Of a DNA stretch of 64,000 bases, positions 1-64,000 are shown piece by piece. Both the position numbers and the translations under genes were made by a program. Source of the DNA: Romanomermis culicivorax (lineage: Eukaryota; Nematoda; Enoplea; Mermithida; Mermithidae); NCBI GenBank assembly GCA_963922205.1, contig CAWUHX010000221.1, positions 62,001 to 126,000 of the forward strand. Direction: 5' to 3'. The notes under the pieces were generated by a model. The model did no database searches and was not told where the DNA came from. It was given only the letters and a program-made list of their open reading frames with translations. Within the stretch, counting starts at the first letter, position 1; each line of letters starts with the position of its first letter.

Positions 1-163
1 CATAGCATTCGTTTGTTCTGCAAAAACTTCCGCGTTTTTTGTGTTTTTTTAAACTTTTGTTTTATTCTTAAAGTAGCTGTTCTAACATCAATACAGGCTT
101 GACATAAGAAAAGTTACACTTCTCCAGACTCTTACTCTACGAAGTTTTTCCGTAATTTTACAG
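1..163. other. Intron or upstream sequence before first visible exon
   Basis: AT-rich non-coding DNA. It ends in a plausible acceptor, TTTTACAG at about 156-163, feeding the ectodomain exon. No gene of its own is seen. The 5' end of the kinase-like gene lies outside the window. Confidence 0.5.
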
Positions 164-534
164 TGCTATCGTAGTCCAATTCTTTTGTCCGGACGCGGTT
201 TGCACGGGCAATCTCGATCTTTCGGCCAACGAAACTTTCCTGTTAAAATCCATTGAATTGCCGCAGAATTATAATTCTTCGTCGTATGATTTGACAATAA
301 AATGGACAGACTTTACCAATGATCAGCCTGCAACGATTAAAGGAGATGATTATTCACCCGATTTTCTTATCGAAGCTGTTTCAGTTGATTATTACGTCGC
401 TCGTGATGATAATCTCCTTGAGGAAATGTATGCCGGAAATGGCTCCATTAATGAATCGTTGATACCGACGAGAAGCGTTCGGAAATGGTATTCAACCCCT
501 ATCCTGGTACGATATGAAAAGGCGGCGCCAAAAA
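164..534 (+). CDS. Ectodomain exon of the receptor pseudokinase
   Basis: The open frame begins with one base completing a codon and ends AAAA|GTAAGT, leaving phase 1. It encodes about 123 extracellular residues with N-glycosylation sequons (NET, NSS, NGS, NES) and two close cysteines (CPDAVC). It is rich in aromatic and acidic residues. I recognise no Ig, fibronectin or cysteine-rich module with confidence. Confidence 0.75.
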
Positions 535-3500
535 GTAAGTATAACACCACCGTGGTTTGTAAACACGAGTCTTTACACGCCTATAGTCTGTTTTTTATAA
601 AATCCTTGTAAACTGAAAATTGACAAAAATTAGTACTGTTGTAAAACCATTTACACAAACTTTTACTATGAAATTTTTTATTCGGAAAATAGCTAAAAAT
701 TAGTTGAGTATGCTTACAGGTTTTTCGGCGCAATGTGACATATGGTATAGTTGAAAATGCTAAAAGTCTGAAACAGTACTTGCTTTCCACTCTCATCCTT
801 TGGAGCATAAAAAGGACTATGGAAGTTGAAATGATATATAGATCGTTGTTGTAACGGAGCTCGGAGCTCATTGGGGTTATTGAAAGAACAAAGCATAAAC
901 TTCTGACTCGAAAATCGAGAAAATGGCTGAAAAAATATTGCTTGTGGACTCAAATTTCATAAAAACCCATAATTGTGATACGTCGGAAAAAATTAATATT
1001 TTTGAGCATCATTTTGGTCAAAGGTGGAGCTCACCCTAGCCATATATATGCTCGCAAATCTGGATTTAGGCTCGTCATTATGGCAAGCCATATAGTCGGC
1101 AATTCTTGCGGGGACTTCTATGACACATCCCAATTATAAATAATGCGTGGTTTCTTCAATTGAGACTCACACTGAGAAAAATTTCACAAAAGCAGTGCGC
1201 TTCTCTAGTTTAGGCACGGAGTAATTGACTCTATCATACATCATGAGCTTTTTTAAAGTTTCGAATTTCTTTGTAGAACCCGTGAATATCGGTTTGATCG
1301 TTCTATGCGTATTTTTGTTTGTCTTGTTTTGCGGGATGTTATTGGCTGTTCTGGCCCGAAAGCACGCCTCACAATCGTTGACCAATCGTTACAAAAGGAA
1401 ACCAGTCATACAAGATGAAAGTTCACTCATGTCCTCTTTACGTTTTGATAGACAAAATAATCGTTTTGAAGAAGAATATAAGCTGGTAATTTTTAGAAAG
1501 TGAGACAAAAATATAATTCACGACGATTTTGTGGGAAAACGAATTTATAGTTTAAAATGATGAGATAGTTTTATTATTTCATAATTTGTATTCTTAAATC
1601 ATTTTAGCTACCGATCCCGAATAAAATTTCCATGCGGACTACAAATTTGAACAATAACGATGATTTAGTTGAAAATCAAAACCCAAATAATACGAAACCG
1701 GTTGCTAATACTACTACATTTTCAAAAATTGGGCCTTCATCGTTGCAAAACAGCGACGAAAATTCTAGGAAATACGAAAATATTTGGCAGACGGCGTCAA
1801 TAGCTATTTCGTATTGCGATCTCGATCTACTAGAGATTATCGGCCAAGGTCAATTCGGAGCGATCAAACGCGGTTACGTCGGCCAGAAAAATGAGTGTAT
1901 GGTTCATTGCGCTAAAGGTAAAATTCAAACCGATCATGTTTAATACTTTGTGACACAAGTTGATAGTGAATGACCTAAAAATTATTTTTCGTGATAATCG
2001 ATAGACATATTTATTACATTTTAAGTCGAGCAATAACTTGTCCTCCCCCACTCCATTCTATTTTTTTGCATAGCTAATCTTTTAATTCGAGGAAGCATTT
2101 AGTATCACTCTATAAGAATGGAATAGATACATAAACATATTTATATATTTAGTTTCGGCTATAAAACGGTTTTTCAATTAAATTCGAATGCATGTAATAC
2201 TTTTCATGTTCAAAGTCTATGTTTTCCTCATCTTCGTCACGACAAAACGATATGAGTATAGTTCTGTTATCAGGCCTGTAGCCAGGAATTTTTTTCGGGC
2301 GAACACATATTTTTTTACGCAATTTACTGTAAAATTGACATTTCTGACGACTTTTTCGAAGAAAAAACTAATACTTTTGTCTTTTTTAACACTTGAAGCA
2401 TTTCGGGGGGCATGGCCCTCAACCTCTCCCATGCCTACATCAACCCCTCCCATGCATACGTCACTAATATAATCTTTGTAGATGTATCAGGTAGCATATT
2501 TTGAAAATATCGGATGTCCGGGTCCTAAAAAAATATAAGGTTTATGTCCGGCTCCAACAAAATTCTCGGGCAATTTCGGGTCTTATTTCGGATCCGTATA
2601 CCCGATACATCTTTAATGGTCAGATTGATGAAAAATATTGATTGAAAACGAAAAGAATATAGTTAAACAAAGTTTTCAAAAAACCTGCTACAGCAAGCAG
2701 AGTAGATTATAAATGAACTTTGTATTCTGTAATGGACAAACTTGAAATCATTTATCCCTTTGTCCATCCAATTTTCTCATTGACAATTTCAGGTACCCAC
2801 TATCTCAAAATATGTACGACACAACAGGGTAAGAAATTTACATTTTAGCTGAAAATTTATTACTTTTTTAAGTTTTTCGCGTAATTCGTTTCACCTGAGC
2901 AATGGTAGTGTTGATCGTACACAAACGCAGTCAGATGAGGGAAATAGAACAAAAAACCTAAAAACAAGCAGAAACTGTTAGCCGGATGGGAGAATTAACT
3001 ACATAATAACAGAAAACTGCAAGTTTCTCAATGAAAGCATAACTTTTTCGCTTAATCACTTGGCATTTATGTCATCTGAAGATTGGTTTGATTTAATTTC
3101 CTCACCACTTCAACGGATTTGTTTAGTGCTCTCAATTTCCTGCTCTTATTCGTCATTTATGTCAAAATTTTTCTATAAAATGTCTGGATATCCAAAAATC
3201 CGTATATCCGACGAACATCACTACTTAAGGTGTAAACAAAAACAGTTTTCTTCCAAAAGTTAAATTGATGAGTCAGCAGCTCGGTGGCATTCCGTTTTCT
3301 AGTTTCAAAATATCTTCGGTTAAAGATTTTTATCTTGAACAGTGTGAATTTTTGGCGTAGTTTTTATTCCAAGTTCTTCAGCTTCCAATATTTACATTTC
3401 AAAACAACATTGTATGACCCATACATGCAACGGAGCCTCGAGTTCTTTAGGGTTCAAGCGGCTTTTCTGGGGTAGAGTGTTTAGATTTCCCGAAATTTTA

Positions 3501-5711
3501 GAGGATCTTGAAGGATGGATTCTCAAAAATGGTTTAAAATGATTACTTTTCTCTAAAACCCATAAAAAATGAATTAATGGCGCGCAGCGCCGATAAAATG
3601 TACACTTTTTTTTAGTTCAGATCATTTTTAATCGAAATTTGTCATTTTTTAATATTTTTCCGACCGAAAGTATGAAGGATTCTAACTACCTCTGCCTAAC
3701 CCTATGATCGAAAAATCTTGTGGGGTGATCATTATATGGTTAGGCCGACGATTTCTAAGGGTTCCTATGGCACTCCTCCATTTACATGTAGTGCATGACA
3801 AAATAAAATTCCGAAACTAAAACTTGCATTGTCGTATGATTATCAGAACAAACAAATTTCAGAGGAAGTTATTATATCTTTGACTCACCTGAATTTTTCT
3901 TTGTGGTATGCTATCATTTCATGTTTCATTTTTTAGCTCCCTATGCAATTAATGCCGAGGATTCCAAGATTTTCCTTGAACATTTAGATAGTTCAATAAA
4001 AGCTCGCTCTCATCCCAATGTCATCTGTTTTGTTGGAGTTTGTGGCCAAGGAGGTAATTTGATTCTCATTTGACGAATGATACGTTTCTTTAAAAATATA
4101 GTACATACGAAATCTGCTGTTTTACTGTAATTGCTTCCTGTAAATCACGATTATCTGCATTGAAAAGCCCGGTAAGTTGGGAATTATTTTTCTGCAGAAC
4201 TGAAATCTGAAGATTGCATGCGATTTCTATTTTCTAGTATTTGTTATAATCATTTTGTTATTTAAAATCGATTAAGGAAAAATTCATTCCAAATAGTACT
4301 GTGATTTTATTTTTAGACGATCTGTACGTCGCTATGCAATTAGAAAATGGCCAGAACTTACGAAATTTATTGCGCGAAAGTCGAAGTTTGGATAATTTCA
4401 GTCAGTACGCCAAATCGCGCGGTAAAATTTCGCTCATGTCCGCGCAGCGTCTTTTGAGCATAGCGTTAGGGGTTTGCCGCGGCATGGGCTACTTGGAGGA
4501 CAATAAAGTAAGCAGATTTAAACAACGTATAGTCTGCAAATTGTTATTTAAATTTTTAACCAACAAAATTATTTGCGAATGTATGGATCCTTTTTTTAAC
4601 TTTTGCTCTAAGTGGCAAGAGTTCATTTAGAAAATTCAATTTTTTTTGAAGACATCTTTTTAAATGTGATTGTTGGCACACATGGGCAACATTTTTTAGA
4701 AATATTTCTTTTTTTTAAGAAATGATAATCTGTCCGTATCATTTTCCCATTATTCCTATTCGAAAATGTTATAATCCGACATTGTATGTAGGTTTTGCAC
4801 GACAACTTGGCCTGCATTAATATTATTATCGGTGATAACGGAACTCCGAAAATCGGTGGATTCGGAATGGCGACATTATGCTCGTTATACAAACGTCAGA
4901 TGGATAGGGTAAGAACTTTGAATGAACTATTCTTATAAGTTATCAAGATATGTCAATCATTCAATGACGAAAATGAGCTAGCTTTTGAATGTCAAGTTCA
5001 TGACTTGAAATATTTCGGTATTTTAGATAGTATAAAATTGTTGCCCATCTTTACTCATCTTTCTTTTTTACGTATATCTTTTTTCATTTTACTTTGTCTT
5101 TTTACAGAAAGCCCATTTTTCATCTAATTAAGGATCACGAGAAAATTCGCTGGATGCCACCTGAAACGCTCGCCAATCACATTTTTGCTCTCAAAAGTCA
5201 AGTGTAAGATTTTTCTGTGAAATCCCCTCCGCTTCATATTTCAATAATTTTTTCATATTGTTTACAGCTGGTCATTTGGCATTGTCGTTTGGGAAATCGT
5301 GACGCTTGGCGGTTTGCCGTATAATTATTTGGACCACCGATCCATAATGATACAAATCCCGGGCGGTTTACGTTTGAGTAAACCGTCGAGTTGCGGTCAT
5401 AAACTTTACGAATTTTTATTCAATAAGATTTGGAACCCGGACGCAGATGCGCGACCTAATTTCGCAGAAATTTTACAATATTTCCACGATTTTAATCTTA
5501 ATCCGGAGGTAAAGAGAGTGAATTCAGGTCACATAGGATCACAGTATCAGTGGCAGGGAATGAGTTAGCCTTTTGAATAATTTTGCTCAATAGGAGACTG
5601 ACGTTTTAGCATTCAAAAGAAAATTGACATTTTTACTATTTCTAGACTCATATCGATCTTACACTAGTGGAAGGATTCACTTACGAACCGACGAAAAACG
5701 TGCCTCGGTGA
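164..5711 (+). CDS. Receptor tyrosine kinase-like pseudokinase, 3' part, ten exons
   Basis: Type I membrane receptor with a cytoplasmic tyrosine-kinase-like domain. Exons: 164-534, 1277-1485, 1608-1917, 2793-2828, 3937-4053, 4317-4507, 4792-4908, 5112-5203, 5268-5508, 5646-5711. Every intron is GT-AG and all exon phases are mutually consistent, giving about 580 residues in the window and a TGA stop at 5709-5711. Seen in order: N-glycosylated ectodomain, one transmembrane helix, an Asn-rich juxtamembrane stretch, glycine loop GQGQFG, HPNV after helix C, catalytic loop HDNLACIN where active kinases have HRDLAARN, GFG for DFG, RWMPPE (APE-like), SQVWSFG for SDVWSFG, and DARPNF. Loss of the HRD and DFG aspartates means phosphotransfer is unlikely; ATP binding may persist because the glycine loop is intact. 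By analogy with the ROR, RYK and PTK7 classes it probably signals by scaffolding. The receptor family is not identified, and the 5' end is missing. Confidence 0.85.
584..819 (+). mobile_element. Tc1/mariner-type MITE, copy 1 (diverged)
   Basis: About 236 bp inside an intron. It starts TAGTCTGTTTTTTATAAAAT and ends in a degraded inverse (...GGACTA). At least six copies of this family lie in the window (also 6256, 52470, 61343, 61586, 63350). Termini read TA-GTCTGTTTTT, compatible with a TA target duplication. No coding capacity. Confidence 0.7.
1277..1485 (+). CDS. Transmembrane exon of the receptor pseudokinase
   Basis: The acceptor TTCTTTGTAG|AA supplies the two bases that complete the codon split by the previous exon, which fixes the model. 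The exon encodes one strongly hydrophobic helix (from about VNIGLIVLC through MLLAVL) followed by a basic stop-transfer stretch (ARK, NRYKRK). The upstream in-frame TAA at 1221-1223 excludes an earlier acceptor. The donor is CTG|GTAATT. Confidence 0.85.
1608..1917 (+). CDS. Juxtamembrane and glycine-loop exon
   Basis: Encodes about 103 residues: some 70 Asn/Ser-rich juxtamembrane residues, then the start of the kinase fold (DLDLLEIIGQGQFGAIKRG). The GxGxFG nucleotide loop is intact. Donor AAAG|GTAAAA leaves phase 1. Confidence 0.85.
1918..2792 (+). other. Intron with a hAT-type fragment
   Basis: Phase-1 intron of the receptor gene. It contains a short non-autonomous hAT-like element (2271 to about 2460). 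The rest is anonymous AT-rich sequence. Confidence 0.6.
2271..2460 (+). mobile_element. Non-autonomous hAT-like element (CAGGCCTGTAGCCAGG family)
   Basis: Starts CAGGCCTGTAGCCAGGAAT. An inverted relative at 35664-35853 ends CCTGGCTACAAGCCTG and shares internal blocks, including a CGTCAGAAATG-like core and C/G-rich tracts. The right end is imprecise. No coding capacity. Confidence 0.55.
2793..2828 (+). CDS. Micro-exon covering strand beta-3
   Basis: A 36-nt exon between TTTCAG| and |GTAAGA, entering and leaving in phase 1. It encodes GTHYLKICTTQQ when joined. The YLK may correspond to the VAVK strand with its ATP-anchoring lysine. It is too short for ORF calling but is required for frame continuity. 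Confidence 0.65.
2829..3936 (+). other. 1.1-kb intron
   Basis: Non-coding. It holds one member of the GGCGC-NNN-GCGCC hairpin family at 3579-3591 (loop GCA). No gene seen. Confidence 0.6.
3937..4053 (+). CDS. Helix-C exon of the pseudokinase
   Basis: Acceptor TTTTTTAG|CT, donor GGAG|GTAATT, phase 1 to 1. Encodes an acidic stretch, then FLEHLDSS...RSHPNVICFVGVC, matching the helix-C/beta-4 region of tyrosine kinases. The residue aligned with the helix-C glutamate appears to be His (FLEHL against FLxEA), a further sign of catalytic loss. Confidence 0.75.
4317..4507 (+). CDS. Hinge and helix-E exon
   Basis: Encodes DDLYVAMQLENGQNLRNLLR, a 30-residue insert-like segment, then RLLSIALGVCRGMGYLEDNK, the helix E preceding the catalytic loop of tyrosine kinases. 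Donor AAA|GTAAGC, phase 0. Confidence 0.85.
4792..4908 (+). CDS. Catalytic-loop exon with HDN and GFG
   Basis: Encodes VLHDNLACINIIIGDNG, then PKIGGFGMATL. The canonical HRD Asp is replaced (HDN), the Mg-binding Asn of the loop is kept, and the DFG Asp is Gly. The exon is in phase 0 with both neighbours, so these are not frame artefacts. Confidence 0.85.
5112..5203 (+). CDS. Activation-segment exon
   Basis: Encodes IRWMPPETL (APE-like motif) and LKSQ leading into VWSFG. The acceptor is ambiguous: the strong TTTTTACAG ends at 5107 but puts a stop in phase 0, whereas AAAG| at 5111 or TTAAG| at 5132 keep phase. I use 5112. Donor CAAGT|GTAAGA, phase 2. Confidence 0.65.
5268..5508 (+). CDS. C-lobe exon
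   Basis: Encodes VWSFGIVVWEIVTLGGLPYN (helix F, tyrosine-kinase type), through NPDADARPNFAEI (helix I arginine retained). The Asp of the SDVW motif is Gln. Donor GAG|GTAAAG. Confidence 0.9.
5646..5711 (+). CDS. Terminal coding exon
   Basis: Acceptor ATTTCTAG|ACT. Encodes a 21-residue tail with a potential phospho-tyrosine (FTYEPT) and ends TGA at 5709-5711. Confidence 0.75.
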   Translation, partial: THIDLTLVEGFTYEPTKNVPR

Positions 5712-5807
5712 GAGTTGTGATCTTGAGTTAGCGATATCATTCACTATGTGTCGTTTTTCAAATTTTGTACATGTATGGTTTTTCTGTAAAGTATTATTTT
5801 TCGTCCC

Positions 5808-5813
5808 AATAAA
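5808..5813 (+). terminator. Poly(A) signal AATAAA of the receptor gene
   Basis: AATAAA 97 bp after the stop, in CCCAATAAAAATC. Gives a short, normal-looking 3' UTR. Confidence 0.65.
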
Positions 5814-5853
5814 AATCTCCAACTGCTTTGCACTAATCAATTGTAATGGTTAG

Positions 5854-6206
5854 ATGAAGTTTGTGGTGGTACTTGGAGGTTACGTCACTGCAGCGAGAAT
5901 CACGCGATCGGACAATTTGTACAGTAAATTTGGAGGTAAAAAAATGGGCAGCGGTCGGAATCACATTCTATCGGTTTTATTGTAAATGAAAAATCGAATA
6001 GGTTGATTTCTGGAATGCGAACAGGGTTGACGTCTGCAAGGATTACTGTAGACTCGGAAATAAGGAGGAAAAACGGAATTAGGCTCGCGCGGACTTCTAT
6101 GGACGTCGAAGTCGATAGACCGGTTCGAAATATGATTTTATTAGGAGGCACATTGACCAAAATACAACAGCAAGGTCGACTAATTTACGAGACAATAACG
6201 AAATAG
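5854..6206 (+). CDS. Possible small two-exon gene (88 aa)
   Basis: ATG at 5854 opens 82 nt ending GGAG|GTAAAA at 5935. The acceptor GCGAACAG|GG at 6024 rejoins the frame to a TAG at 6204-6206. The predicted product is 88 residues, basic, with two similar pieces (VTAARIT and LTSARIT). Its G+C and codon look differ from the flanking intergenic DNA. No homologue recognised and no poly(A) signal identified. It may be a relic. Confidence 0.3.
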
Positions 6207-6255
6207 AGCGGAAAGAACGAACAGAACAAAAAAGCAAGGACAGCATAGCAATCTA

Positions 6256-6500
6256 TAGTCTGTTTTTTATAAAATGCTTCCAAATAGAAAAGTGACACAA
6301 ATAAGTACTGTCGTCAAATTCTTTTATATAGAGCTCTTTCTATAAAATTTTGCATTCGGAAAATTGCTAGAGGTTACGTCAGTGTGCTCACAAGTTTTCA
6401 GTCCTATACCACATATTGTTTATCAGTAAATCCTGGAAATTCGGAAATACAACTTGCTTTCCACTTTCAGTGTTTAGAAGCATTTCAAGAAAACAGACTA
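6256..6500 (+). mobile_element. Tc1/mariner-type MITE, copy 2
   Basis: About 245 bp from TAGTCTGTTTTTTATAAAAT to AAGAAAACAGACTA. Its left and right ends are inverted copies over about 24 bp (AAATGCTTCC in both). It sits 35 bp upstream of the giant LTR element. Confidence 0.8.
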
Positions 6501-6535
6501 CATACATGAAAAGTAAACGTAAAAACGAGTGTAAG

Positions 6536-6539
6536 AAGT
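6536..6539. repeat. Left 4-bp target-site duplication (AAGT)
   Basis: AAGT directly before the TGTCAC left end; the same AAGT follows the right end at 27680-27683. This is the expected footprint of a Ty3/Gypsy-type integrase. Confidence 0.8.
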
Positions 6540-7332
6540 TGTCACATTAAACGAAGTGGAGCCATGTCACATTAAATGAAGTGGGTGATCAGTCACATTG
6601 ACGGGAAAAACCCGTACCATATCCCATAGGAAATATGGCCATGACACTGTAGGTGACATGCTGTGACCCCCTGGGGTGGCTCCAGTAATGTTCTTCGTCT
6701 CGGGAACCTAACCCAGCTGGTACTACCACAGGTAAACCTATGGTGTACCTCGGCCTTCTCCTAGGGTTATGCTGTACAATAATGGACAACGCGGCTGGGT
6801 CAAGGGTGCCAATCCCTAGTCCTCACTCACTGGGAATGAGGGACGGTGCCATTCAGAGAATGGCCTACTGTAGGGGACCCGATTGTTAACCTAAATCCCC
6901 TTATTGGCCCTGACCTTAAGGGTCTGAGGGCTTTCTTAACTGAGGGTACTTTTGAGGGAAACTAGCTTAGGGGAGACTCCCACAAATATACCCTCAACAA
7001 CAATAACCCCTGAGAAGACTAACTAATCCTCTTCTTAACCTACTCGGCCCTGGGCCACGGCTTCTGGGATCAAAGCGGGGGTCCTGCGGACGGCGATGAA
7101 CCTGTACAGGAATCCGAGCGATTTGGGGTGGGGTTCTGTGGCTGCGGATCATCAGGTGGTGGTAACAAACGTTTCCTCAGTGAGGGCGACGGGGTTCCTG
7201 ATTAAGGGTGACGGGGACCAGTGCCTACAGTCGGGTTACTGTAGTGGTAACGTATAAAAAGTTCGGAGGCGAGAATATGCAAATTTTATTCGATGAGCGG
7301 CGAACGCAGTTGACAATAAAACAATATAATAA

Positions 7333-9023
7333 CTAGTTTATTAGAAAATGCCCCGATGGGGCAGAAAAAAGGAGAATATACTTGCTTTGACAGATGCCAT
7401 GGTAGAAAAAGAAGTGGACTAGATTTTTGAGAACTTGGGTCAAAGTTGGAAAAAATTCACTTTCTTTATATTGGATTTCCATTCTTCCTCAAAAAAATCC
7501 ATATCTGTGAAGAAGTATATTCTGCAGCATCGTGCATTTTGTCCTTCCTGGCATCAACTACAGCAAAATTTTTCTATATGAAAATTATATGCACACGACT
7601 TCAAATGTACGGAAACGGTAAACTTATAGCATTCTAACTCACAACCGATTCAAAACTCCTGCCTCTCACACTAGCTGGAAAATAGTGAGGGAGGCATATT
7701 ACAGTCATTTTCAGAACTATAAAGAAACCTGAGGTTCGTTGCACTAACCCAACATGAGGATAATCTCAACATCGGGATTAAATTGACGATCCTGAGGTTG
7801 AGCTAATCGCAATGTTCAAATTTTTCTCGTCCAAAGCACAAACAACACTCACTTCAGGATTTACTAATACTGAGGTTTAAGTTCGAATTTGGGAATTTCA
7901 GAAATTTTTATATTTATTTGCTTTAGAGATAAGAAAATTATGCGAAAATTTTAGTGCAATCCGACTGCTCGAGCAGAGGATAATCTCGACATTGAGCTCG
8001 TTATAATCCTGATGACATTCAAATTATACCAGACTTGAGATCAAACTGATTCGCCTTTTTGTTCGAGATTACCTTGCGCTGGAGCTTAGACCAACTTAGT
8101 GCAACTGGGCCTTGGTTACAGTCATTGGGCACTGATATGCAAATGGGATCCAGCCGTGCCTATATTAGGGGTGTCGCTATATTAGATATTAGGGTGTTCT
8201 CCCCGACTCTACTGGCACTCCCATAGCAACAAAACAACTTTTTTGAAAGCAGGACGAGAGCGACAGAGATCGGCGAAATTGCTTCCCATCTGGAAACCTG
8301 TAAAAGGGCTCTTTCTGCAATTTCAGTTTAAATCCAAAAACTGAGAATGATGCTATTTTGTTGCATAGTTAAATAAAAGAGAATAAATTTGTTTATAGCT
8401 TGTAATCAGTAGAACTTATGGAGTGAATTTTATACGATATGTTATACAATATATAAAATGAGTGAATGAAACGTGTCTTGCACAATCGATTTAGTTCTTA
8501 GAAGACTTTGTGCTGTACCTCTTTTTTCTAAAAAAGCTGAATGGGATTTTATGTGCCACTTTCCCTCAGTTGATTCCTTTTGTTGACACCAAATTCAGTA
8601 AAAATGTTTAACACAGTTGGAAGCAAACATGTGTGAGAGGGGACACGGGGGTATAAACTTCCACAAGGGTTTTGAAACTGGAAAATTTGTTATGCAAAAA
8701 ATTTTTTGGTCAACTTTTTTTGAATTTTTTGTCTCACAAAATGCTAAAACACCAAGGTCCACGCCTGTACCCTCCTAAAAATTTCAGAGATGCACATTGG
8801 TTGGAAAGTGTGTTGATGCACTCAGCTGCAGAATATACTTTTTCACAGACATAGACAATTTTTTTGAGAAAGAATGATAATCCAATATAAAGGAAGTGAA
8901 TTTTTTCCAACTTTGACCCAAGTTCTCAAAAATCTAGTCCACTTCTTTTTCTACCATGGCATCTGTCGAAGCAAGTATATTCTCCTTTTTTCTGCCCCAT
9001 CGGGGCATTTTCTAATAAACTAG
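7333..9023. repeat. 1.7-kb unit with ~185-bp terminal inverted repeats
   Basis: Left arm starts CTAGTTTATTAGAAAATG and includes GCCCCGATGGGGC. The right arm (about 8840-9023) is its inverse, ending CATTTTCTAATAAACTAG. The arms match over roughly 185 bp including GAGAACTTGGGTCAAAGTTG. No coding capacity was found between them. Confidence 0.8.
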
Positions 9024-9282
9024 TTCACCTCTTTTTAGTGGGCCTCAACCATGCACGAAAACTTTCATAGAAGCACATTGAAGTTTTAAATTTGGTCATC
9101 TGCACTTCAAAAAAACAATAAAAAACTTCAAGCAACGAATTCTCACCTCCGGCAAAAGTAAAGGATGTGTAAACCGCATAGTACTTAAAAAACTTCGTAA
9201 AGATACTGAAAGGTGACCATATCTATTGACTTCCTCATGGTTTAGAATCTTTCAACCCAAAAAATCGGAGAAATACCTTGTT

Positions 9283-10035
9283 TTACACAAATGACTTTTT
9301 TCGTGTAAACTGACTCCATTCATTGAATTTCCCATGGTCAGAAACATCTTCCCTAAAAATCGCAGAAATACATTTGTTCGCACTCAATATGAATTCGTGT
9401 ATAAAGTGATCACTTTCATTAAATTCCCAGTGGTCGAAAACCCCTCCCACAAAAAACTCACGAAAACAGAATTGGTTAAATCCGGAATAATTTTTTTGTG
9501 TAAAGTGACACATCCATTGAATTCCCCGCAGTCAAAACCCCTTCCATAAAAATCACGAAAATACGATTGTTTACACCCGCGATAGTTTTTTTTGTAAGAT
9601 GATCGCATTCATCAAATTCTCTGTGATCGAAAACCCCGCCCACCGGGAAATCACGAAAATACGTTTGTTTACAACCGGGATAAGTTTTTGTATAAAGTGA
9701 TCGCATTCATCAAATTCCCCGTGGTCGAAAACCCCTTCCAGCAAAAAATCACGAAAATACGTTTGTTTACACACGGGATAATTTTTGGTGTAAAGTGATC
9801 ACATTCATTGAATTCCTCGTGGTCGAAAATCCCCACCGCAAGAAAATTACGGCAGTACGCTTGTTTATACTGTGGATAATTTTTTTTGTGTAAAGTGAGG
9901 ACGTCTATTGAATTCCCCGTGGTCGAAAACTCCCTCCACTGAAAAATCACGGAAATACGCTTGTTTACACCCGGGATAATTTTTCGTGTAAAGTGACCGT
10001 GTCCATCAAATTCCCAATAGTCGAAAACCCTTGCA
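9283..10035. repeat. ~98-bp tandem array (about 8 units) in the 3' LTR
   Basis: Recurring landmarks TTGTTTAC (near 9565, 9664, 9762, 9861, 9961) give a 98-100-bp period. Units share AAATTCCCCGTGGTCGAAAA and AATCACG. They are imperfect copies, so this is an old satellite-like array. The overlapping minus-strand ORFs are repeats of the unit, not genes. Confidence 0.85.
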
Positions 10036-11172
10036 GTTCAAAAATCCCAATAATGCTACAGGTATATTTGAAACTACAAAAAAATTGGTAGTGCATTATG
10101 CTGCAAAAAAGTTTTTTTTGAACCCATAAGTATTATATTAACAAAATTGGGGAATTTGGCGTTTTCCGGGACTTTGGACAACCATGTAATTGAATTGAGG
10201 CCATATTTCAAAAAAAGAAAAATTCGCATTTGAGATTACACCCTCAAGATGCTTAGGCCGAAGTATGGAGGTTGGATATGGCACACCGATTGCTGGGCAT
10301 GGTGGAACCGGGGGGCCTTAAAAAGTGCGTTTTTTACCTGTTTTTGGGGCCCCACCGAGCACCACTTGCAGATAGAGGCGAAATGACGAAAGGCACCCCA
10401 TAGTTTGCCCCTATGCCCGATATTATGCAAAAAACCCGAAGGTTCTAGCTCTTACCGTTTTGGCTCTAGAGGGGGGGGGACATGAAATTTGGGGGCCAAG
10501 TATATTATAGGTTGATGCTGTCGCGCCACCTATGATAACAACAATGGCAAAATGCAAGACGCAAGGCTAAAAAGAGGCAACACCAGTTAGGCCCAATAAT
10601 GAGTGACAAACTAACAAAACATGCCCTTTTAAAGGACTCCATAAACTACAGTATGCCTTGGGCGGAGTTAACACTCCCCCAAGCTAACTTCTGCAGCAGA
10701 AATCGTTGCAGAAGATGCCTATGGTCACATAGACATTTTCCAGTTCACAATGTTATGCATTGGGGAGAGTTTTCACTCTCCATGCTTAACATAGGAACCT
10801 CACTAGTGAGAATTTCAAACTAGTCGTTTCACGTTGCAAAATGCCGTTAGTTTTTACTGATAAAAGATGCACATTGTGCTCCAATTACAGCGATGAGCTC
10901 GGAGAGCTTATCTCTAATGGAAATTCTTGAGTAGCAGGTACATACCCTAGTCTACGTGTATAACAAAATAATAAATCGAAAGGGAAATAAAATGTGTGCA
11001 AAAGAAACAGAAATGAAACATAAAAAGTACACACATAAATTGCATGTAAAAATTATAAAAATGAAACGCAAAATTGATGCAGATTCCTGTAACACAAAAC
11101 GTAACGAAAAAACATAACAAAAATTGTGATGTGAATCACGTGACGTTCGACGAAATTCATCAGCACATGACA

Positions 11173-11634
11173 TGGCAGTCCTTCGAAAAAGGGAGTCCTC
11201 GTCCTTGTGCAGCATGTCCTTGGAGGTCAAACCTTCAGGTGATGGTGATGGTGGGTGGTTGACGGTCCAGCAGTTTTTCGGTGCATTTTGGCTTGTGGAA
11301 TTATGTCAATGGTGCGTGGAGTAGCTGATGTCAAGTGGAGATGCATGGGGTTGCTGACGTCAATTGATCCATTTGGTGAAGTTGCCAATTTTCAATTGAT
11401 TTGTGAAATCTGAAACGAGACTAAAAGAAAAATTTTAGGGGCAAGATATAGGCTATTGCACGGATGCGCCTGGATATGAGGCAATACCCTAATTTAGATG
11501 CATTGATCGCTGATCATTCTCTTCTTTACACTGCTATTCCAACATGGAACAGGAGTGGGTATTCTGTGAGGGGCATGGGGGTCCTTCGAAAAAGGACGAC
11601 CCTGTCCGTAAGTAAAGATGAGAAGAGCTGTTGA
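11173..11634 (-). other. 3' untranslated region and PPT area of the giant element
   Basis: Between the integrase stop and the 3' LTR. It holds two related blocks, GTCCTTCGAAAAAGGAC at 11581-11597 (a 6-bp hairpin) and GTCCTTCGAAAAAGGGAG at 11178, both resembling the segment just before the TRIM polypurine tract. It also has two CRE-like octamers (TGATGTCA 11326, TGACGTCA 11355). A clean polypurine tract next to the LTR is not seen. Confidence 0.5.
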
Positions 11635-13065
11635 TTACGGGTCGGGGACCTCAGCATCAAAATGTGGGTCAATGAGATCTTGTGTAAAATCTGGGTTTGT
11701 TGATGGAATCAACAATGGTGCTGTCTCGATGACCTGTGACGTGGAAGGTACCTCTTCTGCTTCAGTAGGTTGATCAGGTGACACGTAGTGTCTGAGCTGA
11801 TTGACATGCACAGTATCTTCTTGGTCAGTCTCAAGTCGAATGGTGACATTGGGATATGCCACATTTGTTACAGAGTAGGGCCCATCATAAATGGGCAGCA
11901 ATTTAGGCGTTAGGCCACGTTTGCTGATGGTGCGCAGTTTGAGCACCTGATCCCCAACTTTGTATGAGACATCTCGTGCCATGCAGTCGTATGACCTGGC
12001 ATAAGCCGCCTGTCATCTCTCGATTCGGCTCTGGATCAAGGTCAAGGCATTTGTAAAATGCCATTTGACCTCCATATTATAAGTAGAAACATCTATGATA
12101 TGGGCCAGAGGGTTGAAGGAGAGCGCCGCATCAACAGGTAGCATGAGCGTACGGCCATACATGAGCTAAAAGGGTGAATACCCTGTGGACTCATTCATGC
12201 TAATGTTGACGGCGAACACAGAATACGGCAGGTGTTCTTCCCATTTAGTATGACCTTGATGGACATACATACGTAACCGTGTAGCTAGCGTCTGATTAGC
12301 TCTTTCCACTTCTCCATTTGTCATCGGGTGATAAGCGGGGGAGTGGATTTTCTTAGTTGAACAAATTGCAGTGATTTCGGTCATCAGTTTGGATGTGAAA
12401 TCAGTGCCACGATCAGACTGAAGAATCTGCGGTGCCCCATGTCTGCAGACAATTTGTGTAACAAAAAGTCGTGCTATGGTTTGAGCAGTAATGTCTGGAG
12501 TAGGGAGAGCTTCGACCCATTTAGTAAAGTAGTCTATGAAGACTACAATAAAACGGTTTCCACTTTCACTAGTGGTCATTGGTCCCATACAGTCGACACC
12601 GACATGATGAAAGGGCCCAGTAATGGTAATCGGTTTCAGAGTTGCATAGGTCTTTTGTCTCGCAGGTTTATTCCGTTGGCAAAGATCACACCCCTGACAA
12701 AAGGACTTGACTTCCCCACTGAGGGAAGGCCAGTGGTACCTGCAGGCTATAAGCCTCGCGGTACGTTTCGCACCAAAGTGTCCAGCAAGAATGTTGTTAT
12801 GGTGAGCCTCAATAATGGTAGTAACCATTGACTGAGGGACGACAATCTTGTTGGACTCGCCTGTCCACTTCTGAAGGATGTTATCCAACAGGTGGTAGCC
12901 ATTAACATCCTTCTGGTCACCGTAGGGTTTTAGTGACTTAAGAACGGAGGCTAATTCTGGATCCTCAAATTGAGTTGCGAGAAGGTCATGGTGCTGCGCA
13001 TCCTGTGATGTCTCTGCATAAGACTCAGACCTCGCCAGGTGCTGAGCACCATCGGAGATCATCAT
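11635..13065 (-). CDS. pol: Integrase, broken by two in-frame stops
   Basis: Joins reverse transcripts into host DNA. Upstream part (13065-12166): an HHCC zinc region (H89, H96, C123, C126) and the catalytic core with D158 (VDCMGP), D218 (QSDRGTDF) and E254 (GEVERANQ), giving the D-x35-E spacing. An in-frame TAG at 12166-12168 (after STGYSPF) and TGA at 12013-12015 interrupt the frame. Beyond them, 11982-11635 encodes the C-terminal SH3-like/GPY domain (GPYSVTNV, VHVNQLRHY) and a Pro/Thr-rich tail. It begins in a frame shifted from RT with a 41-nt overlap, so expression would need a frameshift. Confidence 0.9.
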
Positions 13066-14611
13066 AACTTCTCCCTCGGGTCTGTATAGGGGAGTATTGT
13101 CGATACTCTCCCGGCAAGGGAATTAGGATCAGGAAGGGTGATACTGCATCAGCATTACCATTAGACCGACCTTTTCGCGGCCAAATTGTCAGTTTGAATT
13201 CAGCTAACGCGAGGCCCCACTGAGCTATCAGGGACGAAGGGTTCAGTTTCTCCAACACAGCCTTAACAGCAGTGTGATCAGTCTGAACGATCACCTCATG
13301 TTGAAAGAGGTAAGGTCGAAAGTGCTTGACGAAATGGACAACAGCAGGAGTCATTAACTCTGTAATAGTGTAGTTCTTCTCAGCTGCTGTTAACCCTCTA
13401 CTGGTGTATGCAACAGGATGGTCGTATCCATTATCATCTAACTGGCTCAGAACTGCTCCTATCCCCGAAATACTTGCATCAGTTTGAAGTATGAAGGATT
13501 TCGTAAAGTCCGGATGGCGCAGGACAGGGGGGTTCAACAACAGCCTTCGGAGTTTGTCGAACGCCACTCGCTGAGGTTTTGACCACAGGAAGGTAACTTC
13601 CTTCCATAAGAGCTTGGCCAGCGGCTCACTGAACCGAGCACAACCAGGGATGAAGCGCCTATAGTAAGACACAAGACCAAGAAAAGACTTGATGTCCCTG
13701 GTGTTCTGTGGGATGGGTAGATCCTGGACGGCAGCCAATTTGACTTTATCCGGCTCTAGTCCGTTCTGTGAGATAGGGTACCCTAGATATTCTACCTCAG
13801 AGTGCGAAAACTTGCACTTGCTCAGTCTGAGCTTCATCTCACCCTGACGGAGACGCGTAAACACATCCGTCAGGCGCTCAAGCATCTGGGTGTGAGAGTT
13901 TCCGAACACCAAGATGTCATCGAGATAGGTCAGTGCCGTGCGCCACTGCAATCCTGTGAGAAGCAGGTCCATGAGACGTTGAAACATCCGAGGTGCATTG
14001 CAAAGATCAAAAGGCAGATAGTTGAACTCGTAAAGTCCAATAGGCGTGTTAAACGCCATTTTCTCCTTGTCTGCCTCGGCAATAGGTATAGACCAGTAGG
14101 CGTTAGCCTGATCAAGGGTAGTAAAGTATTTCATACCCTTGAGTGTGTCAAGGATATCATCAATCCGTGGGAGAGGATAAACATCCTTTTTCGTGACCTC
14201 ATTAAGACCATGAAAGTCAACACACATCCGGTGTGACCCATTTTTCTTGCGAACCAGGACGGTGTTAGTAGCCCAGGGTGAGGTACTAGGCCAAATAATG
14301 CTTTTTTCCTGGAGTGCTTTGACTTCTTGTATGATGAGATCCTTTTCCTTGGGCGCGGTGCAGTAAGGGAAACGGCAGACTGGGCGAGCATCACCCGTGC
14401 TGATCTCATGGTGCACGAGGTCAGTGGAACCTGTGTCCTTTTCATCAATAGCATAGAGGTCACTGAATGCGACCAGTAGGTCGAGCAATGCCGTTTTATC
14501 CTGTGAGGTGAAATCTGAAGATATCACAGCATTTGTTTCAACCCACTTACGGTCAAGAATGGTATCAGACTTGACTGCTGATCCCTCTGAGGAATCGGTG
14601 TGCATCTGCAC
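13025..14611 (-). CDS. pol: Reverse transcriptase and RNase H
   Basis: 528-codon open frame. RT motifs: FTTLDQANAYW (catalytic D167), PFDLCNAP, LTYLDDILVF (YLDD at 229-232). RNase H follows: ILQTDAS (D378), ITEL (E418), QTDHTAVK (D445), SNGNADA (D488). Domain order and YLDD are typical of Ty3/Gypsy. Two conserved positions look substituted (PFG to PFD, VDYRGLN to VDFHGLN), both explainable by G-to-A changes. It overlaps the protease frame upstream by 47 nt in a different frame. Confidence 0.93.
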   Translation of the reverse strand: MQMHTDSSEGSAVKSDTILDRKWVETNAVISSDFTSQDKTALLDLLVAFSDLYAIDEKDTGSTDLVHHEISTGDARPVCRFPYCTAPKEKDLIIQEVKALQEKSIIWPSTSPWATNTVLVRKKNGSHRMCVDFHGLNEVTKKDVYPLPRIDDILDTLKGMKYFTTLDQANAYWSIPIAEADKEKMAFNTPIGLYEFNYLPFDLCNAPRMFQRLMDLLLTGLQWRTALTYLDDILVFGNSHTQMLERLTDVFTRLRQGEMKLRLSKCKFSHSEVEYLGYPISQNGLEPDKVKLAAVQDLPIPQNTRDIKSFLGLVSYYRRFIPGCARFSEPLAKLLWKEVTFLWSKPQRVAFDKLRRLLLNPPVLRHPDFTKSFILQTDASISGIGAVLSQLDDNGYDHPVAYTSRGLTAAEKNYTITELMTPAVVHFVKHFRPYLFQHEVIVQTDHTAVKAVLEKLNPSSLIAQWGLALAEFKLTIWPRKGRSNGNADAVSPFLILIPLPGEYRQYSPIQTRGRSYDDLRWCSAPGEV

Positions 14612-15290
14612 ACAACCATTGGTTAGGGTAGAGAACCACTGAGTGTGTACTTGGGTTAACTACCTGTAGGGGTATGTGACCATTAGTCACAGTACTCACA
14701 GTACCAGCAAAGTACACATTGCATTGCTGTCCCAAAAGAGGCTTAGGAAAAAAAGCTACCTCGGGCACAGTTGCATATAATGCAGGTACAGGTGCAGTAA
14801 ATTGTGTCAACGAGCGAGGCTCAAGGACAATCAACTCATGCAAGGGTAGTGCCCCACGAGCGGAAGGAGGATTGTGAATGAGGCCCTCACATGGAACCCG
14901 AAGTTCCTTGAACTGAAGAAAAGATTTCTCCCAGTTCAAGCTGACACAATTGAACCATCCGAGGAAGTTCGTCCCCAAGACTAGTTCAGCCGAACAATTC
15001 TCTTGAACTTGGACTTGAATCCGTTCAGAGACATCAGCCACTGTCACCGTGACGTAGGCAGCACCTAGCAGTAGAATCGGAGACCCATTGGCTGCTATGG
15101 GGCGAGCCCTAGTCTCTGTGAGTACCAAGTCAGGTAACTGAACTGCCAACTTGTGATCCAGGAGCGAGAAAACTGCTCCAGTATCAATTAGAGCTTTGGC
15201 CTCTACCCAATTGTTCAGTAGAACCTTGATATGAGGGGTCCTCATTTCAGTAGGGTAGAAAGCTGACACTACATGACGTGGGTCAGGCAC
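14565..15290 (-). CDS. pol: Aspartic protease (second protease) and downstream linker
   Basis: Retropepsin-like: KALIDTGAVFSLLD (DTG active site, about residues 37-39) and the later hydrophobic-hydrophobic-Gly segment AELVLGTNFLGWF. About 110 further residues rich in Pro and aliphatics precede the RT frame. It continues upstream in the same frame as 15324-15623 across a single TGA (15324-15326), so the ORF start given here is only the first open codon after that stop. Confidence 0.85.
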   Translation of the reverse strand: MPDPRHVVSAFYPTEMRTPHIKVLLNNWVEAKALIDTGAVFSLLDHKLAVQLPDLVLTETRARPIAANGSPILLLGAAYVTVTVADVSERIQVQVQENCSAELVLGTNFLGWFNCVSLNWEKSFLQFKELRVPCEGLIHNPPSARGALPLHELIVLEPRSLTQFTAPVPALYATVPEVAFFPKPLLGQQCNVYFAGTVSTVTNGHIPLQVVNPSTHSVVLYPNQWLCADAHRFLRGISSQV

Positions 15291-15855
15291 AGAGTCATCA
15301 AAACTCGACTCTGGCGCATTGGTTCACCTTGGTATTGGCAAACCAGTGCGTCGAAGTAATCCTACCAGAGCATGACCAACCGAGGCTTCCCGATTGGTCC
15401 CAGGAGTGGGATGAACCTGAACAGTAAGTACATGATCCGATCTTTCTCCTGAGCTCTGAGTAGCTCCCAATGATTCGACCTCAGCATCAGAGAGTGGTGG
15501 CACCTCTAGTACAGGGGATGCAGGTGCTTCAGAATCACTAGGCTTACGAAAACGGCCATTCTCTAGTGTAACCGGAAAAGCTCCAGGCGGGGGTTGAGGG
15601 CAGTTTGACCCTAACCTGGTCATAAAGTGACTGCTGGCCTGTCTAGAAGAGGTCCGGCTACCTCTGGTTGACCCATGGGATGAGGCAAGTGAGGAAGCTC
15701 ACAAAGGTGGCTGAGAAAGGGACAGAGTCCTTAATCTGGATCGGGACTTGGACCTGTGGGAGGCCCTTGATAGTGAACGTGTGTTCTCCCACCAGGGTTC
15801 GACCTGATCAATCTCGGCCGCTGTCAAAAGAAGTGGCAGTTCTACCGCGTTCTAC
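15291..15855 (-). pseudogene. Pre-protease polyprotein segment with stops
   Basis: 15623-15324 is open and encodes a Pro/Ser/Glu-rich linker (PPPGAF, PASPVLEVPPL), then TGA in frame with the protease. Upstream (15855-15624), the frame of the first protease continues with readable sequence (TLVGEHTFTIKGLPQVQVP) across TAG and TGA. Linker or disordered gag-pol region; function not recognised. Confidence 0.5.
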
Positions 15856-16194
15856 CTAGACCTGTTGTTGGTATTCAAACGTGATATTCTGGAATTGTTC
15901 TATAAAGTCCAATCCGAGAATCAGATTGACTGGTGCCCAGAAAGGAGACATAGTCTTACACACATGGAGATGTATATCCACTCTAGTGTGTGGCTGACGG
16001 GTCCCAGGCAACATGATCTCATACGGTCCCGATAGGAGGGTATGGATGGCTTTCCCATTGATACTCATTAATGGGTTAAAGTCATGATGTTGCTGGAAAG
16101 TCATTGCCGCCTTTGGACTTTCTTTAATCAAGGCTTTGTGAAGGCGTTGACTAATGATGGTCCGTGGACAACCAGTGTCAAGGAAAGCAGGAGT
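15856..16194 (-). pseudogene. First retropepsin-like segment, next to the env end
   Basis: Open for 113 codons from the TAA at 16195-16197. It shows FLDTGCPRTIIS (DTG) and LILGLDFIEQF (the second conserved retropepsin segment, LGxD/NF type), so it is a complete small protease fold by motif. Its start overlaps the last codons of the env-like frame in another frame. Two protease domains in one element is unusual; this one may be a relic of a recombination. Confidence 0.7.
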
Positions 16195-17959
16195 TTATCC
16201 TGTCTAACTGGGTTGGCACATCTTTCTGCACGTAGTGAAAACCTACCCAACGCTGAACTTTCCGGAGGAGGTTCAGCGGAGGGTATTGGCTAACAAACCG
16301 AACCTGCCTTTTCCGCAGGTGGTAACTGAGGTAATAGGAGATCCCAACGTAGATAAGAAATCCTGTACCAGCTAGCACTGCCAGCATGACTAGTGTGTTA
16401 AAGATCAACTGCACTGGTCCGCTCGAAAGAGACTGTAAGCCCTGTATGAGGTTGTGCTGTTGACCAGTAATCACACGGTTTGCTGCCAGACCAACACCTT
16501 CCAGTGAGGCTTTGATGTCAGTCCCTACCCCTGCAACCGCTTGATAAATAGTATCTGGTTGAAGGGATAGACCAGAAGTATAACTTACCAACCGGTTCAA
16601 GACCGCTTCAATTTGCTCAGTCTTGTAAACATACTGTTTACAGAAGGCAAAACTTGAGGGGGTCATTGCGAACTGATCGCGAAATAGTGCAGGAGCGTCA
16701 AAGTGAGTGACGTTGAAGCATTGTTTCCAGAACAGTTCAAGCGGAATGTGGCTCACATGGACCATGCCAGACTCAGTAAACCAGCCCGATCAATTTCGGA
16801 AAATCCCCATAAAGTGGTGGTCACACGGCACTTTTGGACTGAATTTAGTGAGATCTGGGCCACTGGGGGTGGCAAAATAAATGGTACCGCCAACCTGTAC
16901 AGGTAGATACTTGTAACAGGTGTCCCCCACTCGGTACGAATGGTAGACATAAGTGGCCTTGACCTTTTGACACAGCCATATTGTCAGTGCTTCACCCGTA
17001 AATTCTGCCGTCAGATCATTCCTTTGCAGGAATGCCCGGGCTCCTAATGTAGGGTCAAAACGAAGCAACTACCAAGTCAGATCAGGGTAGCGTTGAGCAT
17101 GAGAACACAACTCAAGCCACATGAACCGAGAATTGTTAATTTCCGATTCCTTGATCTGCTGAGCCAGGTAGTTCAGTTTGGCATTGACGGGGTCAGGACG
17201 GGAGTCCTTCGCCGATCCAAACAACCTTTGGGTCAAATTGAATCTTCCGTGGATGCGTAGAAGAAGACCCTGATCTGTTCGCACTGTGTTCAACCAGAGG
17301 TCCGGACACAACCGAAACACGCGAGAGTTTCCTGGGATCTTCAGGGCAACCTGCAAATCATTGATGATGATATGGTTCCCTGATACAGACGCAGTGTAAT
17401 TACCCTGAGGTCGATAATGACACTGTGCTGTAAAATTTGCGGCAGGCCAAACAATTACCCCATCGAGAGTAGTGCATTGACCTGCAGTGGGACTGCATCC
17501 ACCTAAATCCCCTAAGGTACTTAGAGCTGTAGTGCCATCCCACCAAGCGACCTGTCCCTCCTCGATGAAGAGGATAGTCACTGTCTTGCAGACGTCATTG
17601 CAGCACCATGAGTACATCACCTCCAGTGTTTGGTTAGTGCTATAAAAGCCAGGACGTATCTCCACAAGCTTTTGTATACCAAACACCTTCGTGTGATGTG
17701 CCAGTGTACACACCACAGGCACTAGATGCTGAGTGGTGATGTCGTCTGCAGTAATGCCCCTAGATCCGAAGAAACCAGTGTTGGTTCACACCTTACGGTT
17801 TTGCAAAGTACACTTCCATGCTAAAGTAGTGATTGGAACAGAAATAGGAACATACACTGTAACATTCATGCCTCGTGGACTCCACGAAGATTTTGGTGGT
17901 TTGCATTTAACTTTTTGAGGTAGCTCAAGTGGATGACTGCTTCTTGAAAGACCACAAAA
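16178..17959 (-). pseudogene. env: Env-like membrane glycoprotein with three in-frame stops
   Basis: One reading frame of about 590 codons containing TGA 17786-17788, TAG 17069-17071 and TGA 16790-16792. Seen: many cysteines, several N-glycosylation sequons (NFTA, NYTA, NLTQ), a C-terminal hydrophobic anchor of about 22 residues (about 16327-16393, VMLAVLAGTGFLIYV core) and a basic cytoplasmic tail with YPPL. Layout is that of a viral type I fusion glycoprotein. The middle segment (a cysteine followed by a DPTLGARAFLQRNDL-like stretch) reminds me of mononegavirus-like glycoproteins found in other retroelements, but I cannot confirm the class. A signal peptide is not in frame; a Met-Leu-Leu start lies one frame away near 17990. 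Located 5' of pol, not 3'. Confidence 0.7.
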
Positions 17960-18101
17960 TTAGTACTGAGTAGCATGTGTTGCAGAGCCCATTCCTAAGA
18001 ACAGTAGTGTCACAAACGCCGAATTTATTATGTACAAACTATTTACAAACAGTGCTTGTAATTATACACCAAAATGTACAGTTTTCACCCATCGGGGGGC
18101 T

Positions 18102-18869
18102 TCATTCTTTGTCGTCATCGTCATCGGACGATATCGGGTCCTCTCTGGAGAAGTCGATGACCAAGCCTCCACAGGGGTGGACTTCGCGAAGAACGCCAAT
18201 CTTCGGGGACCGCGGGATGGTTGCCGTCAGAAATGGCGACACCTCGGTGACGCTGACGTCATTGCTGATGGCGCGCAATGGTTCTCCAAAGGCGTTGGCG
18301 ACTGGTTGCTGTTGAGCAATCGCCACCAGTGTTTGGGCTCCCGTCCTTGTTGTTGTCGGTGATGTGGCAACAACTGCTGTGGGCCGCACTTTGTGACTGG
18401 CTTCCTCCACAGCGCGGCGGACGGCGTCCACTGCGGGCAATGACGGTTCACCATCCAACAGGATCTTGTCCACCCTGGTGGCGCGAATAGTTCCGTCGGC
18501 AATAAACTCCAGCGCTCGTCGAGCGACATCGGGGTCCCAATATCCGCAACGCTGCTGGCACTGAGAGCACCACGTCGGCGGCCGTAAGCGCCTCAACCTT
18601 TAACGGCTCTTTGAGTAGCACCCATGGGAGGTGCGGATACTTTTTGGCCAAATCTGTTGACCAAAAATCTGTAAAAAAATCATTAAAGCCGGTGACTTAT
18701 AAGGATATCTGATTTTCAGACCTGAAATGTCAGAAAAAGAAGGTAGTTTACCTATCAGATTCATTGATTCCAATTGACTGACAACCTCCAATGTGGAGTC
18801 CGTAGGAATTCCGGGCGGCGGTCCTTGGTTGATAAAACGGGCGGGAGGCACCGGTGTACCTTCCGTCAG
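18102..18869 (-). pseudogene. Unrecognised accessory ORF between gag and env
   Basis: 18851-18600 continues the gag frame after one TGA (FINQGPPPGIPTDST). An intron-like segment with GTAAAC...TTTTTACAG ends lies at about 18665-18751; removing it keeps the frame (SMNLI joined to DFWSTDLAKKYP). A frame change near 18550 then leads into the 18596-18102 frame, which is well formed ([27 protein letters not shown]) and ends in an acidic DDDDDKE tail. No family recognised; could be a gag extension, a captured cellular exon set or a viral accessory protein. Confidence 0.45.
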
Positions 18870-20583
18870 TCAATACGACGCGATTACGCTGATGTCGCCA
18901 GTCGTTTTCAGTGTCGTTGACGGGTTTACCTTGACCAGCGTTGCGTATTTTGGTGGTGGCGGTGGAAAGGCTGATGACGGAGTCGATGCCGAACCCACTG
19001 CGGCAGCTGAAAACCCAATACTGATTACACAGACAGGATAAGACAGTTGTGAGTGATCCGCCAGATGTTCAGCCAGAACTTCATCATCCAGATCAAATAG
19101 ATTTGGATGCAGAAGATTGTGGGTAGCCCCTACAGCATTATTTTGCCGTGGGGGTGACCGATATTGGTTCCCTGTCCTGTGAGGAGTTGGATTGGCATAA
19201 CGCCAAAAATTTCCACTTGCCCCCTGAGGAGAGTAACCAGGACTACCAAAGTTAGTCTCACCAGGCAATGTCGAAATCTGATTTGGGCAGGCCGAAGCCC
19301 TGTGCACTCGTAACTTTCGGCAATGCCGGCAGGGTCTATGGCATCGGTCAGTCGGGTGCAGCCTCGTTCAACAAAAATAGCAATGGCTGGCGCCGGTGGT
19401 GGTGGCCGTGCAAGGGCTGGCGCTATCGGGATGTTGGGCCTGGCAATTAGCGTCGTTGTGGGTGCAGCGTCCATGGTAGGAGCACATCTGTAAATGTGCC
19501 CCTGACGGGCGATCGCTAGCAGTTTGGACACGCGTCGATGTTGTCGTTGACGGCTTCAAATTTCTCGGAGGCAGCACCATTTGCTGAGCTGTAAGTCGGG
19601 CAACATGAGCCATAAGCCGGGCCATCTCCGATTGTAAACGTCGAATTTCATCGGACAGCATTGCCGATGGAAGTTGAGCGGTGCCCCTTTGATTGGACAT
19701 TGACTCGACGTTGTTGGCAGTCCTTTGTTCTGAAGAGAAAACAGCATTAGATGGGGCAGTATACCTAATCTCATCCTGAAAAATTTGTGATTCTGCGTAA
19801 CAGGCTGCTTTGAGAGTCTCCTCAAGAGTTGTGAACTCCCTGAACTTAATACTATCTCGAAGGACTGGTTTCAACCCTCTCAGAAAGATAGGTTTTACAA
19901 TTGAATCCCTAACATCAGTCGGGAGATCTGGATAAGCCACCCTGGACAGACTCTTAAGGTGCTCAAGATAAACTATCGCAGACTCAGTCTGCTTCTGCAG
20001 ACGATCCTGGATCAACTGCTGATGTAGATCTAAGTCACGCCCTACTGGAAAGTCTTTCCTCAGAAAAGCTGTGAATTCTTCATAGCGGGTAGGCTGCGGA
20101 GTACCACTGCTAAAGTCCCAGTAGGATGCGAGAGCAGGACCTGTTAGGTAAGACTCCAGAAACGCGATTTTATATGCATGATCCGTTTCTGTTACCCCTT
20201 GAAGTGTAAAGAAATGGGTCAAGTGAGATATAAAATCCATTATAGACTCACCAAAAGCACCTGAAAAGGCAAGAGGGGCCATGAAGCTGGACACAGGAGG
20301 GTGCCTTCTGCCATTCATAGCCTCTAGCTTCTGGTTGAGCGGTCCAAGGGCATTCTCAAATGCAGCTTGGACCTTATTCTCAATCTGTGAAGGTAGATCA
20401 ACTTCTGACTTCGTAGTTGAGAGTTCGTCTTCCTGTAAGGTAGCTAAGACTGCTAATCGTGCCTGTGAAGCTATTCGATCAAACTGAATAGAGAGGGGCT
20501 CACTTGTCTGCTTAAGCTTAATACTAAGGCGACAGGAATGTCTAGGTGTCTCTATTTTGTGAAAGTGGAGTAAGTGTTACTTT
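18870..20583 (-). CDS. gag: Gag polyprotein (interrupted)
   Basis: Capsid/nucleocapsid precursor. The frame is open from 20583; the first ATG is at 20318. The region shows the retrotransposon gag fold: FSGAFGESIMDFISHL, YLTGPALASYWDF, then a helical block through LKSLSRVAYPDLP. C-terminal to it are a coiled-coil-like EIRRLQSEMARLMAH and Cys/His motifs (CSYHGRCTHNDANC, then CRHC...H...C). A TGA at 19368-19370 splits the nucleocapsid; the same frame runs on to another TGA at 18870-18872. The 5' open stretch without ATG could be a leader fused by splicing. Confidence 0.8.
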
Positions 20584-23038
20584 TTTAGTCGCTTGGCGAA
20601 GAGGCCGGGAAATTATGAGATCGTTTACGCAAGGGTGTTTTGAGGCTTTAACACCTGTTCTTTACAATAACTAGCGACCACTCAACTATGGGGCTAGAAA
20701 AGAACAAGGTTTTAGCCCTCAGAACGGCCAGAATGAAAGATAGGTTGACTCAGAAGGGAATTTATCTGGTCACCTATGTACTTAGAGAGGGGCTAACCCG
20801 AGTGTAAAGAGAGGGAAAAGTTATACCCAAACTTTAGAAATTAATGGGGCTAGACCCAGTTATTTGAACCAAAAGTAAATAAATTTGAATAGAAATGGTG
20901 ATTTCCCAACTGTAAAAGAAAGGATGATGTGAGGACCTACGGATAAACCCGCTCAAAAGGGAATTTTATTTGGAGGTTAAGTCCGTTATGCTAGTTTACA
21001 AACTTTGGATATGGGGGGGCTCATAACCGACAAAGTCCTACTCACCAGGAGTAGCGCATGGAGTAGCTTAAGAATTAATAAGTAAAGGGGGACAACTTAA
21101 AGTAAACTTAATGGGCGTAAATAGATAGGGACAAAATTAGTTTACAAACCAGATTGCGCAAAGGGGATGCGCTATTACGCAATCGGCCTCACTCACTAGG
21201 AGCAATTGCGAACTCTGAAAATGACTAGACAGGAGGATGACTTTAGCAACAATACGGTGCATTGTTGTTGCTGACGTCAAGGACTGAAGCCGGAATGGCC
21301 GACCAATCCTAGTGCAACAACACCAGCCTCTGCTGTTGCAGACATCAGAAAGACAGTGCCATACGGTCACCATCCCGCAATAACAACCCGTTATGTTGCC
21401 ATTGCTGATGTCAGAGGTAGAGCCGGAGGGCCACCCACCCCTTAAAGCAACAGCAAGGGATGCAGCTGTTGCAGACGCAGGGGGGAAGACACAGAGAACC
21501 ATCAACCCCTTAAATGGCCACATGCTATGTGGCGATTGCTGACGTCGGAGGCTTGACCCCGCTAGTCACGCCTCAGTGCAACAGCAGCATGTGAGGTAGG
21601 TGCGGACGTCAGAGGGAGGGTCGTCAAGACACATCACCTCAGAACAACAAAACTATAAGTTGTTGTTGCTGACGTCAGTGGTCAGGATTGATAAGATCGT
21701 CACCATGTGCAACCACTTAGAGAGAGAAAAAGAAGGAGAAGACCGTACAGTAGTGGAAAAATAATAAAAATGACCTACTGAATGGTTGCCAACTATGACG
21801 TATGTGTGACCGGTAAAAGAGAAAGTTTTTTTTTGTTGATAAATTTGAATAGAATTAAAGAGAATGCTTTTATTTATTTGTTTTTGATAGGAAGGAGAAA
21901 GGATACATTTTAATTTGTTTGTTTAGAAAGCAAAGAGAAAGAAAAAAATGGGTTATTAGTTTTATTTGAGTTGATTTTTTGGGATAAGAAATTTATTGGG
22001 TGAAAAAGTTATTATAATTGGGTCACATGTTACGCATAGAAGACTGAGAAAATAAAAAAAAGTAAAGTAAATAAAATAAAATTTGAGGCCCAAGAGATAA
22101 GCGATGTGATCTGCTAAGTACAGTGTTATATGTGTCAACAGTAAAATTTTGGCTTGTTTAGCCGGAAAAATGAGCAACTTGGCTAGTGCTCAATGAAGAT
22201 AAGAAAAAGTTTAAAAAAAGTGTGTTGACACACATACCGGACACAGATAACAAATCACGACCACACTTGACGTCCAGAATCAAGAGTGGAAGGTGTACTG
22301 TACCTTGTGATCGGAGATCCGGAAACTCTCAGTGGCTGTGAAAACCTCATGGGCTGTGATACTCAAGTACCTGTACCCAGGTATACTGTAGTTAGAGTAT
22401 GTGCAAATCGCAGTCATACTGTAACCAAATAGCCATACGGCGGTACAGTAACCAATCCGATCACACGCAGTGGATGGGGTCCAATTAATGGAAAAATGGA
22501 AAAAAAGAAAAAAAATGAAGCTCAGAGGAGATTTACCGCAGAATACTCTATTGACTCGACTCTGGGAATTTATGACTCTTGGGGACCAACTCTGGGGAAA
22601 ATCTGACACCAGGGGGATATATTAAGGCTTATGGGCATTACTGTACTCATAAGGCATTAATTTACACACAAGAATCATTAATTTAATCACACGTGGGGCA
22701 AATCCCGACCTACAGTAATCAAACTCTACTCAAATGCAGTGCTATCTGAGTTGGCATTAGACTCAAACCTAAGGGCCTATTCCTACCTAAGGGGTAGTGT
22801 ACCTTCTTACATGCGTATCCGCTTGCATGAGGGCAAAAATTTTCATCCTAAGGGTCAGTAATCCCACTTTGAATGCGAATCAGCTGACCCGAGAGAGGTG
22901 TCCCCACTCAAGTGGCGATTCTCATGATCTGAGAGAGGTTTCCCCACTCAAACCAAAATTTCACTTAATTGAAAGAGGTATTTCACTCAAAAAGTAAAAG
23001 GTTCGTTCCCAAGGACTGTGAAGTCAGACTTAAAGGTC
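20584..23038 (-). other. Long 5' leader of the giant element
   Basis: About 2.5 kb between PBS and gag without a long ORF. Contains the CRE-like repeat array (21255-21690), an AT-rich zone at 21740-22260, and short internal repeats GAGAGAGGT..CCCCACTCAA near 22890-22950. No coding content recognised. Confidence 0.65.
21255..21690. promoter_or_regulatory. ~66-bp tandem repeats each with a CRE-like TGACGTCA
   Basis: TGACGTCA or one-mismatch relatives occur at 21272, 21340, 21406, 21473, 21540, 21604 and 21670, a spacing of 64-68 bp. Surrounding units share runs of CAA/TTG and Gly-Cys-rich blocks. TGACGTCA is the palindromic site of CREB/ATF-type bZIP factors. Position in the leader suggests an internal enhancer or insulator array, comparable in layout to the repeated Su(Hw) sites of gypsy. 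Function is inferred. Confidence 0.7.
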
Positions 23039-23056
23039 AATTTTTCAGCCTCGCCA
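23039..23056 (-). promoter_or_regulatory. Primer-binding site of the giant element
   Basis: Minus-strand TGGCGAGGCTGAAAAATT directly abuts the 5' LTR end (...AATGTGGCA). The TGG start complements a tRNA CCA end, predicting a primer tRNA ending CAGCCTCGCCA or similar. The first ten bases equal the TRIM PBS at 28173. Confidence 0.75.
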
Positions 23057-23849
23057 TGCCACATTAAACGAAGTGGAGCCATGTCACATTAAATGAAGTG
23101 GGTGATCAGTCACATTGACGGGAAAAACCCGTACCATATCCCATAGGAAATATGGCCATAACACTGTAGGTGACATGCTGTGACCCCGTGGGGTGGCTCC
23201 AGTAATGTTCTTCGTCTCGGGAACCTAACCCAGCTGGTACTACTACAGGTAAACCTATGGTGTACCTCGGCCTTCTCCTAGGGTTATGCTGTACAATAAT
23301 GGACAACGCGGCTGGGTCAAGGGTGCCAATCCCTAGTCCTCACTCACTGGGAATGAGGGACGGTGCCATTCAGAGAATGGCCTACTGTAGGGGACCCGAT
23401 TGTTAACCTAAATCCCCTTATTGGCCCTGACCTTAAGGGTCTGAGGGCTTTCTTAACTGAGGGTACTTTTGAGGGAAACTAGCTTAGGGGAGACTCCCAC
23501 AAATATACCCTCAACAACAATAACCCCTGAGAAGACTAACTAATCCTCTTCTTAACCTACTCGGCCCTGGGCCACGGCTTCTGGGATCAAAGCGGGGGTC
23601 CTGCGGACGGCGATGAACCTGTACGGGAATCCGAGCGATTTGGGGTGGGGTTCTGTGGCTGCGGATCATCAGGTGGTGGTAACAAACGTTTCCTCAGTGA
23701 GGGCGACGGGGTTCCTGATTAAGGGCGACGGGGACCAGTGCCTACAGTCGGGTTACTGTAGTGGTAACGTATAAAAAGTTCGGAGGCGAGAATATGCTAA
23801 TTTTATTCGATGAGCGGCGAACGCAGTTGACAATAAAACAATATAATAA

Positions 23850-26800
23850 CTAGTTTATTAGAAAATGCCCCGATGGGGCAGAAAAAAGGAGAATATACTT
23901 GCTTTGACAGATGCCATGGTAGAAAAAGAAGTGGACTAGATTTTTGAGAACTTGGGTCAAAGTTGGAAAAAATTCACTTTCTTTATATTGGATTTCCATT
24001 CTTCCTCAAAAAAATCCATATCTGTGAAGAAGTATATTCTGCAGCATCGTGCATTTTGTCCTTCCTGGCATCAACTACAGCAAAATTTTTCTATATGAAA
24101 ATTATATGCACACGACTTCAAATGTACGGAAACGGTAAACTTATAGCATTCTAACTCACAACCGATTCAAAACTCCTGCCTCTCACACTAGCTGGAAAAT
24201 AGTGAGGGAGGCATATTACAGTCATTTTCAGAACTATAAAGAAACCTGAGGTTCGTTGCACTAACCCAACATGAGGATAATCTCAACATCGGGATTAAAT
24301 TGACGATCCTGAGGTTGAGCTAATCGCAATGTTCAAATTTTTCTCGTCCAAAGCACAAACAACACTCACTTCAGGATTTACTAATACTGAGGTTTAAGTT
24401 CGAATTTGGGAATTTCAGAAATTTTTATATTTATTTGCTTTAGAGATAAGAAAATTATGCGAAAATTTTAGTGCAATCCGACAGCTCGAGCAGAGGATAA
24501 TCTCGACATTGAGCTCGTTATAATCCTGATGACATTCAAATTATACCAGACTTGAGATCAAACTGATTCGCCTTTTTGTTCGAGATTACCTTGCGCTGGA
24601 GCTTAGACCAACTTAGTGCAACTGGGCCTTGGTTACAGTCATTGGGCACTGATATGCAAATGGGATCCAGCCGTGCCTATATTAGGGGTGTCGCTATATT
24701 AGATATTAGGGTGTTCTCCCCGACTCTACTGGCACTCCCATAGCAACAAAACAACTTTTTTGAAAGCAGGACGAGAGCGACAGAGATCGGCGAAATTGCT
24801 TCCCATCTGGAAACCTGTAAAAGGGCTCTTTCTGCAATTTCAGTTTAAATCCAAAAACTGAGAATGATGCTATTTTGTTGCATAGTTAAATAAAAGAGAA
24901 TAAATTTGTTTATAGCTTGTAATCAGTAGAACTTATGGAGTGAATTTTATACGATATGTTATACAATATATAAAATGAGTGAATGAAACGTGTCTTGCAC
25001 AATCGATTTAGTTCTTAGAAGACTTTGTGCTGTACCTCTTTTTTCTAAAAAAGCTGAATGGGATTTTATGTGCCACTTTCCCTCAGTTGATTCCTTTTGT
25101 TGACACCAAATTCAGTAAAAATGTTTAACACAGTTGGAAGCAAACATGTGTGAGAGGGGACACGGGGGTATAAACTTCCACAAGGGTTTTGAAACTGGAA
25201 AATTTGTTATGCAAAAAATTTTTTGGTCAACTTTTTTTGAATTTTTTGTCTCACAAAATGCTAAAACACCAAGGTCCACGCCTGTACCCTCCTAAAAATT
25301 TCAGAGATGCACATTGGTTGGAAAGTGTGTTGATGCACTCAGCTGCAGAATATACTTTTTCACAGACATAGACAATTTTTTTGAGAAAGAATGATAATCC
25401 AATATAAAGGAAGTGAATTTTTTCCAACTTTGACCCAAGTTCTCAAAAATCTAGTCCACTTCTTTTTCTACCATGGCATCTGTCGAAGCAAGTATATTCT
25501 CCTTTTTTCTGCCCCATCGGGGCATTTTCTAATAAACTAGTTCACCTCTTTTTAGTGGGCCTCAACCATGCACGAAAACTTTCATAGAAGCACATTGAAG
25601 TTTTAAATTTGGTCATCTGCACTTCAAAAAAACAATAAAAAACTTCAAGCAACGAATTCTCACCTCCGGCAAAAGTAAAGGATGTGTAAACCGCATAGTA
25701 CTTAAAAAACTTCGTAAAGATACTGAAAGGTGACCATATCTATTGACTTCCTCATGGTTTAGAATCTTTCAACCCAAAAAATCGGAGAAATACCTTGTTT
25801 TACACAAATGACTTTTTTCGTGTAAACTGACTCCATTCATTGAATTTCCCATGGTCAGAAACATCTTCCCTAAAAATCGCAGAAATACATTTGTTCGCAC
25901 TCAATATGAATTCGTGTATAAAGTGATCACTTTCATTAAATTCCCAGTGGTCGAAAACCCCTCCCACAAAAAACTCACGAAAACAGAATTGGTTAAATCC
26001 GGAATAATTTTTTTGTGTAAAGTGACACATCCATTGAATTCCCCGCAGTCAAAACCCCTTCCATAAAAATCACGAAAATACGATTGTTTACACCCGCGAT
26101 AGTTTTTTTTGTAAGATGATCGCATTCATCAAATTCTCTGTGATCGAAAACCCCGCCCACCGGGAAATCACGAAAATACGTTTGTTTACAACCGGGATAA
26201 GTTTTTGTATAAAGTGATCGCATTCATCAAATTCCCCGTGGTCGAAAACCCCTTCCAGCAAAAAATCACGAAAATACGTTTGTTTACACACGGGATAATT
26301 TTTGGTGTAAAGTGATCACATTCATTGAATTCCTCGTGGTCGAAAATCCCCACCGCAAGAAAATTACGGCAGTACGCTTGTTTATACTGTGGATAATTTT
26401 TTTGTGTAAAGTGAGGACGTCTATTGAATTCCCCGTGGTCGAAAACTCCCTCCACTGAAAAATCACGGAAATACGCTTGTTTACACCCGGGATAATTTTT
26501 CGTGTAAAGTGACCGTGTCCATCAAATTCCCAATAGTCGAAAACCCTTGCAGTTCAAAAATCCCAATAATGCTACAGGTATATTTGAAACTACAAAAAAA
26601 TTGGTAGTGCATTATGCTGCAAAAAAGTTTTTTTTGAACCCATAAGTATTATATTAACAAAATTGGGGAATTTGGCGTTTTCCGGGACTTTGGACAACCA
26701 TGTAATTGAATTGAGGCCATATTTCAAAAAAAGAAAAATTCGCATTTGAGATTACACCCTCAAGATGCTTAGGCCGAAGTATGGAGGTTGGATATGGCAC

Positions 26801-27054
26801 ACCGATTGCTGGGCATGGTGGAACCGGGGGGCCTTAAAAAGTGCGTTTTTTACCTGTTTTTGGGGCCCCACCGAGCACCACTTGCAGATAGAGGCGAAAT
26901 GACGAAAGGCACCCCATAGTTTGCCCCTATGCCCGATATTATGCAAAAAACCCGAAGGTTCTAGCTCTTACCGTTTTGGCTCTAGAGGGGGGGGGACATG
27001 AAATTTGGGGGCCAAGTATATTATAGGTTGATGCTGTCGCGCCACCTATGATAA
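23850..27054. mobile_element. Captured composite transposon inside the 5' LTR
   Basis: Second copy of the 7333-10538 unit, made by reverse transcription of the LTR and not by a separate insertion. It includes the inverted-repeat module (about 23850-25540) and the 98-bp tandem array (about 25800-26551). Confidence 0.7.
25800..26551. repeat. ~98-bp tandem array in the 5' LTR
   Basis: Copy of the array at 9283-10035, differing by one T in a homopolymer (near 26395). Confidence 0.8.
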
Positions 27055-27679
27055 CAACAATGGCAAAATGCAAGACGCAAGGCTAAAAAGAGGCAACACC
27101 AGTTAGGCCCAATAATGAGTGACAAACTAACAAAACATGCCCTTTTAAAGGACTCCATAAACTACAGTATGCCTTGGGCGGAGTTAACACTCCCCCAAGC
27201 TAACTTCTGCAGCAGAAATCGTTGCAGAAGATGCCTATGGTCACATAGACATTTTCCAGTTCACAATGTTATGCATTGGGGAGAGTTTTCACTCTCCATG
27301 CTTAACATAGGAACCTCACTAGTGAGAATTTCAAACTAGTCGTTTCACGTTGCAAAATGCCGTTAGTTTTTACTGATAAAAGATGCACATTGTGCTCCAA
27401 TTACAGCGATGAGCTCGGAGAGCTTATCTCTAATGGAAATTCTTGAGTAGCAGGTACATACCCTAGTCTACGTGTATAACAAAATAATAAATCGAAAGGG
27501 AAATAAAATGTGTGCAAAAGAAACAGAAATGAAACATAAAAAGTACACACATAAATTGCATGTAAAAATTATAAAAATGAAACGCAAAATTGATGCAGAT
27601 TCCTGTAACACAAAACGTAACGAAAAAACATAACAAAAATTGTGATGTGAATCACGTGACGTTCGACGAAAATGTGACA

Positions 27680-27683
27680 AAGT
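27680..27683. repeat. Right 4-bp target-site duplication (AAGT)
   Basis: Matches 6536-6539 exactly, closing the 21.1-kb insertion. Confidence 0.8.
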
Positions 27684-27985
27684 AAAATCGGAATTTCACC
27701 ATCATCTTCTATAGGCGCAGTTCTATTCTTCCACATCGGGCCTGGTCTCTTGATGGCGGAATGATTTCGGAACGAAAATCATATTGGAGTAATAAGTTTT
27801 TGTTTTTTACTTTACGGGGTTTTAAATATTTCACACAATGTCAAACTGTTAATCACAGACATTGTAATATTGCCAAGAAATATTCTTCCGCGACCCCGGT
27901 CATTTTTGTTGAGTCATGGTCAGGATGATGCCTGCCCTGACATTGGCCAGTGATGGCACAGCTCCGGCGCCACCCTGGAGGCCTT
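27684..27985. other. 300-bp spacer between the giant element and the TRIM
   Basis: Unique-looking sequence with no gene. Its right end (CCTT at 27982-27985) is the left target duplication of the TRIM. Confidence 0.5.
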
Positions 27986-28036
27986 TGTCACATGTCGCAC
28001 GTCCGTACATCACCCCTTCGTACCAGTCGCAACACC

Positions 28037-28108
28037 GGCTCGGTAGTTCAATCGGCAGAACGCTGCACTATAGTCAACGAGATCCGGGTTCGAATCCCGG
28101 TCGAGCAA
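28037..28108 (+). ncRNA. tRNA-like pol III unit 1 within the TRIM LTR
   Basis: 72 nt resembling a tRNA: acceptor arms GGCTCGG/TCGAGCA (6 of 7 pairs), D arm GTTC/GAAC, T arm CCGGG-TTCGAAT-CCCGG. Box A TAGTTCAATCGG (28044-28055) and consensus box B GGTTCGAATCC (28087-28097) are present, with T5 at 28111-28115 as a pol III stop. The anticodon stem does not pair (CTGCA/CAACG), so a working tRNA is unlikely; the nominal anticodon would be ATA. Confidence 0.75.
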
Positions 28109-28110
28109 TA

Positions 28111-28115
28111 TTTTT
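28111..28115 (+). terminator. Pol III T5 terminator after tRNA-like unit 1
   Basis: TTTTT three bases after the tRNA-like end, repeated in all three LTRs (28385-28389, 28659-28663). Confidence 0.6.
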
Positions 28116-28172
28116 CGAAAACGGTGTTTGGCGATGGTTACGATGACAACGCGTTTACCCATTTACGTGTCA

Positions 28173-28259
28173 TGGCGAGGCTTGGATTGGTCCCACAATG
28201 GTGGGCCGCAGAACCTGCATCTTCAACGGACGAGGTCGTCCTTCTTTCAAGGGGGGGAA
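28173..28259 (+). other. TRIM internal domain 1 (PBS and PPT)
   Basis: PBS TGGCGAGGCTTGGATTGG at the left end, polypurine tract CAAGGGGGGGAA at 28249-28259. The segment GGACGAGGTCGTCCTTC before the tract matches the pre-LTR blocks of the giant element at 11178 and 11581. Confidence 0.8.
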
Positions 28260-28446
28260 TGTCACGTGTCGCACGTCCGTACATCACCCCTTCGTACCAG
28301 TCGCAACACCGGCTCGGTAGTTCAATCGGCAGAACGCTGCACTATAGTCAACGAGATCCGGGTTCGAATCCCGGTCGAGCAATATTTTTCGAAAACGGTG
28401 TTTGGCGATGGTTACGATGACAACGCGTTTACCCATTTACGTGTCA
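28260..28446 (+). repeat. TRIM LTR 2
   Basis: Same 187-bp unit, offset 274 bp. Begins TGTCACGTGTCG. Confidence 0.88.
28311..28382 (+). ncRNA. tRNA-like pol III unit 2
   Basis: Identical to unit 1 including box A, box B and the following T5. Confidence 0.75.
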
Positions 28447-28533
28447 TGGCGAGGCTTGGATTGGTCCCACAATGGTGGGCCGCAGAACCTGCATCTTCAA
28501 CGGACGAGGTCGTCCTTCTTTCAAGGGGGGGAA
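28447..28533 (+). other. TRIM internal domain 2
   Basis: Second copy of the 87-bp PBS-to-PPT segment. Confidence 0.8.
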
Positions 28534-28720
28534 TGTCACGTGTCGCACGTCCGTACATCACCCCTTCGTACCAGTCGCAACACCGGCTCGGTAGTTCAAT
28601 CGGCAGAACGCTGCACTATAGTCAACGAGATCCGAGTTCGAATCCCGGTCGAGCAATATTTTTCGAAAACGGTGTTTGGCGATGGTTACGATGACAACGC
28701 GTTTACCCATTTACGTGTCA
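28534..28720 (+). repeat. TRIM LTR 3
   Basis: Third 187-bp LTR, ending GTGTCA and followed by CCTT, the right target duplication (28721-28724). Confidence 0.88.
28585..28656 (+). ncRNA. tRNA-like pol III unit 3
   Basis: As unit 1 with one change in box B (AGTTCGAATCC), which may weaken TFIIIC binding. Confidence 0.7.
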
Positions 28721-28897
28721 CCTTTCAACATGAGCAAATTTTTCAAATCTAACAGGAATCGCGGAGACCGTACATTTTCCGAACTTCTAGAAAATGATTC
28801 ACAATATCAGAAATGATTGTTTAGAAATCGTCAACGGCGGAAGAATAAATAAGAATGAGTGAGAAGCGAGTTGGGCTCATAATCGAAGACAAACAAG

Positions 28898-28903
28898 TTT
28901 ATT
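28898..28903 (-). terminator. Poly(A) signal of the minus-strand gene
   Basis: AATAAA on the minus strand about 110 bp beyond the stop codon at 29012. Confidence 0.6.
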
Positions 28904-29011
28904 CTTCGTAATATAACTTACTTTTACTATATGCACAAATAAAAACTTTAGTACATAACAATTTTTGACCAAATTCACCACAAACCATCAAAGTAGAAAA
29001 AGATGTATAGA

Positions 29012-29433
29012 TCAAGCCAAAGATTTTTCAATCAAGTCCTGCAAGAACAGCATCACCGGCGTCATAACGACGTTTTGCAGCTGTTCCGACCCTAAGTTGC
29101 CGACGGTTCGTAATAATGGCAAAATTCGTTCAACTTCTCGTCTACGCTTGATGTCTCGGTTCAAAATGGACGTCGGTTCGCACAACATTGTGTCGAAAAC
29201 GGCCGTCATTTGTAACAACTCGTCGGGCGCCGCTCGAGGTTCCGGCGACTGTAGGCTAGCCAATTCCTGTTGTAAAGTCCTCACAAAATGATTGATATAA
29301 AATTCGTCCTTCGACCCCAAAATTTCGTTGATTTCGTTCGTAAGGCGATAACGATCGAAAAATAAATCGTGATGCGGACGTGGCCCATTGGAATCTGGAT
29401 GAAGAGACGAAGTGCTGGGCGGAGGAGTGGCTT
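29012..29433 (-). CDS. Terminal exon, helical C-terminal domain
   Basis: 140 codons. Pro/Ser start (ATPPPSTSSL) then a mostly helical, charged domain with RDIKRRREVERILPLLRTVG. Codon composition is higher in G+C than the flanks, as expected for a real exon. Confidence 0.75.
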
Positions 29434-32400
29434 CTGAAAAAAACAAATTAACTACTTTTTTTGTTTGAAAATCTTGAGCAGAATGGCTCCCAGGCCTTAT
29501 TTTGAAGAATTTAAATTTTAGGAGCCTAAAATCAGTAAATGAAGAATATCGAAGGCTTATAACACACTTTCGAATGAGATTATATTATATGGATATTCAA
29601 CGTTAAAAAAATACGGTTCAAAACTTCATGTCCGACAAGTGCTTTTTCTGTACTAGCCTTAATGTACCTCTAAAAAGATCGATCACAAATTTCTGTACGA
29701 AAATAGACACGATTTTTCGTTTATTTTTGCACAACCCCTCTTCCAGATAGCACCTGAGTTCATGTTATTCAAGAATAGCACAAAAGTACAAAGTATTGGG
29801 AAATACAGCTAATTCCTTCTGTTGTCTCCTCTTATCTTTCCGGCGCATTGTGCCAAGAAAATTTAATGCTCTGGCATTCTAAAATGCTGGAAAATCAATT
29901 CAAATATAGCTTATTCAAAAATTCAAATTTTCTATTGAAAAATACGTCGCTATCAATTTACAAATTAAAAAGTATATAAATACTTTAATGAGTTCGAATT
30001 CCAGGAAGTTAGACTTGAAACTTCTGAAAATCACTCCCATTATGCTTATGAATTCAAACTCGGATTTACGTTTAAAATTATAGTCACACAAAAAAGTTGG
30101 AATTTTTCATATCTTGAGACTTGAAATGAACTGAAAATCATTTTTTTCGTGTCAAACCCCCACACATTTTTTCGAAAATTTTTTCTCAAAAAGTTCAATT
30201 TGTGAGAAAAATGGATAGACCACTAAATCGATTATAAAATGAAATCTGCGCAAAGCGCGGCAAAATTCGTCGCTGTTTTATGATTTTAGAGCCCGCAGAA
30301 CACTCAATTTACATCAGTGTTTTTTTCTGCACAGTACAGACTTTTTGGGCTTTGTGTAGAATTTTTTTTGGTGATTTCTGCACAGGTGCAGAATTTTTTG
30401 AGCCATGTGTTTGATCACATCGGATACAGAGAAGATACATTTTGGTGCATTTTAGAAGGTCATAATCTCAAAATTTTCCGGCGCTTCGCGCCAGTTATAA
30501 CTTTAATAATCATTATTATTTCCTAGCTCAGGCGCGGCTTCTAACATGTATACTCTCACTTATCATTTAATCTTTAATAGTTTTCATCATCTTAAACAAC
30601 TTTTTTTGAGATAGATCAATACGTCAAGTCTATAAACTTTTTGAATTCATGTCTTAACGTAAAATCCATCCAAAAGCTTCATGGAAGTAGTTTTCGGGAA
30701 TTTTTACTTTTCTTACTCATATCCTTTCGGCCAAGTTCATGAGAGTTTGCAAATAAATTACTGGTTCTAAACTTTTTCAAATATATAATTCTATAAATTA
30801 CAACATTTGAACACAAAATTCGAATTGAATTCTTGAAATAAATGTTCGGAAAATTGGTTTTCCAAGCCGCAGAATGTCAATACCCAAAAAAGTTGATTTC
30901 CAGGGATCTCACTTGTCATCATAGAGGACTTAACCGTCGATTTCTCATGTAATCCAAAGTTATTATGCTCTTGGATAGTTCGCTGGAAAATTTGTTCCAT
31001 AATGCTTGTAGATTAGACTTTGATCAAACTCAAAAATTTCAAATGTTTCCTCAGTTTTAATGAATTAACGGCTCTAAAAAACAGAAGAAGGTTTGAAAAA
31101 GCTCAAAAAGACATGAATAAAGCGTCTAAGAGCATTTTTAAGCGAAAAAAGACTTCGGGAAATTGAGTAAACAAACTTTGGATCTTCCCCCATTTGGGGA
31201 AAAGGCCCGGAGGAAAAAACAGTGGTAACAGGAGAATACCGCAGTGCAGAAACTTTTTTTGCCTTTCTGCACAGTGCAGAAAGCCGGATGCAGAAAAAAA
31301 ACACTGATTTACGTCTTAAAACGAATGAAAATAACGATAATTCACTAACATATAAATATACAAGGTGAGTCAAAAAGAGGCGACCGATGCTGGCTATCAT
31401 AATTTTCGAAAGGATATTACTTTTTTATACGGATTGCTGCATTAACATTCCCTGTTTGTCTTTGTTATAATGGCTATATTTTATGCTCGTAGCATTTATA
31501 GCATCTGTACAAACAGAAATTTAATAGAAGTGGTCATTTTTCAAAAAGTAAAAGTTGTCTCATTGTGAAAAAAGTTTTGTAAAGTTGTTGACACACAATA
31601 GTACTTCAAAAATCACCCAGGTTTGTAATTTACACGTGATTTAAAGTCATAAACCTTTTGTTTCAATGTGGGCAAAATTTCGCCAAAATCAAGAGCTTTT
31701 GTTTTCAAACCGGAAAAAAACAAAATCAATTCTGTCATTGACCGGTCCGAAAAACGATTTAAATTACTGATAAACAGAAAGTAGGACGCGCTAAAATGGC
31801 TCTTTTTTAGTTTTCAGCTGTTACATGATTCTTGTGATTTGATCTATTTTATTTTTTCCTTTGCAAAACATGTCGATTTTTTCCTATTATTTGGAAACAA
31901 TTGACCTTGAGCATTTTTGATTCTAGTCAGTCAATATTTGAGCAATCTGGCTGCAGCTTTGCAGTCCTTATGTCATGTGTTCTATCTATCGACGGAAGCA
32001 AACCGCATTAAAAAAACTTCACTCGTTTGAAAGCTGTGAAAGTCACTACCGGTCGCTTTTTTTGGCACACTCTCTACAAACCAAATTTTTAGAAGCCAAA
32101 ATGGCTCATAGACCTTATAGAAGCTATTTTCACTTTTCTCAGGACACAGGCCCCTAAAATGACTAAAAATGCCGCCCGATTGAAGTCCACTTAAGTAATC
32201 AAATTCTCTACGGTTGCTAACAGCTTTCAAAAATATGGATTAACATTTTTTTGTCAATCTTCAATTTTTTCTCAATTTTTTTGGCAAAAACACAATACTA
32301 GATTTTGGAAGAAGAAAATTCTATGTAGCCAGTGGAGCAATTTTATTCGTTGATGTTTTTATTCATGAGTTGCAGGTTACGGGTTTGATCAAGCCATTTG

Positions 32401-35400
32401 AAGGTAAGTTCAACACATCGAATTATTGTTGGATAGTTTAGAATTCAGAGTTCCGAACACGCGATTCGAACATTTTTTTATTCATTCAACACAGTATGCT
32501 GGACCTGCACGCTTAGAAACTTTCGTGGTATGTTTCAAGAGCTTATATAAAATAACATTTTCAGTACAAATACAAGTTTGAATATTTTTGTTTCATCTAA
32601 AAACTTTATGAAATTTTCAATTCCTTAAATCTAATCAATCAAAAGCATTTGCAAACGTCAAGCGCAATGAGTATGCATATTTTTCCCGAATGGATTATTT
32701 GAAAATACAAGTAAATCTCTACATGCATGTATGGGATAGGGCGTAAACCCTCCTGCTTAAGACCCTAAGCACCCAGCGGCCCGAAAAATATGATAAACAT
32801 GCTTGTGGAGCTTTTTTTGTTTTTATTGAATGAATTCTTATTTATAGAAAACATTAATATGGATTGATTAATCCTGACGTTGTCAAACACTGTTTTGATA
32901 ACCTCTACACTCGCAATTTTTAATAGGATTCATAGACACTAGGGATGCAGCGGGTAGTGAATTTTGACTTATTCGGGTAGTCCTATTTGATTTATTCGGG
33001 TTCGGGTATTCATCCTAAAATTACTCGGGTTCGGGTAATTCAGTAAACATAGGTTAACTTTTTTCTAGTATTACTGCATTGCAGTAGGCATGGGTTATGT
33101 TCATTGTGTCAATGCTTCTCATATAATAAAGTATCGGTACTTTTGTTGACACGATTTTTGAAGGTATGGAGAAACGATTTGGGAACGTAGAACAGAATGG
33201 GAAAGAAAAAATTACAGTAGAAAGCTGAGCACAAGTTTAAAGGAGCAATGGTATATCAGAATGCACATTGTCACATCACAACATACCTTGATCTATGTTA
33301 CAAGAATATATTTTGTTCCAAAAATTCAATGGTAAAACTGATGACAGGCCTCATTGAAAAATACGTTGAACAAACTGCAATAGATATAGAACCTCAGCCA
33401 ATGAAGAAATGAAACAAAACAAAACCATCCACAACTTCTGCAGGCTTGAGTATGGAAGACATTGCTCATGAATCAGATAGCAGTTCAGAAGAAAATACTC
33501 AACAAGTTAATACACTTATGCTTAATATGGTAATCTTGAACATGCTTCCTCAATCATATATACTTCAATATAGCTCTTTCAGGAAATTGAAAATTACAAA
33601 AAGAAGAAACGACTCAGGATTCATGAAGACCCTTTGGATTGGTGGCCATTAAATAACAAAAAACTTTCCAATTTTGGCGCGTGTTGTAAGAAGATATTTG
33701 GCATCACCACCCGCATCATTGCCCTCAGTATGATTGTATAGCCATGCATGTCTAATTTATGAACCAAGTCGAAACAGAATGAAGGGTGAAACTGCTGAAA
33801 AATGATTATTTGTTAAAATTAATTTGGTAAAATGCAATTACAAATATTGATAAGTAAATATTGTTGTTGATGAATTTATTTTCCAGAATATAGATGCTAT
33901 AAAGTCTCCTAAAACCCGAAAAAAACCCGAAAAAAGTGTCAAAACTATTCGGGTTCGGTTCGGGTAGCTGAAAGTAGCTCGGGTACCCGTTGCATCTCTA
34001 ATAGACACATTACTGCATAAATTTCAAGAACCGATGTGCAAATTTTTACAATTGGGTATATACGAATTTCCTCCTTTGTTCGTAATCCATTCTGTTTTCA
34101 CAGAGACTCTAGGGCTACATTTGTGTAAAATTGATTAATTATGTATTTTCATCCTTTTTAATGTTACCATGGAAGTTTTTAAAATTAAAACTCCTATTTC
34201 TAATCATTTATAGTTTTCATTTTTTGAGAATTCTGCTTTCAAAATCTATTTTTCGTCGTTTCAGTCAATTGGAACACATCAACGAGCAAATATGACGTCT
34301 AACATTTATAAATTTTGTGCTGCGCTGCGAATACCAGGAACTATTTAAAAGCTAGAAAAGAATCTTGGCTCGGACATTCATCTCAGATGATTATGATATT
34401 TTTGAGCCACTGATCTGTTCTGCGACTTAAGTTATCTTAAATTTTGAAACTTGAGTGCAGAGTTCAAAACATGGAAAAAACTGAACCTAGAATGTTCCTT
34501 GAAATAATCCGTATAGTAAAGCTTACCTTTTATAAAATTGTCTACTTTCTTCACAACCTCTTGATCACTACCGACGTCTAATAGTAACCTTAAAGCGCTT
34601 AATGTCTTGTGGATAGAAGAATCATCGTCAATCGAGACAGAAGAATTGTCCGAAAATTTTATCGACGAATTGGTCGCATTATAAACATTAAGAAGATTCG
34701 AAGGTGCGTCTTTATTCCTATTGGACGAAGTAATTTTTTTCAGAATTTCGTTCAATGAATCGTTTTCGCGACCAATTGACTGGCTTTGTTGCAACTTTTC
34801 TAACATTTCGTCAGCCCATTTGTCGACCGCCGAATTTTGGGCCAAAGTCAACGATGACGACGATGTCTTCGGCGGTTGCGAAAAAGTAACGGACGGGGAA
34901 AGTGGCGGAGGCATTACGTTGACTGGCCGCGAATCGATAGACGAAGGATCGGGCATGGGAATTTCTACGTCGTCATCGTCGTACAACGTATCGTGGGTCG
35001 TTTGAGTCATTCCTTGGCCAAAAAGTTTCGCGACGTCAACTTCTCTGGGCGTTTCTGTTTCTTTAGCCTGGAAAGAAAAGGATGATGGAATCACACGTTC
35101 GAAAGAGTTATATAGGTCAATATTTTAGCATTCTTCTCAACAAATAATGTGTATAAATGCTTGCTTTTGGACTATAAGTTGAGATTTTTTGCAAAACAGT
35201 ACTTTATGTTTACCTGCTCAAAACTTTCGTATTTGGACTAGTTAATAGGGTTCAGATGGAATCCAGTTTTCTCGGGATCGGACTCGGCATTAGGTCAATC
35301 TCATTGGAGATCGGGATTGATATCAGATTTAATATAAAACAACAGACTGTTATTCAAAATTTACCGGTCCTTGTATAGTCTCAAGTCGAATTTCTCTGGA

Positions 35401-38004
35401 CGTATCATATGCGAAATTAATCACAATTGTTCGAGGAGTTCTGAGCAGCAGTTTTTTTGGTACTTTAATCTGGATAGTCTCATTAGCTGAGAAGAATAAG
35501 AATAAGAAGAAAATAAGTGACAGCGAAATTTATTGTTTTGATCGGCAAGCAACAAAATTTTTACTGCTGTCGAGTAGTTACGATCCAACTCCCTGGACCA
35601 TGTTGAAGGACAATATTGCTAAGTAGATGTTACTAAAGCACAAGCTAGGTTTTACAATACGCCCAGGCCAGCAGGCAGGGTGTTGGGGGGTCTTGGCCCC
35701 TCAAATGTTTCAATTGTTAAAAAGCAAAAAAAGGAAAAACTGTTTCTAGTTTTCCTTCAAGAAAAAGCCGTCAGAAATGCAAATTTTACAGTAAATTGAG
35801 TAAAAAAATGTGTGCCCGTCCCCCCACGAAATAGAATCCTGGCTACAAGCCTGTATACACCCATACCCATACATATCTTAGTACCACAAAGCCGCATCCT
35901 TTAGGCTGTAAGCATGTCAAATAGCTGCTATTTAGACAAAAAACACATTTTTAGAGTAGTTTAAGCATAAACCAGTTCTAACATACGTCTCCTGAACTTC
36001 GCGAACGGAAAATTTAACCGGAGAACCTAAGGAACGCCTGCTTTGGTTGAATTCTGCTCAATTCGGGTATATATCAAATATCCGATACTTGTTTTCTTCC
36101 GTCGAAATTTGCAGAAAACTGATTTAAATATTGAACAATGTAATCTCCTTAGAATGAGCTATGCCGATACAACAAAAAGCATTTCCCGAACATAGGATTT
36201 ACAGTTTTTGAATTGGATTCAGAGAACCGAAAAAACCGTTGTATCAAGATGAAAATGAAATTTTTTTGTCAAATGACGTGCTTTAATTCCAATATCAGCA
36301 GAATCTAATTCGGTTAGCTCATTAGCGTTCATCACATACATATAATCAGCAATTTCGTACTGAAATATTTGAGAGATCATTCACTAATGGTTGAATGAAG
36401 CACATTACAGCTTCATATACATTCACTAACAATAAGCACGTGCTGGGAAACAGTGTTTTTTCCGCACCGCACTCCTGTTACCCATTTTCCCGAAGTCGTT
36501 TTTTCGCTTAAAAATGCTCTTAGACGCTTTATTCATGTATTTTTAAGCTTTTTCAAACTTTTTGCTGTTTTTGAGAGCCTTTAAATAATTAAAATTCAGG
36601 AAACAGTTAAAATTTTTGAGTTTGATCCAAGTCCAATCTACAAGCATTGTGGAACAAATTTTCCAGCGAACTATCCAAGAGCATAATTACTTTGGGTTAC
36701 ATGAGAAATCGACGGTTAAGTCCTCTATGATGACAAGTGAGATCCCTGGAAATCCTCTTTTTTGGGTATTGATATTCTGCGACTTGGAAAACCAATTTTC
36801 CAAACATTCATTTCAAGAATTAAATTCGAATTTTGTGTTCAAAAGTCGTAATTTCTAGAATTTCATATTTGAAAAAGTTTAAAACCAGTAATTTATTTGC
36901 AAACTCTCATGAACTTGGCCGAAAGGATATGAGTGAGAAAAGTAAAAATTCTCGAAAACTACTTCCATGAAGCTTTTGGATATGATTCTGCGTTAAGAAA
37001 CTAATAATCGTTTCAAAAGGTTCACAGACTTGAGGCACTATTGATCTTTCTCAAAAAATGTGTCAAGGAAAAAATGTGATTCTTCGTTAAATATAAGGAC
37101 AAAATATTGAAGATTACCAATTAAAACATGAGATAATACGTTTAAGATGATGGAAACTATTAAAGATTAAGTGATAAGTGAAGGTAGTCATGCTAGAAGC
37201 TGCACCTGAGCTAGGAAATAAATAATAATGCTTATTTAAGTTATAACCGGCGCGAAGCGCCGGAAAATTTTGAGATTATGACCTTCTAAAATGCACCAAA
37301 ATGCATCTTTTCTGTATCCGATGTGATCAAACACGTGACTAAAAAAATTCTGCACCAGTGCAGAAATCACAAAAAAAATTCTGCACGAAGTCTAAAAAGT
37401 CTGCACTGTGCAGAAAAAAAAGTGTTGGGAAATCCCGATTACCACCACAGTTTTCGGGATCGGGATTGGCCAATCCCGCTCGGGATCAGGATCTCGGCCG
37501 GAACCTACTACGTACATGACGAAATCTATGATTCCCATTTTTAGAAACGTTTCGAGTTAACAGGAGAAATGAACATAATTAAAAAACCGATGCAGCGGAT
37601 CGTGGGGAGGTAACGTATGTTGGGAGATTATTTTCAAATGAAGTGAAACTCCTGCATCCATCCTGTCACTCGTCTTCTTTTTTACCAGCTTATTTTGTCT
37701 AATTTTCTGTTCTTCTTTTTCCAGCTGTTTCAAAATGCTTGACAAATCGTTTGTGGAAACGTTCGACATAAAATAAGATTCGGCGTCGCTCATCCTCAGA
37801 CAAGCAGACGACGAAGTTTGGCCGGACAATAACTGCTTAACGTCCAAATTTGACGTTCCATCGTTGTTGTTCGATGATTTATTGATTTGCCTATCAAAGA
37901 GAGGGTAGGGCGACGACAAATAACTCGCCGAAACTGATGACGTTGCAGAGGTCGAAGGAAAAACGTCCGGCAATAGGGTAGTTCGTCGATGTGCATTTCC
38001 AATG
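29012..38004 (-). CDS. Unrecognised spliced gene, three 3' exons (nuclear-looking protein)
   Basis: Exons 38004-37686, 35067-34527, 29433-29012. Acceptors (TTACCTTAG, CTTTCCAG, TTTTTTCAG) and donors (CTG|GTAAAA, AAAG|GTAAGC) agree in phase and end in TGA at 29012-29014, giving about 427 C-terminal residues. The product is Ser/Asp-rich with acidic stretches (DTLYDDDDVEIP), a short helical segment (SSILKQLEKEEQKIRQNKL), and a helical C-terminal domain (LTNEINEILGSKDEFYINHF onward). No family recognised. The first exon needs an upstream phase-2 donor not found; it may be an alternative 3' half of the 38554-45152 gene or a separate gene. Confidence 0.65.
30314..31309. mobile_element. Non-autonomous element with ATCAGTGTTTTTT ends, copy A
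   Basis: About 1 kb, ATCAGTGTTTTTTCTGCA... to ...TGCAGAAAAAAAACACTGAT. Subterminal palindromes (CTGCACAGTGCAGA type, and CCCCATTTGGGG at 31187-31199). Related inverted copy at 36452-37428. Contains a GGCGC hairpin at 30478. No ORF of note. Confidence 0.65.
30478..30494. repeat. GGCGC hairpin, loop TTC
   Basis: CCGGCGC-TTC-GCGCCAG. The complement reads GCGAAGC, a sequence known to form an exceptionally stable DNA mini-hairpin. Confidence 0.75.
31310..32940. other. Intron sequence, no gene seen
   Basis: AT-rich, no ORF that I can support, no clear repeat boundaries. Confidence 0.5.
32941..34000 (+). mobile_element. hAT transposon relic with perfect 8-bp target duplication
   Basis: Ends TAGGGATGCAGCGGGTA and (inverse) TAGAGATGCAACGGGTA. 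Flanked by ATAGACAC at 32933-32940 and 34001-34008. Subterminal repeats of TTCGGGTTCGGGTA type. Carries a hAT C-terminal domain remnant. Confidence 0.85.
33581..33833 (+). pseudogene. hAT transposase C-terminal remnant
   Basis: Readable pieces in two frames: EDPLDWWPLNNKKLSNF, then after a frameshift ARVVRRYLASPPASLPS, then LIYEPSRNRMKGETAEK and a stop. This is the hAT dimerisation domain pattern (helix, RYLASPPSS-like, LxFLxxN). N-terminal catalytic regions are missing. Confidence 0.75.
34527..35067 (-). CDS. Internal exon, acidic and Ser-rich
   Basis: 180 codons starting AKETETPREVDVAKLFGQG, with Asp and Ser/Pro runs and KWADEMLEKLQQS. Phase 0 in, phase 1 out. Confidence 0.75.
35664..35853 (-). 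mobile_element. Non-autonomous hAT-like element, inverted relative of 2271
   Basis: Ends CAGGCCAGCAGGCAGGG and CCTGGCTACAAGCCTG. Possible imperfect 8-bp flanks (AATACGCC / TATACACC). No coding. Confidence 0.55.
36452..37428. mobile_element. ATCAGTGTTTTTT-type element, copy B (inverted to copy A)
   Basis: About 980 bp, CAGTGTTTTTTCCGCAC... to ...GTGCAGAAAAAAAAGTGTTG. Internal sequence matches 30314-31309 in the opposite orientation, including the GGCGC hairpin and TCTAAAATGCACCAAAATGC. Confidence 0.65.
37247..37263. repeat. GGCGC hairpin, loop GAA
   Basis: CCGGCGC-GAA-GCGCCGG, a perfect 7-bp stem containing GCGAAGC. Confidence 0.8.
37686..38004 (-). CDS. Internal exon, Ser-rich with helical end
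   Basis: 106 codons from an acceptor at 38005, with a Ser-rich half (TSATSSVSASYLSSP) and a charged helix. The open frame runs on to 37557, but the phase-0 donor CTG|GTAAAA at 37686 joins cleanly to 35067. Confidence 0.6.
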
Positions 38005-38553
38005 CTAAGGTAATAAAATACTTTGGATGAAATAAATTACACACAACTAGTAAGTCTTCGACAAAATTTGAAGAATAGATCACTTTTTACAAAAACGTAA
38101 ACTATAGTACATTTGACAGAGTCCCGGTGTCGACTTTTTCTCGGCGAGTCGTGGAAATGATTGAAAGTAGTTATTGTGGTACGAAAATCCATAAAAATTC
38201 GTATTTATAGCGTGCGAAGCGTTGAAAAAATTAGCTTTTTCAAACCCTTTTTGCTATCAAAAATATATACTTCAGCTTTTTCAACCCTAATGAGGGTCTA
38301 ATACCCCCACTAGTCTTACGCTAGCTACATGACTGACACATTTCACTCAACTAGATATAATTATATGTATATTGATAATACAGGATGCCATGCAAGAAAA
38401 CGACTTGGCTCCGTTATTCACGGGCAGAAGTAGATTGTGCATAAAACTTCAACGCCTATTCATTCAAAATATTGCGAGCTATTTATACAATTAGTATGTA
38501 TATAAAGCTCGTTCGAGGGTCATTTTTAAAGTCATGTAATTAATTTAATCCTA
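38005..38553. other. Gap between the two minus-strand transcripts or intron
   Basis: No coding exon recognised. An ATTAAA-type poly(A) signal may sit directly after the stop of the upstream gene (about 38544-38549, minus). Confidence 0.4.
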
Positions 38554-38882
38554 CTAGCTATCGGAAGTCGCTGGTTTAATAAAATCTTCCAACATCGGAT
38601 ATTTCTTCATGGCAGCGACATTCACCACGGAATCATTCTGCGACGCCGCAGCGGACAACGAAGATATAGGCCTAGCTTGCTCCGGTTTCGCAACTGCCGA
38701 TGCAGCTAAAGAATAAGGATCCGTGTTGGGCAACAGAACGGGTCGACCGGGCACTGCTGTTGAAGACGAAGCAGCGACCAATGGCGGCGTCTTGGGACCA
38801 CTCAATAAATAATCCTCTTGACTTTGACGTCGAGAGTCAAGTATATGGTTTAATGTATTCGGAAAGTCGAGAGGTGAAACAC
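38554..38882 (-). CDS. Last exon
   Basis: Acceptor CTTCAAG|GT. Pro/Ala/Ser-rich, ends KPATSDS and TAG. Confidence 0.75.
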
Positions 38883-41800
38883 CTTGAAGAGAATTACAGA
38901 TAAGAAATGGAAACTTCCAAGGATTAATCAAGTTCATTTAAATTGAGTTGGGGTCCCTTACCAAAAAAATTCCCAAAATTAGAAAAAAATGTTTTAAATG
39001 TGACAAATCAAACTGCACGAGCTGCCGGGAAAAATATTCAAATTACACAAACTTCCCACTCCAAAAAATCACATTAGCTCACTAAAAAATGTCATTGAAT
39101 TTAAAACATACCCAACAAAGATTGACGAGGTGTAATATCTTTGGCCATAAATTCATCGCCTATTATACCACTTTTACGTTTCCGCACAATGTCATCCAAA
39201 AAAGACTCTAATGTTTCTGGCATTTTGATTTCTCCGACGTAGGTTCGATCTTTTTGTGCAGGGACGAGACATGACCCGGCTAAAATTGAGAGCAAAGAAT
39301 TTCATGCAGAACATTAAATCGGTAACTGTTCATACTGCAGCACCGAATTATTTCCTGGAATAGGTACTTCGCGAACATACCTGTAATAAGAGGGTATGTT
39401 GAGAGTGGTCACAGCAGCCACGTCAACTACGGGTTGTTGCGAAATGAGAGCGCTTTCCCCGCTGCTCGGTTGGCTCAGTTGGTTAGAGCGTGCGGAGGGT
39501 AGCCGCAAGGTCCCGGGTTCAAGTCCCGGACCGAGCTTAACTTTTACTGAAGCCCTGAGTAGCGGGAAAAGGTTGCCTCAACAGGTATTGGGGGACCCCA
39601 GTGTTTTTTGCCGGAGGCAAATGAAAATTTTTTGGGGCAAACGCAATCGAGGTAGTCATTTGTACATGCACAAATGGCTCTTTCCCCATTTAGGAAAGAA
39701 AATTTTGCGGATAAGGTACAGAAAATATGCATTTTGGTGCATTCTAAAAGCTTATAATCTCAAAATTTTCAATAAAACTTTAATAACCATTAATTTATAT
39801 TGCCTGGCTCAGACACGGCTTTCAGAATGTCTACCTTCACCTATCATTTAATGTATAATAGTTTTCATCATCTCAAACATATTATCTCATGTTCTAAGTG
39901 GTAATCTTCAATATTTTATAATATTTAATGAAGATTCACAGTTTTTCCTTGAAACATTTTTTGAGAAAGATCAATACGTCAAGTCTCAAAACTTTTTGAA
40001 GCAATTATTCCTTTCTTAACGTAAAATAAATTTGGAAGCTTCATGGAAGTAGTTTTGGGAAATTTTTACTCTTCCACTCATATCTTCTCAGCCAAGTTTA
40101 TGAGGGTTAATGAATAAATTACTGGTTTTAAAATTCTTCAAGTAATAAAATTCTAAAAATTACGACTTTTGAACACATAATTCGAATCTAATCCTGGAAA
40201 TAAATGTTTGGAAAATTGATTTTCCAGCGTCGCCGAATGTCAATAGACAAAAAATTTTTCCGGCGCATAGCGCCGGAAAAATTTACATTTTTTGGGGTTT
40301 TCACTTGTCATCATAGAGGACTTTACCATCGATTTATTATCTAATGCAAATTCATTATGTTATTGGATAGTTTTCTAGAAAATTTGTTCCACAATGCTTG
40401 TAAATTAGACTTGAAACTCGAAAATTTTAATTTTTTGCTCAATTTTAATGAATTTTTTTCGTAGTTATAAACCAAATTTGAAAATTGCACTGATTCGGTT
40501 ATTAGTCTCTGGTCACGACGAAGAGAAACACAGGCTACTTATTTATACCTATTTTTGCTATGTACAAATTGTACAAATGAAGAATTGGCTCCCGTTTGTA
40601 CATGTGCAAATGGGTCATGTAGAAAAAAAAACCCGACCCATCCCTAAACTTGGTGGAACTTATACCCAAATGTCAGGCACGCCCAACTCGAAAAAATTAG
40701 GAAAAAGGTGGATTTTTGGTGAAAATCTTCGATTTGTATCCTACTTTTAAGAACCCCCAAAAATTTTGGGTTTACCCAACCACACCAATCTCATCGGACC
40801 TCTTGCAGGTATGTGCGCGGAGGCAATTACGTATATTTGACTGAATACCTACTGAGAGGCTAAGTTGATGAAAACTCAAGCATTGATAGAGATTTTGACT
40901 AGTCTCATCAAGACTTCTGATGCTAAACATGGAAAGTCAAATGTAGCTGGTCTGATCAGCTCAATTATCGAGAAATAATGACTGAAAAAGTTTTAGTAGT
41001 TCATTTCCATAAGTTTACCTTGTCTTTTAGTTTGGAAACCTTTACCTGTAATTGGGGGAGGGGTTGGTTTTTGGGGGAGAGGGAGGGTATATGGTTGGCC
41101 AAGTCGAGGAGGGGTTGGGGGGAAGCCCAACCATATACCCAACGCTATCCCCTAACTTAAAAAAATTTGAAAAAATTGGCAAAAAAAGTGCCTTTTTAGG
41201 AAAAATTTTCGGGTTTCTCCCACCCCCCAAAACTGGTCGGACCCCTCACAGGTATGCTTGCTATGCAAGTCTTGCTAGACATTTCATGACTCAAAATCCC
41301 ATCGTTGATACGGAAAGAACATTTTAAAGATATTCATCAACTCGCTATATTGGGACTCAATCAATATGGGCAGAATGATTGCGGAATTACAAGTAAAATA
41401 TTACGCGGTATCTACCACACACGCGTTTGTTGATTAGATGAAATGAAGAAAAACGGTTCCTGCAATACAGATGCATCAGATAATAATGAACTTCAGAAAC
41501 ATGATACTCCTATAAACATTAACACTCGGTTCCAAAATCAAACGACAATTCGTTATTATACGCCAGTGCACCGCTCGCCTTATATTCCTACCTTGTTGGA
41601 AAAGCGACAATAACGACGTATCCTGCACTATTTCCTTGAAGTCTCGATCTAGGAGACATTTCTTTTCATTCGTGACAGGTATGTCCTCTCGTGATTTAGA
41701 GATCCAAGTATCTCCAGTAAACTTGTCCAGTGAACTATGCTGTGCCTGATTTTCATTCTCGTAAGGACTGCTGTCGTAAATACCCGGAATATTAATCGTT

Positions 41801-44800
41801 GCACGGTGAGGGAATGTCAATTTTTCTGATATATCCGTTCTAGGAAGGGAATTCATTGTAACATCATTTAAATCTAAGCGAGAGAAACTGTTGTTGGCGC
41901 GGAACGGCGCCGCCGCGCAGTCAGCGTTGGCGGACGAGTACGACGGCGAGGGTGATGAGTCGAAATCTGCCGCACAAGGAAGCGGCGAATGATCAACCAA
42001 CGAGGGAAGCGCATTGTTTCGAACCTTAAAGATACAATCACAGGGATAAGTCAATCGGACAAAAATCGTTTGAAAGATAAAATGCGAAATTATGGTGAAT
42101 CATTGCTATTTTGACATAGGAAATATTGAAATTTTGACAGAATTCTGTCCTAACTAAAGTAGTTTTTTCTCAAAACGAAACTAAATTTCATAAAATTTAG
42201 AACAAATATACGAAAAAAATGTGAAATGTTGTCATACTAAGGCACCCTACGCTAAACGTTTTTAAAAATTCGCACAGATGTTCTGTGTATAATTTTTTAA
42301 CTAATGTACGAATATATACCTCAAGTGGTCTGGTTAAATTTCCAGGCGGTTTCTCATTAAGTTTTATCATTCGTCCGTTGTCAATGACATCTTCTGGCAT
42401 TTTCGGCTTTTTAGATTGACTATCCGCAAAATTTTTTTCGGCGATTTTATCATTCAACGGTCGTTTCCGCGAGTTATTCGGCGGTGTACTTTTCGCCGGT
42501 GCGGCGGCGGTTTGGAACCTATTGGTCTCGTATAAAATTTGATCCAAAGGGCTTATATAATTGGTAGTTTTTCGGTGGAAATTTTTCTTATCTAGTTTCT
42601 TAATTTTGAAGCTATTTAAATCTTTATTTTTGTCTTCCGAAGTCGATTCGTTGGCTCCGTCATTTTCCTTTGACGCGGCCAATATGGTTGTCTTTTTCAC
42701 TGCGCTATTCGCAGAATTGTTGAACGAAATGGACATCAGTGGTATAGCCTGAGAATCTACTTTATTGACAGCTTTGGGGATTTGTTGAGGAACGTTCTGC
42801 GTCGAAGCCGGATGAAGCTTTTGATCGACGACTTTAATAGATGACATTTTCGTGTGCAAATCGAGTTTCGGAACGCTGTGGAGTTTTGCCGTTTTCTCAG
42901 CGCTAGAATTTTTAACAAGTTGGATGGGCGGATGTTTTTTCAATAACTTGCTATAAAGTGACTTTTGAGCGTCTACTTCTTTGGCCTTGGCTTTTTCTGC
43001 CGAAATCTTTTTAATTTTTGCTTTCATTTCTTTTTCTAGATGCTTCTTTTTCTCTTCGGAACAGTTTTCTCTCACAATGCCTGGTTTATCAATATCCAAA
43101 CAACGTTTCGTTGTCATCTGCATAGTTTTCGCCAAGTTATCGCATCGTTCCAAAATGATAATCGGTTGATTTAACACTAAATCGCGATATTCGGTTATAT
43201 GATTGATAATTTTTTGTTCAAGTCGCGTAAACTGTCGTAATTTCGGATTCAAACTATTTGGACAATAATAGCAAGCTAAACATCTATGCTTCACATCTAT
43301 TTTGGCTGCCACATACGGCTTCGAATCGATTTTGATCACATCATGTTCCGCATCTCGACTAAGAATACTCTCCGATTGAAAATCTTCCGTTAGCGTAGTT
43401 TCTGAAACGGGCCGCTTGTCTGATTCATCACCCAAATTTTGTGTTCCTATCGCTGGTATTTCAACCGACTTTGATTCCAAAGCTGTAGGCGTGGCTACGC
43501 GTAAATCGGTCAACATTTTTGCGTCAGTTTTGTCGCTTGTACCGGCTACCAGTTCAGTAGGTTCAATAGTCGAAACCGTATCTGAAAAATGAATATGGCA
43601 GGAAAAATATCCCATATATAAATACAAGCATTACTCCAAGTAATTGAAAAAACGTCTTGAATTTTAATAATGGCTCGATATTCAATTTTCCATTGTCGTT
43701 CTTGATTATAAAATACCGAGATTTCCTTTCATCTGAAACCTGTTCGCTCATGATTACAAAAAAATTAATTAACATGTGTGTAATTACTTCTGATATATCG
43801 AAATGAAACGTAGAATATTTTGCTGACAAAAGTTTCCTACATATAAAAAGTAATAAAAACTTTCTCATAGTTTCTACACTTTTTCAGTAAATCGCGTAAA
43901 AAATCGTTTTTAGCCAATCGTTTTAGTTTTATAGAATTTCAAGCAAACCGAAATTCATTAAGAATTTGAATTGTTACCGCAGGATGGTTCTATTGGCGGA
44001 TTTGTAGTCGTGGAAAGGGTTTCCCTTGAAAAATTCGCAGAATGAGAGCCCTCGTTGGTTTTTTTAGCACAAGTGCGATTAGCATTCGTGCTAATTAAAA
44101 AATTTTCCGTTAGTAAAGTTAGCACGGTTGACAAATGTTGCTTTGTTGCTGTCAAACTAATGTGTGAATTTGTCAGTTCTGATAACCTGCTTCTATGGTA
44201 TTATCAACTGATGAAATCATGCTTGATGTTGGTACTTTCAGGAGGAATAAGACTCTCATCTGATTCGAATTAAATTGTCTCATTCTTACATTATGCACCT
44301 GGTTAGTTAACCGACAGGTTGAGTGGTTAGTATGACAGTAAAACTTTTAGGAACCGCTAACGCTAACGTCACGTTCTGTCTAGATAAAATTTTACATGTT
44401 TTCATTGAATCTAGAACAGCGTTTTGACTGGTTCTCGATTGATTTTTTCAGAAAACGTACAATTATATTCGCTAACAAGTAAAAATTTACTACTTAAACG
44501 TACAATTATATTTGCAACTAAGTTACTTTAGTAGTGTCCAAGAGGTTAGAACCGAAGTGAATTCAGATTCGAACCACAGTCATTGATTATGCTCAAGTGG
44601 CGAAGAGAATAGGGATATTGATGAAGTTGTTATTTGTGAAAACGAATATTTTTGATTTTTCATCACAATTTTGTGATATCTTAAACTTTTTTCTAGAACT
44701 TTCTAAAAAAATCCTCCCCTTCAGTCATTGGCACGCGTGCTAAAATCCAAAAATTTATATTAACACGGCTCTGGTTTCATTAACACCATGCTAAAAAACC

Positions 44801-45152
44801 CTGGTTCAAAAATATCATTGGATCATTGTGAGTTTATTCTATTTTTGTTTGAGCATGATACGTAGAAGCAGAACCGACCGAATAAATGGGCTCACAAACG
44901 TTTTAAAAAATGATTTCAATGATTACAATTAATATTTCACGACAATACCTTACCATTCATCGCTTTCGTAGTCAGCATTTCGGCATCATTTCTAACATTA
45001 TTAATAATAATTGACTCTACTCTGCTTTCGGCAACAAATTCAGACATGTCTAGATCTAAATCAATTGAACCCGGCTTTCCGATGTCACCGCCTTCTTCCG
45101 TAATCATTTTGACCATTAGATCCATTGTTTCGGCATCCGCTTTTTCAGTCAT
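38554..45152 (-). CDS. Unrecognised complete six-exon gene, ~850-aa nuclear-looking protein
   Basis: Exons 45152-44954 (ATG), 44148-43978, 43581-42320, 42024-41592, 39279-39112, 38882-38554 (TAG). GT-AG at each junction and phases 1,1,0,1,1 agree, so joining is unambiguous. Features: acidic N-terminus; exon 3 with a CLACYYC cluster followed by a helical segment, a Lys/Glu-rich coiled coil, and basic clusters resembling nuclear localisation signals (SRKRPLND, SKKPKMPED); a Ser-rich exon 4; a C-terminal Ala/Pro/Ser-rich region ending YPMLEDFIKPA. No known domain recognised. Likely a chromatin or RNA-associated scaffold by composition only. Confidence 0.75.
39112..39279 (-). CDS. Penultimate exon
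   Basis: Encodes VPAQKDRTYVGEIKMPETLE and VRKRKSG. Flanked by ATTTTAG| and |GTATGT, phase 1 to 1. Confidence 0.8.
39464..39537 (+). tRNA. tRNA-like sequence, near-perfect cloverleaf but odd anticodon loop
   Basis: 74 nt with all four stems paired: GCTCGGT/ACCGAGC, GCTC/GAGC, TGCGG/CCGCA, CCGGG/CCCGG. Box B GGTTCAAGTCC. The anticodon loop is AGGGTAG, lacking the invariant U33; the nominal anticodon GGT (Thr) is therefore doubtful. No T run lies directly downstream. It is antisense within an intron of the minus-strand gene. Could be a tRNA pseudogene, an altered-loop tRNA, or the head of a tRNA-derived SINE (an element-like body starts at 39597). Confidence 0.6.
39599..40640. mobile_element. 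CAGTGTTTTTT-type element, copy C
   Basis: Begins CAGTGTTTTTTGCCGGAGGC and shares the internal CATTTTGGTGCATTCTAAAAG core and later blocks with copies A and B. Subterminal palindromes here are GTACATGCAC/GTACATGTGCAAAT and TCCCCATTTAGGA. The right end near 40640 is blurred. GGCGC hairpin at 40260. Confidence 0.5.
40260..40276. repeat. GGCGC hairpin, loop ATA
   Basis: CCGGCGC-ATA-GCGCCGG, perfect 7-bp stem. Confidence 0.75.
40641..41591. other. Intron sequence with a 14-bp inverted repeat
   Basis: No exon fits the gene model here. GGGTATATGGTTGG at 41085-41098 is perfectly inverted at 41127-41140, in a G-rich block; part of an unclassified repeat. Confidence 0.5.
41592..42024 (-). CDS. Ser-rich exon
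   Basis: 144 codons, DHSPLPCAADFDSSPSPSYS type low complexity. Donor CAAG|GTAGGA, phase 1, joins 39279 directly. Confidence 0.75.
42320..43581 (-). CDS. Large central exon with Cys cluster and coiled coil
   Basis: 420 codons. Holds HRCLACYYCPN, a helical stretch with EYRDLVLNQPIIILERCDN, a Lys/Glu/Ala coiled coil (KKHLEKEMKAKIKKISAEKA), and basic clusters. Donor GAG|GTATAT. Confidence 0.85.
43978..44148 (-). CDS. Second coding exon
   Basis: Acceptor GACAG|CA gives the right phase; the alternative acceptor TTTAATTAG runs into a stop. Thr/Ser/Asn-rich. Donor TGCG|GTAACA. Confidence 0.6.
44954..45152 (-). CDS. First coding exon
   Basis: ATG at 45152; the frame is open upstream with hydrophobic codons, but MTEKADAETMDLM is the more protein-like start. 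Ends AATG|GTAAGG, phase 1. Confidence 0.65.
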
Positions 45153-46980
45153 GGTTGACAATCTATAAATTTTGAAAAGCAAAAAATGAGCCAGGAAAAG
45201 TGCGGCAATGCAAAATGACAAGTTATGGGGACATGCTAATGTTATCAATCAGCTAATCAGTCATGAATCAAGTATTTTTCATAAATTTAGACAAATCAGT
45301 GAAAAAATTACACAAATTAGTTAATAACTAAAACATCGACAAAAATTTTAAGATCAGGCACCATAAATTTAAATTTTTCAACTTCAAAATCTTCAGAAAA
45401 TGAAAAAGTATATGGCGCCAGAAAAAAATTTCATGGAAATTAATCGCAAAAATCTTATTTCCATCAAATTCATGAAGTAAACAAGCTGACTTCGTCAGGA
45501 CCTTCCACAAGAGAAAATTACAATTGTTCGAAAATTCTATTTTTTCCTAGCCTGGAAAAATACAAAAATCGTGTTGGAAACATATAACAAAATCAAGAAA
45601 TTAGCAAGCAACGAATCAATTTGGATTCTACAATCAGTAAGCAGTTCTGTCATAGTCTTACTCTGATGATGCTTAAATCATCGTAATGCAAAACATTTCT
45701 TCACAAGATACACACAAGAAATTTTAAAGACGGCAAAACGATTTTGTGAAAATAATTGAGAAAAACCTTTATTCACTTAATGCATCGAAATACTGTATAA
45801 GACAATACACATCGATTTATGTTTTATGTATAAAATTGTAAATAATCAGGCTTTACTATGTAATGATTTTTTCACGCATACTCATTCTATAAATACTAGA
45901 GTTAAACAAAATAATTTTCTTATTGAAAAATTTAAATTGAACCGTTAGGTATAACCATACATGTTACGGGGTCCCGAGGTCTGGGCAAGAGGGTCGGAGG
46001 ACTTTTTTGGAGGGGCGAGGTTCCTAATTCCCCAAAATTTTGGAGGAGGGGTCTGCGAGGGGAAAGAATCGATTTATTCACCAAAAAAGTTCGGAAAACA
46101 GCAATTTTTGTCTAAAAAATGATAAAAATGTAGGTATTTCTGGCGCGAAGCGCCGAGGAAATTGACGTTTTTGACAATTTTTTGTTCAAAAATTGAGATT
46201 GGGTATAACGATTTTTCAAATAGATGTGGCAGGACTTGGAATGTTTTATCTCCAGATATTAAAATTATTGATAATTTCCAAATAATTTCAAAATTAGATA
46301 AAAAAATGAACCTTAACGATTTTTAAAGGGCTGTAAGTCTTTGCGTAACTTCTACGTAACCCAATATTTGTATTTCGTAACATTTGACATTTATTTTTTC
46401 CTAGATTCATTTCATTTTAGTTTTCATTGACATACTCAAATAAAATATTATTATTATCATTAGGCCGAAAAATCAATTTTAAATCATGAAGTGCTGAAAA
46501 GATTCAGCTTCCAACGTTCTAGAGTATCGGGATCAGAAAATATTTCGGCGCTTCGCGCTAGAGGAAAAGATGATTGAAATGCAATCGGTGGTTCATCATT
46601 TTGACTAAGCACAGTTATGTCAGCAGTCGAATTTCTAAGAAATTCAGGTTTTCTTCGTTTTGGTTTTTTAATACTTTTCTGTAACTATCAATTCTGGTAA
46701 ATTTTTATCATAATCTAACCCAAAAGTTCAAAACTTTGTATTTAACTATTTTTGGTAAATTACTGTGCAGAAACATGGATAGTGGTCTGAAAAGCTCAAA
46801 AATGCATAAATGAAGCAAGCGGTGGCATTTTTAAGCAACATGAACGTCATTTTAAAAATGGCGAAAAAATGTTGACCTTTTTCGCCAAATAGAGAGAGGG
46901 TCTCCTTGAGTTTTCACGATGAAGGGAAGAAAGAACAATTGAAATTATGCATGGGAAAAGCGCCAAAATTTGGAAGAGCC
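45153..46980. other. Intergenic, repeat fragments
   Basis: No gene seen. GGCGC hairpins at 46142-46154 (loop GAA) and 46547-46559 (loop TTC). A G-rich block at 45966-46060 looks like the end of an unclassified element. Confidence 0.5.
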
Positions 46981-47017
46981 TCAACAGCGCTGCGCCCGAA
47001 GGGCGCAGCGCTGTTGA
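46981..47017. repeat. Perfect 17-bp hairpin with GAA loop
   Basis: TCAACAGCGCTGCGCCC, then GAA, then the exact inverse. An extended member of the GGCGC hairpin class. Confidence 0.85.
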
Positions 47018-47072
47018 GTTTAGAAATTAGATTTCCAAATTCGTTGACTTTCGACAATAAAGCGCGTCCCTA

Positions 47073-47501
47073 ATCAGTGTTTTTTTGGTGCCAAAACATG
47101 GTTTTTAGCACAAAAAAATTTGCGGCGGCCACTGCCATCCGTAATTTACCCAAAATTTTTTGTTACTCAACAGCTGTCAGTATTCAGTATCAATGGACTT
47201 TATAGGACTTGTTTGTTATGCGTCCACATCGAAAACGACAAACTAGCAGCTGTGGCATAATAAAAGCTTTTTGTGGAGTATTTCACTAGTGCATGTTATG
47301 TGCCCCATGATCAAGTGTTTTATGTGTCTGAATTTGTAGCCTTTTTATGTGTCTCGTGGAAATAGCCAACGTATTCATATTTCACAGCATGTTGGTTGCA
47401 TTTTTTACCAATGAATTCTTTTTTTCAGCAATTTCTCACAAATTTTGAAGTACACCGTTTGTACCAGTACAAATGGACCGAGTACCAAAAAAACACTGAT
47501 T
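47073..47501. mobile_element. Short ATCAGTGTTTTTTT-type element
   Basis: AATCAGTGTTTTTTTGGT... to ...ACCAAAAAAACACTGATT, exact inverted ends of about 17 bp, about 430 bp. Its subterminal word (GGTGCCAAAACATGG) differs from the other copies. Confidence 0.6.
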
Positions 47502-48479
47502 CCAGATTTTTTTTGCACAGGCCAGGTTGCAATGTGTATTTGGGGAAAATCTCTGGTTGCAAAGATAAATTTTTGGTTGCTCACTCTAAAATCGATAAAT
47601 TTGCTCAAATTTATCGAAAAAGCCATCGCAAACTAGTTTTGTTGCAGTGTTTTTTTGCACGAGCTCTTTTGCACGGTACAAAAAAAATCACCAAAAAAGT
47701 TTTGCACGCCAAAAAAATTTTTTGAACTATAGACAGGGTTTTTTTTTGTACATGACCCATTTGCAAAACTGTGAATTGTCATAATAGTGATTACATGATA
47801 GTGACGAGTTGTATTTTTTTATATTGTGCAATGTGCACTACGCGTAGTTTTTGTGTTCACAGGAAGGAAAGAAACTTTTCCTTTAAACTTTTCCAAGAAA
47901 AAGGTTCCAGAAACAAAATACTTTTCTACTAGATTTTCAGTAGAAAAACGAAACTTAATTAATTACGCCTATTACCGATTCGGTTTTGCAAAAAAACCCA
48001 AATCACACAAAAATAGGCAACAAGAAAAAAAGAATCATCACCAGAAACTTTTTTTTGGTTTCTTCTTTAAAAAAAGGCTAACAATTCCAAGGTCCACATT
48101 TAACCTGGAAATTAGCTGAATAGCAACATAGCAACCCATAGAAACTTTTGGTGGAAGACCATTAATTTTGATTTTGTGCCAACTGTTTAACCACAACTAA
48201 AGAACCTAAAATTTGGAAGTTAAGTTTTTATCTTTATTCTTCCGTTTTTTACACTTGGAAAAAGACCGTTTTCGTTTCTTCTTTTACATATTATTTAATT
48301 TGATCTTTTCTTTGTTGTATTAAATAGTACTTTTTTGTGTGAATAAATTTGAAGAACAATTATTAGATTTTTGTTTGTCATTTGTCCCGTGACAGGATCT
48401 TCATTAAATATCAAGATAATATTGAAAATTACGGTTTAAAACATGAAATAATACGTTTGGGATGATGAAAACTAGTATA
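47502..48479. other. Intergenic, no gene seen
   Basis: AT-rich; includes TTTTGCACGAGC / TTTTGCACGGTACAAAA words near 47640-47720, a fragment of the CAGTGTTTTTT family. Confidence 0.45.
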
Positions 48480-48608
48480 CATTAAATCATGGCCGTGCGC
48501 AAGGGGGAGGCGGGGGGGCGGCCGCCCCCCCCCCCCCCATTGAGGCAGTAACTCTAAACCGAAAGATGCGTTTTGGTGGACTTTAAAAGGTCAAAATCTC
48601 AAAATTTT

Positions 48609-48625
48609 CCGGCGCTTCGCGCCGG
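48609..48625. repeat. GGCGC hairpin, loop TTC
   Basis: CCGGCGC-TTC-GCGCCGG, perfect. Confidence 0.8.
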
Positions 48626-48970
48626 TCATGGGTATAATTATAACTATATTCTATCAGGCGCGGCCGTTAGCATATCTACTTCGACATACTAATTAATGCT
48701 CAACAGTTTCTATCAATCAAGTTAGCTCGTTTCATTTTCTAATCGTTTACAGTCAATTATGTCGCCGAAAATAGAGATTTTTCATCAAGTCTCTCAATTT
48801 TTTCTCTCGATGATTGGAATTTTTTAAACGTTTGCAATCTGAACTTTTGCGTTTATTGAAGGTGGAAATTGAAGACATTACTCTAGAACGCGATTTCAAA
48901 ACATTTGTTCACGAATTATCTGTTGGAGAGATTTTTCAGCGTTTTAGAATACAAAAACCCGAAAATTTTT

Positions 48971-48987
48971 CCGGCGCTGCGCGCCGG
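48971..48987. repeat. GGCGC hairpin, loop TGC
   Basis: CCGGCGC-TGC-GCGCCGG, perfect. Confidence 0.8.
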
Positions 48988-49091
48988 AATGGGACGCAAA
49001 TTACGCTTCATCAGTCTGATTTTAATTCATTTCCCAACGTTATGAAGGTTCATTTTCCAGCGTTTTAGAAAGTGAAAATCGAAAAATTTCT

Positions 49092-49108
49092 CCGGCGCTC
49101 CGCGCCGG
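49092..49108. repeat. GGCGC hairpin, loop TCC
   Basis: CCGGCGC-TCC-GCGCCGG, perfect. Confidence 0.8.
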
Positions 49109-49553
49109 ACCATTCTATAGAACACCAATATATTCTTCATGAGCTCATTTTGACTAACATAACCAGAATTTTCTCAATTTTTTTCCTCATTTTTGCAGGT
49201 TTCTGACTACAAATACAACAAAATGCTCGGGTATGTCCCTAAAATGCATAAAAAAGCATCCGTAGCCACATTATAAGCGTTTTTAAAAATGTGGAAAATT
49301 TTTGGGAAATGAAAAAAATTTTGGGTCCGGTTCTCATGTGGAAAAAATCTTCGAGGAAAAAAACGGTGATGCACATAGTATATCCGCGTAAGATCAACAT
49401 GGGGCTATTCAGTGAAAAAATCTAGTCCGCCCCCCCCCCCCCCATGAAAAAATCCTGCACACGGCCCTGCATTAAATGATAGGTGAAGGCAGACATTCTG
49501 AAAGCCGCGTCTGAGCTGTATGTAATACATATTAATGATTATTAAAGTTATAA

Positions 49554-49570
49554 CCGGCGCGAAGCGCCGG
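49554..49570. repeat. GGCGC hairpin, loop GAA
   Basis: CCGGCGC-GAA-GCGCCGG, perfect. Confidence 0.8.
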
Positions 49571-49734
49571 AAAATTTTGAGATTATTACCTTCTAAAATG
49601 CATTAAGTTGATATGTTAATCTTTCTCACGAAATGTATGTATGAAGGAAAAGTGGGGATCATCATTAAATATAATGATAAAATATTGAAGATCGCCAATT
49701 AGACATGAAATATACGTTTAAGACAATGAAAACT

Positions 49735-50015
49735 ATTAAAAATTGGTGATGAGTGGAGGTAGACATGCTAAAAGCCGCGCCTGAGCTTGACAATAAATAA
49801 TAATGATTATTAAGGTTATAACCAGCGCCAAGCGCCGGAAAATTTTGAAATTAAGACCTACTAAAATGCACCAAAATGCATCTTTTGTATATGAAAACAC
49901 CAAATTTTTTTCCACAATTGATAAATATTTTTTTGCACAGTGCAAAAAACCTGAAAAAAAAGTTTTGTACGAGCGGAAAAAGTTTCGCACAGTGCAAAAA
50001 AACACTGTTTTGTTG
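49735..50015. mobile_element. Fragment of a CAGTGTTTTTT-type element
   Basis: Ends GCACAGTGCAAAAAAACACTG at about 49988-50008; internal words TTTTGCACAGTGCAAAA. Shares the TGCACCAAAATGCATCTTTT core with copies A-C. Confidence 0.5.
49822..49838. repeat. GGCGC hairpin, loop CAA
   Basis: CCAGCGC-CAA-GCGCCGG, one G.A mismatch in the outer stem. Confidence 0.7.
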
Positions 50016-50584
50016 TATTTCATTCGATCCGCGTCAGTTTCAGACAATTAAAACCCTATTTTCTGAGTTTTGGGGAGAAAATGGAAAGATTAATATGGCT
50101 AGATTAGAGTTGTGAGAGTAATAAAATTTTTTCTGGATTTCAATATTCTAGAACGCTGAATATTGAATCTTTTCACCTTTTATTTCCCAGACAGAATGTT
50201 TGATTTCTCAGCTAATTTAAAATGAATTTTCAGTCGGAAAAACTAAAATTCAAAAACTAGGCAAGCGACTAAGAATTTGGATCTTTCAATCGACAAAAAT
50301 TTCTACACTCAAAATGTTTTAATCACATGAAAGTGGAAATTTTTAGCAAAAACATTTGGGGAAAATAACCGAGAAAAATGTTGGTTTTCATCAAATTCGT
50401 CAACAAACAATACAGGATCGAACATTTATCCATAATGTTGATAATTAGAACCAATAAGCACTAACTAGAATTACCTTTTATAACCGCGCATTAGAATAAT
50501 ATAAAAAATCATAAAGGAATTGAAACCTGGCGCGAAGCGCCTGAAAATTTTCATTTTTTTCATTTTAGAATGCATAAAATCTCC

Positions 50585-51297
50585 GGACCACTGTTTTTTT
50601 CCACATTTGCACTATAATGTGGAAAAAAATCTGGAATGTGGAAAAAATTTTTGAGGTCTTTCCACAAATGTGGAAGAAAAATTTGGGGTTTTCATATTGA
50701 AAAGATGCATTTTGGTGCATTTTAGGAGGTCCAAATCTCAAAATTTTCCGATTTTCAAAAGATTTCAAAATTTTTCAAGTATCAGAGTTTACAAATAAAT
50801 TATACTGGTTTTAAAATTTTTCCAAGTAAAATTCTAGAAATTACGACTTTTGAACACAAAATTCAAATCTAATTTTTGAAATAAATGTTCGGAAAATTGA
50901 TTTTCCAGCGTCGCAGAATATCAATACCCAAAAAATTTTTCCGGCGCTTGGCGCCGCAAAGATTAACATTCATTTTGGATTCTCACTTGTCATCATAAAG
51001 AACTTAACCATCGATTTCTCATGAAATTCTCAAAGTCATTATGCTTTTGGATAGTTTGCTTGAAAATTTGTTCCAATGCTTGTAGATTAAACTTTGAACT
51101 CGAAAATTTCAATTTTTTCCTCAATTTTAATGAATTAACGGGTTTAAAAACACCAGGAGGCTTGAAAAGGCTCAAAAACACCTAAATAAAGCGTCTGTGA
51201 GCATTTTTAAGCGAAAAAAACGACTCCGGGAAAATGGGGAGAAAAAATTTTGACCTCTTTCCCCATTTGGGGAAAAGGCCCGGGGGAAAAAACAGTG
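50585..51297. mobile_element. CAGTGTTTTTT-type element, copy D
   Basis: Left end CACTGTTTTTTTCCACATTTG, with repeated CCACATTTG / CCACAAATGTGG words; right end TCCCCATTTGGGGAAAAG...AAAAAACAGTG. Core matches copies A and B. Hairpin at 50941. Confidence 0.55.
50941..50957. repeat. GGCGC hairpin, loop TTG
   Basis: CCGGCGC-TTG-GCGCCGC. Another weaker copy (CTGGCGC-GAA-GCGCCTG) is at 50527-50543. Confidence 0.7.
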
Positions 51298-52469
51298 ATG
51301 CTAATTGCTAATCCTTCCCTTTTACGCAAAAAGTGTGGTGATGTTAATCTCAACGACAGTAAGCACGATATGATAGGGAAATTCAAGTATCAGTACTCAC
51401 CTGTGAACTAGTTGAAACACTAATTCGATACCTCAGCTCCTCGAAAAAATGGCAGATATACATAGGTAAGGGTTTGATAGATTGAATAACGCAATCATGT
51501 GCAACAGTGAGCGGTTAAAGTGCGAATCGTAAGATCATCCGAGGCATACTACACTTCATTTAGATTGACGCAGCGAAATCCAACAAAGTATGTCTAATTT
51601 ACGCAATTTTAATTAAATGAAAACTTTAAACTTTGAAAAACGTTAAATTTTTAATTATTGAGAAATGGGAGAAATAGAACTCCGTCGATATCTGAGTGTT
51701 ATCAAAGACATTTGGACCATTTGATGAGGTTGTTTTAGGAAATTTCCAGTTGTCTTCATATTGAACATACTTTTATGAGATCAGTGTATCGATCACTTCA
51801 AAATGAATATAGTATCATAGGAATCCTAGTATCGAATATTACCTCGATATTAGTATAGCATGTCTCCACATGTGTCAAAAATCGATTGAAAAAAATTTTG
51901 AGTTTAAATTCGAATAGTTTCTTGGGTATGGGCTAAGCCTAAGCCTGAGCCTAAACCTAAACCTGAGCCTAAGAGTTTAACCCATCTGTGGCACGTCGCG
52001 AAATGTTTTGCCGGGCCACCTTGCTCAGTACTGGTGGGAGAATATGCACACTGACATTCCATTCAATGATATGTGTGCAGAAATAGCACACCAGTTCCCC
52101 TTAGTCTGACAAAAATGTGACTAAACTTTGCAAGAATAAATTTTGATTGAACTGTCACGTGCCGATCAATTCAGCAACATCACATGATTCCTTTTTATGT
52201 TGATATTTTATTATTATTAATCGTTTTTGTTATTTTTTGCCATTCGTCCTCGTTTTGTACATGCATTTAGTGTATCACCTACAGTACACCTATTAGCTGA
52301 GTTTTTAAAGAGCACCCATTGCTCACAGTTATTTTCGGTGCATCACATGCCCCTCGTGTCAACAAATCGAGTGATACTCTTGCTTATGCAAGTGAATAGC
52401 TGTAAGAATTTCTGCTAAAAACGTTCATATGTTTTGCACAGGCACTAAGCCGGCCTCATATTCGAATTA
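51298..52469. other. Intergenic; short telomere-like hexamer run
   Basis: No gene seen. At about 51930-51976 there are seven or more CCTAAR/CCTGAG hexamers (GCCTAA, GCCTGA, ACCTAA). Confidence 0.5.
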
Positions 52470-52714
52470 TAATGTGTTTTTCTTGAAATGCTCCCAAATA
52501 ATGAAAGTGGTAAGCAAGTAGTATTTCAGATATTCACGATTTTCTGATAAACAATATATCATATAGAACTGGAAATTTGTGAGCATACTGATCTAACCTT
52601 CAATTATTTTTCGAGCGACAAATTTTACTGTAAGGATTCTATGTAAACTATTATGACGACAGTACTGACTTGTGTCACTTTTCGATTTGGAAGCATTTTA
52701 TAAAGAACAGACTA
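52470..52714 (-). mobile_element. Tc1/mariner-type MITE, copy 3
   Basis: About 245 bp, degraded left end (TAATGTGTTTTTCTTGAAAT), right end ATAAAGAACAGACTA. Confidence 0.75.
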
Positions 52715-52972
52715 TATGCAAGTGCCTATGTGCACACAGGCCCTGCCCTGCAAAGACACCTTTGCAGGCAACAGGTGTTGGGCGTCATCAACTCTGACCC
52801 AAGTCTTACTGTAGATGTTTAAGTGTATATAATCATGTGTTGTGCCATCTTATCATCCTTCTGGACCTTCTAGCTCTTCGTTTGGTTTTCGTCCTTAGTG
52901 TTTTGTGCTTTAGCCTTACCTCGTCAAATTTGCATATTCCCGTCTTTGTTATATATTCTCGTTCGCCTGTCC
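52715..52972 (+). other. Possible 5' LTR part of a gag-only element
   Basis: TATA-like TGTATATAATCA at about 52824 and C/T-rich sequence; continues after the hAT insertion with TTTTCAATAAATCATATG (54850-54867), a poly(A)-signal-like R region. Element identity is inferred. Confidence 0.35.
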
Positions 52973-54832
52973 TAGTGCTGAACATTGGGTACCCGGGTAT
53001 ACCCAGGTACAAAAATAAAACGTTACCTGGGTATTACCCAGGTACCCGTTCCAATTATTGATAAATTTTTATAATAATGAAATTAGACATTATAAAACGG
53101 AATAAATTTTGACATGTAGTCTCAAAATCCAGAAGTGACAGTTTTTAATTCAATTATGAATTTGAGTTGACAGATTAACAATCTTTACTGTATAGCATTG
53201 TGCAATATGTGTTACTATTGCATCATCTTTTCATTTCGACTCTGCTTTACCTTTTATCATGTTAAATTTCATTCCTCTCAGCTGCACGATACTTGGCCTA
53301 GTCTAATCTTACTCCTCAATTTGTTAACTCATTTTATGATTTGAGAATTAGGATATTACAATCTTGTTGTGTTTGTTATTTTATTGTGTCCTATATATTT
53401 ATTCCTACTGATAATTATGTAAGACGGAATTTAGCTTGCCTGACATTTGGATAGATCATTTCTGTCACTCCACTATTACATTATTTACTGCTTTTCAGGC
53501 GATCATTTTAAATTCTATTAGCTTCATCTGTTAGTGCAATGTAATCTTGTTCGAATAATTCATCATAAAATCATGTTAAAATAAAGCTTTGTCTACAATT
53601 ACTTCACTGCAGACCAATCTTTAGAAACAGGCGAAAATTATATTTGCAACAGATGCAACTCACAAATAAAAAGATGTGGAGGAACGTCATCTTTCGTCAA
53701 ACATTTGAAACTCATCCACAATATCGATAAAAACTGTGGTTCTGCTGAAATTGAAAACGAAAAATGGACGAGCAGTGGTGAAAAATCATCGCAGCAGGCG
53801 AAACTATCAGGTGTTTATTTTATTCCCTATTTTTGTACAACCTCTATTTTTTCATAAATGAAATTTTCCCAAGAGAAATGTGACTCGGCTTTTTGCAATT
53901 CCATGAGATGAATTCCCATCTATAAATTTCTGAAAACGATATGAGTTATAGTGATTTGTATGTTAGAGGAACTACCGTTTTTGATCCAGGAATATCGAGA
54001 AATCGTCTATTCGAAGATGATGATGACAGCATCAGAATTAGTAGTGGACGCTACTGAAAGCAATGCTTTGTCCCAATCAGCTGGTGCCCCTGAAAAAAAG
54101 AAAAAATCCGCATTCTAAGCTGTTTTTGGCTGCACATCTAATGGCCAACAAGTTGCAGCTCGATCAGCTTCGGATGAAATTCGAGGGTACGCTTCTACGA
54201 ACAAATTTCCGACCGACGAAGTGTGCATTCTAAAAATTTGGAAAGAAAATGCATCGCAGTTTCCTCGACTGTCAGTGCTAGTGAAGAAATATTTGTCCAT
54301 TCCAGCCACTTTTGTGCCGAATGAAAGAGTGTTCAGTATTGCTGGCCAAGTTCTGAACAATCGACGACTTTAGTAGGCAGCAAGCACGGCAGAAAAGCTG
54401 ATCGTGCTACATGAAAATCTGAAAGACAAGAAACGAATCGACCGCCATATGATTGTGGAGGACATTTCAGAGTCTGAAAATTCAAGTGAAAAGTTATCTG
54501 ATTCAGATGCACCTGGTGATAGCGATTCCGAGTGAGCTTATTGTTGATCTGTTGTTGTGATACATTGGAAATAAAACATTGTTAAAGTTTATTTTATTTT
54601 TTTGTGCATGCCGCAAAATTAGCATTTTACACATACTAATTAATAATTTACATTTTAATACTGTTCTACTGATATTTTATGATAACATACTTCATTTACA
54701 TTATCTTTTCATACCTTATATAATTACCCGAGTATACCACCCGGGTATACCCGGATACCCGGGTAATTTAGGTACCTGGGTAATGACTGGTCAGGGTACC
54801 CGGGTAACCAATTTGCTCCATGTTCAGCACTA
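52973..54832 (+). mobile_element. hAT transposon relic with GGGTACCCGGGTA subterminal repeats
   Basis: Inverted ends TAGTGCTGAACATTGGG / TAGTGCTGAACATGG. Flanks GCCTGTCC (52965-52972) and GCCCGTCG (54833-54840) match at 6 of 8, an aged target duplication. Both ends carry GGGTACCCGGGTA repeats. Carries a BED finger and a hAT C-terminal domain, both broken. Confidence 0.85.
53619..54535 (+). pseudogene. Broken hAT transposase (BED finger and dimerisation domain)
   Basis: 53619-53820: BED-type zinc finger CNRCNSQIK...FVKHLKLIH. The central RNase H-like catalytic region is deleted. 53967-54535: KFPTDEV..., FPRLSVLVKKYLSIPATFVP, NERVFSIAGQVLNNRR, KLIVLHENL, the classical hAT C-terminal motif, with TAA at about 54117 and a double TAG at 54373. 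Internally deleted, non-autonomous. Confidence 0.85.
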
Positions 54833-54999
54833 GCCCGTCGACTTTATATTTTCAATAAATCATATGTCAGTCATCAGCCTTTTGCTCAACTTTGTGCATT
54901 CCCTTCAGCAGAACCCATCCTCCACACCAGCCTTCACCCTATTCCTATTGACCTACACATCCCTGCAATTATCAGAAGACAAAACTGAGAATGTGACGA

Positions 55000-56640
55000 A
55001 CAAAATCTGTGACTCCTGAACAAACTTCAGGTGAAGCTGATAATCAAACCACCACTATATTTGCTACCCTGACTAGTTTAATGGATCAGTTTAAGCTTTT
55101 CATTTACGCAACTTCTGCAACTCTGTCTACTTTAACTCAAGAGGGTAATTTAAGTAATTCTCCTCCTTCTGTACCTCCACCTGAACATCTCGCTTCTCAG
55201 AGTATACCTGTCACTAGTACTGTACCTGTGACGTCTCACATACCTGTTATAGCTCCTGTAGTTAAGTTAAAAAGTCACAATTCTGAGCAATCAAATCCTC
55301 CTAGTCATCATGATTCTTCCGTAATTGAAGAAGAGCATATAACTGATTAGATACCTCACAATTCCTCGCATACTGGTCCCCCTCCTGGCTTTTCTGACTA
55401 TCCTCCTGTTAATTTTTCACATAACTATGGTTACCACACCATTGACATTTGCTACCCATCACATGGTGATGAGGAAAGCCAAATTGAGGGAATAGTTAAG
55501 AATATGACACCTCTCTAGAAAATTTTCCATCTCTTTTCCACCTGGTTTCAGTGCACCACAACAGCCTCCCACTGCTGTTGCGCCCATTTACCAGCCTTAC
55601 GTTCAACAACAGTATCATCTGGCTGTTGTTCCTCAGTATCTGTATGCTGCTCAACTTGCACCTCCTCCACCAGCTTATGCCACACCACAGCCCACTGTTG
55701 TGTATCAGGTACCACCGCCTGGGTACCCTGTTCCTTTTCAGACACCTATTGATCAGTTTCAGCAACAATGCCAGCTAATCGCTGCAGCTGCGGCTCAACG
55801 TCCTCTACCTCCACTATCTGTTCAGCGAGCTCCAGTAGTTCCACAATCAACGTAGTCTACTGCAACGAGTGCAACTACTCAGGTTCCTTTTTCTAGTGTA
55901 ATATCCACTACTGCAACAACATCCACTTCTGTACCCTCCACGTCTGCTTCTACATCACAATCTACTACTTCATCGGCTCAACCAGCCAATCAGCCTGCAA
56001 GACTCTTCAGGCCTAGAATGTTGGCAGAGCCTGATATTTTTAACATCTTATCTCGTCTTAATATCCAGCTGCTGTCGAAGACTCTTCAGGCCTAGAATGT
56101 TGGCAGAGCCTGATATTTTTAACATCTTATCTCGTCTTAATATCCAGCTGCTGTCTGGTGCTACCCGAAAGGCAAATGACACAGCTATGTCTCTTTACCA
56201 ACTGCATAGAGATACCTATAAGATCACCGTCACTGGAGCAACTGAACATGCCATTCTGGATACCATGTTGGGAACCATCCTTGACTGGATGCCACCTTGG
56301 GCTACCGCAAATGGTTTGGCTACTAGTCTTCAAATAGCTGAGCTCACTCTCTTCTTGCACGAATGTCGATCATTGTCACGTTCATCGTATTAGGCCACTG
56401 CCTATACCTCCTCTGTTGACATGATAGAAGCTATTCTCCAAAAACCTAAAGATATAGGCATCACTGATCCTGCAAAGCTACGAAAGTTGGCTGTGGTTCA
56501 CGCCAATGCTCACACTGAACGTCAGGTCAATCATTGCATTCTTTGACAATTTTATGTACCTGCAGTTTCTGATTTACCTCCAATGCACCTTGCAATACTA
56601 CACATCCTGATTGTCCTCAAGTAGTCACTGATGCTAATAT
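55000..56640 (+). pseudogene. Gag-like ORF of a gag-only LTR-type element, broken
   Basis: Readable in pieces: 55009-55350 (Ser/Thr/Pro-rich, ends TAG), then PPGFSDYPPVN, a Pro/Gln-rich block with PPPGYP and PPPAYAT motifs resembling late domains (55520-55850), a Ser/Thr block, and a helical capsid-like segment RPRMLAEPDIFNILSRLN...LTLFLHECRSLS (56097-56393) with continuation to 56640. Stops at 55348, 55852, 56391, 56545. No pol follows. Confidence 0.55.
56000..56157 (+). repeat. 79-bp tandem duplication within the gag-like ORF
   Basis: AAGACTCTTCAGGCCTAGAA at 55999 recurs at 56078; the copies are essentially identical for 77 bp. 79 is not a multiple of 3, so it shifts the frame and ends the first copy early. 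Confidence 0.85.
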
Positions 56641-57096
56641 TCTACCTGACGCTAGCTCACAACCTTCTCAATCATCACATCAACATTCTGGTTCTCACAC
56701 CACTCGTCCTTAGATCAGTAGTCTATCCCAACTACTGATATTTAAGTTTTGCTGCATTTCTTTTCTTTGTTTTCTTTAATTTCTCTGCTCAAAAAATATA
56801 ATCTCAGTGTCCTCGTTTTTTACTTTCATTTTTAGAGTTTTTGTACAGTTTTGGACCAACCCTGTGAAATTTTTTCTTTGTGCACATTTTTATTTGTGAT
56901 TACCAAATTCGCACAACTGGTTTACTGTAGCCGTGTCACACCTAGCTGAGTAAGTATCAATAAGTTTCACTTTCTCGCCAGTTCGGATTTTGTTACGTCT
57001 TGCCCTCATTCTTCCACAAGTGAGGATTGGAAAATTCTCCCACTCCAACGACTTCATCACACCTTGTAGTCTTAATCGCTTAAGGCGATCTGCTGC

Positions 57097-57108
57097 AAGG
57101 GGGAGGGG
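57097..57108 (+). promoter_or_regulatory. Polypurine tract before a 3' LTR-like start
   Basis: AAGGGGGAGGGG followed directly by TGTTGTAGTGGC, the arrangement expected at the 3' LTR boundary of the gag-only element. Confidence 0.55.
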
Positions 57109-57860
57109 TGTTGTAGTGGCATTTCCCAGTTTTCCACAACTGATTTAATGTCACTTTGCAATTATCTGATCTTTACAACCAAAGATGCGCATGTCTCAAG
57201 CATGCCATCTTAATTCAAACCAGGCGACCCAATTACATTCATTATTATTCGTTTTGTAATTTTACATCTGGTTGCCTCTCTGCCAATAAACCATCGCCAT
57301 GCTATTCTCCCACCACCAATATAAAATATTTTAAATTGAGAAAATCGAAGATTTCTCAATTTAGAATATTCCAATTTGCGAAATATTTTGAGTGTTTGTC
57401 TGATTGAGAAAAGGTGTACGTGCCCCGGCCCAATGCTAGGTAAGTCTTAACATTAAGATCTGAACCTCTTGGATAAAACTCCTGCCAAATCGTTTTGAAC
57501 TCAAAATCAAATCTCATACATTTTGGTGGATCACCAATCGAGAGTCTCAAGGAAAAGAAGGAAATAATTTATATAACACATCCCACGGATGGCCTTGTCC
57601 ATCGTCCACACTGACTGGACCAATGGTCACCCCTAACCTGGTGGTGTTATCCTTACCTACAGCAGTAATCCCCAAAGCAGCACCGCAGTACCTATAGTTC
57701 CTTCTATAGCTGGCACTCACCGGGTTGAGTTAATTGAGCCAACACCTTAGTGTCATCACATGGCATCAGGTAACATGGGCCCACTTAACATGACAGAACT
57801 TTGAAATTATCTTTATTGGAAAAACATGTATAGACTTGCTACTATAAAATTTCTGATATC
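57109..57860 (+). other. Probable 3' LTR remnant and unassigned sequence
   Basis: Starts TGTTGTAG; AATAAA-like GCCAATAAACCATC at about 57281. The right LTR end was not found, and I could not match it to the 5' side. No gene. Confidence 0.35.
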
Positions 57861-58371
57861 ATCATAGGCTGGGGGATAGTGTCAACCTATAATATACATG
57901 GCCCCTAAATTTCATGTCCCCCCTCTAGAGCCAAAATGGTAAGAGCTAGAAACTTCGGGTTTTTTGCATAATTTCGGGTGTAGCGGCAAACTATGGGGTG
58001 CCTTTTGTCATATCGCCTCTATCTGCAAGTGGTGCTCGGTGGGGGCCCAAAAACATGCAAAAAACGCACTTTTTAAGGCCCACCAGTTCCACTATGCCCA
58101 GCAATGGGTGTGCCATATCCAACCTCCATACTTCAGCCAAAGCATCTTGGGGGTGCAATCTCAAATGTGATTTTTCATTTTTTTAAAATATGGCCCCAAT
58201 TCAATTATATGGTGGTCCAAAGTCCTGGGAAATGCGAAATTCCCCAATTTTGTTATATAATACTTATGGGTTCAAAAAAATTAGTTTTTGCAGCGTGATG
58301 CACTACTAATTTTTTGCAGTTTCAATTGAACCGGAAGCCTTATTGGGATTTTTGGGCTGTGAGGGTTTTCG

Positions 58372-59300
58372 ACCATAGGAAATTTGATGGACGCAGTCAC
58401 TTTACACGAAAAATGATTCCAGATGTAAACAAGCGTATTTTCGTGATTTTTTAGTGGAAAGAGTTTTTGACCGTGGGGAATCCAATAGATGTGGTCACTT
58501 TACACAAAAAGATTATCCCGGTTGTAAACAAGCGTATTTCCGTAATTTTTTTGACGAAGGGGTTTTCGACCACGGGGAATTTAATGAATGTGATTATTTT
58601 AAACAAAAAATTATCTCGGTGTGTAAACAAGCCTATTTTCGTGATTTTTTAGTGGAAAGAGTTTTCGACAACGGGCGATTTAATGAATGTGATCACTGCA
58701 GACAAAAAATTATACCGGGCGTAAACATGCGTATTTTCCTGATTTTTTGACGGAAGAGGTTTTTGACCACAGGATATTGATGAATGCCATTACTTTACGC
58801 AAAAAATTATCTCTTGAGTAAACAAGCGTATTTTCGTGATTTTTCGGTGGAAGGTGTTTTCGATCATTGGGAATTTGCTGAATGTGATCACTTTACTTGA
58901 AAAATTATCTCTGGTGCAAACAAGCGTATTTTCTTGATTTTTCGGTGGAAGGGGCTTTTGATCACGGGGAATTTGATGAATGTGATCACTTTACTTAAAA
59001 AATTATCCCAGGTGTAAACAAGTGTATTTTCGTAATTTTTTGGGGGTTGAGTTTTTTAATACGAAGAATTAGATGAATGTGATCACTTTACACACAAAAT
59101 TATATTGAGTGTATTTCAAATGTATTTCTGCGATTTTTGAGGGGAGAGGTTTCTGACCATGCGGAATTCAATTTAGACGATCACTTCACACAATAAATTG
59201 TTCTGTGTGTATTTAAAACAAAGGTATATCTTAGGAATTTTTTGGTTTGAGGGGTTCTTGTTTAAGGGAATTCAATGGAAATGGTCACTTTACACTCTGT
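58372..59300. repeat. ~98-bp tandem array, about 9-10 units
   Basis: TGTAAACAAGCG-like landmarks at about 58421, 58521, 58620, 58720, 58817, 58914, 59009. Units share TTTTCGTGATTTTT and GGGGAATTTGATGAATG. Confidence 0.85.
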
Positions 59301-59478
59301 TTACAATGTGCTTTAAGTTCTATGTGGTCTAAACATCTTTTACTTTCACCAAAAGTGAGAATTCGTAGTTTTAAGATTTTTTATTGTTTCTTTGATGTGA
59401 AGATGACCAAATTTCAAACCTCAATGCACTTCAATGAAGGTTTTCATTCATGGTTGAGGCCCACTAAAAAGAGGTGAA

Positions 59479-61181
59479 CTAGTTTATTAGAAAATGCCCC
59501 GATGGGGCAGAAAAAAGACGAATATACTTGCTTGGATAGTTGCCAAGCTAGAAAAAGGAAAAGGATTGAACTAGATTTTTGAGAACTTGGGTTGGAGTTA
59601 GAGAAAATTCACTTTCCTTATATTGGATTTTCATTTCTTTTTTAAATATTCCATGTCTGTGAAAAAGTATATTCTGCAGCTGAGTGCATCAACACACTTT
59701 CCAACCAAACATGTGGATCTCCGAAATTTTGAGGAGAGTACAGGGATGGAACCTGGTTTTTTGGCGTTTTTTGAGACAAAAAAAATCAAAAAAGTTGACC
59801 AAAAAAATTTTTTTATAACAAATTTTCCAGTTTCAAAACCTTTGAGGTAGTTTGTACCCCCATGTTCTCCCTCACACATGTGTGCTTCTAACTGCGTTAA
59901 ACTTTTTTGCTAAATTTAGTGTCAATATAACAGGAATCAACCGTGGGAAAATGGCACATGAAATTCCACTCAGCTTTTTTAGAAAAAAATCAGTAGCATA
60001 AAGTCTTCTTAGGACTAAATCGATTGTGCAAGATATGTTTAATTCATTCATTTTATATAACATATCGCATGGAATTCACTCTGTAAGTTCTACTGATTAC
60101 AAGCTATAAACAAATTTGTTCTCTTCTATTTAACTATTCAGCAAAATAGATCATTCACAGTTTTTGGATTTAAACTGAAATTAGCAGAAAAAGCGCTTTT
60201 TGTGGGACTGCAGATGGGAAGCAATTTCACCCATTTCTGTCGCTCTGGTGCTGCTTTCAAAAAAGTCGAACTGTTGCACTGGGAATGCGAGTGGAGTCAG
60301 GAAGAACTGGGTATGGGATTTGGCGCACACTCCTAATATAGGCATGGCTGAATAATCAGGAGCATTTTTGTATGCTTTACCCTGTTCTTCCATTTGCAAA
60401 TCGGTGCCCAATGACTGTAACCAAGGCCCAGTTGCACTAAAGGGGTCTGAGCTCGAGCTCAAGATAATCTCGAACAGAAAAGCGACTCGGTTTGATCTCA
60501 AGATCGGTATAATCTCAATGTCATAAGCTCAATGTCGAGGTTATCCCAGACTTGAGCTGTCGAGTTGCACTAACATTTTCGCATAATTTTCTTATTTCTA
60601 AAGCAATAAATATAAAAATGTCTGCAATTCCCAAACTCGAACTTAAACCTCGGTATTGGTTAGTCCTGAAGTGAGTATCGTTTGTGCACTGAAAGGAAAT
60701 TATCTCAACATTGCGATTAGCTCAAATTGAGGATCAGCAATTTAATCCCGATGTTTAGATTATCCTCATGTTGGGTTAGGGTAACCAACCTCGAGTTTTT
60801 TTGTAGTTCTGAAAATGACTATAATATGCCTGCTCACTATTTTTCAGCTAGTGTGAGAGGCAGGAGTTTTGAATCGGTCGGGAGTCAGAAAGCATTTCTT
60901 TACATTAGAAATCATGTGCATATAATTTTCATATAGAAAAATTTTGCCATAGTTAATGCCAGGGGAATGACAAAATGCACGATGCTGCAGAATATACTTT
61001 TTCACAGACATGGAACTTTTTTTTGAGAAAGAATGAAAATCCAATAACGAAAGTGAATTTTTTCCAACTCCAACCCAAGTTCTCAAAAATCTAGTTCAAT
61101 CCTTTTTCTACCTTGGCAACTATCCAAGCAAGTATATTCTTCTTTTTTCTGCCCCATCGGGGCATTTGCTAATAAATTAGT
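59479..61181. repeat. 1.7-kb unit with long inverted repeats (older copy)
   Basis: Arms CTAGTTTATTAGAAAATG... and ...CATTTGCTAATAAATTAG, with GCCCCGATGGGGC conserved in both. Confidence 0.8.
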
Positions 61182-61342
61182 ATTCGTAATCAGCGACTTT
61201 GATTTACCCAAGTAACTATTCTTATTTGAACTCAAAACTTTTTTCAATCGACTTTTGACGCATGTGGAGTCATGCTATAATAATACCAGGTATGGTATAG
61301 TTATAGCTAAGGTAAGGTAGGTAAGTATAGGTAAGGTATATA

Positions 61343-61585
61343 TAGTTTTTTTTATAAAATGCTTCCAGATTCAAAAGTGACACAAATCAGTACTGTCGTC
61401 AAAATTCTTCACATTAAGTTCTTACTGTAAAATTTTTCGCTCGAAAAATCGCTAAAAGTCAGGCCAGTATGCTCACAAATTTCCAGCCCTACATGATATT
61501 TTGTTCATCAGAAAATCGCAAAAATCTGAAATACTACTTGCTTTCCACTTTCATTATTTGGAAGCATTTCAAGAAAAACAGACTA
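61343..61585 (+). mobile_element. Tc1/mariner-type MITE, copy 4
   Basis: TATAGTTTTTTTTATAAAAT to AAGAAAAACAGACTA. Forms a head-to-head pair with the next copy. Confidence 0.8.
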
Positions 61586-61814
61586 TAATGCCTCTAAATA
61601 ATGAAAATGGAAAGCAAGTAGTATTTATATTTTCACGATTTGCTGCTAAACAATAAATCATATAGGAACTGTAAATTTGTGAGCATACTGACATAATCTT
61701 TAACAATTTTTCCAGTGAGAAATTTCACAGTAAGAGCTCTTTGTTAACGATTTTGACGACAATGCTGATTGGTATCGCTTTTCAATTTGGAAGCCTTTTG
61801 TAAAAAGCAGACTA
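61586..61814 (-). mobile_element. Tc1/mariner-type MITE, copy 5 (inverted)
   Basis: Lacks the outer GTCTGTTTTT at the junction but keeps GTAAAAAGCAGACTA at the other end. The pair makes a roughly 470-bp inverted repeat. Confidence 0.75.
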
Positions 61815-61920
61815 AAGGTAAGTAAATTTTCTTATGAGGAAAGTCTGAGCTCTCTCTCAAGACACAAAACCTGTTGATTACCCTCTGCTCTCTCTTGAAT
61901 GTGTCATGAACAGCGGCTCA

Positions 61921-62386
61921 TGTGATATTACAGTATACCCTTCAATTGCGTAGTATGCTCATTTATTATTTGCTCGCTTTCATGCTCGCATCTATTTATA
62001 ATTATTTATGTCGTTGACAAACGACTCTAGCAAACAGAGTCGGCATCCCTCCAGAGATCCCTTTCGACGTCTCTATATAAATGCATGCGCACTGGCCTCT
62101 TATTGACTAAGAAAGGCCAGTGCCAACTATTTTTGGCCTTCAAGCTCGACCTTCTCCCGCAAGAAGCGCCGATGATCACTGTAGTCACTGCCTCCTACCG
62201 TACTCAGGAGCGACTGAAACTCCTACTCCCGCTAGCATAAATACCAAGTTTGTTCCACCAAACTCGTATTTCGAGACTCTGGGATAGGATTGACTTGAAG
62301 CGCTCTTTTACGTCAACGTCGTCTTTTTTATATTAATAAAGAATTAATTTGAATATTTTGGTAAGTCTTCTTCATAAGCTATAACA
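61921..62386 (+). repeat. Solo or 5' LTR with TATA box and poly(A) signal
   Basis: 466 bp from TGTGATATTACAG to CTATAACA. TATATAA at 62074-62080; AATAAA at 62335-62340; the Pro/Ser-coding-like R/U5 is C-rich. Followed by TTGGGATTGGGCCCCA, a possible PBS. No second LTR in the window. Confidence 0.6.
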
Positions 62387-62610
62387 TTGGGATTGGGCCC
62401 CAACAGACACATTCTCTCTCTCCTACTCCTTTGTCGATTTACCCCTTCAGTCTTCAATCGGGTTCCTCGCTCCAGGAACTTTCCATTAGGACTAAGGTTC
62501 AAGCTCTCCACAAGGCCCTTTCTGGGACTAGGGTGGCTGACGTTTCTCTCATCATCCACGGGCAGTCACTCTATGTGATAGGCTCTGTGAATACAAGGTG
62601 GAGGTAATAA
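62387..62610 (+). pseudogene. Possible start of a gag-like frame after the LTR
   Basis: Short open stretch reading SIRTKVQALHKALSGTRVAD and IIHGQSLYVIG, then a double stop (TAATAA, about 62605). Too short to classify. Confidence 0.3.
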
Positions 62611-63145
62611 GTATTTCCTACCTACAGTACCCCAGTGTCTGCGACTCCCGTAGCACACAGCCCTCACTCTTGAGGCTTCGCTACTTCCCCTACAACATCC
62701 CTACAACCCCTCCCCCTCCGCCTAACGTTACAAATGTTTGGGGTTTTTGGATCATACTTGGCATTGATACAAATGATTTTTTCATGCTTCTGATACAGAC
62801 CTGCACGGCAAAAATTCTCCAGGGGGAGGATCCTCGGAGTTTTTATCGAGGGAGGTAGGGAGAAGGGCGAGCGAAACAACAACAAAAATTCCACAAGCAT
62901 GTTTTTCATACAAAATATGCATAAAAATCATCAAAGAAGGTGTCTTGGAAAAAGTTCAGGGTGAGTGTTTGACGATTTTTTCGGGTCAGGGGGTATTCAG
63001 GGTCTCTGGCAGGAGGGTCTATCCCCCTGCTCCCCCTATGTGCATGTATGTCTGATATTATCAATTGTTTAAGTATACAATCTTCAAAATAAAAAATCAA
63101 ATAGATTTCTTCGAGTTGAATAACAGAGCTCCCATTCAAACCTGT
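62611..63145. other. No gene seen
   Basis: C-rich block to 62720, then AT-rich; the G-rich patch at 62820-62870 may be the end of a hAT-like element. Confidence 0.45.
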
Positions 63146-63183
63146 GCTTACCACACTATACTGTGAAGTATAGTGTGGTAAGC
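63146..63183. repeat. Perfect hairpin, 17-bp stem, 4-nt loop
   Basis: GCTTACCACACTATACT, loop GTGA, then the exact inverse. It stands alone in AT-rich DNA. Confidence 0.9.
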
Positions 63184-63349
63184 GTCACTGTAAAGCCGGG
63201 ATGCTTTTTGGCCGGTTAAAAGTATCGACGCTAAAAAATAATCGTATGCACGTCGGCCGATAAAAGGACGATTTGGTACGATTAAAAATATAATCGCGGA
63301 TTGAAAATCTCTGGAATAATGTGACAGGCAATGTAAACATGTCCAACTA

Positions 63350-63576
63350 TACCCTGTTTTTTATAAAATGCTTCCGAATACAAAAGTAACACAAATCAGT
63401 ACTGTCGTCAAAATCGTTTACATAGAGCTCTTACCGTAAAATTGTCCACTCAAAAATTTTTTAAAGGTGCAGTCAGTATGCTCACAAATTTCCAGACCTT
63501 ACAACATATTGTTTATCAGAAAATCGTGAAAATCTCTTTCATTGTTTAGAAGCATTTCTAGAAAAACAGACGGCTA
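63350..63576 (+). mobile_element. Tc1/mariner-type MITE, copy 6
   Basis: TACCCTGTTTTTTATAAAAT to TAGAAAAACAGACGGCTA, slightly degraded ends. Confidence 0.75.
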
Positions 63577-64000
63577 GTTAGAAATTTCGCAAGATTTCAC
63601 ACAAGAAACATAATTTCACGGGTTTTCTTACAATATACAACTTGTCGCTGTTGAATTTTTATTCTCGTGCTTCGTATTTTCGGCCATTCTGGAGAGACTG
63701 AATTTTTGTCACGTATGAAGCTTAACACGTGGATTATATTTAAGATTTAAAAACAGACTAAATTTCATCGAAAATGAAAAACGCATCTATGGAAGGATAT
63801 AGAATTTGCATCCCGTTTATGCAAAAAATCCTGGTACATACATTTCTAGACATAGCATAATCAAGCTTTTTAAGACACGATTTCTGGGAAGTTCGACCTC
63901 CCTATGATAAGTATAAAATTGACCATATCTCAGAATGAGATATTGTGGGTTGTGCCTGAGTACGCCGCTACAGTATGCCGAAGTTTGAAAATTGATTTTT
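63577..64000. other. No gene seen
   Basis: AT-rich end of the window. An isolated AAAACAGACTA at about 63750 resembles a MITE end. Confidence 0.4.

Follow-up and report, generated by a model that had tools for sequence, protein, structure and literature searches.

The tandem retrotransposon at positions 27986-28720 of the window (the whole 64-kb stretch of DNA analysed here) is, judged by its sequence, a member of Helenus, a kind of element published in 2024. Its host, Romanomermis culicivorax, is a mosquito-parasitic mermithid nematode. Helenus, named by Kojima 2024 (PMC10886601), comprises TRIMs with tRNA-derived sequences in their LTRs, and the hosts given for it are six animal phyla, fungi and one plant, Selaginella (PMC10886601). 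Taken as a whole, we read the locus with high confidence as a Helenus-type TRIM tandem that has a pol III-type, tRNA-like promoter in its LTRs and receives Ty3/Gypsy help in trans. The initial annotation had proposed a TRIM with a tRNA-like pol III-type unit in an animal host, which holds, and a new parallel invention, which does not, such elements having been published as Helenus in 2024 (PMC10886601). As far as these searches show, what is new is a tRNA-bearing TRIM in Nematoda. The terms 'nematod', 'Romanomermis' and 'Caenorhabditis' are absent from the whole text of PMC10886601, Nematoda is absent from its Table 1, and no nematode Helenus was among the papers listed in searches of the open-licence literature.

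Six features of Helenus were found at this locus: its size, tRNA sequence in the LTRs, a PBS and PPT, a 4-bp duplication, a Gypsy-like PBS, and a PBS that is not complementary to the element's own tRNA-like sequence (best local score 5 for an 18-base PBS). In the published description, animal Helenus elements have 4-bp duplications, Gypsy-like PBSs and conserved box A and box B sequences, mostly without tRNA function; elements below 1000 bp were screened for, and the reported sizes are 311-1263 bp (PMC10886601).

The order of parts is LTR-INT-LTR-INT-LTR, with LTRs of 187 bp and internal regions of 87 bp (Table 1); one unit measures 461 bp and the whole tandem 735 bp. LTR1 differs from LTR2 at 1 of 187 positions, LTR2 from LTR3 at 1 of 187, and LTR1 from LTR3 at 2 of 187, while the two internal regions, which begin with TGGCGAGGCTTGG and end with AAGGGGGGGAA, are identical. 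The PBS-like start of the internal region is TGG, within the ten bases TGGCGAGGCT. CCTT ends at 27985 and restarts at 28721, and the middle LTR has no flanking CCTT. Because the duplication is found only at the outer ends, the tandem is probably the product of unequal LTR-LTR recombination. No Pfam match was obtained in any of the three stop-to-stop frames (134-206 aa) scanned over 27986-28720, and no further copies of the small element were found elsewhere in the window. These results bear out most of the anatomy described in the initial annotation, namely three 187-bp repeats with TG...CA ends, CCTT on both sides, a PBS abutting LTR1 and a G7 tract abutting LTR2 (TGGCGAGGCT and AGGGGGGGAA, at the edges of the internal region), and no coding capacity. 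The anatomy is indeed that of a TRIM; where a single element had been described, however, there is a tandem with two internal regions, the middle LTR being common to both units.

Table 1. Coordinates of the small tandem element, the neighbouring Ty3/Gypsy element and the second tRNA-bearing LTR within the window.
Feature	Position	Strand	Remarks
Ty3/Gypsy element, candidate helper	6540..27679	-	duplication AAGT 6536-6539 / 27680-27683
Gypsy LTRs, ~4.6 kb	6540-11172 and 23057-27679	-	
TGGCGAGGCT directly after Gypsy 5' LTR	23047..23056	-	
Left target-site duplication CCTT	27982..27985	.	
LTR1, 187 bp	27986..28172	+	TGTCAC at start, GTGTCA at end
tRNA-like unit in LTR1, 37.8 bits	28037..28108	+	72 nt
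Box A TAGTTCAATCG	28044..28054	+	consensus from general knowledge
Box B GGTTCGAATCC	28087..28097	+	consensus from general knowledge
T5, pol III terminator-like run	28111..28115	+	next run of T4 or longer on the same strand is in LTR2
Internal region 1, 87 bp	28173..28259	+	no recognisable coding sequence
Putative primer-binding site start TGGCGAGGCT	28173..28182	+	ten bases identical to Gypsy 23056-23047
Polypurine tract AGGGGGGGAA (G7)	28250..28259	+	abuts LTR2
LTR2	28260..28446	+	tRNA-like unit 28311-28382
Internal region 2	28447..28533	+	identical to internal region 1
LTR3	28534..28720	+	tRNA-like unit 28585-28656; box B first base changed (28635)
Right target-site duplication CCTT	28721..28724	.	
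Probable solo LTR, second family, 187 bp	39397..39583	+	TGTTGAG...CTCAACA; GGTA 39393-39396 / 39584-39587
tRNA-Thr(GGT)-like core, 54.7 bits	39464..39537	+	within LTR 39397-39583

All three LTRs gave an Rfam tRNA match, at 37.8, 37.8 and 32.2 bits (curated cut-off 29). Box A, TAGTTCAATCGG, starts at 28044, 28318 and 28592, a loose box A pattern has one extra match per LTR (28071, 28345 and 28619), and T5 runs follow at 28111, 28385 and 28659, with no other run of at least four T on the plus strand between successive T5s. Box B, GGTTCGAATCC, is present at 28087 and 28361, and the copy in LTR3 (28635) begins with A, not G. Thus the 72-nt unit with box A and T5 does occur in every LTR, as first annotated, whereas the consensus box B claimed for every LTR is found in two of the three. 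The Rfam alignment draws the acceptor, D and T stems as largely paired and does not draw the anticodon stretch as a stem, and on the sequence itself this stretch shows no pairing, in agreement with the unpaired anticodon stem reported initially. That tRNA function was given up while the boxes were kept is likewise probable, as far as the unformed anticodon stem indicates. The predicted fold of the unit is no cloverleaf and is not clearly above chance (z -1.34, with 20 of 200 shuffles equally stable). ARAGORN called tRNA-Ile at 28037 and 28311 and left the third unit uncalled.

At the Rfam cut-off, the only matches in the window were to tRNA; a relaxed scan of the whole window (E up to 5) gave 11 matches, 4 of them tRNA and the 7 others below their cut-offs, with no 5S rRNA match in the LTR. 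Exact-pattern searches with the tRNA-like stretch were negative both in viral contigs (34 bases, 0 matches) and in contigs of bacterial and archaeal genomes (27 bases, 0 matches), the two being the wrong type of collection for an animal element.

This arrangement of signals suggests how the element might be transcribed and mobilised. Transcription by pol III would begin immediately upstream of box A in the tRNA-like unit of one LTR. With T5 right behind that unit, most pol III transcripts should stop at ~80 nt; in a minority of rounds the first T5 would be read through and transcription would stop at the T5 of the next LTR. Because no other run of four or more T lies between the T5s on this strand, the resulting RNA, ~360 nt long, would have the form R-U5-PBS-INT-PPT-U3-R, with an R of ~80-85 nt. 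LTR elements require a terminal repeat of this sort for their reverse transcription. A Ty3/Gypsy element that uses the same primer site, either that at 6540-27679 or a relative, would carry out reverse transcription and integration in trans.

Part of this proposal could be wrong if the TRIM is driven by pol II from its LTR and the tRNA-like unit is a relic or passenger, for example a SINE insertion, that no longer serves as a promoter. The closeness of T5 behind the unit and the changed box B of LTR3 would both fit such a history, and the account of Helenus in PMC10886601 describes its pol III function as not validated. Box A and box B are nevertheless intact in LTR1 and LTR2, and the loss concerns the anticodon stem, which should lie outside the promoter. 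We therefore regard a pol II-driven element with a defunct tRNA-like unit as unlikely, though it deserves serious consideration.

Two further explanations start from the tRNA likeness itself. The tRNA matches and their head-to-tail repetition could reflect tandemly repeated tRNA pseudogenes or SINEs, an LTR element in looks only; however, a plain array predicts neither TG...CA limits, nor a PBS and PPT at the LTR edges, nor a single outer pair of CCTT, nor ten PBS bases in common with a Gypsy element, and we hold this origin to be very improbable. The two tRNA-Ile calls might even be taken to mark a working tRNA gene cluster, an idea that is scarcely credible against an unpaired anticodon stem, a third unit that ARAGORN did not call and a predicted fold that lacks the cloverleaf.

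On the favoured reading, a Helenus-type TRIM mobilised in trans, the helper could be the Ty3/Gypsy element at 6540-27679 or a relative. This neighbour lies 306 bp from the small element, its LTRs are 99.8% alike over 4616 bp, and it has the domains of a capsid of Ty3 type, an aspartic protease, RT, RNase H and integrase. All ten first internal bases are common to the two elements, and outside the small element the decamer TGGCGAGGCT occurs once in the window, at the Gypsy LTR junction. Because TGG is expected at most PBSs, we estimate the chance of this agreement, seven further bases at a fixed place, at ~1 in 16,000. A shared primer tRNA would suffice to explain the decamer match, which thus points to a common primer site and is not proof of partnership. 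We know of no animal tRNA whose 3' end fits TGGCGAGGCT.

Beyond the primer site, the likeness between the two elements is slight. Towards the 3' end of the Gypsy element, upstream of its 3' LTR, are sites similar to the last part of the small element's internal region, with local alignment scores of 38 and 43; in a random control of just under 3000 window stretches the 99.9% point was 34.1 and the maximum 40, so that the score of 38 falls below the best random one, and this 3'-end likeness is suggestive only. Searched with blastn at E 1, the internal region gave short matches to the Gypsy element beyond the PBS bases (the best at INT 54-80, 81%, E 0.047), and the small element's LTR gave no match, a short likeness at the tips being visible by eye. 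The adjacency of the two elements may be a coincidence.

The Gypsy copy has peculiarities of its own. The first bases of its two LTRs (11130-11175 and 27650-27680) disagree, the rest being 99.8% identical, and this copy may therefore have an origin less simple than a plain insertion. A block of ORFs is located between gag and pol (16178-17785, minus strand); one of its pieces (16793-17068) is similar to a viral fusion glycoprotein of the Monjiviricetes type (PF24664, E 6.3e-10), and two other scanned pieces of the block had no Pfam match. Two minus-strand ORFs are aspartic-protease-like, one weakly (15856-16194, E 0.065) and the other at 14565-15323. The two protease-like ORFs and the position of the glycoprotein suggest that the genes stand in an unusual order or that the element is composite. 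A protein search with the RT ORF returned 3773 matches at E up to 1e-20, most of the best 120 being without a name, and in viral contigs the same ORF had 2 pattern matches, 0 of them confirmed. A diverged copy of the Gypsy LTR, in inverse orientation and in pieces of 81-85% identity that include a 98-bp tandem repeat array, is found at 57861-61184.

A second tRNA-bearing LTR lies 11 kb further along from the small element. The sequence at 39397-39583, whose limits were set by eye, has a 7-bp terminal inverted repeat and contains box A, box B and a T4 run. The fold predicted for its tRNA-Thr-like unit is a cloverleaf (z -2.08, with 8 of 200 shuffles equally good). tRNAs carry U33 before the anticodon; in this unit the base is G. 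To our knowledge, the GGT anticodon is not used for Thr in eukaryotes. The candidate was at one stage taken for a tRNA-Thr gene or SINE at 39464, an interpretation that was dropped once the enclosing LTR limits and GGTA had been found.

A first-order model gives ~0.0013 expected enclosing pairs of 7-bp inverted ends with a 4-bp duplication. The window holds 4 such pairs against 0.5 expected, 3 of them without tRNA (35778-36113, 37075-37371 and 58959-59085). Of 4000 cores of 74 bp taken at random from the real sequence, 29 lay within such a pair, a number that may include the site itself and other pairs. In view of both this excess and the enclosed random cores, the true chance is greater than the 0.0013 of the model. 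Outside the tRNA part, the LTR families of 27986 and 39397 have no evident likeness. We conclude that 39397-39583 is probably a solo LTR of another Helenus family, with moderate statistical support; since it is a single copy and has no internal region, the assignment is probable rather than proven.

These LTRs may bear on a known peculiarity of the host genome. For the first R. culicivorax genome, 1,443 predicted tRNAs were reported, of which 382 were pseudogenes, with 676 for Thr, and a similar Thr surplus was reported for two Meloidogyne species and Pristionchus pacificus (PMC3890508). In rust fungi, certain tRNA predictions are mostly Helenus LTRs (PMC10886601). This dominance, together with the LTRs of the window, leads us to hypothesise from a single locus that the same cause operates in R. 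culicivorax, where Helenus-type LTRs may account for part of the tRNA-Thr excess. A stronger version, that several independent Romanomermis Helenus families explain much of the surplus of 676 tRNA-Thr, that the published expansion is largely retrotransposon, and that Meloidogyne and Pristionchus are perhaps alike in this, is tentative, and we would put it at somewhat less than an even prospect. LTRs of this kind would be a simple and testable explanation of inflated tRNA numbers in the genomes of nematodes.

The rest of the window is consistent in composition with its host: G+C outside the Gypsy element is 33-43% per 2 kb, and that of the R. culicivorax genome is 36% (PMC3890508). The joined exons of a receptor-kinase-like gene at ~156-5568 are 95% identical to an R. 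culicivorax protein over 51% of the query, the other five protein matches being at 26-30%. Pfam scans of 10 other ORFs of the window, aimed at a host gene, gave three useful matches, two to pieces of a kinase and one to a BED zinc finger, and the ORF at 29015-29584 had no match in the homology search. An inverted repeat pair, ~90% identical (30320-31170 and 36478-37420), has partial copies near 48.6, 49.5 and 50.8 kb and represents a dispersed family.

Several small LTR elements invite comparison. A Gypsy element of Culex, which has a pair of tRNA-like copies at the edge of LTR and PBS, is not of this kind (PMC3286476). Animal TRIMs are also known from harvester ants (PbTRIM), taeniid tapeworms and bivalves; the opening parts of abstracts on them do not mention a tRNA-bearing LTR. 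The Ajax TRIMs of nemerteans resemble the present element in having a small-RNA-derived promoter in the LTR, and differ in that this is 5S rRNA-derived and in their 5-bp duplications. Cassandra is the known pol III precedent, with transcripts of tandem units, and likewise has LTRs with a pol III promoter and terminator as well as tandem LTR-INT arrays (PMC7215508); in contrast, it is 5S rRNA-derived and found in plants. Against identity with Cassandra or Ajax, no 5S rRNA-derived sequence was found in the LTR (Rfam, E up to 5).

The likeness to Helenus is the closest in kind, extending to LTRs that contain a tRNA-like sequence with both promoter boxes, to a PBS and a PPT, a short non-coding interior, 4-bp duplications and tandem arrays, which are on record for the zebrafish Helenus LTR-11_DR (PMC10886601). 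Helenus is also named in a single sentence of a meeting report from 2026 (PMC12859917). The present element differs in its host phylum, Nematoda, and in the candidate Gypsy helper that adjoins it; the evidence for that helper, a shared PBS, is of the same kind as the PBS match on which Kojima's case for Gypsy helpers is built (PMC10886601). Tandem 27986-28720 thus extends tRNA-bearing TRIMs to a phylum unlisted in the defining paper, and whereas for Cassandra no helper is known according to the same paper (PMC10886601), here the element has as its immediate neighbour a candidate Gypsy helper that shares its primer site.
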